Of a stretch of 64,000 nucleotides of DNA, positions 1 through 64,000 are shown piece after piece. How positions within the stretch are numbered: position 1 is the stretch's first letter; each line of letters opens with the position of its first letter. The stretch is from Chitiniphilus purpureus (GTDB taxonomy: Bacteria; Pseudomonadota; Gammaproteobacteria; Burkholderiales; Chitinibacteraceae). The position numbers were made by a program, and so were the translations under genes. The notes below the pieces were generated by a model. That model did not search any database. It was given only the letters and a program-made list of their open reading frames with translations, and had not been told where the DNA came from. The stretch spans positions 310,001 through 374,000 of the forward strand of contig NZ_CP106753.1 of the NCBI RefSeq assembly GCF_025642115.1, given 5' to 3'.

Positions 1-494
1 GCGTCACCGGTTTCGGCATCATCGATCTGGCTGGCCAGGCCCACAGCTACGTCGCCTCCGGCTGCATCAAGACGCCGCCGGGCGCGACGCTGCCCGAACG
101 CGTCAAGGCACTGCTGGACGGGATCGCGCAAGTGGTCGACACCTACCGCCCGCAGCTGGCGGCGGTCGAGATCGTGTTCGTCAACGTCAACCCGCAGTCG
201 ACCCTGATGCTGGGGCAGGCGCGTGGGGCGGTGCTGGCCGCGCTGGTGTCCGCGGGCCTGCCGATCGCCGAGTACACCGCGCTGCAGGTGAAGCAGGCAG
301 TGGTCGGCAACGGCCATGCCGACAAGGATCAGGTCAGCCACATGGTGCAGCGGCTGCTGCGCCTGTCGGGAACACCCCAGTCCGATGCGGCCGACGCGCT
401 GGCGGTGGCGCTGGCGCATGCGCAGCACAGCGGCGGTATTGCCGGACGGCTGCAACAGCACGGATTGTCGATCCGGCGCGGGCGGTTGTCGTAG
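1..494 (+). CDS. ruvC: Holliday junction resolvase RuvC (5' end outside window)
   Basis: RuvC cleaves Holliday junctions as a dimer together with RuvAB. The reading frame is open from base 3 and gives 163 residues, against about 173 for the family, so roughly the first 10 residues, including the first catalytic Asp, lie outside the window. The visible N-terminus VTGFGIID matches the end of the family's first strand. The second catalytic acid is the Glu of VEIVF, followed by the conserved LGQARG helix. The last two acids are the pair in SDAADALA near the C-terminus. ruvA follows 490 bp downstream on the same strand with a small zinc-ribbon gene between; ruvB is not in the window. Confidence 0.96.
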
Positions 495-607
495 GAACGC
501 CCGATCGGGCCTGCATACCGAAGCCGGACCGATGCGCCGGCAGGCACCAAAGGAACTCGGCGCGCGCCGGCGCGTCTAGTTGTGCATCGAACCGTGAGGA
601 GAGCAGC

Positions 608-889
608 ATGGATTGTCCCGTATGCAAGACCGCCCAGTTGGTGATGAGCGAGCGCCAGGGCGTGGAAATCGACTACTGTCCGCAATGCCGCGGCGTCTGG
701 CTGGACCGTGGCGAGCTCGACAAGATCATCGAGCGCAACACGCGCGACCAGGCGCCACAGCCTGCGGCACCGGCTGCGGCCCAGCCCTATCCGCCGCAAC
801 AGCCGCAACCCCATTATTCGGATCACGGCTACCATAAGGGCCACAAGCCGTACCGCAAGAAGAGCTTTCTGGAAGAGCTGTTCGACTGA
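608..889 (+). CDS. small TFIIB-type zinc-ribbon protein
   Basis: A 93-residue protein of unknown function with one zinc ribbon at its N-terminus: CPVC at residues 3-6 and CPQC around residue 26, followed by the RGVWLDRGEL segment typical of the zf-TFIIB (PF13453) family. The rest is a Pro/Gln/Tyr-rich linker ending in a basic stretch and the acidic tail FLEELFD. The start has a GAGGAG Shine-Dalgarno 8 bases upstream. It lies between ruvC and ruvA, but nothing in the protein shows a link to junction processing; co-location could be incidental. Confidence 0.85.
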   Translation: MDCPVCKTAQLVMSERQGVEIDYCPQCRGVWLDRGELDKIIERNTRDQAPQPAAPAAAQPYPPQQPQPHYSDHGYHKGHKPYRKKSFLEELFD

Positions 890-914
890 TCGCACGCCAA
901 GCGGTCGGGCCCGG

Positions 915-947
915 CGCGCCACGGCAACCACCGTGGCGCGTTGTCTT
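915..947 (+). terminator. hairpin terminator after the zinc-ribbon gene
   Basis: A perfect 10-bp stem (915-924 with 931-940) encloses a 6-base loop and is followed by the T-rich stretch ttgtcttt. It sits between the zinc-ribbon gene and ruvA, so it may partly separate the two. The T-run is interrupted, so efficiency is uncertain. Confidence 0.5.
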
Positions 948-983
948 TGGGGTGCGGCGCCGTTTTGACGACAAGGAACAAGC

Positions 984-1583
984 ATGATCGGCCGCCTGAG
1001 CGGAACCCTGCTGGAAAAACACCCGCCGCACGTCGTGCTCGACGCCCACGGCGTGGGCTACGAGCTGGACGTGCCGATGAGCACGTTCTACGTGCTGCCC
1101 GAGCTGAACGCGCGGGTGGTCCTGTTCACCCATCTGGTGGTGCGCGAGGATGCGCAGCTGCTCTATGGCTTTGCCACGCGCGCCGAGCGCGATCTGTTCC
1201 GCGAGCTGATCAAGATCAGCGGCATCGGCGCCAAGATCGCACTGGCCATTCTGTCCGGTCTGTCCAGCGACGAGTTGGCGCTGGCGATCGCGGGCGAGGA
1301 TGTGGCGCGGCTGTCCAAGGTGCCCGGCATCGGCAAGAAGACTGCCGAGCGGCTGGTACTGGAACTCAAGGGCAGGCTGGGCGGCCTGCCCAACATGCCG
1401 CCCGACCTCGCCCCGCTGCGCCCGGTCGATGCCCCGCCCGGCGCGGGCAGCGACATCCTGCATGCGCTGCTGGCGCTGGGCTACAACGAGCGCGAGGCCG
1501 CTGCCGCGGTCAAGGCGCTGCCCGCCAGGACCGAGGTCTCGGACGGTATCCGGCTGGCGCTCAAGCGCCTGGCACGGGTGTGA
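984..1583 (+). CDS. ruvA: Holliday junction branch-migration protein RuvA
   Basis: RuvA binds the four-way junction as a tetramer and loads the RuvB motor. The 199-residue length is normal. The N-terminal OB fold ([12 protein letters not shown]...) is followed by two helix-hairpin-helix motifs, [11 protein letters not shown] and [12 protein letters not shown], that contact DNA. The C-terminal third (about residues 150-199) is the flexible RuvB-binding domain with the GYNEREA motif. An AAGGAA Shine-Dalgarno precedes the ATG. The next gene starts 10 bases after the stop, suggesting one transcript. Confidence 0.97.
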
Positions 1584-1593
1584 GGATCGGACC

Positions 1594-2346
1594 ATGGCCA
1601 ACGTCGCAGTACTGATCGATGCCGACAATGTCTCGCCCGGCTGGATGGAACAGGTGCTCAACGAAGCGGGCAAGCTTGGCACCCTGGCGCTCAAGCGCGT
1701 CTATGGCGACTTCAGCCGGCACGATCGTGCCTGGCGCGAGATCTGCGCCCGGCTCGCCATCCACCCGGTGCAGCAGTTTCCCAACACCAAGGGCAAGAAC
1801 GCTTCCGACATCGCGATGGTGATCGATGCGATGGATCTGCTGCATTCGCAGCGCTACGAGAGCTTCTGCCTGATCTCCAGCGACAGCGACTTCAGCCGCC
1901 TTGCCACGCGGCTGCGCGAGGATGGGGTGCAGGTGTGGGGCTTTGGCGAACAGAAGACGCCCGAGGCCTTCGTCAAGGCATGCAGCAAGTTCATCTATGT
2001 CGAGATCCTGCAGCCGGTCGGCGATGAGGAAAGCGAAAGCGCCACCGTGCCCACGCCGTCCGAGGCCCGGCAGCTGTTGCCGGTGGACCGCCGGCTCAAG
2101 CGCCTGCTCTCTGATGCAGTCGAGCAGCTCTCGGACGACGAGGGCTGGGCCAACCTGGGTGCGCTCGGCAGTCTGCTGGGCCAGCTGCATCCCGATTTCG
2201 ACTCACGCAACTACGGCCACCCCAAGCTGTCCAGCCTGGTCGGCGCCACCGGCTGGTTCGAGCTGCAGCAGCCTGGCAGCGGCAACGGCGGACGCGCCTG
2301 GCTGGTGCGGCTCAAGGGCAAGGCCAAACCCGGCAGGCGCGCGTAA
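1594..2346 (+). CDS. NYN-domain / LOTUS (OST-HTH) protein, putative RNase
   Basis: A 250-residue protein with an N-terminal PIN-like NYN nuclease domain and a C-terminal OST-HTH/LOTUS domain (about residues 165-240). The acidic residues expected for metal binding are visible: the DADN motif at residues 9-12, the Asp of ASDIAMVIDAMD and the SSDSDF motif. Family members are thought to be structure-specific RNA nucleases, and the LOTUS domain binds RNA. The ATG 10 bases after ruvA is chosen because the NYN core begins right there (MANVAVLIDAD). No substrate can be inferred. Confidence 0.88.
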   Translation: MANVAVLIDADNVSPGWMEQVLNEAGKLGTLALKRVYGDFSRHDRAWREICARLAIHPVQQFPNTKGKNASDIAMVIDAMDLLHSQRYESFCLISSDSDFSRLATRLREDGVQVWGFGEQKTPEAFVKACSKFIYVEILQPVGDEESESATVPTPSEARQLLPVDRRLKRLLSDAVEQLSDDEGWANLGALGSLLGQLHPDFDSRNYGHPKLSSLVGATGWFELQQPGSGNGGRAWLVRLKGKAKPGRRA

Positions 2347-2416
2347 CCCAGGCTTGCGCCCGGGGCCGCATGTCGGGCACACCGGCACGCGGTCATGGCG
2401 CCGCAGGAAGCCGGCG

Positions 2417-3208
2417 CTAGCGCACGGCGACGCGCGCGTCGGGCAGCTCGATCGTTTCCAGGAATTTCAGGTGCCCGATATAGGCGAGCGCCTGATTGAT
2501 CCTGACCGAAGGGACATCGTCCTTGCGCATGTGCAGGATGTCCGCCGGGCTGATCCAGCGCGGGTGGGCATTCGTCAACGGCGCGCCGGCGGCATGGTAG
2601 GCGGCAAGCACGAACTGCGAGCAGAAGAAGCGCTCGTTGTCCACCGTGCCCAGCTGGATCGCCGCCACGCCGCGCAAGCACGCTTCGCGCAGTGTCGCCG
2701 AGACCAGCGGCAGTTCGCAGAGTCGCCGCTGCACCGAGAACGGCGCCTGCAGCAGTACGCCCACGTAGTCGTAGCGCTGCCCGAGCTGTGCATGCGCGAA
2801 ATCGCGCAGCGCGCCGATCTGCGCGGCATCCAGACCTTCGCGGCGGAACGCGACCACCACCGCCTCCTCCTGCACCAACCGGTCCAGCCGGCGCAGCCGC
2901 ACGCCTTCGCCCACCGCCTCGGCCACCTCGCCATCCCCAAGATACAGTGCGGCGTGACTTACCGGCGCCAGCGTGAACATGCGGATGCCGGCCGATGTGA
3001 AGCCATTGGATGCCGACAGCAGGATATCGCCGGGCAGCAGCGCGGCGGCATCGACCAGTGCCCCGCCATCCTTCGGGCTGAGCCCTGGCTGCTGGAATGC
3101 CACGCGCACCGGTGCCGGTGCTGCCGCCCCCGACACCGGCTCGACCCGGGTGGCACAACCGGCCAGCGCCACCAGCACCAACAGCAGAACGCGTCCCAAC
3201 CCCTTCAT
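2417..3208 (-). CDS. lipoprotein with YiiX/NlpC-P60-like cysteine hydrolase fold
   Basis: A 263-residue predicted lipoprotein. The start at 3208 is chosen because it is followed at once by a signal peptide and the lipobox LAGC (Cys18), and GGAG lies upstream. The mature part resembles the permuted papain-like YiiX/YebB-type hydrolases: the His-bearing strand SHAALYLGDG comes first and the nucleophile-like Cys of FFCSQFVLAAY comes later, the reverse of the papain order. Such proteins are usually envelope amidases or peptidases, but the substrate is unknown. It ends facing the NYN gene (convergent). Confidence 0.8.
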   Translation of the reverse strand: MKGLGRVLLLVLVALAGCATRVEPVSGAAAPAPVRVAFQQPGLSPKDGGALVDAAALLPGDILLSASNGFTSAGIRMFTLAPVSHAALYLGDGEVAEAVGEGVRLRRLDRLVQEEAVVVAFRREGLDAAQIGALRDFAHAQLGQRYDYVGVLLQAPFSVQRRLCELPLVSATLREACLRGVAAIQLGTVDNERFFCSQFVLAAYHAAGAPLTNAHPRWISPADILHMRKDDVPSVRINQALAYIGHLKFLETIELPDARVAVR

Positions 3209-3306
3209 AACCTGCTCCATGGATGACCGGACTGTCGCCGGCGAGCTTATCGCAACCGGGCCCTGCGCCGCACGCGTCGCAGCCACTGTCGCGCAGGCAG
3301 GCCGCT

Positions 3307-3891
3307 TCAGGCCAGCGCTCCCAGCCCATAACGGGCGAGCAACGCCGCGGTCTCATACAGTGGCAGCCCCATCACACCGGTGTAGCTGCCGTCCAGCCGG
3401 GTCACGAACAGGCCGGCCCGGCCCTGGATGCCATAGGCACCGGCCTTGTCCAGCGGCTCGCCGCTCGCCACGTAGGCGGCGATCTGCGCATCGGTCAGCA
3501 CGGCAAAGGTGACCCGGCTTTCGGACAACACGGTTTCCACACGGTCCTGCTCGGCGACGGCCAGTGCGGTCAGCACCACATGGGTGCTGCCGGACAGCCG
3601 CTTGAGCATCGCATGTGCATGCCCGGCATCGTCCGGCTTGCCCAGGATCCCGCCGTCGAGCACCACGGTGGTATCGGCCGCCAGGACGGGACGCGGGTCG
3701 CGCTCCTGCGCCAGCACCGCCAGCCAGCCAGCCTGGGCCTTGGCACGGGCCAGGCGCAGCACATAGCCGTGCGGGTCCTCGTCGAGCAACGGCGTTTCAT
3801 CGACCGGCGCGGTGATGCGCTCGAAGGTGACGCCCAGTTGGGCGAGCAGTTCGCGCCGTCGCGGGCTGGCGGAGGCAAGGTAGAGATCCAT
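3307..3891 (-). CDS. maf: Maf/YhdE-type nucleoside triphosphate pyrophosphatase
   Basis: A 194-residue Maf protein, a house-cleaning enzyme that hydrolyses non-canonical or pyrimidine NTPs to NMP and PPi. The N-terminal SASPRRRELL motif binds phosphate; AADTTVVLDG carries the catalytic Asp; and SGEPLDKAGAYGIQG is the segment that marks the YhdE (dTTP/UTP) branch rather than the YceF branch. The start at 3891 puts the core strand MDLYLAS at the N-terminus, as in the family. rlmH lies upstream on the same strand, a common pairing in betaproteobacteria. Confidence 0.95.
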   Translation of the reverse strand: MDLYLASASPRRRELLAQLGVTFERITAPVDETPLLDEDPHGYVLRLARAKAQAGWLAVLAQERDPRPVLAADTTVVLDGGILGKPDDAGHAHAMLKRLSGSTHVVLTALAVAEQDRVETVLSESRVTFAVLTDAQIAAYVASGEPLDKAGAYGIQGRAGLFVTRLDGSYTGVMGLPLYETAALLARYGLGALA

Positions 3892-4054
3892 CGGCGTTCC
3901 TATCGGCTGGGCGCGCAATTGTAGCGCGCGTGGCCGTTGTGGCACGTTCGCGCGTCAGCGTGCAGACGGGACGGCGACCGAAGGCCCGGGGCACAGGCCC
4001 ATCCGTACCAGGCATCGGCCGGGACCGGCACGGACGCGGGACAGCGCCGGCACG

Positions 4055-4525
4055 CTATTCGCGGTGGTAGGGGTGGTGATGCAGGATGCTGTACGCCCGG
4101 TACAGCTGTTCGGCCAGCAGCACCCGCACCAGGCCGTGCGGCAGCGTCAGCGCCGACAGCTGCAGCAGCTGATCGGCACGTTGCTTGACACTGGGGTCCA
4201 ATCCGTCGGCACCACCGATGATGAACACGGTGTCGCGGCCGTCGGCGTGCCATTGCTTCATCGCGTCGGCGAGCCTGGCCGTGCTCCAGTTGGCGCCGCG
4301 CTCATCCAGCGCGAGTACGCGTGCCTGCTGCGGGATTGCTGCCAGGATGCGCACTGCCTCCTCGGCCATCACCTGCTGCGCTGTCCGCCCACCCGAGCGC
4401 TTGTCCGGCTTGAGCTCGATCAGCGTCAGCGCGAACTCGCGCGGCAGGCGTTTGCTGTACTCGGCGAATCCCGCCTCGATCCACGCCGGCATCCTGTGGC
4501 CGACGGCGATCACGATCAGCCTCAT
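4055..4525 (-). CDS. rlmH: 23S rRNA pseudouridine1915 N3-methyltransferase RlmH
   Basis: A 156-residue SPOUT-class methyltransferase that modifies pseudouridine 1915 in helix 69 of 23S rRNA in the assembled 70S ribosome. The N-terminal MRLIVIAVG, the SAM-binding GGADGLD knot segment and the C-terminal [20 protein letters not shown] with the HHHPYHRE tail are all family hallmarks. The start at 4525 gives the normal length and has a GAGGGAG Shine-Dalgarno. Transcription would run on into maf 163 bp downstream. In many bacteria rsfS lies just upstream; here the upstream neighbour is the divergent chitin-binding gene. Confidence 0.97.
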
Positions 4526-4743
4526 GCCCGCTCCCTCGAAAGTGCGCCAATGTAGCACGCGCCACCACGCCTCCGGGGCCCGCTGGCAGCAGCGCGGCGT
4601 CGTGCCGCGGGCCGGAAGGCAAACGACGGCAGTCGTCAAGTCAGCGCTCAACGGCGATCCGGCCCGAATCCGCGTTGCTTATGCTTGGTGCACGGCCGTT
4701 CACGGCCGACGACAACCAAACCAGAACAAGATCGAGGATGGAG

Positions 4744-5850
4744 ATGAACACATTGCACTTACGCAAGATGGCTGGCGTATGCGCGGCCGTGATGAGCCTG
4801 TTCGGTCCCGCGTCGCTGGCCCACGCCTACGATGCCTGGCAGGAAGGCGCCACCTACGCCACCGGTGCCAAAGTGACCTACGCCGGGCAGGATTACGAAG
4901 CCCGGCTGACGCACACCGCCCACGTCGGCGCCGACTGGAACCCGGTCGCCACGCCAACACTGTGGCGCGCGCTGGGGCAGGTGGTGCCGACCCCGACGCT
5001 CACCCCGGTGCCAACGTCGGTGCCGTGCCCGCAATTCCCGAACTTCGCGCCACGTTGGCAGGCCGGCGTGTCCTACGGCAGCGGCGTCTGCGTCAGCATC
5101 ACCCGGCCCTACCCGCCGCGCGGACAGTGCATCGACAATTATGCGGCGCTGCAACCGCACGTCTCGGACGCTGGCAATGCGCCGCCCACGGGTACCGCAT
5201 ACTGGCGGCAATCCGGTGCGTCGGTCTGCGAATCGGGCGGCACGCCCACCCCGCCGCCGCCGCCCACGCCGACCCCGCTCACCCCGACGCCCACCCCCAC
5301 ACCGACGCCGGTCGCCGTGCCGCAATGGCAGCCCGGGCAGGCCTATCTCGGTGGCCAGCGCATCTGCCTGGAAGGCATTCTTTACGAGGCGCGGTGGTGG
5401 ACACAGGGGGAGCGCCCCGATCCGGCCAATCCCGCCAGTCCCTGGCGCAGGATCGGCGAATGCCCGCCCCCCTACCGGCCGCCAACCCCCACGCCGACCC
5501 CCACACTGCCGCCCGGTACGGTTGCCCCATTCCAATGGCAGGCCTCGGCCAGCGCTGCCACCGTGCTCTTTGACTGGAAGCTCGACGGCCGCCAACTGGG
5601 TGGCGTGGCGCCGGCACGCTGGTACATCCTGGACGCGCAGGCGAACGTGGTGTTGTCCAGCAGCCTCATCTATGTGGCCGACGACTTTGCCAACGGCATC
5701 GCCACCTACGGCGGCAGCGGACGCATCGATGGCGTGGTGCCGGGCACCTACCGCTACCGGCTCAAGCTGTGCAACCAGGATGCATCACGCTGCCTGGACA
5801 GCGAGGGGACCGTGGACGTGGTCGTTCCCGGCAGTCAGGCCCCGGCCTGA
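4744..5850 (+). CDS. secreted multi-CBM5/12 chitin-binding protein with no recognised catalytic domain
   Basis: A 368-residue secreted protein. A signal peptide (cleavage near AHA-Y, residue 28) leads into a CBM5/12 module (about 29-78, AWQEGATYATGAKVTY...). A Pro-Thr linker follows, then a second, Cys-containing CBM-like module (about 100-160), another linker and a third module (about 196-243, with YEARWWTQG). A final linker precedes an unassigned beta-rich domain of about 105 residues beginning FQWQASASAATVLFDW. CBM5/12 modules bind chitin. Its N-terminus aligns with that of the GH19 chitinase 289 bp downstream, so the two share a recent common origin. The ATG at 4744 is preferred over 4738 because the aligned chitinase start and the GAGG spacing both fit it. 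Confidence 0.82.
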   Translation: MNTLHLRKMAGVCAAVMSLFGPASLAHAYDAWQEGATYATGAKVTYAGQDYEARLTHTAHVGADWNPVATPTLWRALGQVVPTPTLTPVPTSVPCPQFPNFAPRWQAGVSYGSGVCVSITRPYPPRGQCIDNYAALQPHVSDAGNAPPTGTAYWRQSGASVCESGGTPTPPPPPTPTPLTPTPTPTPTPVAVPQWQPGQAYLGGQRICLEGILYEARWWTQGERPDPANPASPWRRIGECPPPYRPPTPTPTPTLPPGTVAPFQWQASASAATVLFDWKLDGRQLGGVAPARWYILDAQANVVLSSSLIYVADDFANGIATYGGSGRIDGVVPGTYRYRLKLCNQDASRCLDSEGTVDVVVPGSQAPA

Positions 5851-5860
5851 GACCGCGGCG

Positions 5861-5894
5861 ACGGGTGAAGCAGTGCTGCGGCGCCTTCACCCGT
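5861..5894 (+). terminator. hairpin after the chitin-binding gene, no T-run
   Basis: A perfect 10-bp inverted repeat (ACGGGTGAAG at 5861-5870 and its complement at 5885-5894) around a 14-base loop, starting 10 bases after the stop codon. There is no T-run, so it is either a weak or factor-dependent terminator or an mRNA 3'-end stabiliser. Confidence 0.4.
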
Positions 5895-6087
5895 GCCAGC
5901 CTATCGTCGGAGACAAACGTCGGGCATCACGGTGATGCCTGCGCTGCGGCCCGGCATTTGTCCCTCGCAACCCGCTGCATGCAATGCTTGTGCGTGCACG
6001 AGGCCGTTGCGGGGCAATGGGAGCGCGGCATGGCCGGTGACACCATCGGCGTCGCTTTCTTACAAGTGTGCGTTATGATGGCGCTAC

Positions 6088-6107
6088 CGCCGATATCGTT
6101 ATCGGCG
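6088..6107. promoter_or_regulatory. perfect palindrome in the chitinase leader, candidate operator
   Basis: Two perfect 8-bp arms (CGCCGATA and TATCGGCG) flank the 4-base spacer TCGT. The site lies 32 bp upstream of the chitinase ATG. A TATGAT -10-like hexamer sits at 6074-6079, so the palindrome would fall at about the transcription start, a typical repressor position. No convincing -35 was found, so the promoter itself is uncertain. The same site is not present upstream of the neighbouring chitin-binding gene. Confidence 0.45.
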
Positions 6108-6139
6108 AATCAATTAAAAGCCAAAAGAAGGATGGAGCG

Positions 6140-8116
6140 ATGAAAACCCTGCGCATGCGCAAGCTTGGCGCGGCGTGCCTGATTGCATTCGGCACGTTCG
6201 GGCCTGTGATGATGAGTGCCTCTTCCGCCTATGCCTACCCGGCATGGCAAGAGGGTTCGACCTATACCGCCGGTACCAAGACCACGTTCAACGGCCGGGA
6301 CTACGAGGCGTTGTCCACCCATACCGCCTACGTCGGCACCAACTGGAACCCCGCCGGCACGCCGACGCTGTGGAAGGACCTGGGGTCCACCAGCGGCAAC
6401 CCAACCCCCACCCCGGCCCCGACGCCGACCCCAACCACTCCCACACCGACCCCGGTGACACCGACCCCTGCCGTCACGCCGACACCGGCTCCGACGCCCA
6501 CCCCGGTGGTCAGCACCCCCACGCCACCCCCGACCGGCTGCTCTCCCGCCTGGAACGCAGGCACGGCCTACACCGGCGGCCAACGCGTGGCCTACAACGG
6601 CACCCTGTACGAAGCGAAATGGTGGACCCAGGGCGACAACCCGGCGCAATCCGGGGCATGGGGGGTCTGGAAGGTGATCGGTTCATGCGGTGGCACGCCG
6701 ACGCCGACCCCAACACCTACGCCGACGCCCACACCGACTCCGACTCCGACTCCGACTCCGACTCCGACACCGACACCGACACCGACACCTACGCCGACAC
6801 CCACACCGACTCCGGTCACGCCGGCACCGGCGCCGTACAAGCCGCAGATCACCTATATCGCGGCCCCGGCAGGCTATCCGAGCGATGCGCAATTCACGGC
6901 GGCCGAGAACGCACTTGCCGCCCAGGCAGGTACCGATGCGCAGGCCATCGCCCGCATCCGCGCCGCACTGCGCGTGCTGCCGGACACGCAGGTCGAAGCG
7001 GTGGTACCCGGCCGTGCCGCCAACCCGGACAACGTCAAGCGCGTGGAGCGCCTGCTGGGTGAGACGCGCTTCGACCACTTCTTCCCGGTGCGTCACATCA
7101 ACTACACCTACACCAACTTCCTGCGCGGCGTGGCCAAATTCCCGGCCTATTGCGACAACTACAGCGACGGCCGTGACGCCGACGCGATCTGCCGCAAGCT
7201 GCTGGCAACCTCGTTCGCCCACTTCACGCAGGAGACCGGCGCCAACTGGCCGGCGCTGACCCCGGCGACCGCGCGCACCTATGCCGATCACAACAACCCG
7301 GTGCTGGCCGGCTTGCCGCAGAACGAGGCGATTCCCAAGTACCGCCAGGCGCTGTGGTACCTGCGCGAGTCGGGCATGAACGAAGGCTCGGCCACCGGCG
7401 CCTATCAGGACTGCTTCCGCGGTGCCGGCGGCTCGATCTTCTCGATCTTCTATCCGTGCGGACAGAACGGTTCGGGCCAGTTCATCGACTATTTCGGCCG
7501 CGGCTCCAAGCAGCTGTCGTGGAACTACAACTACGGTCCTTTCAGCAAGTCGCTCTACGGCGATGTCAACGTGCTGCTGGACAACCCGGCACGCGTGGCC
7601 GACACCTGGCTCAACTTCGCCTCGGCGATCTGGTTCGCGGTCTATCCGCAGTCGCCCAAGCCGCCGATGACCTGGGTGATCGACGGCACCTGGACGCCCA
7701 ACGCGGTCGACCTGGCCAACGGCATGACCCCGGGCTTCGGTGCCACCACCTTCATCATCAACGGTGGCATCGAGTGCGGTAAGGGCGGCGAAGTGCAGCA
7801 ATCGCAGAACCGCATCGCGGCCTACGTGGAGTTCGCCCGTGAACTGGGCGTGACCATCCCGGCCAACGAAGCGCTGGGTTGCGCCAACATGAAGGGCTTC
7901 CAGTCCGGCTCGGCGGCAGCGACCAAGACCTACCTGGACAAGGCCTGGGGCTACAACCCGAACAATCCGGGTGGCGTGAGCTGGGCCTGCCAACTGGTCG
8001 ACTACCAGATGCCGTTCTCGCTGGCAGTGCCGGGCGACTACAAGGCCTGCGTCGACTACATGTTCCGCGGCAAGGTGGTGCACAACGGCCAGGTGGTGAT
8101 CGACAACACCAAATAA
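6140..8116 (+). CDS. secreted GH19 chitinase with two CBM5/12 modules
   Basis: A 658-residue secreted endochitinase. Order: signal peptide (cleavage near AYA-Y, residue 32), CBM5/12 (33-82), Pro-Thr linker, second CBM5/12 (133-183, YEAKWWTQG), a 20-fold Thr-Pro linker (186-225), then the GH19 catalytic domain (about 231-658). Catalytic-domain hallmarks are Glu365 in FTQETGANW (the HETG-like general acid), the [15 protein letters not shown] substrate-cleft motif and [10 protein letters not shown]19 enzymes hydrolyse beta-1,4-GlcNAc polymer with inversion. The start at 6140 has AGAAGG nine bases upstream. Its own leader carries a palindrome at 6088-6107 and a strong terminator follows, so it is probably expressed alone. 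Confidence 0.95.
6695..6814 (+). repeat. hexanucleotide repeat encoding the (Thr-Pro)20 linker
   Basis: Twenty consecutive Thr-Pro dipeptides. The core is five identical CCGACT units (6734-6763) followed by four CCGACA units (6764-6787); the flanks are degenerate versions. Because the unit is 6 bp, slippage would change linker length without breaking the frame. Confidence 0.9.
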
Positions 8117-8138
8117 GCCGCTGCGCCTGTCGATCCAC

Positions 8139-8165
8139 GGCGGCCCTCACGGGCCGCCGTTTTTC
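8139..8165 (+). terminator. intrinsic terminator of the chitinase gene
   Basis: Stem GGCGGCCC (8139-8146), loop TCAC, stem GGGCCGCC (8151-8158), then a run of five T after one G. It begins 22 bases after the chitinase stop codon and isolates it from the pseudouridine synthase. Confidence 0.92.
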
Positions 8166-8222
8166 GTCTGCGCCGTATGCTGCCGTGGCCCACCATCCGC
8201 GCTACGCGGTAAAGTCGCGGCC

Positions 8223-8951
8223 ATGAAGACACTTTCGTTGGACCGCATCCTGCAAAGTCAGGGCTTTGGCACGCGCAAGGGCTGCCGTGCGCTGATCGAG
8301 GGCGGCGAGGTGGCGGTGGATGGCACCGTCGTCACCCGCTGGCAGACCGAATTCCAGCCCGAAGGGTTGGCATTCACCGTGTTCGGTGAGCCGTGGGCCT
8401 ATCGCGCGCACCTCTACCTCGCATTGAACAAGCCGCCCGGCTACGAATGCAGCCGCAAGCCGAGTCACCATCCCGGCATACATACGCTGCTGCCCGAACA
8501 ATTCACCTGGCGGGAGGTGCAGCCGGTCGGCCGGCTCGACCATGACACCACCGGCCTGTTGCTGCTGTCGGACGACGGCGACTTCATCCACGCCCAATCG
8601 CACCCGAAACGGCACCAGCCCAAGGTCTATCAGGCCACGCTGGCCCATCCGGCCGACGCCGGATTGGTGCAGCAATTGCTCGACGGCGTGCAGCTGATCG
8701 ACGAAAAAGCCCCCATCGCCGCGCTGGCCGCCTCGCTGCTGGACCCACTCACCATCGAGATCGCGCTGGACCAGGGCAAATACCATCAGGTCAAACGCAT
8801 GCTGGCCGCGGCAGGCAACCATTGCGCGGCGTTGACGCGTACCCGGATCGGCCAGTTGTCGCTGGCCGAGCTTGAACTGGCCGAAGGGCAATGGTGCCAC
8901 CTCGATCAGGCGCAATTGGCACGGCTTGGCCAGGCCGATACCGTGGGATGA
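8223..8951 (+). CDS. rsuA: RsuA-type 16S rRNA pseudouridine synthase
   Basis: A 242-residue member of the RsuA family; RsuA makes pseudouridine 516 in 16S rRNA. An N-terminal S4 RNA-binding domain (residues 1-60, SLDRILQSQGFGTRKGCRAL) is followed by the catalytic domain with ALNKPPGYECS and the GRLDHDTTGLLLL motif, whose first Asp is the catalytic nucleophile. GKYHQVKRMLAAAGNH is the late conserved helix. Length and motif order fit RsuA better than the longer RluB. The stop codon overlaps the next gene's ATG (ATGA), so the two are co-translated. Confidence 0.9.
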   Translation: MKTLSLDRILQSQGFGTRKGCRALIEGGEVAVDGTVVTRWQTEFQPEGLAFTVFGEPWAYRAHLYLALNKPPGYECSRKPSHHPGIHTLLPEQFTWREVQPVGRLDHDTTGLLLLSDDGDFIHAQSHPKRHQPKVYQATLAHPADAGLVQQLLDGVQLIDEKAPIAALAASLLDPLTIEIALDQGKYHQVKRMLAAAGNHCAALTRTRIGQLSLAELELAEGQWCHLDQAQLARLGQADTVG

Positions 8952-10012
8952 AAGCACTGCAGATCCTGGCCGGGCCGCAGGCGCTGGCGCAGATCCGCGA
9001 GCAAGGCATGCACCCGGCGCAGTTCAGCCATCTGGGCGCAGCGGCGGGCGGTGCGAAATGGCTGATACTGGAAGGGCTCGACCGGGTGCTGTTCGGCCAC
9101 TGGCTGGCCGGGCGCAGCCAGCCGTTGACGGCGGTGGGCGCATCGATCGGCGCATGGCGGCTCGCAGCCGCGGCACAGCAGGACCCGCTCGCCGCCCTCG
9201 ACCGCTTCAACCATGCTTATGTCGAGGTGCAGCGCTATGGCCGCAACGACGGCATGCACGAGATCACCCGTGAGGCGCGGCGCATTCTGGATGCCGTGTT
9301 GGGCGATGACGGCGCCGCACAGATCGTCGCCCACCCGTGGCTACGGCTGAATGTGATCGTCGCGCGCGCCGTGGCCGGCATCGACGGCAGTGGCAGTGTG
9401 CGCGAAAAGCTGGCACTGGCTCGCGCGGCCTTTGCCAATGTGATGGCACGGCGGCATCTGGGGCGGCATCTGACCCGCACGGTGCTGCATACCGGCGAAG
9501 CACCGGTGCAGTTGCTGGACGATGGACTGGGCGCGCATGCGGTACCGCTCGATGCTGCCGGCGTGGCACCGGCCTTGATGGCCACCGCCGCGATTCCCGG
9601 TGTGATCGCCGGGGTACCGGCCCTGCCGGGCGCACCCGCCGGCTACCATCTGGACGGCGGCCTGATCGACTACCACATGGACCTGCCGCTGGCCGAACCG
9701 CCAGGACTGGTGCTGCTGCCGCACTTCGTGGCCACAGTGACGCCGGGCTGGCTGGACAAATTCCTGCCCTGGCGCCGCGCGCAGCACCTGTCGCGCACCG
9801 TGGTGCTGGCACCGACACCCGAGCTCATCGCCAGCCTGCCGGCACGCCGTATTCCGGACCGCAGGGATTTCCTGCGCTATGCCGGCCGCGACGCCGAGCG
9901 CATCGCCCATTGGCGCGCAGCACTCGCCGCCGGCCGGCGCATCGGCGAGGAGTTCGCCGAGCTGGCCGACAACGGCCGGCTCGCCGCGGCCGTGAGGCCG
10001 CTGGAAGGCTGA
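8948..10012 (+). CDS. patatin-like phospholipase
   Basis: A 354-residue patatin-family protein. The oxyanion-hole-like AAAGGAK segment, the nucleophile elbow GASIG (GxSxG) near residue 69 and the LDGGLID motif carrying the catalytic Asp are all present, giving the Ser-Asp dyad of patatin lipases. It has no signal peptide or membrane segment, so it is probably cytoplasmic. The start is fixed by the 4-base overlap with rsuA. The natural substrate is unknown; acyl-ester hydrolysis is inferred from the family. Confidence 0.82.
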   Translation: MKALQILAGPQALAQIREQGMHPAQFSHLGAAAGGAKWLILEGLDRVLFGHWLAGRSQPLTAVGASIGAWRLAAAAQQDPLAALDRFNHAYVEVQRYGRNDGMHEITREARRILDAVLGDDGAAQIVAHPWLRLNVIVARAVAGIDGSGSVREKLALARAAFANVMARRHLGRHLTRTVLHTGEAPVQLLDDGLGAHAVPLDAAGVAPALMATAAIPGVIAGVPALPGAPAGYHLDGGLIDYHMDLPLAEPPGLVLLPHFVATVTPGWLDKFLPWRRAQHLSRTVVLAPTPELIASLPARRIPDRRDFLRYAGRDAERIAHWRAALAAGRRIGEEFAELADNGRLAAAVRPLEG

Positions 10013-10028
10013 ATGCTGAAGGCCGGAC

Positions 10029-10124
10029 CTTGAGACACGCAGGGCACAGGGAAAACCAAGCGCAGACTCAAGCCTGGGGATGTTCCCGGCGAGCCTCGGT
10101 GTTCTCCGTAGCCTCTGTATTCAA
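10029..10124. repeat. imperfect inverted-repeat element, copy A
   Basis: A 96-bp imperfect palindrome. The left arm begins TTGAGACACGCAGGGCACAG and the right arm, read on the other strand, begins TTGAATACAGAGGCTACGG; both go on to ...GAAAACC / GAACACC. It shares its arm sequence, including GAAAACCAAG, with copy B at 10992-11158. It overlaps the 3' end of the DUF2520 gene and supplies that protein's last residues. Confidence 0.6.
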
Positions 10125-10967
10125 CTTCAACAATCCCGCCAGGGCTTCCCGGCTTTCGGCGGGCAGCGCTGTCAACGGCAATGTGGCAAGGCCAAGGGTG
10201 CGGTAGGCCGCGTCAAGCCGCATATCGTCGATGACAGCCAGGTGACGCGCGACAGTGGCGCCGTCGCCACGGGCGATGGGGCCGGTCAGCGCGGCGGCCG
10301 GGCCGAGCGCCAGCACGTTGTCCAGTGTCCGGCGCATCAAGGGGCCGAGCACTGCGGCCGCGGTGCCGGCGTCCAGCCCGGCTTGCACCGCGAGTTGCTG
10401 CGCCAGCACGTTCAGTGTGACCAGATAGTTCGACGCCACCACCGTGGCCGCGTGATAGGCGGCCTTGCCGCCGGGCGCCAGGCGGAACGGCAGCCCACCG
10501 AGTGCCAGCGCCAGGGCTTCCAGCCGTGGCAGCGCGGCGGGATCGCCCTCCACTGCCCAGGCCGTGCCCGGCAGGTCCCCCAGGGCCCGCTGCGGCTCGG
10601 CAAAGCTGAGGGCGGGATGCAGGCTGCCGCACGTCGCGCCTTGGCGCGCCAAGGGCGCGAGCACGCCGGCATCGAGCACGCCGCTGGCATGAAACACCAG
10701 GTCGGCCGCGCACGGGCCGCCAGCCTGCGCCAGTGCACCGGCCACCTGCGCAATGGCATTGTCCGGCGTGGCGATCAGCCAGAGCCCGGCCGTCGGCAGA
10801 CCGGTCAGCCCGGTCATGGGTTGGCCGGCACCGATGAATCCGACAGCCGCACGTGCATGGGCGGCGTCGCGGCACAGCACCGCCCCGATTTCACAACACC
10901 CCGCATCGCGCCAGGCACGGGCGAGGGTCCGGCCAAGGCGGCCGGCGCCGATCAGGTTGAGCAGCAT
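10068..10967 (-). CDS. Rossmann-fold DUF2520 oxidoreductase-like protein
   Basis: A 299-residue protein with an N-terminal NAD(P)-binding fold (MLLNLIGAGRLGRTLARAW, GxGxxG type) and the helical DUF2520 domain (from about residue 125, with GSLHPALSFAEP and a KAAYHAATVVASNYL helix). It resembles ProC/F420-dependent dehydrogenase relatives, but no reaction is established. The start at 10967 places the first strand at the N-terminus. The C-terminal tail NTEATENTEARREHPQA is encoded by the inverted repeat at 10029-10124 and is probably not part of the ancestral fold. Confidence 0.82.
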   Translation of the reverse strand: MLLNLIGAGRLGRTLARAWRDAGCCEIGAVLCRDAAHARAAVGFIGAGQPMTGLTGLPTAGLWLIATPDNAIAQVAGALAQAGGPCAADLVFHASGVLDAGVLAPLARQGATCGSLHPALSFAEPQRALGDLPGTAWAVEGDPAALPRLEALALALGGLPFRLAPGGKAAYHAATVVASNYLVTLNVLAQQLAVQAGLDAGTAAAVLGPLMRRTLDNVLALGPAAALTGPIARGDGATVARHLAVIDDMRLDAAYRTLGLATLPLTALPAESREALAGLLKLNTEATENTEARREHPQA

Positions 10968-10991
10968 GGGGAAGTGGAATGGGTAAGCAGG

Positions 10992-11158
10992 GTGGAACCC
11001 CAAATCCTGAACCACAAAGCCCACAAAACAGAAGAGAGCGGTGCATTGGCATGCGCCGCACCGTACCTTCGCACTTCTTCGGGCTCCCGTGTCCTTGGTT
11101 TTCTCTGCGAGGCCCGGTGTGCTCAGCGCGCTCTGTGTTTCAAGACGCGGGGTTCCGC
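10992..11158. repeat. imperfect inverted-repeat element, copy B
   Basis: A 167-bp intergenic element. Outer arms GTGGAACCCC (10992-11001) and GGGGTTCCGC (11149-11158) are imperfect inverted repeats; the next inner stretch TGAACCACAAAG pairs with CTCTGTGTTTCA. The right arm read on the minus strand gives TTGAAACACAGAG and ...GAAAACCAAGG, the same sequence as in copy A. The element fills the gap between metY and the DUF2520 gene; no ORF inside is convincing. Confidence 0.55.
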
Positions 11159-11180
11159 TTTTTAAGGTTTTGCAGCCGGA

Positions 11181-12446
11181 TCAGCCCAGCGCCTGTTCCA
11201 GATCGGCCAGGATGTCGTCGATGTGCTCGATGCCGATCGACAGGCGCACCATGTCCTCGCTGACACCGGCTTTTTTCAGCTCCTCCGGCGAGAGCTGGCG
11301 GTGGGTGGTGCTGGCCGGATGGCAGGCCAGGCTCTTGGCGTCGCCGATGTTCACGAGGCGGGTCACCAGCTGCAGCTTGTCCTGGAAACGCGCGCCGGCT
11401 TCGCGGCCACCCTTGACGCCAAAGGTGAGCAGGCCGGATGCCTTGCCACCGAAATACTTGTCCACCAGCGGACGCGATTCGTGGTCGGGCAGGCCGGCGT
11501 AGTTCACCCACGCCACATTGGCATGGCCTTGCAGGAACTGCGCCACCTTGAGCGCATTCTCCACGTGCCGGTCCATGCGCAGCGCCAGCGTTTCCAGCCC
11601 CTGCAGGATCAGGAAGGAATTGAACGGGCTGATCGCCGCGCCCATGTTGCGCAGCGGCACCACCCGCGCCCGGGCAATGAAAGCGGCCTCGCCCAGTGCC
11701 TCGGTGTAGACCACGCCGTGATAGCTCACGTCCGGCTCGTTCAGCCGGCGGAAACGCGCCTTGTGCTCGGCCCAGGGAAACCTGCCGGAGTCGACGATAA
11801 GGCCGCCGATGCTGTTGCCGTGTCCGCCGATGTATTTGGTCAGCGAATGCACCACGATGTCCGCGCCATGCTCGAACGGCCGCGTGAGGTAAGGCGTGGG
11901 CACCGTGTTGTCGACGATCAGCGGCACGCCGCCGGCATGCGCCACCTCGGCAAAGGCGGCAAAGTCGACCACATTGCCAAGTGGATTGCCGATCGATTCG
12001 CAGTACACCGCCTTGGTGCGCGCATCGATCAGCCCGGCCGCCGCCTGCGGATCGCGGTAGTCGACGAAGCGCACCTCGATGCCGTACTGCGGCAGCGTAT
12101 GCGCAAACAGGTTGTAGGTGCCGCCATAGAGCGTGCTGGTGGCGATGATGTTGTCGCCCGCTTCGGCGATGGTGAGGATGGCATAGGTGATCGCCGCCTG
12201 CCCCGACGCCAGCGCCAGACCGCCGATGCCGCCTTCCAGTGCGGCCACGCGCTGCTCCAGCACGGCGCTGGTCGGATTCATGATCCGGGTGTAGATGTTG
12301 CCCTGCACCTTCAGGTCGAAGAGGTCGGCACCGTGCTGGGTGTCATCGAAGGCATAGCTGGTGGTCTGGTAGATCGGCACCGCCACCGCCTTCGTGGTCG
12401 GGTCCGGACCATAGCCGGCGTGGATCGCGAGCGTATCGAACTTCAT
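11181..12446 (-). CDS. metY: O-acetylhomoserine sulfhydrylase (MetY)
   Basis: A 421-residue PLP enzyme of the Cys/Met metabolism family that makes homocysteine from O-acetylhomoserine and sulfide. Evidence: [23 protein letters not shown] near the N-terminus, the ASGQAA cofactor-binding segment, [11 protein letters not shown] with the PLP Asp, and the lysine of [13 protein letters not shown] that forms the Schiff base. The length and the [10 protein letters not shown] context separate it from MetB/MetC. The second ATG (12446) is chosen because AGGAGG abuts the first ATG but is 6 bases from the second. Confidence 0.95.
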
Positions 12447-12527
12447 CTGCATCCTCCTGAATGAACGGCAAAGACGTCGGCGAATCTAGCACCACGCCAA
12501 TCCGAACAACAAGGGATATACCGGCAG

Positions 12528-12555
12528 ATTTTTAGAACCAGCTGTTATTTGTCAA
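12528..12555 (-). promoter_or_regulatory. candidate sigma70 promoter of metY
   Basis: On the minus strand a perfect TTGACA (12555-12550) is followed after 16 bases by AAAAAT (12533-12528). The metY start codon is 82 bases further on. The -10 matches only partly. No riboswitch-like fold was recognised in the leader. Confidence 0.45.
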
Positions 12556-12563
12556 ACCCGGTA

Positions 12564-13700
12564 TCACGCCGCTGCGGCATGCGGCCCGGTGTCGGCGAAT
12601 GCGATCGGGCCCTTTTTCTCCTGCGAGATGCGCTTGGCCGCCACGCGGAACAACGCGTCGAAGTCGGCCCCATCCTGTCCGTAGACCGCGAGGCTGGCAC
12701 TGGCCGAGAAGCGGATCAACAGGTCGTCGTACTCCACCTCGAGTTCGTGCACCGCGTGGCGCACGCCTGCCAGCATCAGATCAAGCTGCTCCTGGGTCAG
12801 CCCGGGTGCCACGATGCAGAACTCCTCGCCACCGACCCGGCCGAAATAGTCCGAGCGGCCCATCTGCTCGCGCACCGCATCGGCACAGGCACGCAGCGCG
12901 GCATCCCCGGCGCCGTGACCATAGCGGGCGTTGAGGGTGCGGAAGCGGTCCAGGTCGATCAACAGCAGACCGAGGTGACCGTGGTGCTTGCGCACCCGCC
13001 GCAATTCGCGGATCGCCACCTCCTCCAGTCCCCGACGGTTGAGCGCGCCGGTCAGCGCATCAAAGCGTGCCAGCCGCGAAATGCGTGAACGCAGCCGCTG
13101 GCTGACCAGCTGCGGCCAGGTCAGCCCGCACAGCAATACCATGATGCCCAGCGGCAGGTAGGCCACCGGCAGGCGTGCCCACACCGCCGGCGAACCCATC
13201 AGCCAGGCGAGCGCCACGGCCAGCCAGTAGGCGGCGTGCAGGATATGGGCCACGGCGAACAGCTGGCGCGGCGCGGCCCAACGCTCTTCCACCACGCGCG
13301 GCATCAGCGAACTGACGTGCATCAGCGCCAGTGGCAGCACCGATACCGCAAAACACAGCACCTGCAACGCCTCGGATTGCAGCTCGAACTGCCCGTACAG
13401 CGCGAAGGCCAGCGCCAGTGACGGCCACGGCAGCGTGGTCAGGTAGCGCGGTGATTGGCCAAGGTACAGACGGCCGCCGACAAGCAGCAGCGTATCCGCG
13501 ACCAGCCACGACGCCAGAGCCGTCAGGTCTGCGCTTGCAGCTTGCGCCACGGCGGCGCAAAACCCCGATAATGCGCCACAGGCGAGCATGCCAAGCCCGC
13601 GCTCGCGGTGACCCAGGGCAAGCAGTGCCAGGCTGCCGGTGGCCAGCAGTGTCAATACCCCGAGCAGGACCGCAACCGTCAGGGGGAAGGATAAACCCAT
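12564..13700 (-). CDS. membrane-anchored diguanylate cyclase (GGDEF)
   Basis: A 378-residue protein with six or seven N-terminal hydrophobic helices (about residues 1-205) and a C-terminal GGDEF domain (about 210-370). The catalytic loop RVGGEEF is intact, and DALTGALNRRGLEE and LLLIDLDRFRTLN are standard, so it should make c-di-GMP from two GTP. The inhibitory I-site normally reads RxxD before the active site; here the aligned residues are GRSD, so feedback inhibition is probably lost. The membrane part matches no sensor I recognise. The Shine-Dalgarno is weak. Confidence 0.9.
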   Translation of the reverse strand: MGLSFPLTVAVLLGVLTLLATGSLALLALGHRERGLGMLACGALSGFCAAVAQAASADLTALASWLVADTLLLVGGRLYLGQSPRYLTTLPWPSLALAFALYGQFELQSEALQVLCFAVSVLPLALMHVSSLMPRVVEERWAAPRQLFAVAHILHAAYWLAVALAWLMGSPAVWARLPVAYLPLGIMVLLCGLTWPQLVSQRLRSRISRLARFDALTGALNRRGLEEVAIRELRRVRKHHGHLGLLLIDLDRFRTLNARYGHGAGDAALRACADAVREQMGRSDYFGRVGGEEFCIVAPGLTQEQLDLMLAGVRHAVHELEVEYDDLLIRFSASASLAVYGQDGADFDALFRVAAKRISQEKKGPIAFADTGPHAAAA

Positions 13701-13839
13701 TGCTTCGATTGATTTGTAAGTTTTCGGACAACATTCAGCTTAACACACGCGTAAATAGCGTGGCATCTGGAAGGTCTGTTCGGTCGCCAGCTCTGACGAG
13801 TGGCATGGTTCAGTACACGCATACCCATGGAGACAAAGC

Positions 13840-14784
13840 ATGACCACGCTGATCTGCGGATCGATGGCCTACGACACCATCATGGTGTTCCCGGATCGTT
13901 TCAAGAATCACATCCTGCCCGAGCAGATCCATATGCTCTCGATCTCGTTCCTGGTGCCCGAGATGCGCCGCGAATTCGGGGGCTGTGCAGGCAATATTGC
14001 CTATACCCTCAAGGCCTTAGGCGACGAGCCGCTGATCATGGCCACGGTCGGCAGCGACTTCGGGCCTTACGCGGCGTGGCTGGATCAACTGGGCATCTCG
14101 CGCGCCGCCATCCGCGAGCTGCCGGAGCAGTTCACCGGCCAGTGCTTCATCACGACCGACCTGGACGACAACCAGATCAACGCCTTCCATCCCGGCGCGA
14201 TGGGGCTGGCGCATCTGAACCGGATCGAAGACGCCACGGCGCCGGTGGCACTGGCCATCGTATCGCCCGATGGTAAGCAGGGGATGCAGGAACACTGCCG
14301 GCAACTCGCCGATGCAGGTATTCCTTTCATATTCGATCCCGGGCAGGGGTTGCCGATGTTCAGCGGGGACGAGTTGCTGCAAATGATCGACGCCGCCGAC
14401 TACCTTGCCTGCAACGATTACGAGGCGGAGCTGGTGCAGCAGAAGACGGGCCTGCCGCTGGCGGCGCTGGCCTGCCGGGTCAAGGCGCTGATCGTGACGC
14501 TCGGCGCTGACGGCGCGCGCATCCACGCTGACGGCGTGGTGCATGCCATTGCACCGGTGTCGCCGGCGCAGCTGCTGGACCCGACCGGCTGCGGCGACGC
14601 CTTCCGCGCGGGGCTGCTGTATGGCATCAAGCGTGGCTGGGATTGGCAGACCACCGGGCAGCTCGCCTCACTGCTGGGCTCGATCAAGATCGAGCACCGC
14701 GGCCCGCAGAACCACACGTTCACACGCGAGGGGCTGGCCGTACGCTACGCCGCCGCCTTCGGCCAGGCACTGCCCAACGGCTAG
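13840..14784 (+). CDS. PfkB-family carbohydrate/nucleoside kinase
   Basis: A 314-residue ribokinase-fold kinase. The FGGCAGNIAYTLKALG motif binds the sugar and DPTGCGDAFRAGLLYG near residue 246 is the PfkB signature 2, with the catalytic Asp of GCGDAF. The sequence resembles proteins annotated as adenosine kinase, and the HMLSISFLVPEMRREFGG lid fits that, but the substrate cannot be settled from sequence. A GGAG Shine-Dalgarno precedes the ATG. The gene is divergent from the diguanylate cyclase and ends at a bidirectional terminator. Confidence 0.88.
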   Translation: MTTLICGSMAYDTIMVFPDRFKNHILPEQIHMLSISFLVPEMRREFGGCAGNIAYTLKALGDEPLIMATVGSDFGPYAAWLDQLGISRAAIRELPEQFTGQCFITTDLDDNQINAFHPGAMGLAHLNRIEDATAPVALAIVSPDGKQGMQEHCRQLADAGIPFIFDPGQGLPMFSGDELLQMIDAADYLACNDYEAELVQQKTGLPLAALACRVKALIVTLGADGARIHADGVVHAIAPVSPAQLLDPTGCGDAFRAGLLYGIKRGWDWQTTGQLASLLGSIKIEHRGPQNHTFTREGLAVRYAAAFGQALPNG

Positions 14785-14803
14785 TCGCGCACTGCGCCGA
14801 TAC

Positions 14804-14831
14804 AAAAGGCCGCGATCACCGCGGCCTTTTT
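14804..14831. terminator. bidirectional intrinsic terminator
   Basis: GGCCGCG (14808-14814) and CGCGGCC (14820-14826) enclose ATCAC. A-run upstream and T-run downstream pair to extend the stem, so it can terminate both the kinase gene (plus) and the dehydrogenase gene (minus), which converge here. Confidence 0.93.
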
Positions 14832-14856
14832 GTTCACGCTCTGCAGCAATGGCCTG

Positions 14857-15768
14857 TCAGTGTTTGGCGACGGCATGGCCGCCAAAGGCGTTGCGCATCA
14901 TCGACAGCAGCTTCATCGCGAAATCGTCGTTGCCGCGGCTGGCAAAGCGCGCGTAGAGCGCCTGGGCGATCACCGGCGTGGGCACCCCGAGCTCGATCGA
15001 TTCCACCACGGTCCAGCGCCCTTCGCCCGAATCGGGCACATAGGCCTGCAGGTCCTTCAGCTCGGCGTCCTCGGACAGCGTGCCGGCGATCAGGTCGAGC
15101 AGCCAGGACCGGATCACCGAACCGTGGCGCCACAGTTCGCTGATCTGCGCGATATCGAGCCCGAACTCCTCCTTGGCCTTGAGCATGGCGAACCCTTCGG
15201 CGAACGCCTGCATCATGCCGTATTCGATGCCGTTGTGGACCATCTTGGTGTAGTGGCCCGCGCCGGCCGGCCCGCAATGCAGCCAGCCACGATCGGGCGC
15301 CGGCGCCAGCAGTCTGACGAAGGGCTCGACCTGCGCCGCCGCTTCGCGCTCGCCGCCGAACATGATGGTGTAGCCGTTGGCCAACCCCCATACCCCGCCG
15401 GAGACGCCGGCATCGACAAAGCGCAGCCCCAGTGCCGCCAGCTCCGCACCATGGCGCTGGCTGTCCTTGTAGTTGGCATTGGCACCGTCGACGATCAGAT
15501 CGCCCGGCACCAGCAGCGTCTTCAGCTCGGCCAGCGTGGCCTCGCTGATCTCGCCCGCCGGCAGCATCATCCATACCACCCGCGGCTGCGGCAGATTGGC
15601 CACCAGCGTGGCCACCGAATCGAATCCGGTGAAATTGGGCTCTTCCGCCGCAAGTTGCGCACGCGTCTGGTCGCTCAGGTCGAAACCGAACACCTTGGCG
15701 CCGCCGCGGGCAAGCCGCCGCGCCATGTTGCCGCCCATCTTGCCCAGACCGATGATCGCGATATTCAT
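14857..15768 (-). CDS. gnd: 6-phosphogluconate dehydrogenase, short NAD-type
   Basis: A 303-residue decarboxylating 6-phosphogluconate dehydrogenase of the short (YqeC/GntZ-like) class, about two-thirds the length of the classical 470-residue enzyme. MNIAIIGLGKMGGNMARRLA is the NAD-binding fold; ANANYKDSQRHG, AGVSGGVWGLANG and GAGHYTKMVHNGIEYGMMQ are the substrate-binding and catalytic Lys motifs. It makes ribulose 5-phosphate in the pentose phosphate pathway. The start at 15768 is set by the Rossmann strand. It is divergent from ubiU. Confidence 0.93.
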   Translation of the reverse strand: MNIAIIGLGKMGGNMARRLARGGAKVFGFDLSDQTRAQLAAEEPNFTGFDSVATLVANLPQPRVVWMMLPAGEISEATLAELKTLLVPGDLIVDGANANYKDSQRHGAELAALGLRFVDAGVSGGVWGLANGYTIMFGGEREAAAQVEPFVRLLAPAPDRGWLHCGPAGAGHYTKMVHNGIEYGMMQAFAEGFAMLKAKEEFGLDIAQISELWRHGSVIRSWLLDLIAGTLSEDAELKDLQAYVPDSGEGRWTVVESIELGVPTPVIAQALYARFASRGNDDFAMKLLSMMRNAFGGHAVAKH

Positions 15769-15924
15769 GTACTGGATTCCTCGTCGATAGCGTTGGCGCA
15801 GGCCGGCCTTGCAACCGCCTGCCATCACGGCCCGCACTTTGTCCGCAACGGACGCGACTGACCATGGGGAATTATGGCATCGCTGCCGCTCCGTAGTGGA
15901 AAACGACTACCTACGAGCGCCGCC

Positions 15925-15938
15925 TTGACCAGCCGCAA
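15925..15938 (+). promoter_or_regulatory. degenerate FNR-like site upstream of ubiU
   Basis: The sequence TTGACCAGCCGCAA keeps the TTG-N8-CAA core of an FNR/ANR box but matches only 7 of the 10 consensus half-site positions. It lies 59 bp before the ubiU start. It is listed because ubiUVT genes are needed without oxygen; on sequence alone it is weak. Confidence 0.25.
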
Positions 15939-15996
15939 GGCGGGCCCGTCCGCGTCGCACTAAGCTCGCCCGACTCATCCTGCCAGGGAGGCGCGC

Positions 15997-17013
15997 GTGG
16001 GCGCACCATTGAAGCTTGTTTGTCCGGCGGGCAGCCTGCCCGCGCTGAAAACGGCGGTCGATCACGGCGCCGATGCGGTCTATGTCGGGTTTCGCAATGC
16101 CACCAATGCGCGCAACTTCGCCGGGCTCAACTTCGGCGAGGGACAGCTGAAGGAGGGGCTGGCCTATGCCAGGCGGCATGGGCGCGAGCTGCTGGTGGCG
16201 ATCAACACCTATGCCCAGGCCGGCCGGAGCGGGCTGTGGCGACAGGCGATCGACGATGCAGCCGCCCTTGGCGCCGACGCGGTGCTGCTCGCCGACCCCG
16301 GCCTGATGGCCTACGCCAGCCGCACCTGGCCGCAGTTGCGGCTGCATCTGTCGGTGCAGGGCTCCGCCACCAACGCGGCGGCGATCAAGATGGCCCACGA
16401 ATGCTTCGGCGTGCGCCGCGCGGTCCTGCCGCGGGTCCTCACGCTGCAGCAGGTGGCGCAGGTGATCGAGGCGCTCGCCAAGGCGGCGGTGCCGGTGGAC
16501 ATCGAGGTGTTCGGCTTCGGCAGCCTGTGCGTGATGGCCGAGGGGCGTTGCCTGCTGTCGAGCTACGCCACCGGCGAGGCGCCCAATCTGCACGGGGTCT
16601 GCTCGCCGGCAAGCCACGTACGCTGGGAAAACCAGGGCCAGACCACGCAGGCACGCCTGAACGGCATCCTGATCGACCGTTTCGCCCCGGACGAGAGCGC
16701 CGGCTATCCCACGCTGTGCAAGGGACGCTTCAATGTCGGCGACGCCACCTACTACGCGCTTGAGGAGCCGACCAGCCTGAACACCCTCGCGCTGCTGCCC
16801 GAGCTGATGCGCATCGGCGTGGCCGCGATCAAGGTGGAAGGCCGGCAGCGCAGCCCCGCCTATGTCGGCGCGGTCACCGCCACGCTGCGTGCGGCGCTCG
16901 ACGCGGCGGCACGGCCCGGATATTCAGTCGCCCGCGCCTGGTGCCACACACTGGACCCGCTTTCGGAAGGCCAGCAGCAGACACTCGGGGCCTACAGCCG
17001 GCCATGGCGATGA
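15997..17013 (+). CDS. ubiU: O2-independent ubiquinone hydroxylation protein UbiU
   Basis: A 338-residue peptidase-U32-family protein that with UbiV hydroxylates the ubiquinone ring without O2. The four Fe-S ligand cysteines are at 178, 185, 202 and 241, with the same spacing as in E. coli UbiU (169, 176, 193, 232). The start is GTG at 15997, preceded by GGGAGG. It forms a heterodimer with UbiV in known systems. Here ubiU is separated from ubiVT by an opposite-strand HD-GYP gene, so it must have its own promoter. Confidence 0.95.
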   Translation: MGAPLKLVCPAGSLPALKTAVDHGADAVYVGFRNATNARNFAGLNFGEGQLKEGLAYARRHGRELLVAINTYAQAGRSGLWRQAIDDAAALGADAVLLADPGLMAYASRTWPQLRLHLSVQGSATNAAAIKMAHECFGVRRAVLPRVLTLQQVAQVIEALAKAAVPVDIEVFGFGSLCVMAEGRCLLSSYATGEAPNLHGVCSPASHVRWENQGQTTQARLNGILIDRFAPDESAGYPTLCKGRFNVGDATYYALEEPTSLNTLALLPELMRIGVAAIKVEGRQRSPAYVGAVTATLRAALDAAARPGYSVARAWCHTLDPLSEGQQQTLGAYSRPWR

Positions 17014-17042
17014 TACGGCCGGCCTTTACGGCGTCACATCGC

Positions 17043-18212
17043 TCAGGCGTCGATGCTGCGCGCGGTATCGCCCCAGACGGCTTCGGGCCGGATGAACGCG
17101 CCGAAGCGATCGGCATCGACCGCCTCGCGGATCGCATACAAGGCCTCGGCGGTATCGCGCCGCAGCACCAACGACAACGGTGCGCCGCGCGGACCGATCA
17201 GGCTGGCCACCAGTGGACAGCTCGCCTTGCTGCCATGCTTGGCCACCACGCCCACTTCGCCATTGGCCAGCCGGACCAGTTGCCCCGGCGGGTAGACGCC
17301 GAGCGTCTTGATGAAATACCCGGCCGCCAGCAGGTCGACATCCTTGCCGCGCGCCAGCAGGATGCTGCGCAACACCACGTTGGGCAGTGCCGTCTGCCGG
17401 TAGGCCGATGGGGTCACCTGGGCGCAAAAGAGATCGGCCAGCGCCAGCAGGTGTGCCGCCGGACTGATCGCCTCGCCGCACAGGCCGGCCGGATAGCCAC
17501 TGCCGTCGCTGCGCTCGTGATGCTGCAGCACCGCCCCCAGCCACACCGGATCGGTCACACCGGCGCGCTGCAGCAGCGCGTGGGCCTCCTCGGGATGGCG
17601 CTGCAGCCCCTGCCGCTGCGCCGGCGACAACGGTCCGCGCTGCTGCTGCAAGGTGTCCTGCAGGCTGGCCATCGTCACATTCATGGTCAGGGCGGCACAG
17701 ACCACGGCGCGCACCGTTTCGGGCGGCAGCGCCATCGAGACGGCCGCCAGCCGGGCCACCACTGCCACATTGACCATGTGACGCGCCGGGTAGCGGCCGT
17801 CCTGGCGCAGCAGCACACGCGCCAGTGCCACATTCGGATCGCACCGGCTGGCGTTCTCGACCAGGGCGGCAAGCTGCATCACCTCGGCTTCCAGGCGCCG
17901 TGCCTGTATCCACGGAGTGGGATTCTGCAGCAGCTGCTCCAGCCGCTGCTGTGCCGCATCCAGCATGGCCAGCACCGATGGCGGCCGGGCCGAGCCGGGG
18001 ATGAGGCGTTCGCGCTGCGGCGCGTTGCGGGTGCGGGCCAGCGCCTCGCTGTCGGCATAGACGCCGATCTCCAGCAACCGCGCCAGCTGCGCCTCGCTGC
18101 CCACCCGTTGTCCCCGCGACAGCAGCAGCAGGCCCTTGCCGTCGAATACGTCCCAGGGCAGCGCCTGCCCGAGCTGCACATCGGTGCAACGGACCCGCGA
18201 ATACGATGCCAT
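17043..18212 (-). CDS. degenerate HD-GYP domain protein
   Basis: A 389-residue protein with the N-terminal segment usual in HD-GYP proteins (DVFDGKGLLLLSRGQRV) and an HD-GYP domain from about residue 130 to 300. Active members hydrolyse c-di-GMP through metals bound by HDxGK and HHExxDGSGYP motifs. Here the HHERSDGSGYPAGL half is intact but the HD half reads TMNVTMASL in place of LLHDIGK, so the metal site is broken. It probably acts as a binding or scaffolding protein, not as a phosphodiesterase. GGAGG precedes the ATG. It lies antisense between ubiU and ubiV. Confidence 0.85.
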   Translation of the reverse strand: MASYSRVRCTDVQLGQALPWDVFDGKGLLLLSRGQRVGSEAQLARLLEIGVYADSEALARTRNAPQRERLIPGSARPPSVLAMLDAAQQRLEQLLQNPTPWIQARRLEAEVMQLAALVENASRCDPNVALARVLLRQDGRYPARHMVNVAVVARLAAVSMALPPETVRAVVCAALTMNVTMASLQDTLQQQRGPLSPAQRQGLQRHPEEAHALLQRAGVTDPVWLGAVLQHHERSDGSGYPAGLCGEAISPAAHLLALADLFCAQVTPSAYRQTALPNVVLRSILLARGKDVDLLAAGYFIKTLGVYPPGQLVRLANGEVGVVAKHGSKASCPLVASLIGPRGAPLSLVLRRDTAEALYAIREAVDADRFGAFIRPEAVWGDTARSIDA

Positions 18213-18391
18213 GGCCCCTCCGTTGTAATTTTTATCGCATGCACAACACCAACAATCGCATCAATACCTGATTTTTCTTACATCATACGAGCAGCGGGCA
18301 ACAACGCGGCAATCCAGACAAAACCACGCGATAGCCAGTCGCGTTCAGCCGATATCCGGTCGATCCGCCCCGCCCTTCTCAGGAGCCGAAC

Positions 18392-19279
18392 GTGAAACTG
18401 ACTCTTGGTCCCTTACTGTACTATTGGCCCCGCGCGCAGATCCTGGCGTTCTACGAGGCGGCCCTGCAATGGCCACTCGATACCGTCTACCTGGGTGAGG
18501 CGGTGTGCGCGCGCCGCCATGAATTGCGCCTGGTCGATTGGCTGGCACTGGCCGCCGACGTCAAGGCCGCCGGCAAGACGCCGGTGCTGTCCAGCCAAGC
18601 ATTGCTGGAATCGGCCAGCGACCTGAACGGGCTGTCGCGGCTGGCAACCAGCGGCCATCTGCTGGAAGCCAACGATCTGGGGGCGGTGCAGGTGGCGCGC
18701 AGCGCGGGTGTCCCGTTCGTGGCAGGACCGCATCTGAACATCTACAACGGCCCCACGCTCGACTGGATGGCCGCGGCCGGCGCAGTGCGCTGGCTGCCGC
18801 CGCTGGAGCTGGGGCACGATGCCATCGCGGCGGTCATGGCGGAAAGGCAATGCCGGATCGAAACCGAGATCTTCGCCCACGGCCGGCTGCCGCTCGCCTT
18901 CTCTGCGCGCTGCTTCACCGCCCGGCATTACGGGCTGAACAAGGACAACTGCGAGTTCAAATGCCTGGCGCATCCGGATGGATTGCCGCTGGATACCCGC
19001 GAAGGCCAGCCCTTCCTGCGGTTGAACGGCATCCAGACCCAGTCGGCCGCCTGCCACACGGTATGGCCCCACCTGCCCCGACTTGCCGCGCTGCCGATCG
19101 ATGCGCTGCGCATCAGCCCGCAGGCGGCCCATACCGGCGAGATCGTCGCTGCCTACGCCGACCGGCTGGCCGGAGTGGCAACCGAGCCCGACTGGGCACG
19201 CTGGCATCCCGAAGGGTTAGTGGACGGCTACTGGCGCGGCACCGCCGGCATTGCCACACCGCAGGGGGTATCGGCATGA
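18392..19279 (+). CDS. ubiV: O2-independent ubiquinone hydroxylation protein UbiV
   Basis: A 295-residue U32-family partner of UbiU. Cys39, Cys174, Cys187 and Cys191 match the four Fe-S ligands of E. coli UbiV (39, 180, 193, 197), the last two in the NCEFKC motif. The ATG has AGGAG nine bases upstream. The stop overlaps the ubiT ATG (ATGA), so the two are translationally coupled. Confidence 0.95.
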   Translation: MKLTLGPLLYYWPRAQILAFYEAALQWPLDTVYLGEAVCARRHELRLVDWLALAADVKAAGKTPVLSSQALLESASDLNGLSRLATSGHLLEANDLGAVQVARSAGVPFVAGPHLNIYNGPTLDWMAAAGAVRWLPPLELGHDAIAAVMAERQCRIETEIFAHGRLPLAFSARCFTARHYGLNKDNCEFKCLAHPDGLPLDTREGQPFLRLNGIQTQSAACHTVWPHLPRLAALPIDALRISPQAAHTGEIVAAYADRLAGVATEPDWARWHPEGLVDGYWRGTAGIATPQGVSA

Positions 19280-19731
19280 CGCGCGCAACCTTGCCATCGC
19301 GGCTGCTGGCGCTGCTGCCCGAAACCCCGCCGGCCTGCGCCTGCGCGCAGCTGCTCAACCTGCTGCGGCACCGGCTCTGGCCCGACGAGGATTTCAGCTG
19401 GCTGGCGGGGCGCTCCCTGCGGCTGGCATTGCTGGACACTGGCTACGGGGTGACGCTGCGTTTCGACGGCCGACGCTTCGGCCCTGGCCGCGGCCAGGGC
19501 GACGTGGGTTTCGCGGCGGCAGCGGCCGACTACTGGGCGATGGCGCTGCGCCGCGAGGACCCCGATACGCTGTTCTTCCAACGCCGGCTACGCATCGAGG
19601 GCGACACCGAACTGGGCCTGCAGCTGAAGAATCTGCTGGATGCCACCGACTGGTCCTACGCGCTGGCCCGGCTGCCGGCGCCGCTGCAGCACTTGCTCAG
19701 GCATCCCCCATGGGCGGGCGGCACCCGCTGA
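19276..19731 (+). CDS. ubiT: SCP2-domain ubiquinone accessory protein UbiT
   Basis: A 151-residue SCP2-domain protein, the anaerobic counterpart of UbiJ, which binds the hydrophobic ubiquinone intermediates for UbiU/UbiV. The SCP2 fold covers about residues 40-130, with RFDGRRFGPGRGQGDVGF, a YWAMALRREDPDTLFFQRRL helix-strand and the RIEGDTELGLQLKNLLDA lipid-pocket segment that is the best family hallmark. The start is set by the ATGA overlap with ubiV. Confidence 0.92.
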   Translation: MTRATLPSRLLALLPETPPACACAQLLNLLRHRLWPDEDFSWLAGRSLRLALLDTGYGVTLRFDGRRFGPGRGQGDVGFAAAAADYWAMALRREDPDTLFFQRRLRIEGDTELGLQLKNLLDATDWSYALARLPAPLQHLLRHPPWAGGTR

Positions 19732-19874
19732 GCGCACCGGGATCCATGCAGCGGGCCCTGCCGCCACGCCGGTGATGATGCGCCGGACCGGCCGGTACGA
19801 CGAAACATTCGCCGTGGTCATCCCAGGCGTGACCGGCCCCTGACACGACGCGCCCGGCAGACGCGGGCTGGGCG

Positions 19875-20774
19875 CTACGCTTCGTTGACGACACCGGCGA
19901 GCACCTGGCCGGTCGGGCCGACCTGGGCACCCGAGCGGCAATGGCCGGTCTGATCGTCGAAGAAGAAATCCGGTTCGAACTCGGCCAGGAACGGTCCCTT
20001 GTCGAGCCCGCCCAGGAACAGCGCCTCGTCGACATGGATGTTCCAGCTCATCAACGTGCGGATCGCCCGTTCATGCGCCGGCGCGCTGCGCGCGGTGACC
20101 AGCGCGGTGCGCAGCCGCATCGGCGCATCGGCCTGTTGCAGCCGGTGCAGTGCCTCCAGGAACGATTTGAACGGCCCGGCGCTGAGCGGTACGCGCGAGT
20201 GCGCCTGTTCATGCTGGTGGAACAGCGCCAACCCATCGCGCTGGAAGACACGCTCGGCCTCGTCGGAGAACAGCACCGCGTCGCCGTCGAAAGCGATCCG
20301 GACCTCGGCCGGGTGTGCATTGGCCGCATGCATCGAATCCGGATAGACGTGCGCCGCCGGAAAACCGTCGAGCAGCGCCGCGCGCACATCCGCGTCATTC
20401 GCCGACAGAAAGAGGTTGGCGCGCAGCGGCCGCAGATAGCGATACGGCTCGCGCCCCTGCGTGAACACCCCGCGTTCCAATCGCAGCCCCGAGGCCACCG
20501 CCGAGTGGAACACGCGCAGGCCGCTGACCGGATCGTTGCGCGAGACGATCACCACCTCGACCCGGTGCGCCGCTTCGGTGTTGAAGGCCAACAGCTTCTG
20601 GATCAGCGGCAGCGCCACCCCGGGGCCGGCCACCTGCTCCAGGCGCTCCAGCTGCAAGGCCATGTACCCCGCGGCATCACCTGCTTCGAAAACCGCGTTC
20701 TCCGCTTCGAAATCGAACAGCGCGCGCGAGGAAATCGCCACGACCAACTTGTTATCGAGTGAAAACGGCATCAT
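19875..20774 (-). CDS. 5'-nucleotidase (cytosolic type, PF06189)
   Basis: A 299-residue HAD-like 5'-nucleotidase that removes phosphate from nucleoside monophosphates. Family motifs seen: the N-terminal LVVAISSRALFDFEAE with the catalytic Asp region, VVIVSRNDPVSGLRVF, IAFDGDAVLFSDEAE and the late LGGLDKGPFLAEFEPDFFFDDQ. Two adjacent ATGs exist (20774 and 20771); the first is given. It is divergent from yfcG with 70 bp between. Confidence 0.9.
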   Translation of the reverse strand: MMPFSLDNKLVVAISSRALFDFEAENAVFEAGDAAGYMALQLERLEQVAGPGVALPLIQKLLAFNTEAAHRVEVVIVSRNDPVSGLRVFHSAVASGLRLERGVFTQGREPYRYLRPLRANLFLSANDADVRAALLDGFPAAHVYPDSMHAANAHPAEVRIAFDGDAVLFSDEAERVFQRDGLALFHQHEQAHSRVPLSAGPFKSFLEALHRLQQADAPMRLRTALVTARSAPAHERAIRTLMSWNIHVDEALFLGGLDKGPFLAEFEPDFFFDDQTGHCRSGAQVGPTGQVLAGVVNEA

Positions 20775-20844
20775 CTGTCCCCGGTCAGCCCGTCACAGTG
20801 TACACACCGGGCAAATGCCACGCCCGCGCCACTCAGGAGTTCCC

Positions 20845-21549
20845 ATGATCGACCTTCACTACTGGACCACGCCCAACGGCCACAAGATCACGCTGTTCCT
20901 TGAGGAAACCGGGCTCCAATACCGGATCCACCCGGTCAACATCGGCAAGGGCGAGCAGTTCGAGCCGGCGTTCCTGCGGATCTCGCCCAACAACCGCATT
21001 CCCGCCATCGTCGACCACGCACCCACTGACGGTGGCACGCCGGTGGCGCTGTTCGAGTCCGGCGCCATCCTGCTGTACCTGGCCGAAAAGACCGGGCAGC
21101 TGCTGCCGGCCGATCTGCGCGGCCGCCAGGAGGCGATGCAGTGGCTGTTCTGGCAGGTGGGCGGGCTTGGCCCAATGGCCGGGCAGAACCACCACTTCAG
21201 TCAGTACGCGCCGGAGAAGCTGCCCTACGCGATCGAGCGTTACGTGAAGGAGACCGCGCGCCTGTACGCGGTGATGGACCGGCGCCTGGCCGACCGGCCG
21301 TTCCTTGCCGGCGACGCGTATTCGATCGCGGACATCGCCAGCTATCCCTGGGTGGTGCCGCATGAGCGGCAAGGCCAGCAGCTGTCGGATTTCCCCAACC
21401 TCAAGCGCTGGTTCGACCACATCGCCGCGCGTCCGGCAACAGCGCGTGCGTACGCGCTGGCCGAGCAGATCAACCCGCCCCAGCCGATGGGCGACGAGGA
21501 AAAGAAGATCCTGTTCGGGCAGGATGCCGGCACCGTACGGCGCCCTTGA
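20845..21549 (+). CDS. yfcG: GST-fold disulfide-bond oxidoreductase YfcG-like
   Basis: A 234-residue Nu-class glutathione transferase close to E. coli YfcG, which reduces disulfides using two bound glutathiones. The TTPNGHKITLFLEE motif, LRISPNNRIPAIVDH, FESGAILLYLAEKTG and WLFWQVGGLGPMAGQNHHF are nearly identical to YfcG. The ATG has AGGAG seven bases upstream. A small permease gene follows 21 bp downstream, probably on the same transcript. Confidence 0.93.
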   Translation: MIDLHYWTTPNGHKITLFLEETGLQYRIHPVNIGKGEQFEPAFLRISPNNRIPAIVDHAPTDGGTPVALFESGAILLYLAEKTGQLLPADLRGRQEAMQWLFWQVGGLGPMAGQNHHFSQYAPEKLPYAIERYVKETARLYAVMDRRLADRPFLAGDAYSIADIASYPWVVPHERQGQQLSDFPNLKRWFDHIAARPATARAYALAEQINPPQPMGDEEKKILFGQDAGTVRRP

Positions 21550-21570
21550 GCACGGATCGGAGACAACGCG

Positions 21571-22032
21571 ATGCATGTGTTTCTGTATGCGCTGGCGCTG
21601 ACCATCGGCCTTGTCGTGCCGCTGCAGGCCGCGATCAACAATCAGCTCAAGGCATTGATCGGCGGCAGCACGGTGCTGGCGGCGCTGGTGTCGTTCCTGG
21701 TCGGTTCGGTGGTGCTGGCGGTCGCGGCATTGGCCACCGGCCAGAAATGGGCCGGCCTTGCCAACGTGGCCCGGGCCGAATGGTGGATGCTGAGCGGCGG
21801 CGTGCTGGGCGCGCTGTTCGTGTTCGGCAGCACGCTGCTGGCGCCGCGCATCGGCGTGGCGGCGATGTTGTCGCTGATCATCGCCGGCCAGATGTTCGCT
21901 TCGCTGCTGTTCGACCGCTTCGGCCTGCTGGGCATGCCGCTGCGCGACGTCGGCACCTGGCGCCTGGTGGGCGCCGGGCTGGTGGTGGCGGGCGTGGCAC
22001 TGGTCAATTTCGGCGACCGGATCAGGCTGTAG
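21571..22032 (+). CDS. YdcZ/DUF606-type DMT permease
   Basis: A 153-residue integral membrane protein with five predicted helices covering almost its whole length. LTIGLVVPLQAAINNQLKALIGGS at the N-terminus is the DUF606 (YdcZ) signature. These are half-size members of the drug/metabolite transporter superfamily and are expected to dimerise. The substrate is unknown. It follows yfcG closely. Confidence 0.87.
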   Translation: MHVFLYALALTIGLVVPLQAAINNQLKALIGGSTVLAALVSFLVGSVVLAVAALATGQKWAGLANVARAEWWMLSGGVLGALFVFGSTLLAPRIGVAAMLSLIIAGQMFASLLFDRFGLLGMPLRDVGTWRLVGAGLVVAGVALVNFGDRIRL

Positions 22033-22042
22033 ACCGCCGTGT

Positions 22043-22076
22043 GCGGCCGGCCGGGGCACGCCCCCCTGCCGGCCGC
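22043..22076. terminator. strong hairpin between convergent genes
   Basis: GCGGCCGGC (22043-22051) pairs perfectly with GCCGGCCGC (22068-22076), and an inner GGGG/CCCC extends the stem past one mismatch. No T-run follows on either strand. It sits exactly between the ends of the permease gene (plus) and the glycan operon (minus). Confidence 0.45.
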
Positions 22077-22084
22077 TCCCTTCC

Positions 22085-23461
22085 TTACTCGGACACCTTG
22101 AACAGCGAGGCGCCCGGGTTGTCCGGGTCCAGCTCGGCCAGCTTCCCGGCCAGCCACTCTTTCCACAGGATATAGCCGGTGAGCAGCAGTGTGGCGACCG
22201 GCTTTTGGGCGACAAAGGCATAGAACAGCAGCGGATGGCTGGCGAGCATGGCCTCGCCGCTGACCTCCTGGGTGAAGCCGAGCACGGTGCGGAACAAGGC
22301 GTAGCTGGTCGGCAACGCGTACAGGGCGGTGATCAGCAGCATGAAGCCGTTGCGGTAATGCTGCGGCCGCTGGCACCACAGATACGCGAGGAACGGGATC
22401 AACAGGGTGGCGTGATAGTCGTGGCCGCGCCCGTACACCAGGAAGAACCACAGCGTGACAAAGCCGACGGCAAGCTCCAGCGGCTTATGACGCAAGGCGA
22501 TCGCCCCGACCAGTGTCACCACGATGCCGAACAGATAGCGCAGCACCAGGCTGGCCTGCGGGCTGACCAGCTCGCCCAGGAACGAGGCCATCGACTGCTC
22601 CTGGTTCCAGCGCGGCACATTGTATTTGAGGTAGTCGCTGCCGATGGCGAAGAACGGGTCGAGCAGCGTGCTGCGTGCCAGATACACGCCCTGCTCGATC
22701 GAATAACTGAAGAAGAACCACGGCACGTAGCCGAACAGCAGCGCCAGGCCGATCAGCGCCACGGTCTTCCACATCCGCCGCACCAGCAGCACCAGCCCGG
22801 CCGGCCCTAGCAGCGGCTTGCCGAAGGCGCTGATGATGAAGCCCAGCGCCGGGTTCTTCGGCTGCAGGAACACCAGCATCAGCGCCAGCACCGCCACGCT
22901 GTGGTACTGGCCCTGGTAGTAGAGCACGTACATCGGAAAGAAGAAGCCCAGCAGCGCGAACATCGCGTGATCGCGCAGCTGCCCGCCGCGGAAGGTGGCG
23001 ACATCGGCGGCGGCACGGCGTGCGAAGTGCCACAGGATGAACAGGTGCAGTCCCAGGTGCAACAGGTTGAGCAGCCAATAGCCGGCATAGGGCGGCAGGT
23101 AGGACAGCGGCACGCCCGGGAACAGGCACAGGTTGGGATGGGTGACCCAGTTGGTCGCCCACGGCCCGTACTGCGCGTAGTCCTGCGAGCTGGTGAACAC
23201 ATTGGTGCCGAAACGCACCGCCAGCCCGCAGCGCGGCAGGGTGAAATAGTCGTAGCCGCGCACGAAGCTGTCGCTATTGGGGCTGAGCCGGTTGAACAGC
23301 CAGAAGATCTGGCCGACAAACAGCAGCAGCGCACCGGCCACACCGGTCCACAGCGGGGCGAACGCCCACGTCGCGACGGGCGATGCGGGCTTGAGCGGCC
23401 AGGTTTCTACAGGGTTGCCGTTACTTAACCCCCCCCACCATGGGATCAGGTTTCCGAACAT
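22085..23461 (-). CDS. multi-pass membrane protein, GT-C/GT87-like
   Basis: A 458-residue protein with about ten hydrophobic helices. The start at 23461 is chosen for its AAGGAG Shine-Dalgarno. The first periplasmic loop (SPNSDSFVRGYDYFTLP) carries an Asp where GT-C glycosyltransferases keep theirs, and the layout resembles GT87 (DUF2029) mannosyltransferases that use polyprenyl-phosphate sugars. Assignment is by architecture only. It is the last gene of the operon, overlapping the upstream glycosyltransferase by 41 bp, and could receive the sugar made by that enzyme. Confidence 0.7.
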   Translation of the reverse strand: MFGNLIPWWGGLSNGNPVETWPLKPASPVATWAFAPLWTGVAGALLLFVGQIFWLFNRLSPNSDSFVRGYDYFTLPRCGLAVRFGTNVFTSSQDYAQYGPWATNWVTHPNLCLFPGVPLSYLPPYAGYWLLNLLHLGLHLFILWHFARRAAADVATFRGGQLRDHAMFALLGFFFPMYVLYYQGQYHSVAVLALMLVFLQPKNPALGFIISAFGKPLLGPAGLVLLVRRMWKTVALIGLALLFGYVPWFFFSYSIEQGVYLARSTLLDPFFAIGSDYLKYNVPRWNQEQSMASFLGELVSPQASLVLRYLFGIVVTLVGAIALRHKPLELAVGFVTLWFFLVYGRGHDYHATLLIPFLAYLWCQRPQHYRNGFMLLITALYALPTSYALFRTVLGFTQEVSGEAMLASHPLLFYAFVAQKPVATLLLTGYILWKEWLAGKLAELDPDNPGASLFKVSE

Positions 23462-24458
23462 GTCCACACTCCTTGGATGACGATTCTTCTTGTAATGGCA
23501 GCGCCGGCGACTGCCGCGCCGGTCGCCAACCTTGGGCGAAGTACAACGGACGCCCCTTGGTTTCATCAAAGATGCGCCCGAGGTACTCGCCGAGCACACC
23601 AATGAAGAAGAGTTGCACCCCGCCAAGGAACAGCATGGTCACCATGATGGTGGGGTAGCCTTGTACGTTCTCGCCCCAGAGCAGGGTCTTGGCGACGATC
23701 CACAGGCCATAGAGGAAGGCCAGCGCTGCCGTGGTCACGCCAAGGTAGGTGGCGATCTTCAGAGGGCCGATGGTGAACGAGGTGATGCCCTCAAGCGCGA
23801 AGTTCCACAGCTTCCAGTAGTTGAACTTGGTATCGCCCGCGGCGCGCGGATCGCGCCGGTATTCGAGCGCGGTGGACGGAAAGCCGATCCAGGCGAACAG
23901 CCCTTTCATGAAGCGGTGCTGCTCGCGCAGCTTGAGCAGCGCATCGACCGAGCGCCGGCTCATCAGCCGGAAGTCGCCGGTATCGCGCGGGATGCGCACC
24001 TTGCCGGACAGGTGGTCCATCAGCCGGTAGAACACCGCGGCGGTGGCCTTCTTGGCAGCACTCTCGCCATCGCGGTGGGTGCGGCGTGCATACACGGTGT
24101 CATAACCCTCGGCCGCCTTGGCCAACAGCGCCGGGATCAGCTCGGGCGGATCCTGCAGATCGGCGTCGATCAGCACCACCCAGTCGCCGTGCGCATGGTC
24201 GAGCCCGGCGGTCATCGCGATCTCCTTGCCGAAATTGCGCGACAGATCGACCGAGGCGGTACGCGGATCGGCGTTGCATAGCGCATCGATGATCGCCTGG
24301 GTGCGGTCGCGGCTGCCGTCGTTCACGTAGACCACCTCGCAACGGTAGTCCGGCAGGCTGTCGAACACCGCCCCCAGCCGCGCGTGGAACTGCCCGAGCA
24401 CGGCCTCTTCGTTGTAGGCCGGCACCACCACCGACAACAGCGGCTTCGTTTCACCCAT
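23421..24458 (-). CDS. polyprenyl-phosphate glycosyltransferase (GtrB-like)
   Basis: A 345-residue GT2 enzyme of the dolichol-phosphate-mannose-synthase/GtrB type, which transfers a sugar from a nucleotide donor to undecaprenyl phosphate. The GT-A domain has VVVPAYNEE, VNDGSRDRT and the metal-binding DADLQDPPE; two C-terminal membrane helices (about 225-300) follow, ending in GVLGEYLGRIFDETKGRP. It overlaps gtrA by 8 bp. GtrA, GtrB and a membrane glycosyltransferase in a row is the classic layout of O-antigen glucosylation modules. Confidence 0.92.
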   Translation of the reverse strand: MGETKPLLSVVVPAYNEEAVLGQFHARLGAVFDSLPDYRCEVVYVNDGSRDRTQAIIDALCNADPRTASVDLSRNFGKEIAMTAGLDHAHGDWVVLIDADLQDPPELIPALLAKAAEGYDTVYARRTHRDGESAAKKATAAVFYRLMDHLSGKVRIPRDTGDFRLMSRRSVDALLKLREQHRFMKGLFAWIGFPSTALEYRRDPRAAGDTKFNYWKLWNFALEGITSFTIGPLKIATYLGVTTAALAFLYGLWIVAKTLLWGENVQGYPTIMVTMLFLGGVQLFFIGVLGEYLGRIFDETKGRPLYFAQGWRPARQSPALPLQEESSSKECGHVRKPDPMVGGVK

Positions 24459-24828
24459 GACCCTGCTCCCGGAACACCCAGTTGCGACTACCGACGAAAT
24501 GAACGACGAAACAGGTTGCGGTCGCCACGCCCTGCGCCGCGAGGTAATGCCAGCGCCCGCCGTCCACCAGCAGCCCCATCAGGCCCGCGTTCAATCCCCA
24601 CAGGCCCAGCACCAGCAGGTAGTAGCGCGGCGCGGTCACCCGGTGTGCCGCATGGCTTTGGAAGGTGTAGCGCCGGTTGAGCGCATAGTTGACCAGCGCA
24701 CCTGCGATCGCGCCCGCGGTGGTGGCGACGACAACGCCCACCTGCAGCCGCACCAGCAGCCACAGCACGGCGAAATGCATGGCGGTGCCGGCGGCACCCA
24801 CCAATGTGAAGCGCGCCAGCCGGCTCAT
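24451..24828 (-). CDS. GtrA-family flippase
   Basis: A 125-residue membrane protein with four helices. FTLVGAAGTAMHFAVLWLLV, GALVNYALNRRYTF and the end FVGSRNWVFRE are GtrA signatures. GtrA proteins are thought to flip undecaprenyl-phosphate-linked sugars to the periplasm. Its ATG overlaps the stop codon of the upstream flavoenzyme by one base (TGATG), so it is translationally coupled. Confidence 0.92.
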   Translation of the reverse strand: MSRLARFTLVGAAGTAMHFAVLWLLVRLQVGVVVATTAGAIAGALVNYALNRRYTFQSHAAHRVTAPRYYLLVLGLWGLNAGLMGLLVDGGRWHYLAAQGVATATCFVVHFVGSRNWVFREQGHG

Positions 24829-26147
24829 CAGCCCAGCCGCTCCGCCAGTTCCCGGCCGAGCTTGCGCCCCTCGCGCACCGCATAGTTGGTGCCGCGGTCC
24901 TCCGGGTAGATCTGCGCCATCGAACACAGGTGGAACCCCGGCAGCGGGCCTGCCACCGGCGGGATCAGACTGCTGTAGCGCTTCTCCACCACCGGTTGCG
25001 ACCAGCGCGCCTTCCACACGTGGTGACGCTGGATCCAGCCGCGCTCCAGCTTGGGGAACATCTGCTGCAGGTACGGCAGCGCGAAGTCCAGCACCGCGTC
25101 GGCATCCATCCGGTACAGCGCATCGGTGTGCGGCAGGTATTTGGACAGGTAGACGATATGCCGGCCGCCGTAGGTTTCCGGCTTTTCGAAGTTGGTATGC
25201 TCGATCACCCCGACGAAGGGGAAGCTCGGGTCGTTGACGTTGAGCCAGTAGGTGTCCGACAGCGAACGGTCCAGCTCCAGCACCAGGCAGACATTGGCAA
25301 GGTAATGGATGCGTTCGAGCCGGGCCACGTAGTCGGCCGGGGCCCAGTCCCTGACCATGCCCGCCACCAGCGGCAACGCGGTGGTGGCGATCACCTGGTC
25401 GGCGGTGACGGTGCCGTTCGCGGTGTCGACCCGCCACAGCGCGCCGTCCGGGCGGATGGCAGTGACCGCCGCACCGGTCTCGATGCGCCCGCCCAGCTCG
25501 CGCACGCGCGCGGCCAGCGCCTCGGCCAACGCGACGAAACCACCCTTGAAGTAGGCCAGCCGCTCCTCGCCCCCCTTGCCGCGCGAGCCGCCGCGCAGCT
25601 TCAGCTTGTTCCAGAACCACACCGCCGAGATCTCATCGGCCACCGGACCGAACTTGCCCTTGAGCAGCGGCTCCCACACCACGCGGTAGACACGCTCGCC
25701 GCCCAGCTCCTTGAGCCATTCGGCGGCGGTCTTGTGCTCCAACGCCATCCAGTCGTCCACCCGGCGCGCACGCAGCGCCAAGAGGCCCAGCCGGATGCGG
25801 TCGGTGAACGCCAGCGGCGTGAAGTTCAACAGATCCCAGGGGGTGGAGAGCTTGAAGAAGTGGTTGGCGTAGTAGACGCCGGTGTTGGTCGGGTTGATCG
25901 CCACTTTGTGGTTCAGGCCCAGCTCGTCGATCAGCCTCATCACCTCGACGTCGTTGGTGAACCAGTGGTGGTAGAAACGATCGAGCTTCTCGCCGCCGAC
26001 CTCGAACGCGGCGGCAAGGCCGCCGATCTCCTGCTCGGCTTCAAGCACGGTGACGGCGATCCCCTGCTTGGCAAGCTCGTAGGCGACCGACAGGCCGGTG
26101 AATCCCCCGCCGACGATGGCGACGCGGGTGGTGTGGGCAAGGCTCAT
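24828..26147 (-). CDS. FAD-dependent oxidoreductase of the amine-oxidase/UGM-like type
   Basis: A 439-residue flavoprotein. VAIVGGGFTGLSVAYELAKQG is the dinucleotide-binding motif and VLEAEQEIGGLAA the ribose-binding one. KLDRFYHHWF, YFKGGFVALAEAL and the C-terminal GFHLCSMAQIYPEDRGTNYA fit the NAD(P)/FAD amine-oxidase family that includes protoporphyrinogen oxidase and UDP-galactopyranose-mutase relatives. It has no signal peptide. Sitting in a glycosyltransferase operon it may modify a sugar or the polyprenyl carrier; that is inference. It starts in an ATGA overlap with the gene before it. Confidence 0.8.
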   Translation of the reverse strand: MSLAHTTRVAIVGGGFTGLSVAYELAKQGIAVTVLEAEQEIGGLAAAFEVGGEKLDRFYHHWFTNDVEVMRLIDELGLNHKVAINPTNTGVYYANHFFKLSTPWDLLNFTPLAFTDRIRLGLLALRARRVDDWMALEHKTAAEWLKELGGERVYRVVWEPLLKGKFGPVADEISAVWFWNKLKLRGGSRGKGGEERLAYFKGGFVALAEALAARVRELGGRIETGAAVTAIRPDGALWRVDTANGTVTADQVIATTALPLVAGMVRDWAPADYVARLERIHYLANVCLVLELDRSLSDTYWLNVNDPSFPFVGVIEHTNFEKPETYGGRHIVYLSKYLPHTDALYRMDADAVLDFALPYLQQMFPKLERGWIQRHHVWKARWSQPVVEKRYSSLIPPVAGPLPGFHLCSMAQIYPEDRGTNYAVREGRKLGRELAERLG

Positions 26148-27121
26148 GGCATGGACTCTTTGGGAATGCGGGTACGGGTGGCGGCAAGATAGGCGCCGCC
26201 GGCCAGTGTCGGCGGCAGCCACAGCAGCGCATGCACCAGGAGGGCGTAGGCGGTTGCGGCGGCCTGGCCGTTGCCGAGCGCGGTCATTGCGCGCACGGTG
26301 AAGTAATCGAAGGTGCCCACATAGCCGGGCGTGCTCGGGATCAGCGTGGCAAGCGTGCCCACCGGCAGCGCCAGCCAGCCTGCCAGCGGCACGGCCAGCG
26401 CCGGCACCGCGAGCGCGGCGCACCAGAACACCGCCCCCTCGCACAGCCAGGCCAGGAGCGACCAGCCGGCCAACCGCACCATGGTGCCGCCGCCGGCCAG
26501 GTGGGTGAGGGTGGCCAGGCCACGCTCGATCTCGGCGTTGAGCTTGTCGCCCAGCCGGGGCGCCAACCGCGCCGCCAGCCGGCCGCCGGCCCGCGCCAGC
26601 GGGGCGAAGCCCTGCGGGAACAGCAGCACGGCCAGGATCGCCAGGCCCAGGGCCAGCAGCACGGCGCTGCCGACGCCCGCCAGTGCACCGGCATCGAGCC
26701 CGAAGGCGGCGAGCGCCGCGCCGAACAGCACCAGCACCATCAACAGGTCCAGCAGCCGCTCGACGAACAAGGTGGCCAGCACGGTACCGGACCGCACGCC
26801 CAGCCGGTCGTTGAAGGCGAAGGCGCGCAGCACGTCGCCGGCTCGCAGCGGCAGCACGTTGTTCAGCGCAAAGCTGGCCAGCAGCGGCCCGGCGCAGTCG
26901 CGCCATGCCAGCTGCGGGTTGTCGCGGGCCAGCATGGCACGCCAGCGTGCGATGCGGCAGGCGTAGCCGCCGCAGAAGGCGATGAGCGCCAGCGCCACCC
27001 AGCCGGGGTCGGTGCCGGCAAAGGCGCGGGCCAGTTCGGCCGGGTCGATCTGCCGCACGAACAGCCAGACAAAACCGGCCGCCAGCACCAGCCCGAGCAC
27101 CGGGCGCGCATGGCGCTTCAC
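26144..27121 (-). CDS. AglD/lysylphosphatidylglycerol-synthase-TM-type membrane protein
   Basis: A 325-residue protein with seven or eight helices belonging to the LPG_synthase_TM (UPF0104) family. Seen: LLASFALNNVLPLRAGDVLRAF, a charged LFVERLLDLLM helix and the end motif LIPSTPGYVGTFDYF. Members include the membrane half of MprF and archaeal AglD-like proteins, often beside polyprenyl-phosphate glycosyltransferases; a flippase or transferase role is likely but unproven. The start is GTG at 27121, overlapping the upstream stop as GTGA. Confidence 0.82.
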   Translation of the reverse strand: MKRHARPVLGLVLAAGFVWLFVRQIDPAELARAFAGTDPGWVALALIAFCGGYACRIARWRAMLARDNPQLAWRDCAGPLLASFALNNVLPLRAGDVLRAFAFNDRLGVRSGTVLATLFVERLLDLLMVLVLFGAALAAFGLDAGALAGVGSAVLLALGLAILAVLLFPQGFAPLARAGGRLAARLAPRLGDKLNAEIERGLATLTHLAGGGTMVRLAGWSLLAWLCEGAVFWCAALAVPALAVPLAGWLALPVGTLATLIPSTPGYVGTFDYFTVRAMTALGNGQAAATAYALLVHALLWLPPTLAGGAYLAATRTRIPKESMP

Positions 27122-28098
27122 TTGCGATCCACCACCGGGCTGCGCGACAGCGCGGGTGCATGCTCGCCGTAGCCCAGGTATTCCTGCACCACATACAGCG
27201 GCCGATGCTTGACCTCGTTGTAGATCCGGCCGATGTACTCGCCGAGGATGCCCACACAGATCAGCTGCACCCCGCCAAGGAACAGCACCGCGATCATCAG
27301 CGCGGTCCAGCCCTCGACCCACTCGTTGGTGAAGATGCGCATCGCCAGCGCATAGAGAATGCCCAGCAGCGCCAGCGACGCCGCCGACAGCCCAAGGCCG
27401 ATCGACATCTGCAGCGGCTTGGTCGAGAACGACAGGATGCCGTCGGTGGCGAACCGCAGCATCTTGCGCAGTGGATACTTGGACTCGCCGGCGAAGCGCT
27501 CGGCGCGCTTGTACGGCAATGCGGTCTGCTTGAATCCCACCCAGCTCACCATGCCGCGCACGAAGCGGTCGCGCTCGGGCATTGCCCGCAGCGTATCGAC
27601 CACATGCCGGCTCATCAGCCGGAAGTCGCCGGTATCGAGCGGGATGGGCACGTCGGAGAGCCGGTTCAGCAAGCGGTAGAAACCGCGTGCGGTGGCAAGC
27701 TTGAATGCCGATTCGCCGGGACGCTCGGTGCGGGTGCCGTAGACCACGTCGTAGCCTTCGCGCCATTTGGCGACCATCTGATGCACCACTTCGGGCGGGT
27801 CCTGCAGGTCGGCGTCGATCAGCACCACCGCGTCGCCGCGAGCGGCGTCGATGCCGGCGGTGACGGCGATCTGGTGGCCGAAGTTGCGGGCAAAGCCGAT
27901 CACTCGGATGCGTGGGTCTTCCTGGGCGAAGCTGCGCAGCAGCGCCCGGGTGCGGTCGCGGCTGCCGTCGTCGATGAAGATGAGCTCGACCTCAAGGTCG
28001 CGCAGCTCGGCGCAGAAGGCCGTCAGGCGCTTCATGGTCTCGCCGATGACTTCTTCCTCGTTGTAGCAGGGCACCACAATGGAAAGCAGTGGGCTCAC
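27118..28098 (-). CDS. polyprenyl-phosphate glycosyltransferase (DPM1/ArnC-like)
   Basis: A 326-residue GT2 enzyme, paralogous to the one at 23421-24458. VVPCYNEEE, IDDGSRDRT and DADLQDPPEV mark the GT-A domain; two membrane helices follow near residues 230-290, ending GILGEYIGRIYNEVKHRP. It should load a sugar onto undecaprenyl phosphate. GTG at 28098 is preferred because it overlaps the upstream stop (GTGA) and has GAGGTG eight bases upstream; another in-frame GTG lies at 28125. Confidence 0.9.
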   Translation of the reverse strand: MSPLLSIVVPCYNEEEVIGETMKRLTAFCAELRDLEVELIFIDDGSRDRTRALLRSFAQEDPRIRVIGFARNFGHQIAVTAGIDAARGDAVVLIDADLQDPPEVVHQMVAKWREGYDVVYGTRTERPGESAFKLATARGFYRLLNRLSDVPIPLDTGDFRLMSRHVVDTLRAMPERDRFVRGMVSWVGFKQTALPYKRAERFAGESKYPLRKMLRFATDGILSFSTKPLQMSIGLGLSAASLALLGILYALAMRIFTNEWVEGWTALMIAVLFLGGVQLICVGILGEYIGRIYNEVKHRPLYVVQEYLGYGEHAPALSRSPVVDRK

Positions 28099-30119
28099 GG
28101 CTTGTTCACCTCGCGATGGATCCACAGGCCGGCCAGCGGATTGTCACTGAATGGCTTCCAGTAGTAGTAGCCGCCGATGGCCGCGTTGATGGTGTTGAAC
28201 GCCTGCGGATTGGCCTGGTTGTCCGCGGGCATCCAGACGATGTAGTCGACCTTGTGCCGCGCCAGCCAGTTGGGCATGTCCGGCAGCTCGCCCTTGTAGA
28301 ACGCCTTGATCAGGTTCGACTCGTTCCAGACCGACTGCGGCGCGCCGTGCCACAGGCTCACATGGTTGGGCCAGCCCAGCATCGACACCTGCTGCGAGAA
28401 CATCGCCACCAGCGTCTGGTTGGTGTAGGCGTCGCCCAGCCAGTTTTCCAGCACGATGCCGCGCGGCGCGCTGCGCAGATACTTCACCAGATCGCGGTTG
28501 ACCGGCTCACGGACGAACCAGGCCGCGCCGTCGAGCTTGCCGGCGTCGGACTTGGGCGTGTACCACCAGTAGCGTGCCACGTCGAAGGCGTAGGAGCAGA
28601 TCAGTAGCAGCGATGCCGCCGCGGCCATCCTGACCCAACGGCGCGCACTGGCAAGCGCGATCGCACCGCACGCCAGCACGCCGCCGCTGTACAGCCAGCC
28701 CCACCACTTCATCGTGGTATTGGTCCGGTCGTATTTGCCGCCCGAGGGATCGTCGACATACACCAGCTCGGACAGCACCAGCATGGCGCCGAACGCCAGC
28801 ACGAAGCAGACCGCCAGCGGCCGGGTGCGCCGCTCGACCAGCGCCAGCGCCATCAGCACCAGCAACGGCCAGAAGAAGATCACAAAGCGCAGCGGCGGGG
28901 TATGCGCCAGCATCGGCACCAGCTTGATCGGGGTCTGGATGGCCTGCGCGGCCAGCCCGGACAGGTACGGGTAGACCAACAGCGCGCCCAGGAGGCCGCC
29001 GCCGATCACCGCCCGCCAATCCGGCGGATCACCACGCCATTGCCGCCATGCCGCCCAGCTCAGCAGCAACATCACCGAGAACGGGAAGATCCAGGTATTG
29101 GTGATCAGCATCACCGGCACTGTCAGCGCGAACAGCCCCTGCGCCAGCCGCCGCCGCACCACCTCGCCCTCCGCCGCCGGGGTTTCCAGCCAGGCCAAGA
29201 GGCCCAGCGCCAGGAACAGCAGGAAGAACCCGCCCACCGGCGGATGGTAGTCGCCCAGGAAGAACTGGTAGCCGAAGTTCTCCATCGGCAGATCGTGCGG
29301 CTCGAAATCCGGGGTCGGCTTGTTCTCAGGCCGCATCAGCGGGAACAACGCCCGGCCGAAGTCGGTATTGACCTTGGTATCGAAATTGCCGATGAAGCGC
29401 GCGCTGCCCCACATGTATTCGGTGGCCGCCCACTCGTTGGGGTGGTTGGCCGGCTGGCCGACGGCGAAGTGGATCAACGGGGTGATGCCCGTGCCGCCCA
29501 GCGCGATCGCCGCCGCCAGCAGCCAGCGTCCATAGCGTTGCGTGATGAAGCGGCTGGCGAAATACCACACCAGCGTCAGCGACAGGCCCATCATCAGCCC
29601 GAAGGCGACGTTGTAGGCAAAGCCCGGCTGCCAGCCGAACAGCCGACCCAGCAGCGCCGCACCGTAGTGCATGAACGCGTAGTAGAAATCGAAGCGGAAC
29701 GGCGGGTACCAGATATCGAGCGGCGGCAGCCGTTCTCCCGGGTAGTAGTTGAGCATGAAGTAAAGATCGGCCGCGCGCTCACCCATGTTGGGATAGATAT
29801 TGGGGAACACGAACTTCCAGGCGAAGGCGGCTGCGAAGCAGATGATGAACACCCGCTCGGCGTGGCGGAACGCCACCGTGCGCGTCTCGGCCCGAAAGAG
29901 ATACAGCACGAACAGCATGCCGGCGGTGCTGATGGGCCACAGCCACGACAACCGCCCCAGACCGACGAAATGCTCGGTGGCGCAGAACAGCAAGGCCACC
30001 AGCAGCACGCTGCAGGCGCGCGCCAGCGGATACGGCAGCCAGCGGCCGGCGATCAGCGAAGCCCCGGCCAGGTGCAGCCACAAGAGCAGCAGGCTGCCCA
30101 ACAGGAATATCGATTGCAT
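28095..30119 (-). CDS. DUF2298-like giant membrane protein, copy 2
   Basis: A 674-residue protein with about thirteen hydrophobic helices and a soluble C-terminal tail of about 140 residues. FRFDFYYAFMHYGAALLGRL, MENFGYQFFLGDYHPPVGGF and ELVYVDDPSGGKYDRTNTTM match the pattern of the DUF2298 (YYY) family, which has a GT-C-like layout with acidic loops. It is clearly homologous to the gene upstream. A role as a lipid-linked-sugar-using glycosyltransferase is inferred from architecture and from the following glycosyltransferase gene, with which it overlaps. Confidence 0.78.
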   Translation of the reverse strand: MQSIFLLGSLLLLWLHLAGASLIAGRWLPYPLARACSVLLVALLFCATEHFVGLGRLSWLWPISTAGMLFVLYLFRAETRTVAFRHAERVFIICFAAAFAWKFVFPNIYPNMGERAADLYFMLNYYPGERLPPLDIWYPPFRFDFYYAFMHYGAALLGRLFGWQPGFAYNVAFGLMMGLSLTLVWYFASRFITQRYGRWLLAAAIALGGTGITPLIHFAVGQPANHPNEWAATEYMWGSARFIGNFDTKVNTDFGRALFPLMRPENKPTPDFEPHDLPMENFGYQFFLGDYHPPVGGFFLLFLALGLLAWLETPAAEGEVVRRRLAQGLFALTVPVMLITNTWIFPFSVMLLLSWAAWRQWRGDPPDWRAVIGGGLLGALLVYPYLSGLAAQAIQTPIKLVPMLAHTPPLRFVIFFWPLLVLMALALVERRTRPLAVCFVLAFGAMLVLSELVYVDDPSGGKYDRTNTTMKWWGWLYSGGVLACGAIALASARRWVRMAAAASLLLICSYAFDVARYWWYTPKSDAGKLDGAAWFVREPVNRDLVKYLRSAPRGIVLENWLGDAYTNQTLVAMFSQQVSMLGWPNHVSLWHGAPQSVWNESNLIKAFYKGELPDMPNWLARHKVDYIVWMPADNQANPQAFNTINAAIGGYYYWKPFSDNPLAGLWIHREVNKP

Positions 30120-30147
30120 TTAAGTGATTCTCCCCCTGAGGCGCGGC

Positions 30148-32178
30148 TCAGCGCCGCTCCCATACGCCGAAGCTCGCACCGTCCGCATCCGCGATCGGGC
30201 GCCACAGATAGCTGAGCGCCAGCTGCTGCTGCAGCTGCGCAAAGGCCGCCGGATCGCGCCGCTGGTCGTAGCGGCTCCACACCACGTAGCGCACGTTGCG
30301 CGTGTTCAGCCATTCGGCCGCGTTCGGCAGCGCGCCGCGGTAGAGCTGGCGCACCGTCTCGGCATCGCGCGGCACATAGGCCGGCTCGCCGCGCCATTGC
30401 CCCACGTGCGCCGGCCAGCCGTTCACCGCCGGTTGCCCCGCATGCAACGCAAACGCCGAAGTCTGCATATAGGCCCCGCCTTCCAGCCCTTCCAGCACCA
30501 GCCCACGCGGTGCCGCACGCAGGTATTCCAGGATGCGGCGGTGTACCGGGTCGGACATCAGCCAGCCGTCGCCGGCCAGCTTGCCGGCATGCGGCTTGGG
30601 CTGCAGCGCCAGGTACTGCACCTGCGGCAGCGCATACGCCAGCACCGCCACCAGCGGCACGGCGGCCAGCCAGCGCCAGATGCGGCGTCCGGCGCCGATC
30701 AGCACCGCCGACAGCAGCGCCAGCGCCCCCGGGAACAGCCAGGACCACCACTTGAGCGTGGTATTGAAGCGGTTGTAACGGTCGCCGGACGGGTCGTCCA
30801 CGTATACCGTCTCGGTCAAGAGCAGGCACAGCGCCACGCCGAGCGCGGCCCACGCCCCCCAGCGCGCCTCCGGGCTGTCTTCACCGAAACGGCGTATCCA
30901 GCACAGCGCCACCAGCCACAGCACCGGCCACCACACCGCCACCCATTGCACCAACGGGGTGTGGTCCACCCCTTGCACCACCCGCAGCGGCACGGCCAGT
31001 GAATTGAGCGAGAAATGCGTCAGGAACGGATACAGCAGCGCCAGCCCGGCCACGGCGCCGCCCAGCAGCGCACCATACAACACCCGCTTGCCCTGGCTCA
31101 GGCGCCACCCCACCCAGGCCACGACCAGCAGCCCCTGCAGCGGCAGAATCCAGCTGTTGAGCGCGATCGACGCCGGCACGCTCATGCCCAGCAGCGCATG
31201 CAGCCAGCCGCAGACCTGCGTCTCGCTGTCGGCTGCGTCACGGTTGCACGGCATGCCGCCGGTTTCGATCCGGGCAATCAGGGCCAGCGCCAGGAACAGC
31301 AGCAGGAAACCGGCCAGCGGTGGGTGCAGATCGCCCAGGTAGATGAAGTAGCCGATGTTCTCCAGCGGCAGGTCGCGCGGTCCCCATGGCTGCTGCAGCA
31401 GGTCGGCCGGGCCGCTGCCGAACAGCCGGCGCCCCCACTCGGCCGTGATGTTCTGGTCGTACACCCCGGTAAAACGGGTATTGCTCCACAGCCGGGTGAT
31501 CGCCGTCGCCGCATCGAAAGGGCCCTGGAACAACAGGGGCAGCAACGGCGCCACGCCATTGCCACCCGCCACCGTGGCAGCAGTGATCAGCGCACGCCAG
31601 CGGCGGCTTGCCACCCAGCGCGCCACCGTCGACCACACCAGGCTGCCCAAAAGGCCGATCAGCACGGCAAAGCCCAGGTTCATGCTCCAGCCGGCCGACA
31701 ACTGGAGCAGGCGCCCCATCAGTGCGGTGGCGTAATGCAGCAGCGCGTAATACGCATCGAAGCGAAAGCCCGGCAACCACTGGTCCGGCGGCGGCAGCGT
31801 CGCCCCGTCCATATAGTTGCGCACGAAATACAGATCGGTCAGGTGCTCGGCGGTGACATCGATGTCCGGGAACAGGAAGCGCCACAGGAGCGCCCAGGCG
31901 AACGGCAGGATGAAAGGCAGCTCGCCGCGCCAGAACCCCGGATCGGCCACCTTGTGGCGCAGGATCAGCAGCGCGGCCGCCAGCGTGAACGGCCACAGGC
32001 CGCGCAACGGGCCAAGGCCGAAGAAGTGTTCGACGAAGAACGCGCCCAGCACCAACAGGAACAGGACGACGGCCCGCGCCAGATGGCGGTCCGACCAGCG
32101 CGCGCCGCCCAGCTGGCCGAGGGCGGCCAGATGCACGAGCAGCAGCAGCACCGTCAATGCGGTGAAGATCAGGCTCAT
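30148..32178 (-). CDS. DUF2298-like giant membrane protein, copy 1
   Basis: A 676-residue, multi-pass protein, first in the operon. It shares with copy 2 the motifs FRFDAYYALLHYATALMGRL, LENIGYFIYLGDLHPPLAGF and ETVYVDDPSGDRYNRFNTTL, and a soluble tail with the arrangement YLRAAPRGLVLEGLEGGAY. The start at 32178 has GGAGG eight bases upstream; earlier in-frame ATGs lack a Shine-Dalgarno. The two copies are separated by 28 bp and look like an old tandem duplication that has diverged strongly. Confidence 0.78.
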   Translation of the reverse strand: MSLIFTALTVLLLLVHLAALGQLGGARWSDRHLARAVVLFLLVLGAFFVEHFFGLGPLRGLWPFTLAAALLILRHKVADPGFWRGELPFILPFAWALLWRFLFPDIDVTAEHLTDLYFVRNYMDGATLPPPDQWLPGFRFDAYYALLHYATALMGRLLQLSAGWSMNLGFAVLIGLLGSLVWSTVARWVASRRWRALITAATVAGGNGVAPLLPLLFQGPFDAATAITRLWSNTRFTGVYDQNITAEWGRRLFGSGPADLLQQPWGPRDLPLENIGYFIYLGDLHPPLAGFLLLFLALALIARIETGGMPCNRDAADSETQVCGWLHALLGMSVPASIALNSWILPLQGLLVVAWVGWRLSQGKRVLYGALLGGAVAGLALLYPFLTHFSLNSLAVPLRVVQGVDHTPLVQWVAVWWPVLWLVALCWIRRFGEDSPEARWGAWAALGVALCLLLTETVYVDDPSGDRYNRFNTTLKWWSWLFPGALALLSAVLIGAGRRIWRWLAAVPLVAVLAYALPQVQYLALQPKPHAGKLAGDGWLMSDPVHRRILEYLRAAPRGLVLEGLEGGAYMQTSAFALHAGQPAVNGWPAHVGQWRGEPAYVPRDAETVRQLYRGALPNAAEWLNTRNVRYVVWSRYDQRRDPAAFAQLQQQLALSYLWRPIADADGASFGVWERR

Positions 32179-32639
32179 TGGTACTCCTCCGAAGCGGGTC
32201 CTATGGTACCCGCCTTTATCGGCGCCCCGCTTTGCGGCACGCACTTGGCGAAACAGCCCGTGCAGCACGCCGCCCGTAACCATCCGGACAAGCACTGCCG
32301 TCAGCGCGACTGTTCTTTGTTGTAATGCAGAAGCTTACTACAACAATTGCCAATCGCGTATCGCCAAGCCGGTCATGCGGCTGCCATAAGACGCTGCCCG
32401 GCGCCTTGCCCCGGCCCGGTTTTGCCCAAGCTGCGCTGCCGCGGCGGCGAACGCCAGTGAAGCAAGGACAGTGCAATGCAGCGGGTGGCCTGCGGCGAAG
32501 CAGGTACCAGGCCCAAGGTCCCCGTTGAACAGGCCATGCACGACCCACCGGACGCTGAACCGCTGCGCTGCGAGGCGGCAGTTTGCCCGGACACCGCCCG
32601 GCCGTAGAATCCGGGGCTCCGCCACAGGATGACCGTGCC
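32179..32639. other. 461-bp divergent intergenic region
   Basis: This region separates the glycan operon (minus) from ykgJ (plus) and must hold both promoters. A less GC-rich core at about 32310-32350 contains an inverted repeat, listed separately. No convincing ORF, tRNA or terminator was seen in the rest. Confidence 0.6.
32317..32346. promoter_or_regulatory. inverted repeat upstream of the glycan operon
   Basis: TTGTTGTA (32317-32324) and TACAACAA (32339-32346) are perfect 8-bp arms around a 14-base spacer with AAGCTT near its centre. The centre is about 153 bp from the operon's start codon. The spacing suits a dimeric regulator, but no family consensus was recognised. Confidence 0.35.
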
Positions 32640-32900
32640 ATGCAATGCCGTCCCGACTGCGGGGCATGCTGCATCGCCCCGTCCATCGCCCGACCGTTTC
32701 TGGGCATGCCGCAAGGCAAGCCGGCGGGAACCCCCTGCGTGCATCTGGATGCGGCAATGCGCTGCAGCATCTTCGGACAGCCGGCGCGGCCGCGGTGCTG
32801 CAGCGGCCTGCAACCTTCGCCGGAAATGTGTGGCACCGACCGCGCGCATGCCCTCACGTGGCTTGCACAACTGGAAGAGGCAACCCGGCCGGCTGGTTGA
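32640..32900 (+). CDS. YkgJ-family cysteine-cluster protein
   Basis: An 86-residue protein with nine cysteines, most in the [11 protein letters not shown] cluster at the N-terminus and in CSIF, RCC and EMC segments further on. This is the YkgJ (UPF0153, PF03692) pattern, thought to bind zinc or an Fe-S cluster. [22 protein letters not shown] is the family's middle segment. No function is established. The start is the ATG directly before the first Cys cluster; the Shine-Dalgarno is weak. Confidence 0.82.
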
Positions 32901-33351
32901 GCCATGCAGTGGCCTGGGGACGAGCCGCTTGTTGCAGGGGGTGGCATGGCCATCGCCGCCGGTGCACGGCCACGTCGCCGAACACCGGTACCAGTGGGAA
33001 GCCGACCCTTCCGGTGAGTGCATGCCGTGGTCCCGTCCCCCCTGTGACTGCCTGCGTGCCGCCCGCCATCCCATCAGCGACAGACCTCGCTTTCACGAGC
33101 CACCATGGCGCCGGTGCTGGCGTATGACAAACGTCTACCCTTCGTCCGACCAGCACCGCCCTTGCGCCAGCAGCTGCCCGCCGCCGCTTGCCGCACCGGG
33201 CGAAACGGGTGATAACGGCGCATCGGCGCAGCCCGCGGCAGCGGCAGGCACGGTTCCACCGCCTGCAATGCGGCTGTGCTGCAATGGGACGGCGATCCCG
33301 CACCGCGCGCGGGCACAACCGGGCATCCAGCGATGCCCAGGAAAGGGCGAG
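32901..33351. other. 451-bp gap, nothing recognised
   Basis: Frames are open through parts of this GC-rich stretch, but translations look random and have no start with a ribosome-binding site until the SDR gene. No terminator, repeat or RNA gene was recognised. Confidence 0.5.
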
Positions 33352-34041
33352 ATGAAGAAGATCTGTATCGTGGGCGCTTCAGGCAAGCTTGGCCGTTACA
33401 TGGTGCAGCACGCGCTGAATCGCGGTTACGAGGTGGTCGGGGTCTGCCGCGGGAAGAGCGTCGGCAAGCTCGATGCGTTTCGCGAGCGCATCACCATCGT
33501 GCCGGGCGCCACCAATGACCGGGAGGTCATCCGCCGGGCCGTGGCCGGTTGCGACGGCGTGCTGACCGTATTGGTGCCATGGGGTATGCAGCAGTACTCG
33601 TCCGGCACGGCCCAGGCCGTGCTCGACTTCGCGCAGCCCGGCGCACGGCTGGTGTTCTCGTGCGGCTGGCATATCAGCCGCGACGGCAAGGACGTGTACT
33701 CGCGCGGGTTCAAGATGCTGCTCTGGCTGGCCGGCCTCATCACCCGCTCGTTGCGCATGGCGCAGATCGAAGATCAGGACGAGGCATGCCGACGCATCTT
33801 TGCCAGCGACCGCCGTTGGACCGTGGTACGCGGCAGCGACCTTGAGGAAGGGGAAAGCCAGGGCCTGCCGGTATGGAGCCAGCATGTGGGCGATCCGGTC
33901 CTGGCCAGCAACCTCACCCGCCGCATCGACTTCGCGCTCTTCATGGTGGCGGCGCTGGAGGACAACACCCTGGTCCACGAGGCGCCCGCCATCGTCGGCT
34001 GCCACGCGCCGTCGGCATTGGCGTTCGACAGCGCCGGCTAG
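33352..34041 (+). CDS. NAD(P)-binding atypical SDR / NmrA-like protein
   Basis: A 229-residue Rossmann-fold protein. KKICIVGASGKLGRYMVQHAL is a GxxGxxG dinucleotide-binding motif of the atypical SDR/NmrA type, and VCRGKSVGKLDAFRERITIV the following strand-turn. The classical YxxxK catalytic pair is not obvious, so it may bind cofactor without classic reductase chemistry. The ATG at 33352 is placed right before the Rossmann strand and has GGAAAGGG upstream. It converges with the EamA transporter gene. Confidence 0.8.
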   Translation: MKKICIVGASGKLGRYMVQHALNRGYEVVGVCRGKSVGKLDAFRERITIVPGATNDREVIRRAVAGCDGVLTVLVPWGMQQYSSGTAQAVLDFAQPGARLVFSCGWHISRDGKDVYSRGFKMLLWLAGLITRSLRMAQIEDQDEACRRIFASDRRWTVVRGSDLEEGESQGLPVWSQHVGDPVLASNLTRRIDFALFMVAALEDNTLVHEAPAIVGCHAPSALAFDSAG

Positions 34042-34053
34042 GCAGCGCCCGGC

Positions 34054-34941
34054 TCAGGGATCACGCGTCACCTGGCGGGCCGGCGGCGCCAGCGAGATCA
34101 CCAGGGCGGCAGCCAGGATGGCGATGCCTCCCAGCCATTGCCAACCCGTCAGCGGCTCGGCCAGCAGCCACGCCGCCAGCAATACGCTGACCACCGGCTC
34201 CAGCGTGGAGAGCGTGGACGCCTCGGCAGGGCTCAGATGGTCGAGCCCGGCCAGCAGGGCGAAGATGGCGACCACGGTGGACACCAGCGCGATCGCCAGC
34301 GTGGCCAGCCAGCCGCCCGGCGTGCCAGGCCATTGCGGCTGGGCGAACGCGGTGGATCCCCAAAGCGCCAGCGCCGCGGCGATCACCACCACGCTGGCGG
34401 CCGGCAGCGCCCCGGCCCGCGGCACCAGGCGGCTGCCGGCGAGGATGTAGCACGAATAGATCAGCGCCGCCGCCAGGCCGAACATCACCCCCAGCGCCCG
34501 TCCCTGCGCCGCCGCGCCGATGGTCAGCAGCAGACCCAGGCAGGCCAGCGCCAGCGCACCCCACACCCGCCGGCGCAGCCGTTCGCCCAGGAACAGCGCC
34601 GACAGCAGCGTGACCACCACCGGATACAGGTACAGCAGCAGCGCCGCCAGCGCGGCATTGGCATGATGCAGCGCCGAGAAGTAGCTGAACGCCTGCCCGG
34701 CGTAGCCCACGGCCCCCATCGCGGCGAGGCCCCCCAGCACCGCGCCGCGCGGCCAGGGTGCCCGGCGCCAGCGCATGATCGCCAGCATCACCAGCGCGGC
34801 CACACTGAAACGGATCAGCAGCAGCCCCTGGGTATCCACGCCGGCGCGATAGGCCCAGGTACCGAAGATCGGCATCAGGCCGAAGGCGACGGCGGAAATC
34901 AGGACCAGGACCACTCCGGTGGTGCGGCGGGCAAGCGGCAT
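34054..34941 (-). CDS. EamA-family (DMT) transporter
   Basis: A 295-residue inner-membrane protein with ten predicted helices in two EamA repeats (about residues 8-140 and 150-290). FGLMPIFGTWAYRAG, LYLYPVVVTLLSALFLGERL and the matching late motif LSTLEPVVSVLLAAWLLAEPL are typical. EamA proteins export amino acids, metabolites or drugs; the substrate is unknown. The start at 34941 is just before the first helix. Confidence 0.88.
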   Translation of the reverse strand: MPLARRTTGVVLVLISAVAFGLMPIFGTWAYRAGVDTQGLLLIRFSVAALVMLAIMRWRRAPWPRGAVLGGLAAMGAVGYAGQAFSYFSALHHANAALAALLLYLYPVVVTLLSALFLGERLRRRVWGALALACLGLLLTIGAAAQGRALGVMFGLAAALIYSCYILAGSRLVPRAGALPAASVVVIAAALALWGSTAFAQPQWPGTPGGWLATLAIALVSTVVAIFALLAGLDHLSPAEASTLSTLEPVVSVLLAAWLLAEPLTGWQWLGGIAILAAALVISLAPPARQVTRDP

Positions 34942-35104
34942 GATGGCAGACGCAGGCGCACAGGCATGAAGGACGGGTCCGATGTTACGGCAAACCCGGC
35001 CTCGCTGCCGGCATCCGCCGACGATACGGCGACGAAGCGTCGCGCTGCGCCAGCGCAAGCCGTCACCGTGCCGCAGTGTGGTGCACGGCGGGCGGCACCC
35101 GCGT

Positions 35105-35284
35105 TCAGCGCTCGCGGAAGAACAGCCGCTCGGCGAACTCCCCGCGCTTGCCGATGTTGAAGGCCGACACCGGGCGGTGGTAGCCCATCACCCGGGTCCA
35201 GATCTCGCACGGGGTGCGTTCTTCGTCCTTCAACGGCGCCGCTGGTGCGGCGGCCAGCCTGGTGGGTTCGGACAGATCGGTCAT
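35105..35284 (-). CDS. detached glycyl-radical domain of class III ribonucleotide reductase
   Basis: A 59-residue protein whose second half, RVMGYHRPVSAFNIGKRGEF, aligns with the extreme C-terminus of NrdD proteins, where the radical is stored on the Gly of the RVxGY motif (here Gly34). The large NrdD encoded just upstream stops right after its zinc site and lacks this segment. The small gene has its own AAGGAG Shine-Dalgarno, starts 43 bp after the nrdD stop and is in another frame, so it is a separate gene, not a read-through. It would have to dock on NrdD and be activated by NrdG, which is not in the window. Confidence 0.8.
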   Translation of the reverse strand: MTDLSEPTRLAAAPAAPLKDEERTPCEIWTRVMGYHRPVSAFNIGKRGEFAERLFFRER

Positions 35285-35327
35285 GCTTGGCTCCTTGTGG
35301 CAAGTGGCGGATAAAACCGGATCGGGT

Positions 35328-37325
35328 TCAGTCGGTGCAGCAGGCGGCGCGGCGCGCCAGCAATTCGGCATCGCACTTGGGGCAGAACGGATGGTGGCCC
35401 GACAGGTATCCATGTCTGGGACAGATCGAGAAGGTCGGCGTCACCGTCACGTACGGCAGCCGGAAATTGCCGAGCGCGCGGCGCACCAGCTGCTTGCACG
35501 CCTCGCTGGATGAGATGGCCTCGTTCATATACAGGTGCAGCACGGTGCCGCCGGTGTACTGGCATTGCAGCGCCTCCTGCCGCGTCAGCGCGTCGAACGG
35601 ATCGTCGGTGAAACCGGCCGGCAGCTGCGTGGAATTGGTGTAGTAGGGCTGCCCGGCGGTGCCGGCCTGCAGGATGTCGGGATAGCGCTTGCGATCCTCG
35701 CGCGCGAAGCGGTAGGTGGTGCCTTCGGCCGGTGTGGCCTCCAGGTTGTACAGATGCCCCGTCTCCTCCTGGAAGCGAGTGATCCGATCCCGGATATGGG
35801 CGACCAGCCGCAGCGCGAACGCGTGCCCCCAGCTGGTGGTGATGTCCTCGCGATCGCCGGTGAAGTTGCGGATCATCTCGTTCACGCCGTTCACCCCCAG
35901 CGTGGAGAAATGGTTGCGCAGCGTGCCAAGGTAGCGCTTGGTATATGGGTAGAGGCCCGCATCCATCAGCCGCTGGATCACCTTGCGCTTCAGCTCCAGC
36001 GACTGCCGCCCCAGTTCGAGCAGATGGTCCACCCGCGCGAACAGGCCCGGTTCGTCGCCCTGGAATTCATGGCCGATGCGCGCGCAGTTGAGCGTCACCA
36101 CCCCCAGGCTGCCGGTCTGCTCGGCGCTGCCAAAGAGGCCGTTGCCGCGCTTGAGCAGCTCGCGCAGATCGAGCTGCAGCCTGCAGCACATCGAGCGCAC
36201 CATGTTTGGCTCCAGCTCCGAGTTCACGAAGTTCTGGAAGTAGGGCAGCCCGTACTTGGCCGTCATCTCGAACAGGCGCGTGGTATTGGGGTGGTCCCAG
36301 TCGAAATCCCGGGTGATGTTGTAGGTGGGGATCGGGAAGGTGAACACGCGGCCCTTGGCATCGCCTTCCATCATCACTTCGATGTAGGCGCGATTGATCA
36401 GGTCCATTTCGGCCTGCAGCTCGCCATAGGTGAACGGGCATTCCTCGCCGCCCACATAGGGCACTTCGCCACGCAGGTCCTCGGGGCAGGTCCAGTCGAA
36501 GGTGAGGTTGGTGAACGGCGTCTGCGTGCCCCAGCGGCTCGGCACGTTGAGGTTGTAGATCAGTTCCTGGATGTATTGCTTCACCTGCGCATAGCCAAGC
36601 CGGTCGGTCCGCACCAGCGGTGCCATGTAGGTATCGAAACTGGAGAAGGCCTGGGCGCCTGCCCATTCGTTCTGCAACGTGCCAAGGAAATTGACGATCT
36701 GGCCGATCGCGGCCGAGAAATGCCGCGGTGGGCGGGCCTCCACCTTGCCGGGCACACCGTTGAACCCTTCGTGCAGCAGCCGGCGCAGCGACCAGCCGGC
36801 ACAGTAGCCGCACAGCATGTCCAGATCATGGATATGGATCGCCCCACTGCGGTGCGCTTCGCCGATGGCGGACGGGTAGACATGGTTGAGCCAGTAGTTG
36901 GCGGTGACCTTGCCACTGGTGTTCAGGATCAGCCCACCCAGGCTGAAACCCTGGTTGGCGTTGGCATTCACGCGCCAGTCGGTGCGCTCCAGATATTCGT
37001 TGATGCTGTCGGCCACATCGACCACCGTGCGCGTGTCTTCGCGCAGCCGCCGATGCGCCTCCCGGTAGGCGATGTAGGCACGTGCCGTGGCCAGCAGACC
37101 TGCAGCCAGCAACGTGTTCTCGACCGCGTCCTGGATGAGCTCGATGCCAGGCGTGGCGCCGGCAGGCAGTCGCGCGACGGCAGTGAGTGCAAGTTCGGCG
37201 GCCTTCGCCTCGTCGAATTCGCCGGTGACGGCGCCGGCCTTGGCAAGGGCGTCGGCGATCTTGGTGGCGTCGAACGGCACGATGCGGCCATCACGCTTCT
37301 CGACGTACTGCGGGTGCCCGGACAT
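35328..37325 (-). CDS. nrdD: anaerobic ribonucleoside-triphosphate reductase NrdD, catalytic part
   Basis: A 665-residue class III ribonucleotide reductase that makes dNTPs without oxygen. An ATP-cone (residues 1-95, YVEKRDGRIVPFDATKIADA) gives allosteric control. The barrel contains NLNVPSRWGTQTPFTNLTFDW, SMCCRLQLDLREL with candidate active-site Cys, and LGTLRNHFSTLGVNGVNE. The protein ends with the zinc site CPRHGYLSGHHPFCPKC and stops, so the glycyl-radical tail is missing and is encoded by the next gene. Regulation by oxygen and dNTP state is indicated by FNR and NrdR boxes in the promoter. Confidence 0.95.
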   Translation of the reverse strand: MSGHPQYVEKRDGRIVPFDATKIADALAKAGAVTGEFDEAKAAELALTAVARLPAGATPGIELIQDAVENTLLAAGLLATARAYIAYREAHRRLREDTRTVVDVADSINEYLERTDWRVNANANQGFSLGGLILNTSGKVTANYWLNHVYPSAIGEAHRSGAIHIHDLDMLCGYCAGWSLRRLLHEGFNGVPGKVEARPPRHFSAAIGQIVNFLGTLQNEWAGAQAFSSFDTYMAPLVRTDRLGYAQVKQYIQELIYNLNVPSRWGTQTPFTNLTFDWTCPEDLRGEVPYVGGEECPFTYGELQAEMDLINRAYIEVMMEGDAKGRVFTFPIPTYNITRDFDWDHPNTTRLFEMTAKYGLPYFQNFVNSELEPNMVRSMCCRLQLDLRELLKRGNGLFGSAEQTGSLGVVTLNCARIGHEFQGDEPGLFARVDHLLELGRQSLELKRKVIQRLMDAGLYPYTKRYLGTLRNHFSTLGVNGVNEMIRNFTGDREDITTSWGHAFALRLVAHIRDRITRFQEETGHLYNLEATPAEGTTYRFAREDRKRYPDILQAGTAGQPYYTNSTQLPAGFTDDPFDALTRQEALQCQYTGGTVLHLYMNEAISSSEACKQLVRRALGNFRLPYVTVTPTFSICPRHGYLSGHHPFCPKCDAELLARRAACCTD

Positions 37326-37333
37326 GCTGCAAT

Positions 37334-37349
37334 CCTCAATATCTGCGAT
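37334..37349 (-). promoter_or_regulatory. possible second, degenerate NrdR box
   Basis: CCTCAATATCTGCGAT keeps the CAATAT core of the NrdR box and lies 32 bp, about three helix turns, from the strong box at 37366-37381. Tandem NrdR boxes with 31-32 bp spacing are the rule in other bacteria, which is why this weak match is listed. Confidence 0.35.
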
Positions 37350-37365
37350 CGGATGACAAGCTTAG

Positions 37366-37381
37366 ACACAATATGTTGTGT
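37366..37381 (-). promoter_or_regulatory. NrdR box in the nrdD promoter
   Basis: ACACAATATGTTGTGT differs from the palindromic NrdR consensus (ACACWATATATWGTGT) at one position. Its near end is 40 bp upstream of the nrdD start codon. NrdR represses ribonucleotide reductase genes when dATP is plentiful. Position relative to the FNR site suggests that it overlaps the transcription start. Confidence 0.85.
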
Positions 37382-37414
37382 TTTTCCTCGGCCAAGCCGA
37401 CATTTCGCCATGTG

Positions 37415-37428
37415 TTGACCGACATCAA
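37415..37428 (-). promoter_or_regulatory. FNR/ANR box in the nrdD promoter
   Basis: On the minus strand TTGATGTCGGTCAA matches the FNR consensus TTGAT-N4-ATCAA at 9 of 10 positions. Its centre is 48 bp upstream of the NrdR box centre. If FNR acts from -41.5, transcription would begin near 37380, inside the NrdR box, giving activation by anaerobiosis with repression by dNTP sufficiency. Confidence 0.8.
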
Positions 37429-37557
37429 ACCTGTGGCGCGGATGCCGGCAGCACACTGCGACAGACGGTCAATATCGTGCATTGGATGGCACCATACGCA
37501 GGCCAGACGTTAAGCTGCCATGACAGGCTGAAAGACCATTCCACAGGGGGACCCCGG

Positions 37558-39198
37558 ATGCGCTTCCTAGACAATCTGCAGATCGGCACCAAACTGCTGC
37601 TGCTGCTGCTGACCCCGGTGGCCGGCATGCTGCTGCTGGCCGGCACCGCATATTGGGCGAGCGAACGGCTCAATCAGCAGGCGGAACGGATGTATCTGAC
37701 CAGCGCCAAGCCGCTGTACGAGCTTTCCACCCTGAACAGCCTGTTGCCGCGGATGCGCATCGACGTGATGCAGGCGCTGCTCGACAACGGGCAGGGTGAA
37801 AAGACCCCGGCGCAGCGGGCCGACGAGATCGAGCAGGAAAAGGTGCAGGAGATGGCGCGCATGATCGCGGCACTGAAGAGCGTAGCCTCGGACCCTGGGT
37901 TTGCCACCCACATCACCGAAGTCGAGACCGAGTTCAACCGGCTGCGTGCCGACAGCATCGCCCCGTTGCTGCGTGCCCTGCGCGCAGGCGACCTTGACGG
38001 TGCCCGCGCCGTCTACCCCACCTATATCAAGCAATACCGGGATCTGCGCGACAAGCTCGGCGCGCTGATGCCGGCCCAGCTCAAGCTGGCCGAGGCGGCC
38101 CACCAGGATGCCGACGACACCCGGGCCACCGGCCAGCGCATCGTGGCCGTGGTGCTGCTGCTGTGTCTGATCCTGAGCGGGCTGGCCTGGTGGGTGATCA
38201 GCCGCGGCGTATCCCGTGCGGTGCAAGGGCTGCGCTTCACCATGGTCAACGCCGCCAAGTCGCTGTCGCTGCTCGAACGCAGCCCGCTGGCGCAGCGCGA
38301 CGAGCTGGGCGAGGTGGCCCAGGCATACAACCAGCTGATGGACGAAATGCGCAAGGCGTTCGCCCGCGCACGCACCTTCGCCGGCGATGTGATCCGCGGC
38401 GCGACCGAAACTGCGCGCACCGCGCACCATGTGGCCGACGGCTCGCGCCAGCAGACCGATGCGGCGCAGGCCATGGCCGCCTCGGTGGAGCAGGTGGCGG
38501 TCAGCATCAAGCATGTGGCCACCACGGCCAGCGATTCGGCACAGCGTGCACGCGAGCTGGGCGGGCTTGCCGCCTCGGGTGAAACGGTGATCGGGGAGAA
38601 CCGCAGCAACATCGATTCGCTGGCCGGCACCATCCGCCGCACCGCCACGTTGACCGAGGGCATGGCGCAGCGCTCGACCGACATCGGCCGCATCGTCGAC
38701 GCCATCCACGAGATCGCCGAGCAGACCAATCTGCTCGCGCTGAACGCCGCCATCGAGGCGGCACGTGCCGGTGAACAGGGCCGCGGCTTCGCCGTGGTGG
38801 CCGATGAGGTACGCAAGCTGGCCGAACGCTCAAGCAAGGCCACCACCGAAATCGGCCAGATGCTGGGCGCGATCCAGAACGACGTGGAGGCGGTGGTGAA
38901 GGACGCCAACGTCAACGCCACGCTGATGGAGCGCGGGCTGGGGCTCTCCGAACAGGCGGCAGCGGCATTGCGCGAGATCCATCACGAGGCGACGCGTTCG
39001 GTGCAGAACGTCGAAGCGATCGCCCAGGCCACCCACGAGCAGAGCCAGGCCACCGAGGCACTGGCGCAGAACGTGGAGCGCATCGCCAACATGGCCGAGG
39101 AGAACAGCCAGGCCATCGCCGCCAGTGCCGACGCCGCCGACCGGCTGGCCGCCTCGGCGCAGTCGCTGGAGCAGGAGATGGGCCGCTTCCGGCTTTGA
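37558..39198 (+). CDS. methyl-accepting chemotaxis protein
   Basis: A 546-residue inner-membrane receptor. Helix 1 is at about residues 12-34, a periplasmic ligand domain of about 160 residues (helical-bundle type, 4HB-like) follows, then helix 2 (about 195-217), a HAMP-like linker and the signalling coiled coil. The hairpin tip [36 protein letters not shown], given here only in outline, is the highly conserved CheA/CheW contact (about residues 385-420). There is no C-terminal CheR pentapeptide. An AGGGGG Shine-Dalgarno precedes the ATG. It shares a 232-bp divergent intergenic region with nrdD. Confidence 0.93.
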
Positions 39199-39406
39199 CC
39201 CGCGCCCACCGGGCGTGACGCTTGACCCTCGCCACGCCCGGCTGCTAACGTCCCGTCTCATGACGCGCCGCACCAACACCCTGTTCAACATCGCCGCCTG
39301 GTGGCTGACAAGCCCCCTGCGGTAGCGCGTTTTCGCCACCGCGGGTCTGCCGCGGTGCGCTGTGTTGTCTCCTCGCCGCGACCTTCCCGCCCACCGAGGA
39401 GCCGCC

Positions 39407-40300
39407 ATGCCCCCATCCCCTTCCGCTTCCACGTTCCGTCTGGGCGTCGTGCTCGCCCTGTGCGCGGCGACCGGGTTCGCCTCCAAGGCCATCTTCGTCA
39501 AGCTTGCATACCGCTACCAGGTGGATGCGGTCACGCTGCTGACGCTGCGGCTGGCGCTGGCCATGCCGTTCCTGCTGCTGGTGCGGTTATGGCGCGGCGG
39601 CAGCGCAGCGCCCATCAGCGGCCGCGACCGTGGCTGGCTGCTGCTGGGCCTGTTGGGCTACTACCTCTCCAGCCTGCTCGACTTCCTGGGGCTGATGAGC
39701 GTCAGCGCCAGCCTGGAGCGGCTGCTGCTGATGCTGTACCCCACCTTCACCGTGCTGCTCTCAGCCTGGCTGCTCAAGCAGCGGGTCACCGGCCGCATCG
39801 TCACGGCGCTCTCCATCACCTATGCGGGCATGCTGCTGGTGCTGATACCGGATCTGGCACAGGCACGGGCGCATTGGAGCGGTGTGATCCTGGTGCTGCT
39901 GTCCACCCTGTCCTATGCGCTGTACCTCACGCTGAGTCCGGCGGTGATCGCCCGGGTCGGCGCGATGCGCTTCACCGAAACGGCGCTGGCGGTGTCCGCG
40001 CTGGCGATGGCGGTGCATTTCCTGGCGACGCGGCCGCTTGGTGCGCTGGTGCAGCCGTTGCCGGTGTGGGGCTACGCATTGGCGATCGCGATCCTGGCCA
40101 CGGTCCTGCCCATCTATGCGCTCGCCGGCGCCATCGTACGCATCGGCAGCAGCCGCACCGCCATCATCGGCAGCATCGGCCCGGTGCTGACCATCGTGCT
40201 GAGCATGGGCGTCCTGGATGAGCGGCTGGGCTGGCTGCAGTGGCTGGGGGCGGCGGTGGTCATCGGCGGTGTCTGGATCGTCGGCAGCAACAAGAAGTAG
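39407..40300 (+). CDS. EamA-family (DMT) transporter
   Basis: A 297-residue membrane protein with ten helices in two EamA repeats. LALCAATGFASKAIFVKLAY opens the first repeat, YLSSLLDFLGLMSVSASLERL is its middle helix, and GSIGPVLTIVLSMGVLDERL the closing motif of the second. GAGGAG lies 5 bases before the ATG at 39407. It is not closely similar to the EamA protein at 34054-34941. Substrate unknown. Confidence 0.88.
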   Translation: MPPSPSASTFRLGVVLALCAATGFASKAIFVKLAYRYQVDAVTLLTLRLALAMPFLLLVRLWRGGSAAPISGRDRGWLLLGLLGYYLSSLLDFLGLMSVSASLERLLLMLYPTFTVLLSAWLLKQRVTGRIVTALSITYAGMLLVLIPDLAQARAHWSGVILVLLSTLSYALYLTLSPAVIARVGAMRFTETALAVSALAMAVHFLATRPLGALVQPLPVWGYALAIAILATVLPIYALAGAIVRIGSSRTAIIGSIGPVLTIVLSMGVLDERLGWLQWLGAAVVIGGVWIVGSNKK

Positions 40301-40308
40301 CGCAGGGA

Positions 40309-40857
40309 TCAGAGCCGGTACTCCAGTTGCAGATCACATGGCTCCCGTTGTGCGATCTCCGGCACGACCTCTTCGGCGGGCAGGCAGCCCATCGCGCTGT
40401 AGAACGCGTAGGACTCCAGCGACGAGTGCCCGGAGATGTACAGCCGCGCAGCGCCCCATCCACGCGCCTGGCGCGCCGCCTGCAACAACAGTCGCCGTCC
40501 CAGCCCGCGGCCGCGCCATGGCTGCGACACGTGCAACTGCAGCAGCTGGACATACTGGCCATGGCGCCCCAGCGGCGGGCGGCACAGCGTGGCAAACGCG
40601 ACCACCTGCCCGCCCACCTCGACCACCCACGCCGCACCGCCCGCCGCCAGGCTGTGGCGCAGATCGGTCGCGACGATGTCCTGCAGCGTGGCCGCATCCC
40701 AATGCTCCTCGAAGCGCACCGGCTGCAGCCGCCATCGACCGTGCGGGCCGCGCCAGGCCTGTTCGACCGTTTGCGCACGCACGAAGCCCGCCAGCAGCTG
40801 TGGATGCAGATCGTCCAGGCCGAGCGGGCGCAGCACCATGTCACGATCGCTGTTCAT
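40309..40857 (-). CDS. GNAT-family N-acetyltransferase
   Basis: A 182-residue acetyl-CoA-dependent acyltransferase. The central LLQLHVSQPWRGRGLGRRLLLQAAR carries the Q/RxxGxG/A pyrophosphate-binding loop of GNAT motif A, and LYISGHSSLESYAFYSAMGCLPAEE is motif B. The start at 40857 keeps the first strand (MVLRPL). The substrate is unknown. It ends 8 bp from the convergent EamA gene. Confidence 0.85.
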   Translation of the reverse strand: MNSDRDMVLRPLGLDDLHPQLLAGFVRAQTVEQAWRGPHGRWRLQPVRFEEHWDAATLQDIVATDLRHSLAAGGAAWVVEVGGQVVAFATLCRPPLGRHGQYVQLLQLHVSQPWRGRGLGRRLLLQAARQARGWGAARLYISGHSSLESYAFYSAMGCLPAEEVVPEIAQREPCDLQLEYRL

Positions 40858-41111
40858 CGCCTGCCGCCCCACCCGCCTGACCGCCCCCGCGCATCCCGAT
40901 CCGCCACCAACCTCACCACCCTGTGCAGCAATGCCATCGATGTACACCCATAAAAGAAAATACTGTCCCACATCGCGGGCACTGCAGGCTTGAGGACCGG
41001 CAAAGCAGGTCCGGAACCGGCGCAACAGCGCAAGCCGGGGCAACAGCAGGCCGGCAAACGCCGTGGGCTATCCATACACTTTCTTTTCCGGCATCGACCG
41101 ACAGGATCGAC

Positions 41112-42266
41112 ATGCATTACGACTTCACCACCTGTGCCGCGCGCGGCGTGACCGACAACATCAAGTGGAACCGCTATGCCGACCGTGATGTGCTGCCGCT
41201 GTGGGTGGCGGACATGGATTTCGCCTGCGCGCCGCAGATCACCGCCGCCCTGCAGGCACGCGTCGCCGCAGGCAGCTTCGGCTACAGCGAGCCGACCGAC
41301 GAGGTGATCGCCGCGCTGTGCCTTGCGCTGCGGCGCGACTACGGCTGGGAGATTGCACCCGAGTGGCTGATCCCACTGCCCGGCCTTGTCACCGGCCTGA
41401 ACGTGGCATGCCGCACCGCGGCCGGCGCGGCAGATCCAGTGCTGACCGCGACGCCGGTATATCCGCCGTTCATGTCGGCCACGCATTTTTCGGGGCGGCC
41501 GCTGATCAAGCTGCCGCTGCTGGAGCCGGACGGCAGCGCCGGCTGGCGCTGGGACCTGCCGGCGCTGGCCGCCGCGGCGCCCACGGCACGCACCTTGCTG
41601 CTATGCCATCCGCACAACCCCGTGGGACGCGCCTGGCGCCAGGAGGAGCTGGCCGCACTGGCGGACATCGCGCGGCAGAACGACCTGCTGGTGGTCAGTG
41701 ACGAGATCCACTGTGACCTGCTGCTGGAACCGGGCGCGCGCCATACGCCGTTCGCCAAACTTGCCCCTGATCTGGCCCACCGGACCATCACCCTGATGGC
41801 CCCGTCCAAGACCTACAACATCGCCGGTCTCGGCTGCGCCTTTGCCGTGATTGCCGACCCGGCGCTGCGCCACGCATTCCAGCATGCGATGCGCGGCATC
41901 GTGCCGCATGTGAACCTGCTGGGCTACGTGGGGGCGGCCGCGGCCTATCGCGATGCCACGGACTGGCGCACGCAGCTGCTCACCGTGCTGCGCGGCAACC
42001 GCGAGCGCGTGGTGAGCGCAGTCCACGGCATGCCCGGCCTGAAACTGGCACCGCCCGAAGCGACCTATCTGGCCTGGATCGACTGCCGCCCGGCAGGGCT
42101 GACGCAGCCCCAGCGCTTTTTCGAGGCGGCCGGCGTGGGCCTGTCCGACGGCGCCGATTTCGGCGCACCGGGTTTCGTGCGCCTCAATTTCGGCTGCCCC
42201 GCGCCGGCGCTGGACGAGGCACTGGCGCGGATGGCCCGCGCGCTGCAGCAGGCGCGCTCAACCTAG
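41112..42266 (+). CDS. patB: PatB/MalY-type C-S beta-lyase
   Basis: A 384-residue PLP-dependent class I/II aminotransferase-fold enzyme of the MalY/PatB group, which cleaves cystathionine or similar C-S compounds. Evidence: KWNRYADRDVLPLWVADMDF at the N-terminus, CHPHNPVGRAW, VVSDEIHCDLL with the PLP Asp, and the Schiff-base Lys in MAPSKTYNIAGLG. MalY in E. coli also represses the maltose regulator; no such partner is visible here. The ATG is at 41112, with AGGA nine bases upstream. Confidence 0.92.
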   Translation: MHYDFTTCAARGVTDNIKWNRYADRDVLPLWVADMDFACAPQITAALQARVAAGSFGYSEPTDEVIAALCLALRRDYGWEIAPEWLIPLPGLVTGLNVACRTAAGAADPVLTATPVYPPFMSATHFSGRPLIKLPLLEPDGSAGWRWDLPALAAAAPTARTLLLCHPHNPVGRAWRQEELAALADIARQNDLLVVSDEIHCDLLLEPGARHTPFAKLAPDLAHRTITLMAPSKTYNIAGLGCAFAVIADPALRHAFQHAMRGIVPHVNLLGYVGAAAAYRDATDWRTQLLTVLRGNRERVVSAVHGMPGLKLAPPEATYLAWIDCRPAGLTQPQRFFEAAGVGLSDGADFGAPGFVRLNFGCPAPALDEALARMARALQQARST

Positions 42267-42418
42267 GCGGTCCCCACCTGGCAACTGCGCCGGCCAGCAC
42301 GTGCGGCGCAGTCCCGACCCGATGCAGACTTGGCCGACCTTGCGGGGCCGTCGCATGGGCGCTGCCGCCGTGGCAGGGGCTGCGGTAAGCTCATCTCACG
42401 CATCATTCGGGATATACC

Positions 42419-43006
42419 ATGGCCGAGCACGACCTGATCCGTTACGGTTTCGACGACATTTCCCGGCCAGGCGACCGGGAGGCCTACGCGCGCGAACAGG
42501 CACTGCTGATGCGCTACAACGATCCGCAGACCAGTTGGGACGAGCGGCACACGCTGCTGCGCGAACTGGTCGAGTGTGGCGAGGACAGCAACGTGATCGC
42601 ACCGTTCTTCGTCGCCCGGGGCGATCGCGTCCGCCTGGGCAGGAAGGTGTTCATCAACGGTGGTGTGCTCATCTCCGGCGGCGCCCAGGTGGAAATCGGC
42701 GACTACACGCTGATCGCCCCGAGTGCCCAGCTGCATACCGTCACCCACCCGGTCGATCCCACCGAGCGCCAACGCTGGGCATTCTGGGCCAAGCCGATCC
42801 GCATCGGCCAGAACGTCTGGATCGGCGCCGGTGCAATCATCTGCCCGGGGGTGAGCATCGGCGATCACAGCGTGATCGGCGCAGGCAGCGTGGTCACGCA
42901 CGACGTGCCCGCCTGTGTCCTGGCGGCAGGCAACCCCTGCCAGGTGGTGCGCCAACTCGATCCGCCGGACATGTCCACCCTGTACGAGCTGCGCGAGCGC
43001 ACCTGA
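42419..43006 (+). CDS. sugar O-acetyltransferase (Maa/LacA-like)
   Basis: A 195-residue left-handed beta-helix acetyltransferase. The N-terminal Mac domain (about 10-60, MRYNDPQTSWDERHTLLREL) and hexapeptide repeats (from about 70, VFINGGVLISGGAQVEIGDY) are clear; His107 region in QLHTVTHPVDPTER is the catalytic histidine motif of LacA/Maa. It transfers acetyl from acetyl-CoA to a sugar hydroxyl. Upstream spacing suggests its own promoter. Confidence 0.9.
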   Translation: MAEHDLIRYGFDDISRPGDREAYAREQALLMRYNDPQTSWDERHTLLRELVECGEDSNVIAPFFVARGDRVRLGRKVFINGGVLISGGAQVEIGDYTLIAPSAQLHTVTHPVDPTERQRWAFWAKPIRIGQNVWIGAGAIICPGVSIGDHSVIGAGSVVTHDVPACVLAAGNPCQVVRQLDPPDMSTLYELRERT

Positions 43007-43078
43007 TACCCGCCACCGCTGTGCATCCAGCCGGTGCAATGCCGGCTGGCAGGCAACGCGCACCCTGACGCCGGGCCG

Positions 43079-43107
43079 AAAAAAAAACGCCAGCCCGAAG
43101 GCCGGCG
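43079..43107 (-). terminator. strong intrinsic terminator on the minus strand with no gene in front
   Basis: Read on the minus strand, CGCCGGCC and GGCTGGCG form an 8-bp stem (one G-U pair) closed by a TTCG tetraloop and followed by nine T. The plus strand has a mismatch and no T-run, so it works in one direction only. No minus-strand coding gene lies within 2.9 kb upstream of it, which implies a short non-coding transcript. Confidence 0.9.
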
Positions 43108-43156
43108 TTGAATCAGAGGATGGAAATGAAACCAGGCAAACCCCGGCCGCATTCGC
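43079..43156 (-). ncRNA. candidate small RNA, about 78 nt
   Basis: Minus-strand unit made of a promoter-like TTGACT (43192-43187), 18-base spacer and CAGAAT (43168-43163), an unstructured pyrimidine-rich body and the terminator above. A perfect 14-bp palindrome (43149-43162) overlaps the predicted start. The body contains UUCAUUUCCAUCCUC, complementary (one G-U) to bases 4734-4748, the ribosome-binding site and start codon of the chitin-binding gene. Existence as a transcript is inferred; start point approximate. Confidence 0.4.
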
Positions 43157-43873
43157 GAATGCATTCTGCTTAGACCTTTCAATATCAGTCAATCGTAATA
43201 TGCTGCTGCGCGGCCCTCCAACCGACAACTGCACAAAAGCAGCACATCAACGGTTGCTCTGTCAACAAAATCGCCCGATCAGCCAGCCTGCCCGTAAGCC
43301 TCAAGTCTGCTGCATCTGCCTCTGATGCCAGAAATCCACCCCAGATCCGTGTATCGGGCGCTGTCTCATGTCGAACCCGGCCCGGAAGTCGTTCGAATAC
43401 GATCGGGATTACATGGCGCGTGAAGCTGAAACGGCTGAAGCATGGGTTGAAAGTGTCAATCTGACGTCCACTATCTCGGTGCCGACAACGCTTATGGTTT
43501 ACTCGGCCCGTCCCGCCAAGGCGATTGGCATGGACGACAGCCCGCTTGCCTGATGTCGCTGTCCTGACGTGCCTGCTCAAACGCCAGGCGGCAGCGTGTC
43601 GCTGCCCTGGATGGCAGCTCGCACAGGCCACCCGGACCGGCACATTGACAGTGCCACCGCACTGCTACGGCAGGCAGCGCCGCAATGCCCCCGCAGTCAA
43701 TCCGTGCATGCGCTGTGCCGCACCCACGGGCCATGCCCCTTCGGCTGACCCAGGGTCGTGCCTCCCGGTGAAGGCAGCGCCGCTCCCCGCTCCTTCCAGC
43801 ACCGATGCGTCGCGACGGCAGCTTGGATGCGTTCCTCCGGTCGGCATGCTTACGAACATCGGGGTTGATTCGG

Positions 43874-43879
43874 TACAAT
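43874..43879 (+). promoter_or_regulatory. -10 element of purE
   Basis: TACAAT, 29 bp before the purE start codon, in the context ggTACAATtgcccc. The -35 region (ttacga, 18 bp upstream) is weak. A near-identical -10 context precedes the inositol-phosphatase-family gene at 47098. Confidence 0.5.
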
Positions 43880-43908
43880 TGCCCCTTTTTTGCTTGAGGG
43901 CCAACGAC

Positions 43909-44394
43909 ATGGTGCAGGTAGGCATCGTCATGGGCAGCAACAGCGACTGGGAAGTGATGCGCCATGCCGCCGAGCAGCTCAAGGCATTCGGCATCGTCTT
44001 CGAGTGTCGCGTGGTGTCCGCGCATCGCACGCCCGATCTGATGTTCGAGTACGCCGAGACCGCCGCGGCTCGCGGCCTGAAGGCGATCATTGCCGGGGCG
44101 GGCGGCGCAGCGCATCTGCCGGGCATGCTGGCGGCCAAGACCGTGGTACCGGTGCTGGGTGTGCCGGTGCCGTCCAAGTATCTGCGCGGCGAGGATTCGC
44201 TGCTGTCCATCGTGCAGATGCCCAAGGGCGTGCCGGTGGCCACTTTCGCCATCGGCGAGGCCGGCGCGGCGAATGCGGCACTGTTTGCAGCGGCGATGCT
44301 GGCGGGCGGGACACCTGCGGTCGCGGCGGCATTGGCCGACTTTCGCGAGCGCCAGCGCCAGAACGCACTGGCGATGACCCTGCCCGAGGTATGA
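43909..44394 (+). CDS. purE: N5-carboxyaminoimidazole ribonucleotide mutase PurE
   Basis: A 161-residue class I PurE, which converts N5-CAIR to CAIR in purine synthesis. [16 protein letters not shown] at the N-terminus, [11 protein letters not shown] with the catalytic His, and [15 protein letters not shown] are the family's active-site motifs. The presence of purK downstream confirms the two-step bacterial route. The ATG is chosen because the conserved strand begins at once ([10 protein letters not shown]). The stop overlaps the next ATG (ATGA). Confidence 0.97.
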
Positions 44395-44666
44395 ACCGGC
44401 AGGCCGAACGCTGGGCCCGGATCCATGCCCAAGGCTGGCGACGCGCCGTGTTCTGGCGCGGCACGCTCGGCTGGGGCTGCAGTTTCGCCGTGCTGTTCTC
44501 GGCGGTGGAGCTGATGACCGCCCGCACGGCCGACTATCCCGCCGCCGTGCTGGCCAACCTGCCGTTCGGGCTGGTGGCCGGCACGATCTATGGCTGGGCC
44601 CTGTGGGGCTATTGCCAGTTGCAGCACCTGAAACAGAAACACGCCAAGGAAGAAGAACTACCGTGA
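44391..44666 (+). CDS. 91-aa membrane protein inside the purEK operon
   Basis: An unrecognised small protein. Two hydrophobic segments (about residues 25-43, [17 protein letters not shown], and 52-76, [22 protein letters not shown]) are flanked by a basic N-terminus and a highly charged tail ([11 protein letters not shown]). It overlaps purE by ATGA at its start and purK by GTGA at its end, so its translation is coupled to both. Tight coupling and normal codon use argue that it is real; its role in or beside purine synthesis is unknown. Confidence 0.75.
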
Positions 44667-45808
44667 AGCCGATTCTGCCGCCGGCCATGCTCGGCATCCT
44701 CGGTGGCGGCCAGCTGGGCCGCATGTTCGCCGTCGCCGCCCGCACCATGGGCTACCGGGTGACGGTGCTCGATCCCGATCCGGCCGCGCCGGCCGCGGCC
44801 TTTGCCGATGTCCACCTGTGCCGGCCCTATACCGACGAGGCCGCGCTGCATACGCTGGCGGACTCCTGCGCCGCCGTCACCACCGAATTCGAGAACGTCA
44901 ACGCCGATTCGATGCGCTGGCTGGCCGCGCAAGGCGTGCCGGTCTCGCCGTCGGGCGATTGCGTGGCCATCGCGCAGGACCGCATCGCCGAGAAGACCTT
45001 TGTCCGCCAGGCTGGCCTTGCCACCGCGCCGTTCCTGGCCGTGCGCACCGCGCGCGATCTGGAGGGCGATCTGTCGCCCTACCTGCCCGGCATCCTCAAG
45101 ACTGCGCGACTGGGCTACGACGGCAAGGGCCAGGCCCGGGTGGAAACCGCCGAAGCCGCCCGCTATGCACTTTCCGAATTCAAGCACCAGCCCTGCGTGC
45201 TGGAAAAGCTGATGCCGTTGCAGACCGAGATCTCGGTCATCGTCACCCGCAGCGCCAGGAACGAGGTGACGAGCTTTCCGGTGGCGGAGAACCAGCACGC
45301 CGGCGGCATCCTGGATGTCTCCATCGTGCCGGCACGGGTGCCGGCCGGGGTGGCCGAGCGTGCCCGGGCGATGGCGATGCAGTTGGCCGAAGCGCTCGAC
45401 TACGTCGGCGTGCTGGCGGTGGAGTTCTTCGTGCTGCAGGACGATACGCTCGTCATCAACGAAATGGCGCCGCGGCCACACAACAGCGGCCACTACACGC
45501 TCGATGCCACCCTGACCAGCCAGTTCGAACAGCAGGTCCGGGCGATGTGCGGGCTGTATCCGGGCCGCACCGAGCTGCTCTCGCCGGTGGTGATGGTCAA
45601 CCTGCTGGGCGATGTGTGGGGCGAAACGGGCGAGGAGCCCGATTGGGAGATCCTGCTGACCGCACCCAATACCAAGCTGCACCTGTATGGCAAGGCCCAG
45701 GCGCGCATCGGGCGCAAGATGGGCCATTTCAACGTGCTGGCCGCCAGTGCCGAAGATGCGCTGGAACAGGCCCAGGCCATCCGCGAGACCCTGCCCCGGC
45801 GCGGTTGA
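44663..45808 (+). CDS. purK: N5-carboxyaminoimidazole ribonucleotide synthase PurK
   Basis: A 381-residue ATP-grasp enzyme that makes N5-CAIR from AIR, ATP and bicarbonate for PurE. LGILGGGQLGRMFAVAAR is the N-terminal fold; TARLGYDGKGQARV is the ATP-grasp loop; EISVIVTRS, NEMAPRPHNSGHYT and QFEQQVRA are the catalytic-domain motifs. The start is GTG at 44663 in a GTGA overlap with the 91-aa gene; [13 protein letters not shown] follows as expected. Confidence 0.96.
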   Translation: MKPILPPAMLGILGGGQLGRMFAVAARTMGYRVTVLDPDPAAPAAAFADVHLCRPYTDEAALHTLADSCAAVTTEFENVNADSMRWLAAQGVPVSPSGDCVAIAQDRIAEKTFVRQAGLATAPFLAVRTARDLEGDLSPYLPGILKTARLGYDGKGQARVETAEAARYALSEFKHQPCVLEKLMPLQTEISVIVTRSARNEVTSFPVAENQHAGGILDVSIVPARVPAGVAERARAMAMQLAEALDYVGVLAVEFFVLQDDTLVINEMAPRPHNSGHYTLDATLTSQFEQQVRAMCGLYPGRTELLSPVVMVNLLGDVWGETGEEPDWEILLTAPNTKLHLYGKAQARIGRKMGHFNVLAASAEDALEQAQAIRETLPRRG

Positions 45809-46003
45809 GGCCCGCCAGCGGCGGCGCTGCCCAGGCCGGACGCGGGGCAGGCGTCGGCAGCGCGGACAACACCCGGCGCCGCAGTGCCGGCAAGCCGTGC
45901 GACACATCCTGAACCGCGCTGGATCAGACGTGCTTCGCTCGCCGACAGTGCGGGTGGTACGGCACGTGGGCGCGGCGTGCTCAGCACGGTCTGGTCGGGG
46001 CGC

Positions 46004-47929
<1,926 letters not shown>

Positions 47930-48134
47930 GCGCCCTGCGTATTGGCGCCATTCCCGGCGCCACGGCCCTGGCGGGGGCCCGATCGCGGCGCCCCGCAGGC
48001 CGCAGGGTTCCTGTGACTTTTTTTGCGTTCACCGCCCGCCCCGGACTCGGGCATGCTGTCAGTCGACTGCGGGCGTGACGGCGCCCGCGCCGCACGCTCC
48101 GCGGAACCCCATTTCATACAAGGAGCATCGCACC

Positions 48135-49445
48135 ATGGCTGGGGCACAGGCAGCACATCGTATTGTCATCGTCGGCGGCGGGGCCGGCGGGATCGAGCTG
48201 GCGACGCGGCTGGGCCGCACGCTGGGGCGGGCAGGCCAGGCGCAGGTGGTGCTGGTCGACGGCGCCGCCACCCACATCTGGAAGCCATTGCTGCACGAGG
48301 TGGCCACCGGCGCGCTCAACACCGGCGAGGACGAAGTCAACTATTTCGCGCATGCCTGGCGCAACGGCTATCACTTCGAATACGGCTGGATGACCGGGCT
48401 GGACCGCGAGCAGCGCCGGATCACGCTGGCCGAGGTGCGCGACGAGGAAGGCTCGCTGATCGTCGAGGCGCGCAGCATGCCGTATGACACGCTGGTGATC
48501 GCGGTCGGCGCGGTCGCCAATGACTTCGGCACGCCCGGGGCGCGCGAGCATTGCATGTTCCTCAACAACCCGGCCGAGGCCGAGCGGCTGCGCAAGCGCA
48601 TCCTGGCGCTCACCTTCGCCGCCAGTACCCGCGTCAATCCCGGCACGCCGCTGCGGATCGCCATCATCGGCGCCGGTCCGACCGGCGTCGAGCTGGCGGC
48701 CGAGATCCACCATACCATCTGCGAAATGCACCACTACGGCGCCAATTTCAGCCCGACACAGCTGGAGATCACGCTGATCGAGGCCAGCGAGCGCATCCTG
48801 GCCGCCGCGCCGCCGGCGCTGGCCGACTATGCCCGGGCCGAGCTGGAAAAACGCAACATCCAGATCTTTACCCACCGGCGGGTGTCCGAGGTGGCGCCCG
48901 GCCAGGTGATGCTGGCCGACGGTACCTGCCTCGCGGTGGACGTGGCGGTGTGGGCAGCCGGGGTCAAGGGTGCGCCGTGGCTGTCCGGGTTGGGGCTGGC
49001 GGTCAACCGGCACAACCAGATCGAGGTGAACGCCACGCTGCAGACAGCGGCCGACCCGGCGATCTTCGCGCTGGGCGATTGCGCCAGCGCGCCGGACGGC
49101 GAAGGCGGCCCACCGTTGCCGGCCACCGCCCAGGTGGCGCACCAGCAGGCGGCATGGTTGGCACAGGCGCTGGCCGACCAGTTGGCCGGGCGCAAGCCCA
49201 AGCCCTTTGTCTTCGAGCCGCAGGGCATCATGGTGTCGCTGGGCAAGCACACCGCGGTGGGCAGCCTTGCCGCCATCATCGGCCCCAAGCGCGACTACTA
49301 CGTGGCCGGGCGCAGCGCCAAGCTGATCTATACCTCGCTCTACCGCATCCACCAGGCCACCTTGCATGGCTGGGTGCGCACCGTCCTGCTGTGGATCGGC
49401 GACAAGCTGCGCCGCGTGGCACGGCCAGCGATCAAGCTGCACTAA
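48135..49445 (+). CDS. ndh: type II NADH dehydrogenase (NDH-2)
   Basis: A 436-residue membrane-bound FAD enzyme passing electrons from NADH to quinone without pumping protons. Two dinucleotide folds are visible: VIVGGGAGGIELATRLG for FAD and IAIIGAGPTGVELAAEI for NADH. IFALGDCAS and AQVAHQQA are the quinone-side motifs, and the C-terminal amphipathic WVRTVLLWIGDKLRRVARP would anchor it to the membrane. The ATG at 48135 has AAGGAG ten bases upstream. Confidence 0.92.
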   Translation: MAGAQAAHRIVIVGGGAGGIELATRLGRTLGRAGQAQVVLVDGAATHIWKPLLHEVATGALNTGEDEVNYFAHAWRNGYHFEYGWMTGLDREQRRITLAEVRDEEGSLIVEARSMPYDTLVIAVGAVANDFGTPGAREHCMFLNNPAEAERLRKRILALTFAASTRVNPGTPLRIAIIGAGPTGVELAAEIHHTICEMHHYGANFSPTQLEITLIEASERILAAAPPALADYARAELEKRNIQIFTHRRVSEVAPGQVMLADGTCLAVDVAVWAAGVKGAPWLSGLGLAVNRHNQIEVNATLQTAADPAIFALGDCASAPDGEGGPPLPATAQVAHQQAAWLAQALADQLAGRKPKPFVFEPQGIMVSLGKHTAVGSLAAIIGPKRDYYVAGRSAKLIYTSLYRIHQATLHGWVRTVLLWIGDKLRRVARPAIKLH

Positions 49446-49563
49446 CACGACGGCACGACCACAGCAGCGCGCACGGTTGCGCCTGCCATCGTGAAACCGG
49501 CCCGCCCACTGCAGCACGGGGCGCACCGCAAGCGGGTGCGGCCAGCCGGTCTGGTTGGCGGCG

Positions 49564-50547
49564 CTAAGACAAGCCCGCCATGTCCTCAGCGCGGTGGCAG
49601 GCCACCTGCCGGCCTGCCACTTCGCGCAGCGGTGGCACCTCGGCACGGCAACGCGCCTCGGCATAGGGACAGCGGGTATGGAAAGCGCAGCCGCTGGGCG
49701 GATCGAGCGGCGAGGGCAGCTCGCCGGTGAGCTGGATCTTGATGCGCCGGTCCTGGGGCCGGATGGTCGGCGTGGCCGACAGCAGCGCACGGGTGTACGG
49801 GTGCAGCGGCTGGGCGTAGAGGGTCGGTCGGGGTCCGTATTCCACGGTGCGGCCAAAGTACATCACCATCACCTCGTCGGCCACGTGCTCCACCACCGCC
49901 AGATTGTGGCTGATAAACACGTAGCTCGTGCCCAGCTGCTGCTGCAGGTCCATGAACAGATTGAGGATCTGCGCCTGGATCGAGACGTCGAGCGCCGAGG
50001 TCGGCTCGTCGGCGACCAGGATGCGCGGCTGCAGGATCATCGCGCGGGCAATCGCCACCCTTTGACGCTGTCCGCCGGAGAACATATGCGGGTAGCGCTC
50101 GGCGTGCTCCGGACGCAGCCCTACCGTCTCGACCATCTGCGCCACCCGCGCGCGGCGCTCGGCGCGGGTCAGCGTGGTGTTGAGCTTGAGCGGCTCCTCC
50201 AGCATCGCCGCCACGGTCTTGCGCGGATTGAGCGAGGCATACGGGTTCTGGAACACCATCTGCACCTGCGGGCGCAAGGCGCGCAGTGCGCCGGCATCCG
50301 CCCTGGCCACATCCACCCCGGCCAGGGTCAGATGGCCGCTGGTCGGGGTTTCGACCAGTGTGAGCTGGCGCGCCAGCGTGGATTTGCCGCAACCCGATTC
50401 GCCCACCACCGCCAGCGTGCGGCCCGGTGCCAGCGTGAACGACACATCGTTGAGCGCCCTGACGGTGGCGCTGCCACGCATGAAACCGCGCCGCACCATG
50501 TAGTGGCGCGACAGCGCGCTGGCGATCAAGACGGGGGTATCGCTCAT
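49564..50547 (-). CDS. dppF: dipeptide ABC transporter ATP-binding protein DppF
   Basis: A 327-residue ATPase. Walker [13 protein letters not shown] signature [16 protein letters not shown], Walker [13 protein letters not shown] and the H-loop [11 protein letters not shown] are intact. The C-terminal oligopeptide/dipeptide domain with its Cys cluster ([14 protein letters not shown]) is present, as in peptide importers that bind an Fe-S cluster. It overlaps dppD by ATGA and is the last gene of the operon. Confidence 0.95.
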
Positions 50548-51521
50548 CGCAACGGCCTTCCTGTGTCGTCGAGCGGTTTGATGCAGCGCGCCAGTGCGCC
50601 GCCGGCCGCGATCAATGCGGGATGGGCCTCGGCGCAGGCCGCTTCGGCGTAGGGGCAGCGCGGCGCCAGCAGGCAGCCGGCCGGGCGGTCGTGGCGGCCT
50701 GGCACCACGCCGGGCAGCGTGACCAGTCGGTGCGCTCCCTTGTTGTGCTCCGGAATGGCGGCGAGCAGCGCCTGGGTGTAGGGATGGCGCGGCGTGGCGA
50801 ACAGCTGCGGCACTGCCGCGGCCTCGACGATCTCGCCGGCGTACATCACCGCCACCCGCTGCGCCACTTCGGCCACCACCGCCAGATCGTGCGTGATCAG
50901 GATCAGCGCCATGTCGCGCTCGCGCTGCAGCTGCACCAGCAACGCCATGATCTGTGCCTGCACCGTCACATCCAGCGCCGTGGTCGGCTCGTCGGCGATC
51001 AGCAGCTTTGGATTGCAGGCGATCGCCATCGCGATCATCACCCGCTGGCTCATCCCGCCGGAAAGCTGGTGCGGGTAGGCAGACAGCCGCGATGCCGCCG
51101 CCGGGATCTCCACCTGTTCCAGCAACGCAAGCGCCCGCGCCCGCGCCGCCGCCCCGCGCAGTCCTTCGTGCACCCGCAACGTTTCGAGCAGCTGGTCGCC
51201 CACGGTGTAGGCCGGGTTCAGGCTGGAGAGCGCATCCTGGAAGATCATCGCGATGTCCTTGCCGACGATGCCGCGCTTGTCGCGTGCCTTCATCGCCAGA
51301 AGGTCGCGACCGTCGAAGCGCAGGTGGTCGGCGCTGACCCGGCCCGGCGCGTCGATCAGCCCCATCAGTGCCAGCATGGCAACGCTCTTGCCCGAACCCG
51401 ATTCGCCGACGATGCCAACGATCTCGCCCGCGTCGACCTGCAGATCGACGCCCGCCACCGCGCGAAAGGGGGTGGGGCCGGCGCCGAAGCGCACGTCGAG
51501 GTTCCGGATATCCAGCAGCAT
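50544..51521 (-). CDS. dppD: dipeptide ABC transporter ATP-binding protein DppD
   Basis: A 325-residue ATPase, partner of DppF. Walker [10 protein letters not shown], signature [16 protein letters not shown], Walker [13 protein letters not shown] and the H-loop [11 protein letters not shown] are intact, with the C-terminal [14 protein letters not shown] cluster. ATG at 51521 is chosen because GAGGG lies five bases upstream; another in-frame ATG at 51536 overlaps dppC but has no Shine-Dalgarno. Confidence 0.94.
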
Positions 51522-51528
51522 GCCGCCC

Positions 51529-52434
51529 TCAGTCATGTTGTTTGAGCCGCGGGTCCAGCGCGTCGCGCAGACCGTCGCCCATCAGGTTGAGCGCCAGCAC
51601 CGTCAGCAGGATGGCAAGCCCCGGCATGGTCACCACCCACCAGGCACGCTCGATGTAGTCGCGTGCGGCCGCCAGCATGGTGCCCCATTCGGGCAGCGGC
51701 GGTTGCGCCCCGAGGCCGAGGAAGCCCAACGCCGCCGCATCGAGGATGGCCGACGAGAACCCCAGCGTTGCCTGCACGATCAGCGGTGCCATGCAATTGG
51801 GCAGCACAGTGTCGAACATCAGCCGTAGCGTGCCGGCCCCGGCCAGCCGCGAAGCCACTACATAGTCGCGGGTCAGCTCGGCCATCGCCGCGGCACGCGT
51901 CAGGCGCACGTACGAGGGCAGCGCGACGATGGCGATGGCCAGCATGGTGTTGGCCAGGCCCGGGCCGAGCACGGCGACGATGGCCACCGCCAGCAGCAGC
52001 GAGGGCAGCGCGAGCATGATGTCCATCAGCCGCATGATCGCCACGCCCCAGCCCCGCGGATGGAAGGCGGCCACCAGCCCCAGCACCACGCCAGGCAGCA
52101 GCGACAGCAGCACCGAGACGCAGCCGATCCACAGCGATACCCGCGCCCCGTGGATCAGCCGGGACAGGATGTCGCGGCCCAGCTCGTCGGTACCGAGCAC
52201 AAAGCGCCAGCTGCCGCCGTCGGACCACACGGGTGGATGCAGCAGCGCATCGCGGTATTGCTCGATCGGGCTGTGCGGGGCCACCCAGGGTGCGGCCAGC
52301 GCCAGCACCGCCAGCAGCAGCATGAAGCCCAGCGCCGCGCTGGCGCCGCGGTTGCGCAAAAAGCCGCGCCAGGAGGCCGCCAGCGGCGACACCGCGGCAG
52401 GCGCGGCCAACGCGGGGGACGTGGTTGTGCTCAT
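51529..52434 (-). CDS. dppC: dipeptide ABC transporter permease DppC
   Basis: A 301-residue permease with six helices. The N-terminal OppC-type segment ([20 protein letters not shown]) precedes the BPD_transp_1 domain. [20 protein letters not shown] is the OppC/DppC motif and [22 protein letters not shown] the EAA loop that contacts the ATPases. ATG 52434 is preferred to 52449 because of the AGGTGA spacing. Confidence 0.94.
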
Positions 52435-52438
52435 CGGC

Positions 52439-53449
52439 TCACCTTGCATGCCGGATGCGCGGGTTGATCACGCCGTACAGCAGATCGACCAGCAGATTGA
52501 CGAGGATGATCAGGGTGGCCACCAGCAGCACACCGCCTTGCACCACCGGATAGTCGCGCCGGCCTACGGCATCGATCAGCCACTTGCCGATGCCGGGCCA
52601 GGAAAACAGGGTCTCGGTCAGCACCGCCCCGGCCAGCAGCGTGCCCACCTGCAGCCCGATCACGGTGACCACCGGCATCAGCGCGTTGCGCAGCGCGTGC
52701 TTGAGGATCACCCGCGCCGGCGACAGCCCCTTGGCACGGGCAGTGCGGATATAGTCCTCGCGCAGCACTTCGAGCATGGCCGAGCGGGTCATCCGGGCGA
52801 TCACCGCCAGCGGGATGGTGCCCAGCACGATGGCCGGCAGCAGCAGATGGTGCAGCGCCGAGGCGAACGCGCCCGGCTCGCCGGACAGCAGCGTGTCGAC
52901 CAGCATCAGCCCAGTCACCGGCGTGATGTCATATTCGATGGCGATGCGGCCGGATACCGGCGTCAGCCCCAGCTGCACCGACACCACCATGATCAGGATC
53001 AGCGCCCACCAGAAGATCGGCATCGAATAGCCAGCCAGTGCCGCGCCCATCACGCCATGGTCAAGCACGGTGCCGCGCCTGACCGCAGCAAGGATGCCGG
53101 CGCAAAGGCCCAGCACCACGGCCAGCAGCATCGCCGCCAGCGACAATTCCAACGTGGCCGGGAACAGCGCGCGGAACTCGTCCAGCACCGCGGTCTGCGT
53201 CACCAGCGAGAGGCCCAGGTCGCCATGCGCCAGCCGCCACAGGTAATTCAGGTACTGCTGCCACAGCGGCAGATCCAGCCCCATACGGCGCATGGCCTCC
53301 TGGTAGTACACCGGATCGACGTTGCGCTCGCCCAGCAGGATCAGCACCGGGTCGCCTGGAATCATGTGGATCAGCGCAAAGGCGAACACGGTGATGCCCA
53401 GAAAGGTCGGCACCACCACCGCCAGGCGCTTGAGCAGGAATCGGATCAT
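52439..53449 (-). CDS. dppB: dipeptide ABC transporter permease DppB
   Basis: A 336-residue permease with six helices. The N-terminal helix MIRFLLKRLAVVVPTFLGIT and HMIPGDPVLILLGE loop are the DppB/OppB signature, and RMTRSAMLEVLREDYIRTARAKG the EAA loop. It lies 49 bp after dppA and its stop is just before the dppC start. Confidence 0.95.
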   Translation of the reverse strand: MIRFLLKRLAVVVPTFLGITVFAFALIHMIPGDPVLILLGERNVDPVYYQEAMRRMGLDLPLWQQYLNYLWRLAHGDLGLSLVTQTAVLDEFRALFPATLELSLAAMLLAVVLGLCAGILAAVRRGTVLDHGVMGAALAGYSMPIFWWALILIMVVSVQLGLTPVSGRIAIEYDITPVTGLMLVDTLLSGEPGAFASALHHLLLPAIVLGTIPLAVIARMTRSAMLEVLREDYIRTARAKGLSPARVILKHALRNALMPVVTVIGLQVGTLLAGAVLTETLFSWPGIGKWLIDAVGRRDYPVVQGGVLLVATLIILVNLLVDLLYGVINPRIRHAR

Positions 53450-53498
53450 CGGGACGGGCCCTCAGGCGGCGGCGCCGCAATGGCGCGCGCCACCGGGT

Positions 53499-55088
53499 TT
53501 ACTTCAGGCTCACGCCGTAGAACGAATTGAGCCCCAGCACGCCGATCCTGAAGCCCTGCACGTTGCGGCTCATCGGCTGGTAGAGCGTGGAGTGCGCGAT
53601 CGGCGTGAACGGCACTTCGCGCTTGAACACCACCTGGGCCTGCTCGTACAGCCGGGCACGCCCGGCCTGATCGGTCAGCGCGCGCGCCTTGACGATCAGC
53701 TCGTCGAACGCCTTGTCGCACCACAGCGAGTAGTTGTTGCCCCCCACTGCGGCGCACCCCAGGTTCACGCCCAGCCAGTTGTCCGGATCGCCGTTGTCGC
53801 CGCTCCAGCCGATCAGCATGGTGTCGTGTTCGCCGGCCTTGGCACGCTTGAGGTACTCGCCCCATTCATAGGTGACGATCCTGGCATTCACGCCGATCCT
53901 GGCCCAGTCGGCCTGGATCATCTCGGCCATCAACTTGGCATTGGGGTTGTAGGGCCGCTGCACCGGCATCGCCCACAGCGTGATGTCGAGCTTGTCGGCA
54001 CCGGCCTTCTTCAGCAGTGCCTTGGCCTTGTTCACATCGTAGGGGGCATCCTTGAGCGTCTTGTTGTACGACCACTGCGTGGGTGGCATCGGATTGGTGG
54101 CGCGCTGCCCGGCGCCCTGGTACACCGCCTTCAGGATGGCATCCTTGTTGATGGCCATGTCGAGCGCCTGCCGCACTTCGAGCCGGTCCAACGGCTTGTG
54201 CCTGACGTTGTAGGCCACCCAGCCGAGGTTGAAACCGGCCTGGGTCGGCACCTGGAGCCGGGGATTGGCCTGCATGGCCTTGAGGTCAGCCGGCCGCGGA
54301 TAGGCCATCACATGGCACTCGCCCTTCTGCAGCTTCTGGTAGCGCACCGAGGCATCCGGGGTGATGGCGAAGATCAGCTTGTCCAGCAGCAGCTCGTCCT
54401 TGCGCCAGTACTGCGGATGGGCGTCGAAGCGGATCACCGCGTCCTTCTGGTAGCTCTTGAACACGAACGGCCCGGTGCCGATGGGCTGGGTGTTGATCTG
54501 CACCGCCTTGCCGGCCTTGAGCAGCTGATTGGCGTATTCGGCCGACTGCACCGACGAGAACGACATCGCCAGGTTCTGCAGGAACGCCGCATCCACCGCC
54601 TTGAGCTTGAAGCGCACGGTATACGGGTCGACCTTGTCGACAGCGACGATGTTGCTGTCCATGCCCATGTCGGTCACATAGGGATACTGTGCCGGCGCAG
54701 CCTTGTTGAATGGATGGTTCCGGTCGATGAGGCGCTGGAAGGTGAAGACCACATCGTCGGCATTGAAATCGCGCGTGGGCTTGAAATACGGAGTGGTATG
54801 GAATTTCACGCCGCGGCGCAGCGTGAACGTATAGGTCAGGTGATCCGGCGAAACCACCCATTGCTGCGCCAGCCCCGGCCGGATGCTGGTCTTGCCGCGC
54901 TCGAACTCGACCAGCCGGTTGAACACGGTCTCGGCCGACGCATCGAAATCGGTCCCGGTGGTGTAGCGGGCAGGGTCAAAGCCGGCAGGGCTGCCCTCGG
55001 AGCAGAACACCAGGGTCTTGCCGGCCGCCAGCGTACTGCCGGCCACCAGGATGAGCAGGGCGCCAAGCGCCGGGCCGTAACGATTCAT
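53499..55088 (-). CDS. dppA: periplasmic dipeptide-binding protein DppA
   Basis: A 529-residue SBP_bac_5 protein. A signal peptide (GALLILVAGSTLAAG, cleavage near residue 23) precedes the mature form. SEGSPAGFDPARYTTGTDFD and NRLVEFERGKTSIRPGLAQQW are the DppA N-terminal motifs, and WSGDNGDPDNWLGV the peptide-binding cleft. It delivers di- and tripeptides, and possibly haem or aminolevulinate, to DppBCDF. The start at 55088 has AGGAGG six bases upstream. It is first in the operon. Confidence 0.95.
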   Translation of the reverse strand: MNRYGPALGALLILVAGSTLAAGKTLVFCSEGSPAGFDPARYTTGTDFDASAETVFNRLVEFERGKTSIRPGLAQQWVVSPDHLTYTFTLRRGVKFHTTPYFKPTRDFNADDVVFTFQRLIDRNHPFNKAAPAQYPYVTDMGMDSNIVAVDKVDPYTVRFKLKAVDAAFLQNLAMSFSSVQSAEYANQLLKAGKAVQINTQPIGTGPFVFKSYQKDAVIRFDAHPQYWRKDELLLDKLIFAITPDASVRYQKLQKGECHVMAYPRPADLKAMQANPRLQVPTQAGFNLGWVAYNVRHKPLDRLEVRQALDMAINKDAILKAVYQGAGQRATNPMPPTQWSYNKTLKDAPYDVNKAKALLKKAGADKLDITLWAMPVQRPYNPNAKLMAEMIQADWARIGVNARIVTYEWGEYLKRAKAGEHDTMLIGWSGDNGDPDNWLGVNLGCAAVGGNNYSLWCDKAFDELIVKARALTDQAGRARLYEQAQVVFKREVPFTPIAHSTLYQPMSRNVQGFRIGVLGLNSFYGVSLK

Positions 55089-55339
55089 GCGAAGCCTCCT
55101 ATGCCGGTCGAACAAGGTGCACCGGGAGAAATCCGGAGCAGGTCCTCATCTTGATAAGCGATCGGCCCGCAGAAATCAGGTGAATCCCCACCTTCTGGCG
55201 CCCGGTTGCGCTAGCGCAAGGTTATGCGCCAAGGCGGCAGCGGCCTTGCGCGCACTGCGGCGAGGACGCGAACCGGCTGGTGCATCGAGGCCCGGCATGG
55301 ATGGTAGGGGTGGATATGCAGCCGGCGGGTGCCGTGGAT

Positions 55340-55831
55340 TCACGCCGGGTCTGCCGGCAGGGCGGCATCCGGGCGGCGCAGCATGTCGACATGGTCGATG
55401 CCGTCCTCGTCGTAGACCTCGCCCACCGGTACGAAGCCGTGCCGTCCATAGAAGGCGGCAAGGTGTGCCTGGGCCCCGATCCGGTGCGCCATGCCCGGGT
55501 AGCGACGCGCCGCCTCCGCCAGGCCCTCGGCCACCAGTGCGTGACCGATGCTGCCGCCACGCGCCGTCGGGCAGACCACCACCCGCCCGATCGAGGGCTC
55601 CGGATACTTGCGTCCCGGCGGCACCAGCCGCAGGCAAGCGACGAGGCGTCCGGCGGCATCGTGCCCGGTGAGGTGCAGCGACGGCGGGTCGCAATCGTCA
55701 AGGTCGGGATAGATGCAGCGCTGTTCGACGATGAACACCTGCTGGCGCAGGCGCAGGTACTCGAACAGCGCCATCGCGTCGAATCCGTCGAGCGCGCGCC
55801 AGCGCCAGCGGATGGCGTGCGGTGTGCCCAT
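55340..55831 (-). CDS. elaA: ElaA-family GNAT acetyltransferase
   Basis: A 163-residue GNAT protein of the ElaA type. ALFEYLRLRQQVFIVEQRC is the ElaA N-terminal motif, and the following YPDLDDCDPPSLHLTG continues it; SIGRVVVCPTARGGSIGHAL is the acetyl-CoA loop. The substrate is unknown. It begins 16 bp after argH ends and is probably co-transcribed with it. Confidence 0.88.
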   Translation of the reverse strand: MGTPHAIRWRWRALDGFDAMALFEYLRLRQQVFIVEQRCIYPDLDDCDPPSLHLTGHDAAGRLVACLRLVPPGRKYPEPSIGRVVVCPTARGGSIGHALVAEGLAEAARRYPGMAHRIGAQAHLAAFYGRHGFVPVGEVYDEDGIDHVDMLRRPDAALPADPA

Positions 55832-55847
55832 CACTGGCCGGCAACCC

Positions 55848-57236
55848 TCAAAGGCCCAGCCTTTCCTTCCACTTGGCCACCTGGATGCGCACCTGGGCCG
55901 GCGCGGTGCCGCCGATATGGTCGCGCGCGGCAATGCTGCCTTCGAGCGTCAGCACGTCGAACACACTGGCGTCGATCAGCGGCGAGAAGCTTTGCAGTTC
56001 GATCAGCGACAGGTCGGCCAGGTGCTTCTTCTTGTCCTCGGCGTAGCGCACCGCGAGCGCCACCGCTTCGTGCGCATCGCGGAACGGCAACCCGCGCTTG
56101 ACCAGGTAGTCGGCGAGATCAGTGGCCGTGGCATAGCCCTGGCGCACCGCACGTTCCATCGCCTCGGGCTTGACCGTCACGCCGGCCATCATGTCGGCAT
56201 AGATGCGCAACGTATCGGACAAGGTATCGACCGTATCGAACAGCGGCTCCTTGTCCTCCTGGTTGTCCTTGTTGTAAGCCAGGGGCTGTCCCTTCATCAG
56301 CGTCAGCAGCGCCACCAGATGGCCGTTGACACGCCCGGTCTTGCCGCGCACGAGCTCGGGCACATCCGGATTCTTCTTCTGCGGCATGATCGAGCTGCCG
56401 GTGCAGAAGCGGTCGGCGATGTCGATGAAGCCGAAGCGCGGGCTCATCCAGATGATCAGCTCCTCGGACAGGCGCGACAGATGTGTCATCACCAACGCCG
56501 CCGCCGCGGTGAATTCGATGGCGAAGTCCCGGTCAGAGACCGCGTCGAGTGAGTTCTCGCACACCGCCTCGAAGCCCAGCAGCTCGGCGGTGATGCGCCG
56601 GTCGATCGGGTAGGTGGTGCCCGCCAGCGCCGCGGCGCCCAACGGCAGCCGGTTGACGCGCCTGCGCGCATCGCTGAAGCGTTCGGCATCCCGGCCCAGC
56701 ATCTCGACGTAGGCCAGCATGTGATGGCCGAAGGTGACCGGCTGGGCCACCTGCAGATGGGTGAAGCCGGGCATCACCGTCGCGGCATGCTGCTCGGCCA
56801 GATGCAGCAACGCGGCCTGCAGCTGGGCGATCAGCTTGACGATGGCGTCGATCGCCCCGCGCAGGTAAAGGCGGATGTCGGTGGCCACCTGGTCGTTGCG
56901 GCTGCGTCCGGTATGCAGCCGCTTGCCGGCATCGCCCACTTTCTCGGTCAGCCGGCGTTCGATGTTCATGTGCACGTCTTCGAGGTCCAGCGACCACTCG
57001 AAGACACCGTTGCGGATATCGTCCAGGATATCGGCCATACCCGACTGGATGGCGCGGAAATCCTCGTCGGGCAGCACCCCGACGCGGTTGAGCATGGCGG
57101 CGTGCGCCAGCGAGCCCTGGATATCCACTTCCGCCATGCGGTTGTCGAAGGTGACCGAGGCGGTATAACGCTTGACCAGCTCGGAAACGGGCTCGTTGAA
57201 GCGACCGGACCAGGTCTTGTTGGCGGCGTCCTGCAT
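55848..57236 (-). CDS. argH: argininosuccinate lyase ArgH
   Basis: A 462-residue fumarase-superfamily lyase, last enzyme of arginine synthesis. [20 protein letters not shown] is the flexible signature loop with the catalytic Ser; [20 protein letters not shown] and [20 protein letters not shown] are the other two conserved regions. The start at 57236 ([16 protein letters not shown]) gives normal length. It is divergent from the SPOR-domain gene. Confidence 0.97.
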
Positions 57237-57438
57237 GGGAGAAATCCTGTACGGCTTTTGAACCAGCGGATTATACGGTCGGTATGGACGCACCGCAGCA
57301 ACAACGCCGCGCGCTGTGGCACGACCGTATATCGCCGCCGTCGTGATGACTGGCGTTCCACGTATAATCACCGGTTTGACCGCACCGACGCGCCCGTATT
57401 GCCGGACGTCGCGGCGACGAACGGAGAGCATCGACGCA

Positions 57439-58053
57439 ATGAGCAAGGATATGAAACGCGCACGCGGCACGGGTGGCAAAGGCGGCGGCTCGTCACTGCT
57501 GACCGGTCTGTTGATCGGCCTGCTGGGCGGGGTGGCCGCCGCCGTGGTGCTGGCGTTTTATCTCAACCGCGGCAGCAACCCGTTCACCAGCCCCAGATCG
57601 CCGCCGCCCGATGCGATCTCGTCAGCCCCGGCCGCGCAGGGCAAGGGCCCCGAGGTCCTGCGTCCGGGCAGCGGCAAGGACCCCGGCGAGGGGACCGATT
57701 TCGATTTCTACAAGGTGCTGCCGGAACTCTCCGAAAACACCGACGCCAAAACCCCAGCCCAGGCGCAGCCCACCCCGGCACCGGCCGAAGCCAGCCCGCC
57801 GGCCAAGGTGGAGGCGCCCAAGGGCACCTATCTGCAGATCGGCGCCTTCCAGAATGAGCAGGATGCCGACAATCTGAAGGCCAAGCTGGCGCTGGTGGGG
57901 GTGGAAGCCTCGATCTTCACCGCCGACATCCCGGGCAAGGGCGTATGGCACCGGGTGCGGGTCGGCCCGTTCAACAACCTGGGCGACCTGGAACGCACCC
58001 GTGACCTGCTCAAGAACAGCGGTGTGGAAAGCACCGCGGTACGCGGCAACTGA
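57439..58053 (+). CDS. SPOR-domain membrane protein (FtsN-like)
   Basis: A 204-residue single-pass inner-membrane protein. A short basic cytoplasmic tail, one helix (about residues 24-46, [20 protein letters not shown]), a Pro/Ala-rich periplasmic linker and a C-terminal SPOR domain (about 128-204, [20 protein letters not shown] ... WHRVRVGPF). SPOR domains bind denuded septal peptidoglycan. In many betaproteobacteria such a gene lies between argS and dsbA; here dsbA follows by 34 bp. Confidence 0.9.
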
Positions 58054-58087
58054 CGTTGACACTTGAAGGACAGGAAGGAGAAACCCG

Positions 58088-58750
58088 ATGTTCATCCGTA
58101 TGATCAAGACCGGCCTCATCACCCTGGGCCTGGTGGCCGGTACGCTGGTGCAGGCCGCCCCGCAGGAAGGCAAGGACTACCAGCGCCTGGCCGCCCCGCA
58201 GCCGGTGGCGCAACCCGGCAAGCTCGAAGTGATCGAATTCTTCTGGTACGGCTGCCCGCACTGCTACGCGATCGAACCGCATGCCGAAGCCTGGGCCAAG
58301 ACCCTGCCCAAGGACGTGAATTTCCGCCGGGTGCACGTGATGTGGCCGGGCCGTGGCGATCTGGAAGGCCATGCCAAGATCTTCGTCACGCTGCAACAGA
58401 TGGGCCTTGCCGAGAAGCACTCGCTGGCGGTGTTCAACGCGGTGCAGCGCGACCGGCTGGAACTGCGCCGTGAGGAGGTGCTGTTCAACTGGGTCAAGAA
58501 GCAGGGCATCGACGTTGCCAAGTTCAAGAGCATCTACAGCGGCTTTGGCATGAGCGTGGCAATCAACAAGCTCGCGCAGGCCACCCAGGCCTACCGCGTC
58601 GAGGGCGTGCCGCTGTTCGTGGTCAACGGCAAGTACATGACATCGCCCGGCATGGTCGGCCGCGAGGACAACAGCGTGTTCGCGGTGATCGATGCATTGC
58701 TGGCCAGCGAGCGCAAGACCGCACCAGCCGCACCGGCCAAGAAGAAGTAG
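58088..58750 (+). CDS. dsbA: periplasmic thiol:disulfide oxidoreductase DsbA
   Basis: A 220-residue exported thioredoxin-fold oxidase. Signal peptide to about residue 23 (TLVQA-AP), active-site CPHC in FFWYGCPHCYAIEP and the cis-Pro loop GVPLFVVNG. It introduces disulfides in periplasmic proteins and is recycled by DsbB. The C-terminus is a Lys/Ala-rich tail. A clear terminator follows. Confidence 0.95.
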   Translation: MFIRMIKTGLITLGLVAGTLVQAAPQEGKDYQRLAAPQPVAQPGKLEVIEFFWYGCPHCYAIEPHAEAWAKTLPKDVNFRRVHVMWPGRGDLEGHAKIFVTLQQMGLAEKHSLAVFNAVQRDRLELRREEVLFNWVKKQGIDVAKFKSIYSGFGMSVAINKLAQATQAYRVEGVPLFVVNGKYMTSPGMVGREDNSVFAVIDALLASERKTAPAAPAKKK

Positions 58751-58776
58751 GCACCGGGCGCGCTCCGGACAGCACG

Positions 58777-58805
58777 CAGGGCGGGTCATCCCGCCCTGTT
58801 TTTTT
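58777..58805 (+). terminator. intrinsic terminator of dsbA
   Basis: Perfect 9-bp stem CAGGGCGGG / CCCGCCCTG (58777-58785, 58790-58798), loop TCAT and seven T. It ends the SPOR-dsbA transcript. Confidence 0.95.
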
Positions 58806-58828
58806 GTCCCGCCGCCGGGCAGCACGCT

Positions 58829-58860
58829 GAAAAGCAAAGCGGGCGGGAAAACCCGCCCGC
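58829..58860 (-). terminator. terminator of the chpA-type gene
   Basis: Read on the minus strand, GCGGGCGGG and CCCGCCCGC form a perfect 9-bp stem around TTTT, followed by the T-rich tttgctttt. It starts 20 bases after the stop of the chemotaxis kinase gene. Confidence 0.8.
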
Positions 58861-58879
58861 CCTGCCGCCCGTCGTACCG

Positions 58880-61800
58880 TCAGCCCCGCGCGGTGATAAA
58901 GCTGCGGATGTGCCCGAGCAGCTCGTCTTCCTGGTAGGGCTTGCCAAGGAAGACGTTCACGCCCAGTTCGAACGCGTAGTTCTTGTGCTTGTCCGCGGTA
59001 CGCGACGTGATCATGATGATCGGGATGCCACGCGTCGCCTCGTTGGCCCGGACATTGCGGGTGAATTCGAAACCATCCATCCGTGGCATCTCGATATCCA
59101 CCAGCATCACCGCCGGATGGATCTCACCCAGCTGCTGCAGGCCATCGACACCATCCTTGGCGGTCACCACCTGATAGCCCTCGCGTGCCAGCAGGCGCCC
59201 GGTGATCTTGCGCACCGTCAGCGAATCATCGACCACCATCACCACCGGCGCGGTCTGGAGCTGTGCCGGGGCCACGGTCACCGCGGCATCGCTGCCCTGG
59301 CTCGCCGCCACCTCACCACGCGCCAGCAGCGCCAGCGGATTCATGATCAGCACGATATCGCCGTTGCCAAGCACCGTCGCACCGGCAACACCGGGGATGC
59401 GTGCCAGCTGCGGGCCGATCGCCTTGACCACCACTTCGACGTTCTTGATCAGATCGTCGACATGCAGCGCCATGCGCGCGGCGCCGGAGCGCAGCAGCAG
59501 CACCGTGGAGAAACGCTTCTGCTCGGGCACGGTCTCGCTGTCGCCCATGAGGCGTGGCAGATACGCGAACGGGTAGCTCGAACCCAGCCACTCCTGCGAG
59601 CGCGATTCGTACAGGTGCGCCAGCGCTTCCTGCTTCAGTTCCTGCACCTGCTCGATCATCACCGACGGGATGGCATAGACCCGCGGACCGGAACGGACCA
59701 GCAGCACCTGGGTCACCGCCAGCGTCAGCGGCAGATGGATGGTGAAGGTCGTGCCCTGGCCGGTTTCGCTTGCCACCTGGATGCGCCCGCCCAGGTTGCC
59801 GATCTCGTTCTTGACCACGTCCATGCCGATGCCACGGCCGGAAAGCTGGGTGACCGACGAGGCGGTGCTGAAGCCCGGCTCGAAGATCAGCTGCATCAGA
59901 TCGCGGTCGTTCAGGCGCTGTTCGGGCGTGATCAGCCCGCGTTCGAGTGCCTTGGCACGGATGCGCTCCAGGTTGAGGCCACGGCCGTCGTCCTTGATGG
60001 TCAGCACCAGCTCGTTGCCTTCCTGGCGCACTTCGATCAGCACTTCGCCGAAGTCGCTCTTGCCGGCATCCAGACGCTCCTCGACCGTTTCGAGACCGTG
60101 GTCGATCGCGTTGCGCAGCATGTGCTCGAACGGCGAGACCATCTTCTCCAGCACACTGCGGTCGATTTCGACGCGCCCGCCGCGCAGCTCCAGGTTGACC
60201 TTCTTGCCCACTTCCTTGCCGGTCTGGCGGGTCAGCCGGTACAGCCGGTCGGCCACGCTGGAGAACGGCACCATGCGCACGCGCATCAGGCTCTGCTGCA
60301 ATTCCTTGGTCATGCGCGCTTGCGCGGTCAGCGCCAGCGACGATTCGTCCAGGTTCTTCAGCAGGTTGTGCTGGATGGTCGAGACGTCGTTCACACTTTC
60401 GGCGATGAAGCGGGTGATTTCCTGCAGCCGGCTGAAGCGGTCGAACTCCAGCGGGTCGAACGCCTCGTGCTTGCCTTCCACTTCCTTGGTACGCGCCACG
60501 ATCTGCGATTCGGACTGGATTTCCAGCTCGCGCAGCTGCCCGCGCAGCCGGGTGACGTTCTCGGTCAGATCGAGCAGCGAGGTCTTGAGCGCAAGCATCT
60601 CCGACTCGATACGGGCACGCGCGATCGCCACCTCGCCGGCCTGGTTGACAAGGTTGTCGACCAGTTCGGATTTGACGCGGATGGTCGCCTTGCCGTCCGA
60701 CTCGGTGGTGGCAAGCAGCTGCTGCGGCAGCACCGGCGCCGCGGCCGGCTGGCCGGACTGCGGCTGAGACCCGGCCTGCTCGGCCTGCGGAGCTTGGTTG
60801 CGGCCGGCCAGTTCGTCGAACAGCGCCGAGATCAGGTCGTAGTCGACCTCCAGTTCGTCCAGCAGCGCCTGCGACAGTGTCTCACCCGCTGCCAGCAGCC
60901 GCGATTCCATCCGGTGCGTGGCTTCGCCGATGCGCATCGCACCGGACATGCGCGCGCTGCCCTTGAGCGTGTGCAGCGTGCGCTTGAGTTCGTCGGCCTG
61001 GCTGGTCTCGCCCTGGTGCAGCGTGCGCAGCTGGTTGCCCACGCGCGGCAACAGTTCGTCCGCCTCCTCGATGAACACCGGCAGCAGTTGTTCATCGATT
61101 TCGTCGACCAACGCGTTGTCGAGGTCCGCACGGCGCTCGACGAGACTCTGGTCGCCGCCGAGCAGATCGTGCAACGGCGGCAGGGTGGTCTCGTCAGGCA
61201 CCGCATCGCGGCCGGGCGGGGCCGGGAGGATATCGGCCGGCTCCTGCGCGACAAGGCCGATGCCCATCGCGGCATCGAGCGCGGCGGCCACCTGCGCATC
61301 CTGCGCCCGGATCCAGTCGGCATCGTCCTGCGGCCCGGCATGCGGCGCCTCATCGGTCACGGATGGCGCGGCGCCATGGGCCTGTGCATCGACCAGTGCG
61401 ATGGCTTCGTCCAGCGCTGCGGGGAATTCCGGCACTGCCGGGGCTTCCTCAAGCGACAGCGTGAACGGTTCGTCCTCGACCGGCTCGGTCGCAAGCTGCG
61501 TCGTGCCGGCAGCGTCCGGCACCACACCACCGGCTTCGACCTGGGGCTCGTCCGGCAATGCATCGAGCGACAGCGTGAGCGGCTCGTCTTCGCCCGGCAG
61601 TTGCGATGCGGCCGCTTCGTCCTGCACCACCGCCAGCGCTTCGTCCAGGGCAATGGCAAGATTCTCTTCCGGCAACGGGGCGAACGGATCGATGGCCACG
61701 TCGTCGGCCTGCCCTGCGTCATCGGCCGGCACCGTGGCCTGCTCCGGCGCCACCGGCAGCTCGGGCAGCGCCTGCGGCTCGTCCGCCAGCGCCGGCTCGC

Positions 61801-64000
61801 CTGCCATCGCGGCATCGAGCAGCGCTGCCAGATCGTCGTCGAATCCGGTCGACTGCGCAGGTTCCTCCGGCAACAGCCGGGCCTCGCCCTCGTTTGCCGG
61901 TGCTGCCGCGTCGGTCAGCGTGATCCCGTCAAGCTCGGCCAGTTCGGGCAGTGCCTCGTCCAGATCGTCCTCGGGCAGATCGAACGACAGCGCCCCGGCA
62001 TCCTGCGTGTCGTCGGCGGCGACCGTTTCCGGCCCCAGGTCGAGGCTGATCTCGCCCAGGTCGAGCGCACCCGGTGTGGCGGATTCCTGTACCGGCGGCA
62101 GCGCGTTTTCATGCAGTGCATTGAGCGCCGCCAGCTCGTCCTGCGGGCTGTCGGGCGCGTTGAGCCTGAAGATCGCCTCAAGCATGCCGTCGATGCGCTC
62201 GATGGCCGCGATCAGCGGCGTTGCATGCTCGCTGGGATGGTTGCCCAGCTCCTGCACCGCGTGCTCGAGCGCATAGGCAAGCTCGCCCAGCGGGCGGAAA
62301 CCCGCGGTGGAGGCGATGCCGCCCAGCGTATGGGCGCTGAGCAGGAAATCGGAGGGCAGCGCCTCGCCCGCTTCCAGCCGGGCGCGGCCATCCCGCAGCC
62401 TTTGCAGGTGGTGCCCCGCCTCGTCGCGGAAGATGGTGAACAGCGTGTTGGAGACCGCCACGTCGCCGACCCGTATCTCGTCGGCAGCCGTCTCGGGCAA
62501 TGCCTCGTCGACTTCCAGCGTGGGTGCTTCGCTGTACGCCTCGGCCGGCGGTGCCTGCTCCAGGCCCTGGCGCAGTGCCTCGGCGCGTGCCTGCAGGCCG
62601 GCGGCGTCGACCTGGGCCGTGCCGGTCTCGGACAGCTCGGCCACCCATCGGATGAAGGCGGTATGCGCCTCGGCGATCAGATCGAGCAGCGCCCCGGATG
62701 CGGGGTGTTCGGCCTGCAGCCATTTGTTGAGCACCTGCTCCACCGCCCAGGCGGCTTCGCCCAGATGGTTGAGACCCACCATGCGGCCACTGCCCTTGAG
62801 CGTATGGAACCCGCGGCGGATCACGGTCAGCGCTTCGCGGTCGTGCGGCGCATGACGGCAGGCGGTGAGGTGATGGTCGATGGCGGCGAGCACATCCACC
62901 GCCTCTTCGAGGTAGACCTCGAGCAGCTCGGCGTCGATGGCGGCGTCCGATTGCGGCAGCGGGCGTGCCGGCGGCGCGGGCTCGGCCAGTGGGACCGGCT
63001 CGGCGGCCTCGGGGGTGAGCGGCGGTTCGGCCTCCAGCGTCGCGGCCACTTCGTCAGGCGCCTGCGGCACCACGCTCGATCCGGCAAGACGCGCAAGCGC
63101 GGGGCCGATCAGCTTGTCGGCCTCGGCGCCATCCTGTTCCAGTGCGTCCACGTAGAAACCGAGGCTGGACAGGCCTTCGGCCAGATCCTCCAGCTCCTTG
63201 CCACTCGGGGTCTCCTCGCCGATGGCGTACTGCTGGATACGCTGCTGGCAAAGCTGCAGCAGCAGCACCGCTTCGGCGCGGTCCAGCATCATCAGCGCAC
63301 CCTGCAACTGGCGCAGGCATACATCCAGCTTGCCAAGCTCGGCATGGCGGCCCGGATCGCGGAAATAGCCGTCCAGCGTCTCCTCGATCACCTGCAGATT
63401 GCTGCGCATCTCCTGCGCAAGCTGCGCCAGCAGCAGCTTTTCCTGTGCTTCACGGCTGACCGCATCCAAGTGCGGCAATGCCAGCTCGGTACTGCCCGGC
63501 TCGGCCAGCCGGCGGCGCATCGCTGTCGCCTGTTCGGCAAAGTCGGGCGCGATCGTGGGATAGATGGCGAGCGCGTTGTCGGCCAGCAGCAGCGCGGTCG
63601 CCATTTCCAACGCGTCGTTCTCGCCGACGGCGCCGCCCTTGAAACGGTTGACGGCGTCGTCCACTCCGGCCCACAGGTCATCAAGCCCGGCGATATTGAG
63701 CGCGCGGCTGCGCTCCGTCAGCCGGGCCAGCTCCTGGGTCAGCGCCGGCAGGCGCTCGCCCTGGCCGCCAGCCACGCGGCTCCACAGTTCCTTGGCGGTC
63801 GCGAGTTCCTCGCGCAGCGCCCGCGCTTCGCGCCGGCGGTCTTCCGCCTCCGGGCTGAGCGTATCGCCGTAGTGACCGGGCAGCAGCGTGTAAAGCTCGA
63901 AGGCACGGGCCAGGTGCCCGCCCAGGTGCTGGTTGTCCTCCACATGCGAGAGCACGTACAACAGGTCGCGGAACAGCCGTTCAGCCACCTTGCCCGAGCC
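58880..64000 (-). CDS. chpA: ChpA/PilL-type multi-Hpt CheA-response regulator hybrid (5' end outside window)
   Basis: At least 1706 residues, open to the window edge. Counting from the GTG codon at 63988, Hpt-like domains lie near residues 190-260 (no clear His), 345-450 (His in FHTLKGSGRM), 515-610 (AHTLGG, altered) and 960-1060 (LHTLKGSARM). An acidic linker of about 300 residues separates the last two. Then come the dimerisation helix pair, the HATPase (HMLRNAIDHGLE, GRGIGMDVVKNE), a CheW-like domain and a REC domain (phospho-Asp in MLVDIEMPRMDG, Lys in FLGKPY). Such kinases control type IV pilus twitching and cAMP. Its pil/chp partners should lie beyond the right edge. Confidence 0.9.
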   Translation of the reverse strand, partial: GSGKVAERLFRDLLYVLSHVEDNQHLGGHLARAFELYTLLPGHYGDTLSPEAEDRRREARALREELATAKELWSRVAGGQGERLPALTQELARLTERSRALNIAGLDDLWAGVDDAVNRFKGGAVGENDALEMATALLLADNALAIYPTIAPDFAEQATAMRRRLAEPGSTELALPHLDAVSREAQEKLLLAQLAQEMRSNLQVIEETLDGYFRDPGRHAELGKLDVCLRQLQGALMMLDRAEAVLLLQLCQQRIQQYAIGEETPSGKELEDLAEGLSSLGFYVDALEQDGAEADKLIGPALARLAGSSVVPQAPDEVAATLEAEPPLTPEAAEPVPLAEPAPPARPLPQSDAAIDAELLEVYLEEAVDVLAAIDHHLTACRHAPHDREALTVIRRGFHTLKGSGRMVGLNHLGEAAWAVEQVLNKWLQAEHPASGALLDLIAEAHTAFIRWVAELSETGTAQVDAAGLQARAEALRQGLEQAPPAEAYSEAPTLEVDEALPETAADEIRVGDVAVSNTLFTIFRDEAGHHLQRLRDGRARLEAGEALPSDFLLSAHTLGGIASTAGFRPLGELAYALEHAVQELGNHPSEHATPLIAAIERIDGMLEAIFRLNAPDSPQDELAALNALHENALPPVQESATPGALDLGEISLDLGPETVAADDTQDAGALSFDLPEDDLDEALPELAELDGITLTDAAAPANEGEARLLPEEPAQSTGFDDDLAALLDAAMAGEPALADEPQALPELPVAPEQATVPADDAGQADDVAIDPFAPLPEENLAIALDEALAVVQDEAAASQLPGEDEPLTLSLDALPDEPQVEAGGVVPDAAGTTQLATEPVEDEPFTLSLEEAPAVPEFPAALDEAIALVDAQAHGAAPSVTDEAPHAGPQDDADWIRAQDAQVAAALDAAMGIGLVAQEPADILPAPPGRDAVPDETTLPPLHDLLGGDQSLVERRADLDNALVDEIDEQLLPVFIEEADELLPRVGNQLRTLHQGETSQADELKRTLHTLKGSARMSGAMRIGEATHRMESRLLAAGETLSQALLDELEVDYDLISALFDELAGRNQAPQAEQAGSQPQSGQPAAAPVLPQQLLATTESDGKATIRVKSELVDNLVNQAGEVAIARARIESEMLALKTSLLDLTENVTRLRGQLRELEIQSESQIVARTKEVEGKHEAFDPLEFDRFSRLQEITRFIAESVNDVSTIQHNLLKNLDESSLALTAQARMTKELQQSLMRVRMVPFSSVADRLYRLTRQTGKEVGKKVNLELRGGRVEIDRSVLEKMVSPFEHMLRNAIDHGLETVEERLDAGKSDFGEVLIEVRQEGNELVLTIKDDGRGLNLERIRAKALERGLITPEQRLNDRDLMQLIFEPGFSTASSVTQLSGRGIGMDVVKNEIGNLGGRIQVASETGQGTTFTIHLPLTLAVTQVLLVRSGPRVYAIPSVMIEQVQELKQEALAHLYESRSQEWLGSSYPFAYLPRLMGDSETVPEQKRFSTVLLLRSGAARMALHVDDLIKNVEVVVKAIGPQLARIPGVAGATVLGNGDIVLIMNPLALLARGEVAASQGSDAAVTVAPAQLQTAPVVMVVDDSLTVRKITGRLLAREGYQVVTAKDGVDGLQQLGEIHPAVMLVDIEMPRMDGFEFTRNVRANEATRGIPIIMITSRTADKHKNYAFELGVNVFLGKPYQEDELLGHIRSFITARG

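Follow-up and report, generated by a model that had tools for sequence, protein, structure and literature searches.

The window, a stretch of 64,000 nucleotides from Chitiniphilus purpureus, contains eight collinear genes, here called A to H, on the minus strand between 32178 and 22085. Their open frames and starts, as read from the sequence, are as follows:

A: 32178-30148, minus strand, 676 aa, DUF2298 membrane protein of the upstream-copy type
B: 30119-28095, minus strand, 674 aa, DUF2298 membrane protein of the downstream-copy type
C: 28098-27118, minus strand, 326 aa, GTG start, GtrB/DPM1-type polyprenyl-phosphate glycosyltransferase of the triad lineage
D: 27121-26144, minus strand, 325 aa, GTG start, LPG_synthase_TM/UPF0104 putative lipid-sugar flippase
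E: 26147-24828, minus strand, 439 aa, FAD-dependent oxidoreductase of the PRK07233/NF005560 family
F: 24828-24451, minus strand, 125 aa, GtrA/DPMS transmembrane family, putative flippase
G: 24458-23421, minus strand, 345 aa, second GtrB/DPM1-type glycosyltransferase, from a lineage of GT2s found beside DUF2298 and GtrA
H: 23461-22085, minus strand, 458 aa, GT-C-like membrane protein with multiple spans and no assigned family

The coordinates agree with a prior sequence-only reading of this DNA, in which eight consecutive minus-strand genes were said to overlap at six of their seven junctions: a 28-base gap lies between A and B, whereas B/C and C/D overlap by 4 bases each (GTGA), D/E by 4 (ATGA), E/F by 1 (TGATG), F/G by 8 and G/H by 41. 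Third-position GC lies at 0.83-0.91 across all eight genes, and the motifs GGAGGAG and AAGGAG stand upstream of A and H, respectively. A promoter scan gave no promoter-like site on the minus strand, its total matches being at chance level. Homologues of each gene were recovered in related loci by tblastn, and since all eight are collinear in both other Chitiniphilus loci (L025 and L026), the arrangement can be seen as more than a chance assembly. The flanking genes, judged by eye from their translations, resemble unrelated housekeeping genes, and hence no acceptor can be named from the neighbours; the genome also holds two matches to Wzy_C, the O-antigen-ligase family, which say no more than that there may be candidate pathways for an acceptor.

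Apart from the GT87-like label of H, the families assigned in the sequence-only reading are matched by Pfam. Both A and B belong to DUF2298 (PF10060, 74.7 and 118.4 bits against a cut-off of 27.8), while their scores with the Chlor_Arch_YYY model TIGR03662 (86.3 and 108.6 bits) fall below the NCBIfam cut-off of 300.25. C and G are Glycos_transf_2 proteins (PF00535, 133.9 and 117.1 bits) sharing 51% identity, and their alignment over about 300 residues with the solved GtrB sll0501 (5ekp; 309 bits for C, 326 bits for G) upholds the proposal of two GtrB/DPM1-type loaders; both also match the PgfS and ArnC models, below the NCBIfam cut-offs. D matches PF03706 (172.2 bits, cut-off 33.4), placing it among the AglD-C-type proteins of UPF0104/COG0392, as well as TIGR00374 (59.2 bits, cut-off 43.2), and F, like the GtrA of gtrABC systems, matches PF04138 (86.4 bits, cut-off 26.1), of which it is the sole match in the genome. 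A role for PF03706/UPF0104 as a flippase in glycosylation is argued in a passage of PMC5898192, and from their families D and F are plausibly the flippases of the operon. These loaders and putative flippases bear out the suggested setting in lipid-linked glycosylation; likewise, families for nucleotide-sugar synthesis, Wzx or Wzy, which had been described as lacking, are absent from the Pfam scan of the eight proteins.

H stands apart from these recognisable families. It has about 10 hydrophobic segments, with an invariant Asp71 located on its first long loop, and gives no Pfam family above cut-off, no NCBIfam match and no PDB sequence match. Its description as GT87-like finds no support, as GT87 appeared neither in Pfam (11 members including H) nor in the NCBIfam or PDB searches, and its alignments with DUF2298 and with ALG10-like proteins yielded nothing significant. 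A search that scored 8000 candidates lists ten homologues at E <= 0.001. The NCBI name of one of these homologues reads DUF2029.

Across relatives these genes present themselves as a stack of cassettes, namely the DUF2298 pair, the C-D-E triad, and GtrA with a GT2 and H. Among the loci read, the full eight-gene collinear set is confined to three of Chitiniphilus type (the window, L025 and L026); A-E recur in further Chitinibacteraceae genera, and in other loci GtrA-GT2 replaces the triad downstream of the DUF2298 pair. The sequence-only reading named genes not conserved together as grounds for its refutation, and in the loci read this is half borne out: the full set holds within Chitiniphilus, and elsewhere the three sub-blocks are recombined. 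The claim of a single eight-gene system is not supported as it was stated. No eight-gene equivalent was found in the literature searched, in keeping with the assertion that no named pathway has this exact set.

A and B share 37% identity and represent two paralogous types that are retained across loci: in a quick tree (rows shorter than 560 aa removed, those longer than 760 aa trimmed to the last 720 residues) the upstream and downstream copies of Pseudomonadota form separate clades, with A in a 35-row upstream-copy branch (support 99) and B in a 39-row downstream-copy branch (support 98). The A copies of Andreprevotia and Jeongeupia share a 17-row branch (100) with the Chitiniphilus side, whereas their B copies share one of 14 rows (99) with Chitinilyticum and Deefgea; given these differing histories, B shows the tie of transferase to donor cassette, and A shows it less clearly. 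In the branch of 11 rows that joins B with 10 other loci, LPG and FAD genes lie downstream in 11/11, and in another DUF2298 branch of 14 rows GtrA lies downstream in 10. DUF2298 matches are present in both bacteria and archaea, and the literature searched held no functional study of the family. B has no match in the plasmid collection.

Membership of A and B in a GT-C family was sought by sequence and profile similarity and not found: a Pfam scan of 38 DUF2298 members returned nothing relevant, the family profile gave a single chance match in the PDB (E 2.2), and an hhalign comparison with a three-sequence Dpy19-like alignment, whose own profile had no PDB match, was not significant (probability 1.1%). 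The best stretch of that comparison overlaps the conserved acidic loop, which is taken as a hint only. The invariant or nearly invariant loop residues of DUF2298 (E114, D135, R159, D290, H292, D457, N467 and K471) include acidic, histidine, arginine and lysine side chains that could be catalytic.

Loaders recur in the neighbourhoods of DUF2298. Of 71 loci with enough sequence, at least 36 have a GtrB-type GT2 starting within 2.5 kb downstream, 31 of them on the same strand and 5 on the other; this is a lower bound, because GT2 genes with frames over-extended upstream were missed, and three of the 35 loci without a detected loader (L026, L027 and L049) do carry one by tblastn. Eighteen of those 35 loci are, going by their titles, from Verrucomicrobiota. 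Among the 58 loci with 7.8 kb of downstream sequence, a loader falls within 2.5 kb in 29 (27 on the same strand), as against one (none on the same strand) in the control zone at 5-7.8 kb, and that single match is the triad loader of L038. GtrA occurs within 2.5 kb in 20/71 loci, and some of these neighbourhoods have other transferase families, such as Dpy19 (34.7 bits, cut-off 27.2) and DIE2/ALG10 (124.9 bits, cut-off 27).

In the GT2 tree (rows shorter than 200 aa removed, among them the L112 loader fragment), C clusters with the triad-linked GT2s. The "triad" label was set by distance and had been wrongly given to two G orthologues (L025 and L026); with these two labels corrected, all 19 triad-linked GT2s fall within a single 24-row branch (98/93), the remaining 5 rows belonging to loci that carry GtrA together with a Dpy19-like protein. 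A one-clade constraint was rejected (p-AU 0.046) with labels that still included these mislabelled orthologues. G, for its part, belongs to the GT2 lineage whose Chitinilyticum and Jeongeupia members adjoin the DUF2298 pair. In L133, L134 and L137 the order C-D-E is preserved at sites separate from the DUF2298 pair; in the more distant loci L112 and L113, respectively, an extra gene separates C from D, and D stands apart from C-E.

The flavoenzyme E scores 519.4 bits with NF005560 (cut-off 252) and 133.2 bits with PF01593 (Amino_oxidase). HpnE, its best named-function NCBIfam model, reaches 108 bits, far under the curated cut-off of 283, and that identity was rejected. So was UDP-galactopyranose mutase: no mutase family is present among 17 Pfam matches, and the PDB match to 1i8t is partial and, at 48.9 bits, ranks below the best match of the E profile, phytoene desaturase (67.9 bits). 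Its invariant polar or charged residues include R189, E195, N303, E316, N319, Q384, D417 and R418. Within Chitinibacteraceae, E is present in 21 of 43 genomes (E <= 1e-60), and in all 21 it shares its contig with a DUF2298 match no more than 8 kb distant; these are 21 of the 28 DUF2298 genomes as against 0 of the 15 others (Fisher p 1.5e-6 with kinship ignored). Beyond the family a close E was found in 2/31 DUF2298 genomes tested, on different contigs, and across the class it is rare (3/369 sampled genomes, E <= 1e-90). The plasmid collection has one match (Embleya, 49.8% identity, without an annotated feature). Relatives at E <= 0.001 are common in the protein database, amounting to 5909 among 8000 scored candidates, a count that does not give their share within triads. 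A distant subfamily (28-31% identity) is found amid UbiA-HAD, DprE1-like, DprE2-like and epimerase genes in 5/7 loci read; E relatives thereby co-occur with two lipid-loading modes, one of GT2 with LPG and the other of UbiA-HAD with DprE1/DprE2-like genes.

These patterns suggest that two polyprenyl-phosphate-linked sugars are probably made by the operon at the cytoplasmic side of the membrane, then flipped across it and consumed outside. In this scheme, for which we infer the enzyme activities, the pairing of loaders with transferases, the reaction of E and the acceptor, C would use a nucleotide sugar to charge undecaprenyl phosphate, E would alter the lipid-linked sugar chemically (the carrier being a less likely target), D would flip the modified product and the A/B pair would transfer it. 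In the other cassette G would load a second sugar, F would flip its product, and H, or A/B as well, would transfer it. The acceptor, a glycan or protein of the periplasm or cell surface, would be the product of genes elsewhere.

The eight genes might instead, in line with the picture given by the sequence-only reading, form one linear pathway that builds a single two-sugar decoration, with A, B and H drawing in turn on both donors. The tight overlaps and the collinearity of the window with both other Chitiniphilus loci are in keeping with this, as is the lineage of G, which adjoins the pair in other genera and may therefore also feed A/B. Against it, other genera hold near the pair only the triad or only GtrA-GT2, such that neither donor seems needed for the other, and the homologues listed for H are few; we thus consider a single linear pathway unlikely. 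A further departure would have the DUF2298 proteins as transporters, polymerase-like or electron-transport proteins, with the operon exporting a lipid-linked sugar for enzymes elsewhere. The lack of any sequence link to a GT-C family favours it, and an entry in one computational database, as excerpted in PMC12828279, files DUF2298 under the electron transport chain; the potentially catalytic loop residues and the recurrence of loader neighbours point the other way, and render it quite improbable.

As for E, it might reduce or saturate the polyprenyl chain, giving a dolichol-like carrier for the triad loader and eukaryote-like transferases. Its nearest named model being an isoprenoid enzyme, the lead of phytoene desaturase among its PDB matches and the recurrence of its relatives beside two distinct types of lipid loading speak for this. 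Polyprenyl saturases require an electron donor, and no donor family was matched by Pfam among the eight proteins; moreover, all superfamily scores of E are weak and its many polar or charged invariant residues fit a sugar-phosphate substrate at least equally, leaving carrier reduction a doubtful option. Returning to the reading with two exported donors, it may be extended, albeit tentatively and with the odds against it, to C-D-E as an unrecognised, horizontally mobile donor factory. Its loader would be of GtrB type and dedicated to it, its flippase of MprF/AglD type, and its flavoenzyme would either remodel the lipid-bound sugar (e.g., by ring contraction, epimerisation or keto-sugar formation, with one enzyme doing the job of the DprE1/DprE2 pair) or make a dolichol-like carrier, and the DUF2298 proteins would be a new, paired family of transferases using the donor so produced.

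If E does remodel lipid-linked sugars, it would represent a new reaction type at a stage with few known ones, DprE1/E2 being the example in PMC11127046. The position of DUF2298 beside sugar loaders and flippases, in two old paralogous copies, gives this family a testable role.

Several parallels might be struck with known systems. The gtrABC system is a three-component apparatus for O-antigen glucosylation, comprising GtrA, GtrB and a serotype-specific GT-C. F and G likewise are GtrA and GtrB-type proteins followed by the GT-C-like H; in contrast, H has no recognised family, and the operon adds another loader, a flippase from a different family, the flavoenzyme and the DUF2298 pair. Three-component periplasmic glycosylation, as outlined in a portion of PMC11127046, offers a precedent for this logic, and the pentofuranose systems and mycobacterial DPR/DPA treated there are similar in that a lipid-linked donor is made, sometimes altered while still lipid-bound, and flipped for a GT-C to use. 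The DprE1-like and DprE2-like surroundings of the distant E subfamily strengthen the likeness to DPR/DPA; the operon differs in having a GT2 rather than a UbiA-type loader, in that DprE1/E2 (FAD_binding_4 oxidase and SDR reductase) and MATE families are unmatched by Pfam, and in the Amino_oxidase type of E as against the FAD_binding_4 type of the DprE1-like neighbour. Archaeal neighbourhoods described in a section of PMC5898192 combine UPF0104 with AglD-like and PMT/STT3-like proteins; similarly, C and D are a GT2 and a UPF0104 protein as separate genes, adjoined by a candidate transferase membrane protein, but the operon is bacterial, has a flavoenzyme, and its DUF2298 proteins are not recognisably PMT/STT3-like. 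The Streptococcus mutans pgf system, as far as the pertinent passage of PMC5856776 describes it, has an epimerase where the operon has a flavoenzyme, only one GT2, and a PgfM1 of the PMT-2 subfamily. Seen against these systems, the overall plan is familiar, and what is new is the loader-flippase-flavoenzyme cassette together with the DUF2298 pair.

The frames and junctions of the eight-gene operon, as the sequence-only reading had given them, are borne out when the frames are read from the sequence (third-position GC 0.83–0.91). The families below come from Pfam/NCBIfam searches.

Genes of the operon (22085–32178, minus strand) and their family assignments
A and B, minus strand: upstream and downstream DUF2298 membrane proteins (DUF2298)
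C, minus strand: GtrB-type loader (Glycos_transf_2)
D, minus strand: putative flippase (LPG_synthase_TM)
E, minus strand: flavoenzyme (Amino_oxidase; 519 bits to NCBIfam PRK07233/NF005560, whose cut-off is 252)
F, minus strand: putative flippase (GtrA)
G, minus strand: second GtrB-type loader (Glycos_transf_2)
H, minus strand: GT-C-like membrane protein (no family matched)

The host genome, a single contig of 4.19 Mb, belongs to Chitinibacteraceae, and the nearest named relatives at the locus, with B compared, are Chitiniphilus eburneus (79%) and C. shinanonensis (77%). Judged from their translations, the flanking genes look like an unrelated housekeeping type. By reading, 15997–19279 and 35328–37325 of the window hold a peptidase-U32-like pair, which we take to be UbiU/UbiV-like, and an anaerobic ribonucleotide reductase-like gene.

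The triad C-D-E behaves, as far as gene neighborhoods tell, as an independent cassette that Chitinibacteraceae would have joined to the DUF2298 pair, since its link to DUF2298 is tight within that family and weak outside it. Gene E is found at E ≤ 1e-60 in 21 of 43 Chitinibacteraceae genomes, all 21 with a DUF2298 match within 8 kb on the same contig, and in none of the 15 family genomes lacking DUF2298. Outside the family, among 31 DUF2298 genomes reached via 32 of the 80 loci (the best 80 of 102 confirmed candidates from named genomes), a close E (77–80%) occurs in two, on other contigs, and one further genome has only a distant E (29%). The C-D-E order is intact on two short Methylococcales contigs (L133 and L134; 7.9 and 7.3 kb), neither of which has a DUF2298 match, and in a second Deefgea copy (L137), where the surroundings read as a surface polysaccharide cluster and a 679-aa protein that no Pfam family matches comes after the triad. 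At the Deefgea and two Andreprevotia loci the triad lies some kb from the DUF2298 pair on the opposite strand, and at a more distant locus, L113, C and E are together with D apart. Another distant variant (L112:1009–6688) carries between C and D a gene read as sugar-nucleotidyltransferase-like, with a 654-aa membrane protein downstream; this variant might point to the donor sugar.

In the GT2 tree the loaders of true triads, 19 of 19, share one branch of 24 rows (support 98/93), two more rows labelled triad by a distance rule being G orthologues; the remaining five rows of the branch belong to genomes that lack any DUF2298 match, at loci where GtrA and a Dpy19-like protein also occur. Compared with the triads of L038, L041, L050, L133, L134 and L137, the window's C is 81–85%, E 72–80% and D 49–66% identical, whereas outside Chitiniphilus and Chitinolyticbacter A is 39–51% and B 43–61% identical. 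The loader and the flavoenzyme are far better conserved than the membrane proteins, which suggests a constant donor offered to changing acceptors.

Matches to the DUF2298 family (PF10060) occur in 28 of 43 Chitinibacteraceae genomes but in only four of 369 across the class sample, three over the cut-off (own genome counted in both). A quick tree of 115 rows splits the proteobacterial tandems by position: upstream copies group together (35 rows, support 99), and so do downstream ones (39 rows, support 98). Exceptions are the Nevskiales loci L088 and L091, whose second protein is divergent. The genus of L029–L033 has its two DUF2298 genes at separate places in eight of nine genomes, with one copy of each type in the four genomes placed in the tree. 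From the separate branches and this retention, the pair would be an old duplication of which both types are usually kept. Iodobacter-type genomes (L059–L062 and L071 versus L029, L030, L032 and L033) have the two copies moved far apart. Predicted loops hold residues that vary little or not at all (E114, D135, R159; D290, H292; D457, N467, K471).

Of 71 loci, 36 have the start of a GtrB-type GT2 no more than 2.5 kb downstream of DUF2298, in 31 cases on the same strand; where the flank suffices the figure is 29/58 (27 same-strand), against 1/58 (none same-strand) in a control interval further downstream. GtrA follows DUF2298 at 20 of the 71. In the B tree, the triad comes next in every row of a branch of 11 (the window, Chitiniphilus, Chitinolyticbacter, Silvimonas, Amantichitinum, Iodobacter and two Iodobacter-like metagenome-assembled rows), GtrA in 10 of a branch of 14, none being detected after B in its four Methylococcales rows, and GT2 then GtrA in eight of nine rows of a third (Motilimonas, Psychromonas, Cellvibrionaceae and others); the fork uniting the three is unresolved. 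The simplest history would be a core of A-B-GtrA-GT2 into which C-D-E was inserted between B and F, F-G being lost in the genera with A–E only. A difficulty for it is that the A copies branch in another order: upstream copies of Andreprevotia and Jeongeupia join the Chitiniphilus side (17 rows, support 100), but their downstream copies join Chitinilyticum and Deefgea (14 rows, support 99), a disagreement that points to partly separate histories of A and B.

At the Deefgea and two Andreprevotia loci a Dpy19-like protein takes the position of H, which suggests that GtrA-GT2-transferase is itself a replaceable cassette. At the loci read, GtrA also adjoins a Dpy19-like protein in six Chitinibacteraceae genomes without a DUF2298 match, five with a C-type GT2 nearby. 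Family-wide, the Dpy19 family PF10034 is matched in 8/43 genomes and over the cut-off in 3/43; such proteins lie beside GtrA and/or GT2 at L050:13347–15347, L041:13370–15370, L038:13390–15396 and L143–L148. PMC8433626 describes DPY19 products as C-mannosyltransferases. Directly upstream of DUF2298, GT2 and GtrA, L056:8680–9984 encodes a DIE2/ALG10-family protein (124.9 bits, cut-off 27; only L056 scanned), with cluster mates at L057:8600–9949 and L054:652–1923. We take DIE2/ALG10 to be a eukaryotic Dol-P-Glc glucosyltransferase family.

Against the solved GtrB sll0501, loader C scores 309 and loader G 326 bits, far more than against ArnC (C 177, G 155) or dolichol monophosphate mannose synthase (C 62, G 47). 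They are 51% identical and sit on separate branches of the GT2 tree, G with GT2s adjoining DUF2298 and GtrA in Chitinilyticum, Jeongeupia and others. The host genome has no GtrA-family match besides F. D is a stand-alone UPF0104/COG0392 protein; PMC5898192 makes the case that proteins of this kind supply the flippase part of AglD and MprF, and it describes neighborhoods containing an AglD-like glycosyltransferase and a distant PMT/STT3-related enzyme. The layout of H is the one that PMC11127046 gives for GT-C enzymes: about 10 hydrophobic segments, with positive residues favoring the N-terminal side (17.4 vs 4.5). Its first long loop, on the side opposite to the N-terminus, carries Asp71, which is invariant. 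No family or structure match backs a GT-C identity of H, of which 10 homologues were detected among 8000 scored candidates.

The flavoenzyme E is of the PF01593 type, and its named relatives are all far off: the HpnE model scores 108 bits against a cut-off of 283, and the profile of E, run against solved structures, gives phytoene desaturase 67.9, protoporphyrinogen oxidase 56.8 and UDP-galactopyranose mutase 48.9 bits. A distant subfamily (28–31% identity) was read at seven loci. UbiA-HAD, DprE1-like, DprE2-like and epimerase genes stand beside it at five, four of them with GtrA; of the other two, L135 carries an epimerase plus GtrA and L109 none of these five. The common thread of these contexts is polyprenyl-linked sugars. 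Modification of the lipid-linked sugar by E is the favored reading, at about an even chance; reduction of the carrier comes second and is rather unlikely. The recurrent proteobacterial cluster itself (L107:3301–10706, L108, L110, L111, L136:5448–11010) resembles a pathway for lipid-linked pentofuranose, its additional flavoenzyme and epimerase being unaccounted for.

The full set of eight genes holds together in Chitiniphilus and, among the loci read, nowhere else as one set. The claim that no named pathway has this combination agrees with the literature searched, itself part of the whole, which gave nothing relevant; DUF2298 itself appears there in a gene table of a Chloroflexi genome study and under electron transport chain in a computational list (PMC12828279). 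Experiments would be worthwhile on the loader-flippase-flavoenzyme cassette and on the DUF2298 pair. The overall logic of the operon is known: by its working it may be likened to gtrABC, three-component pentofuranose addition, the archaeal AglD/UPF0104 modules and the pgf operon, membership in any one being putative.
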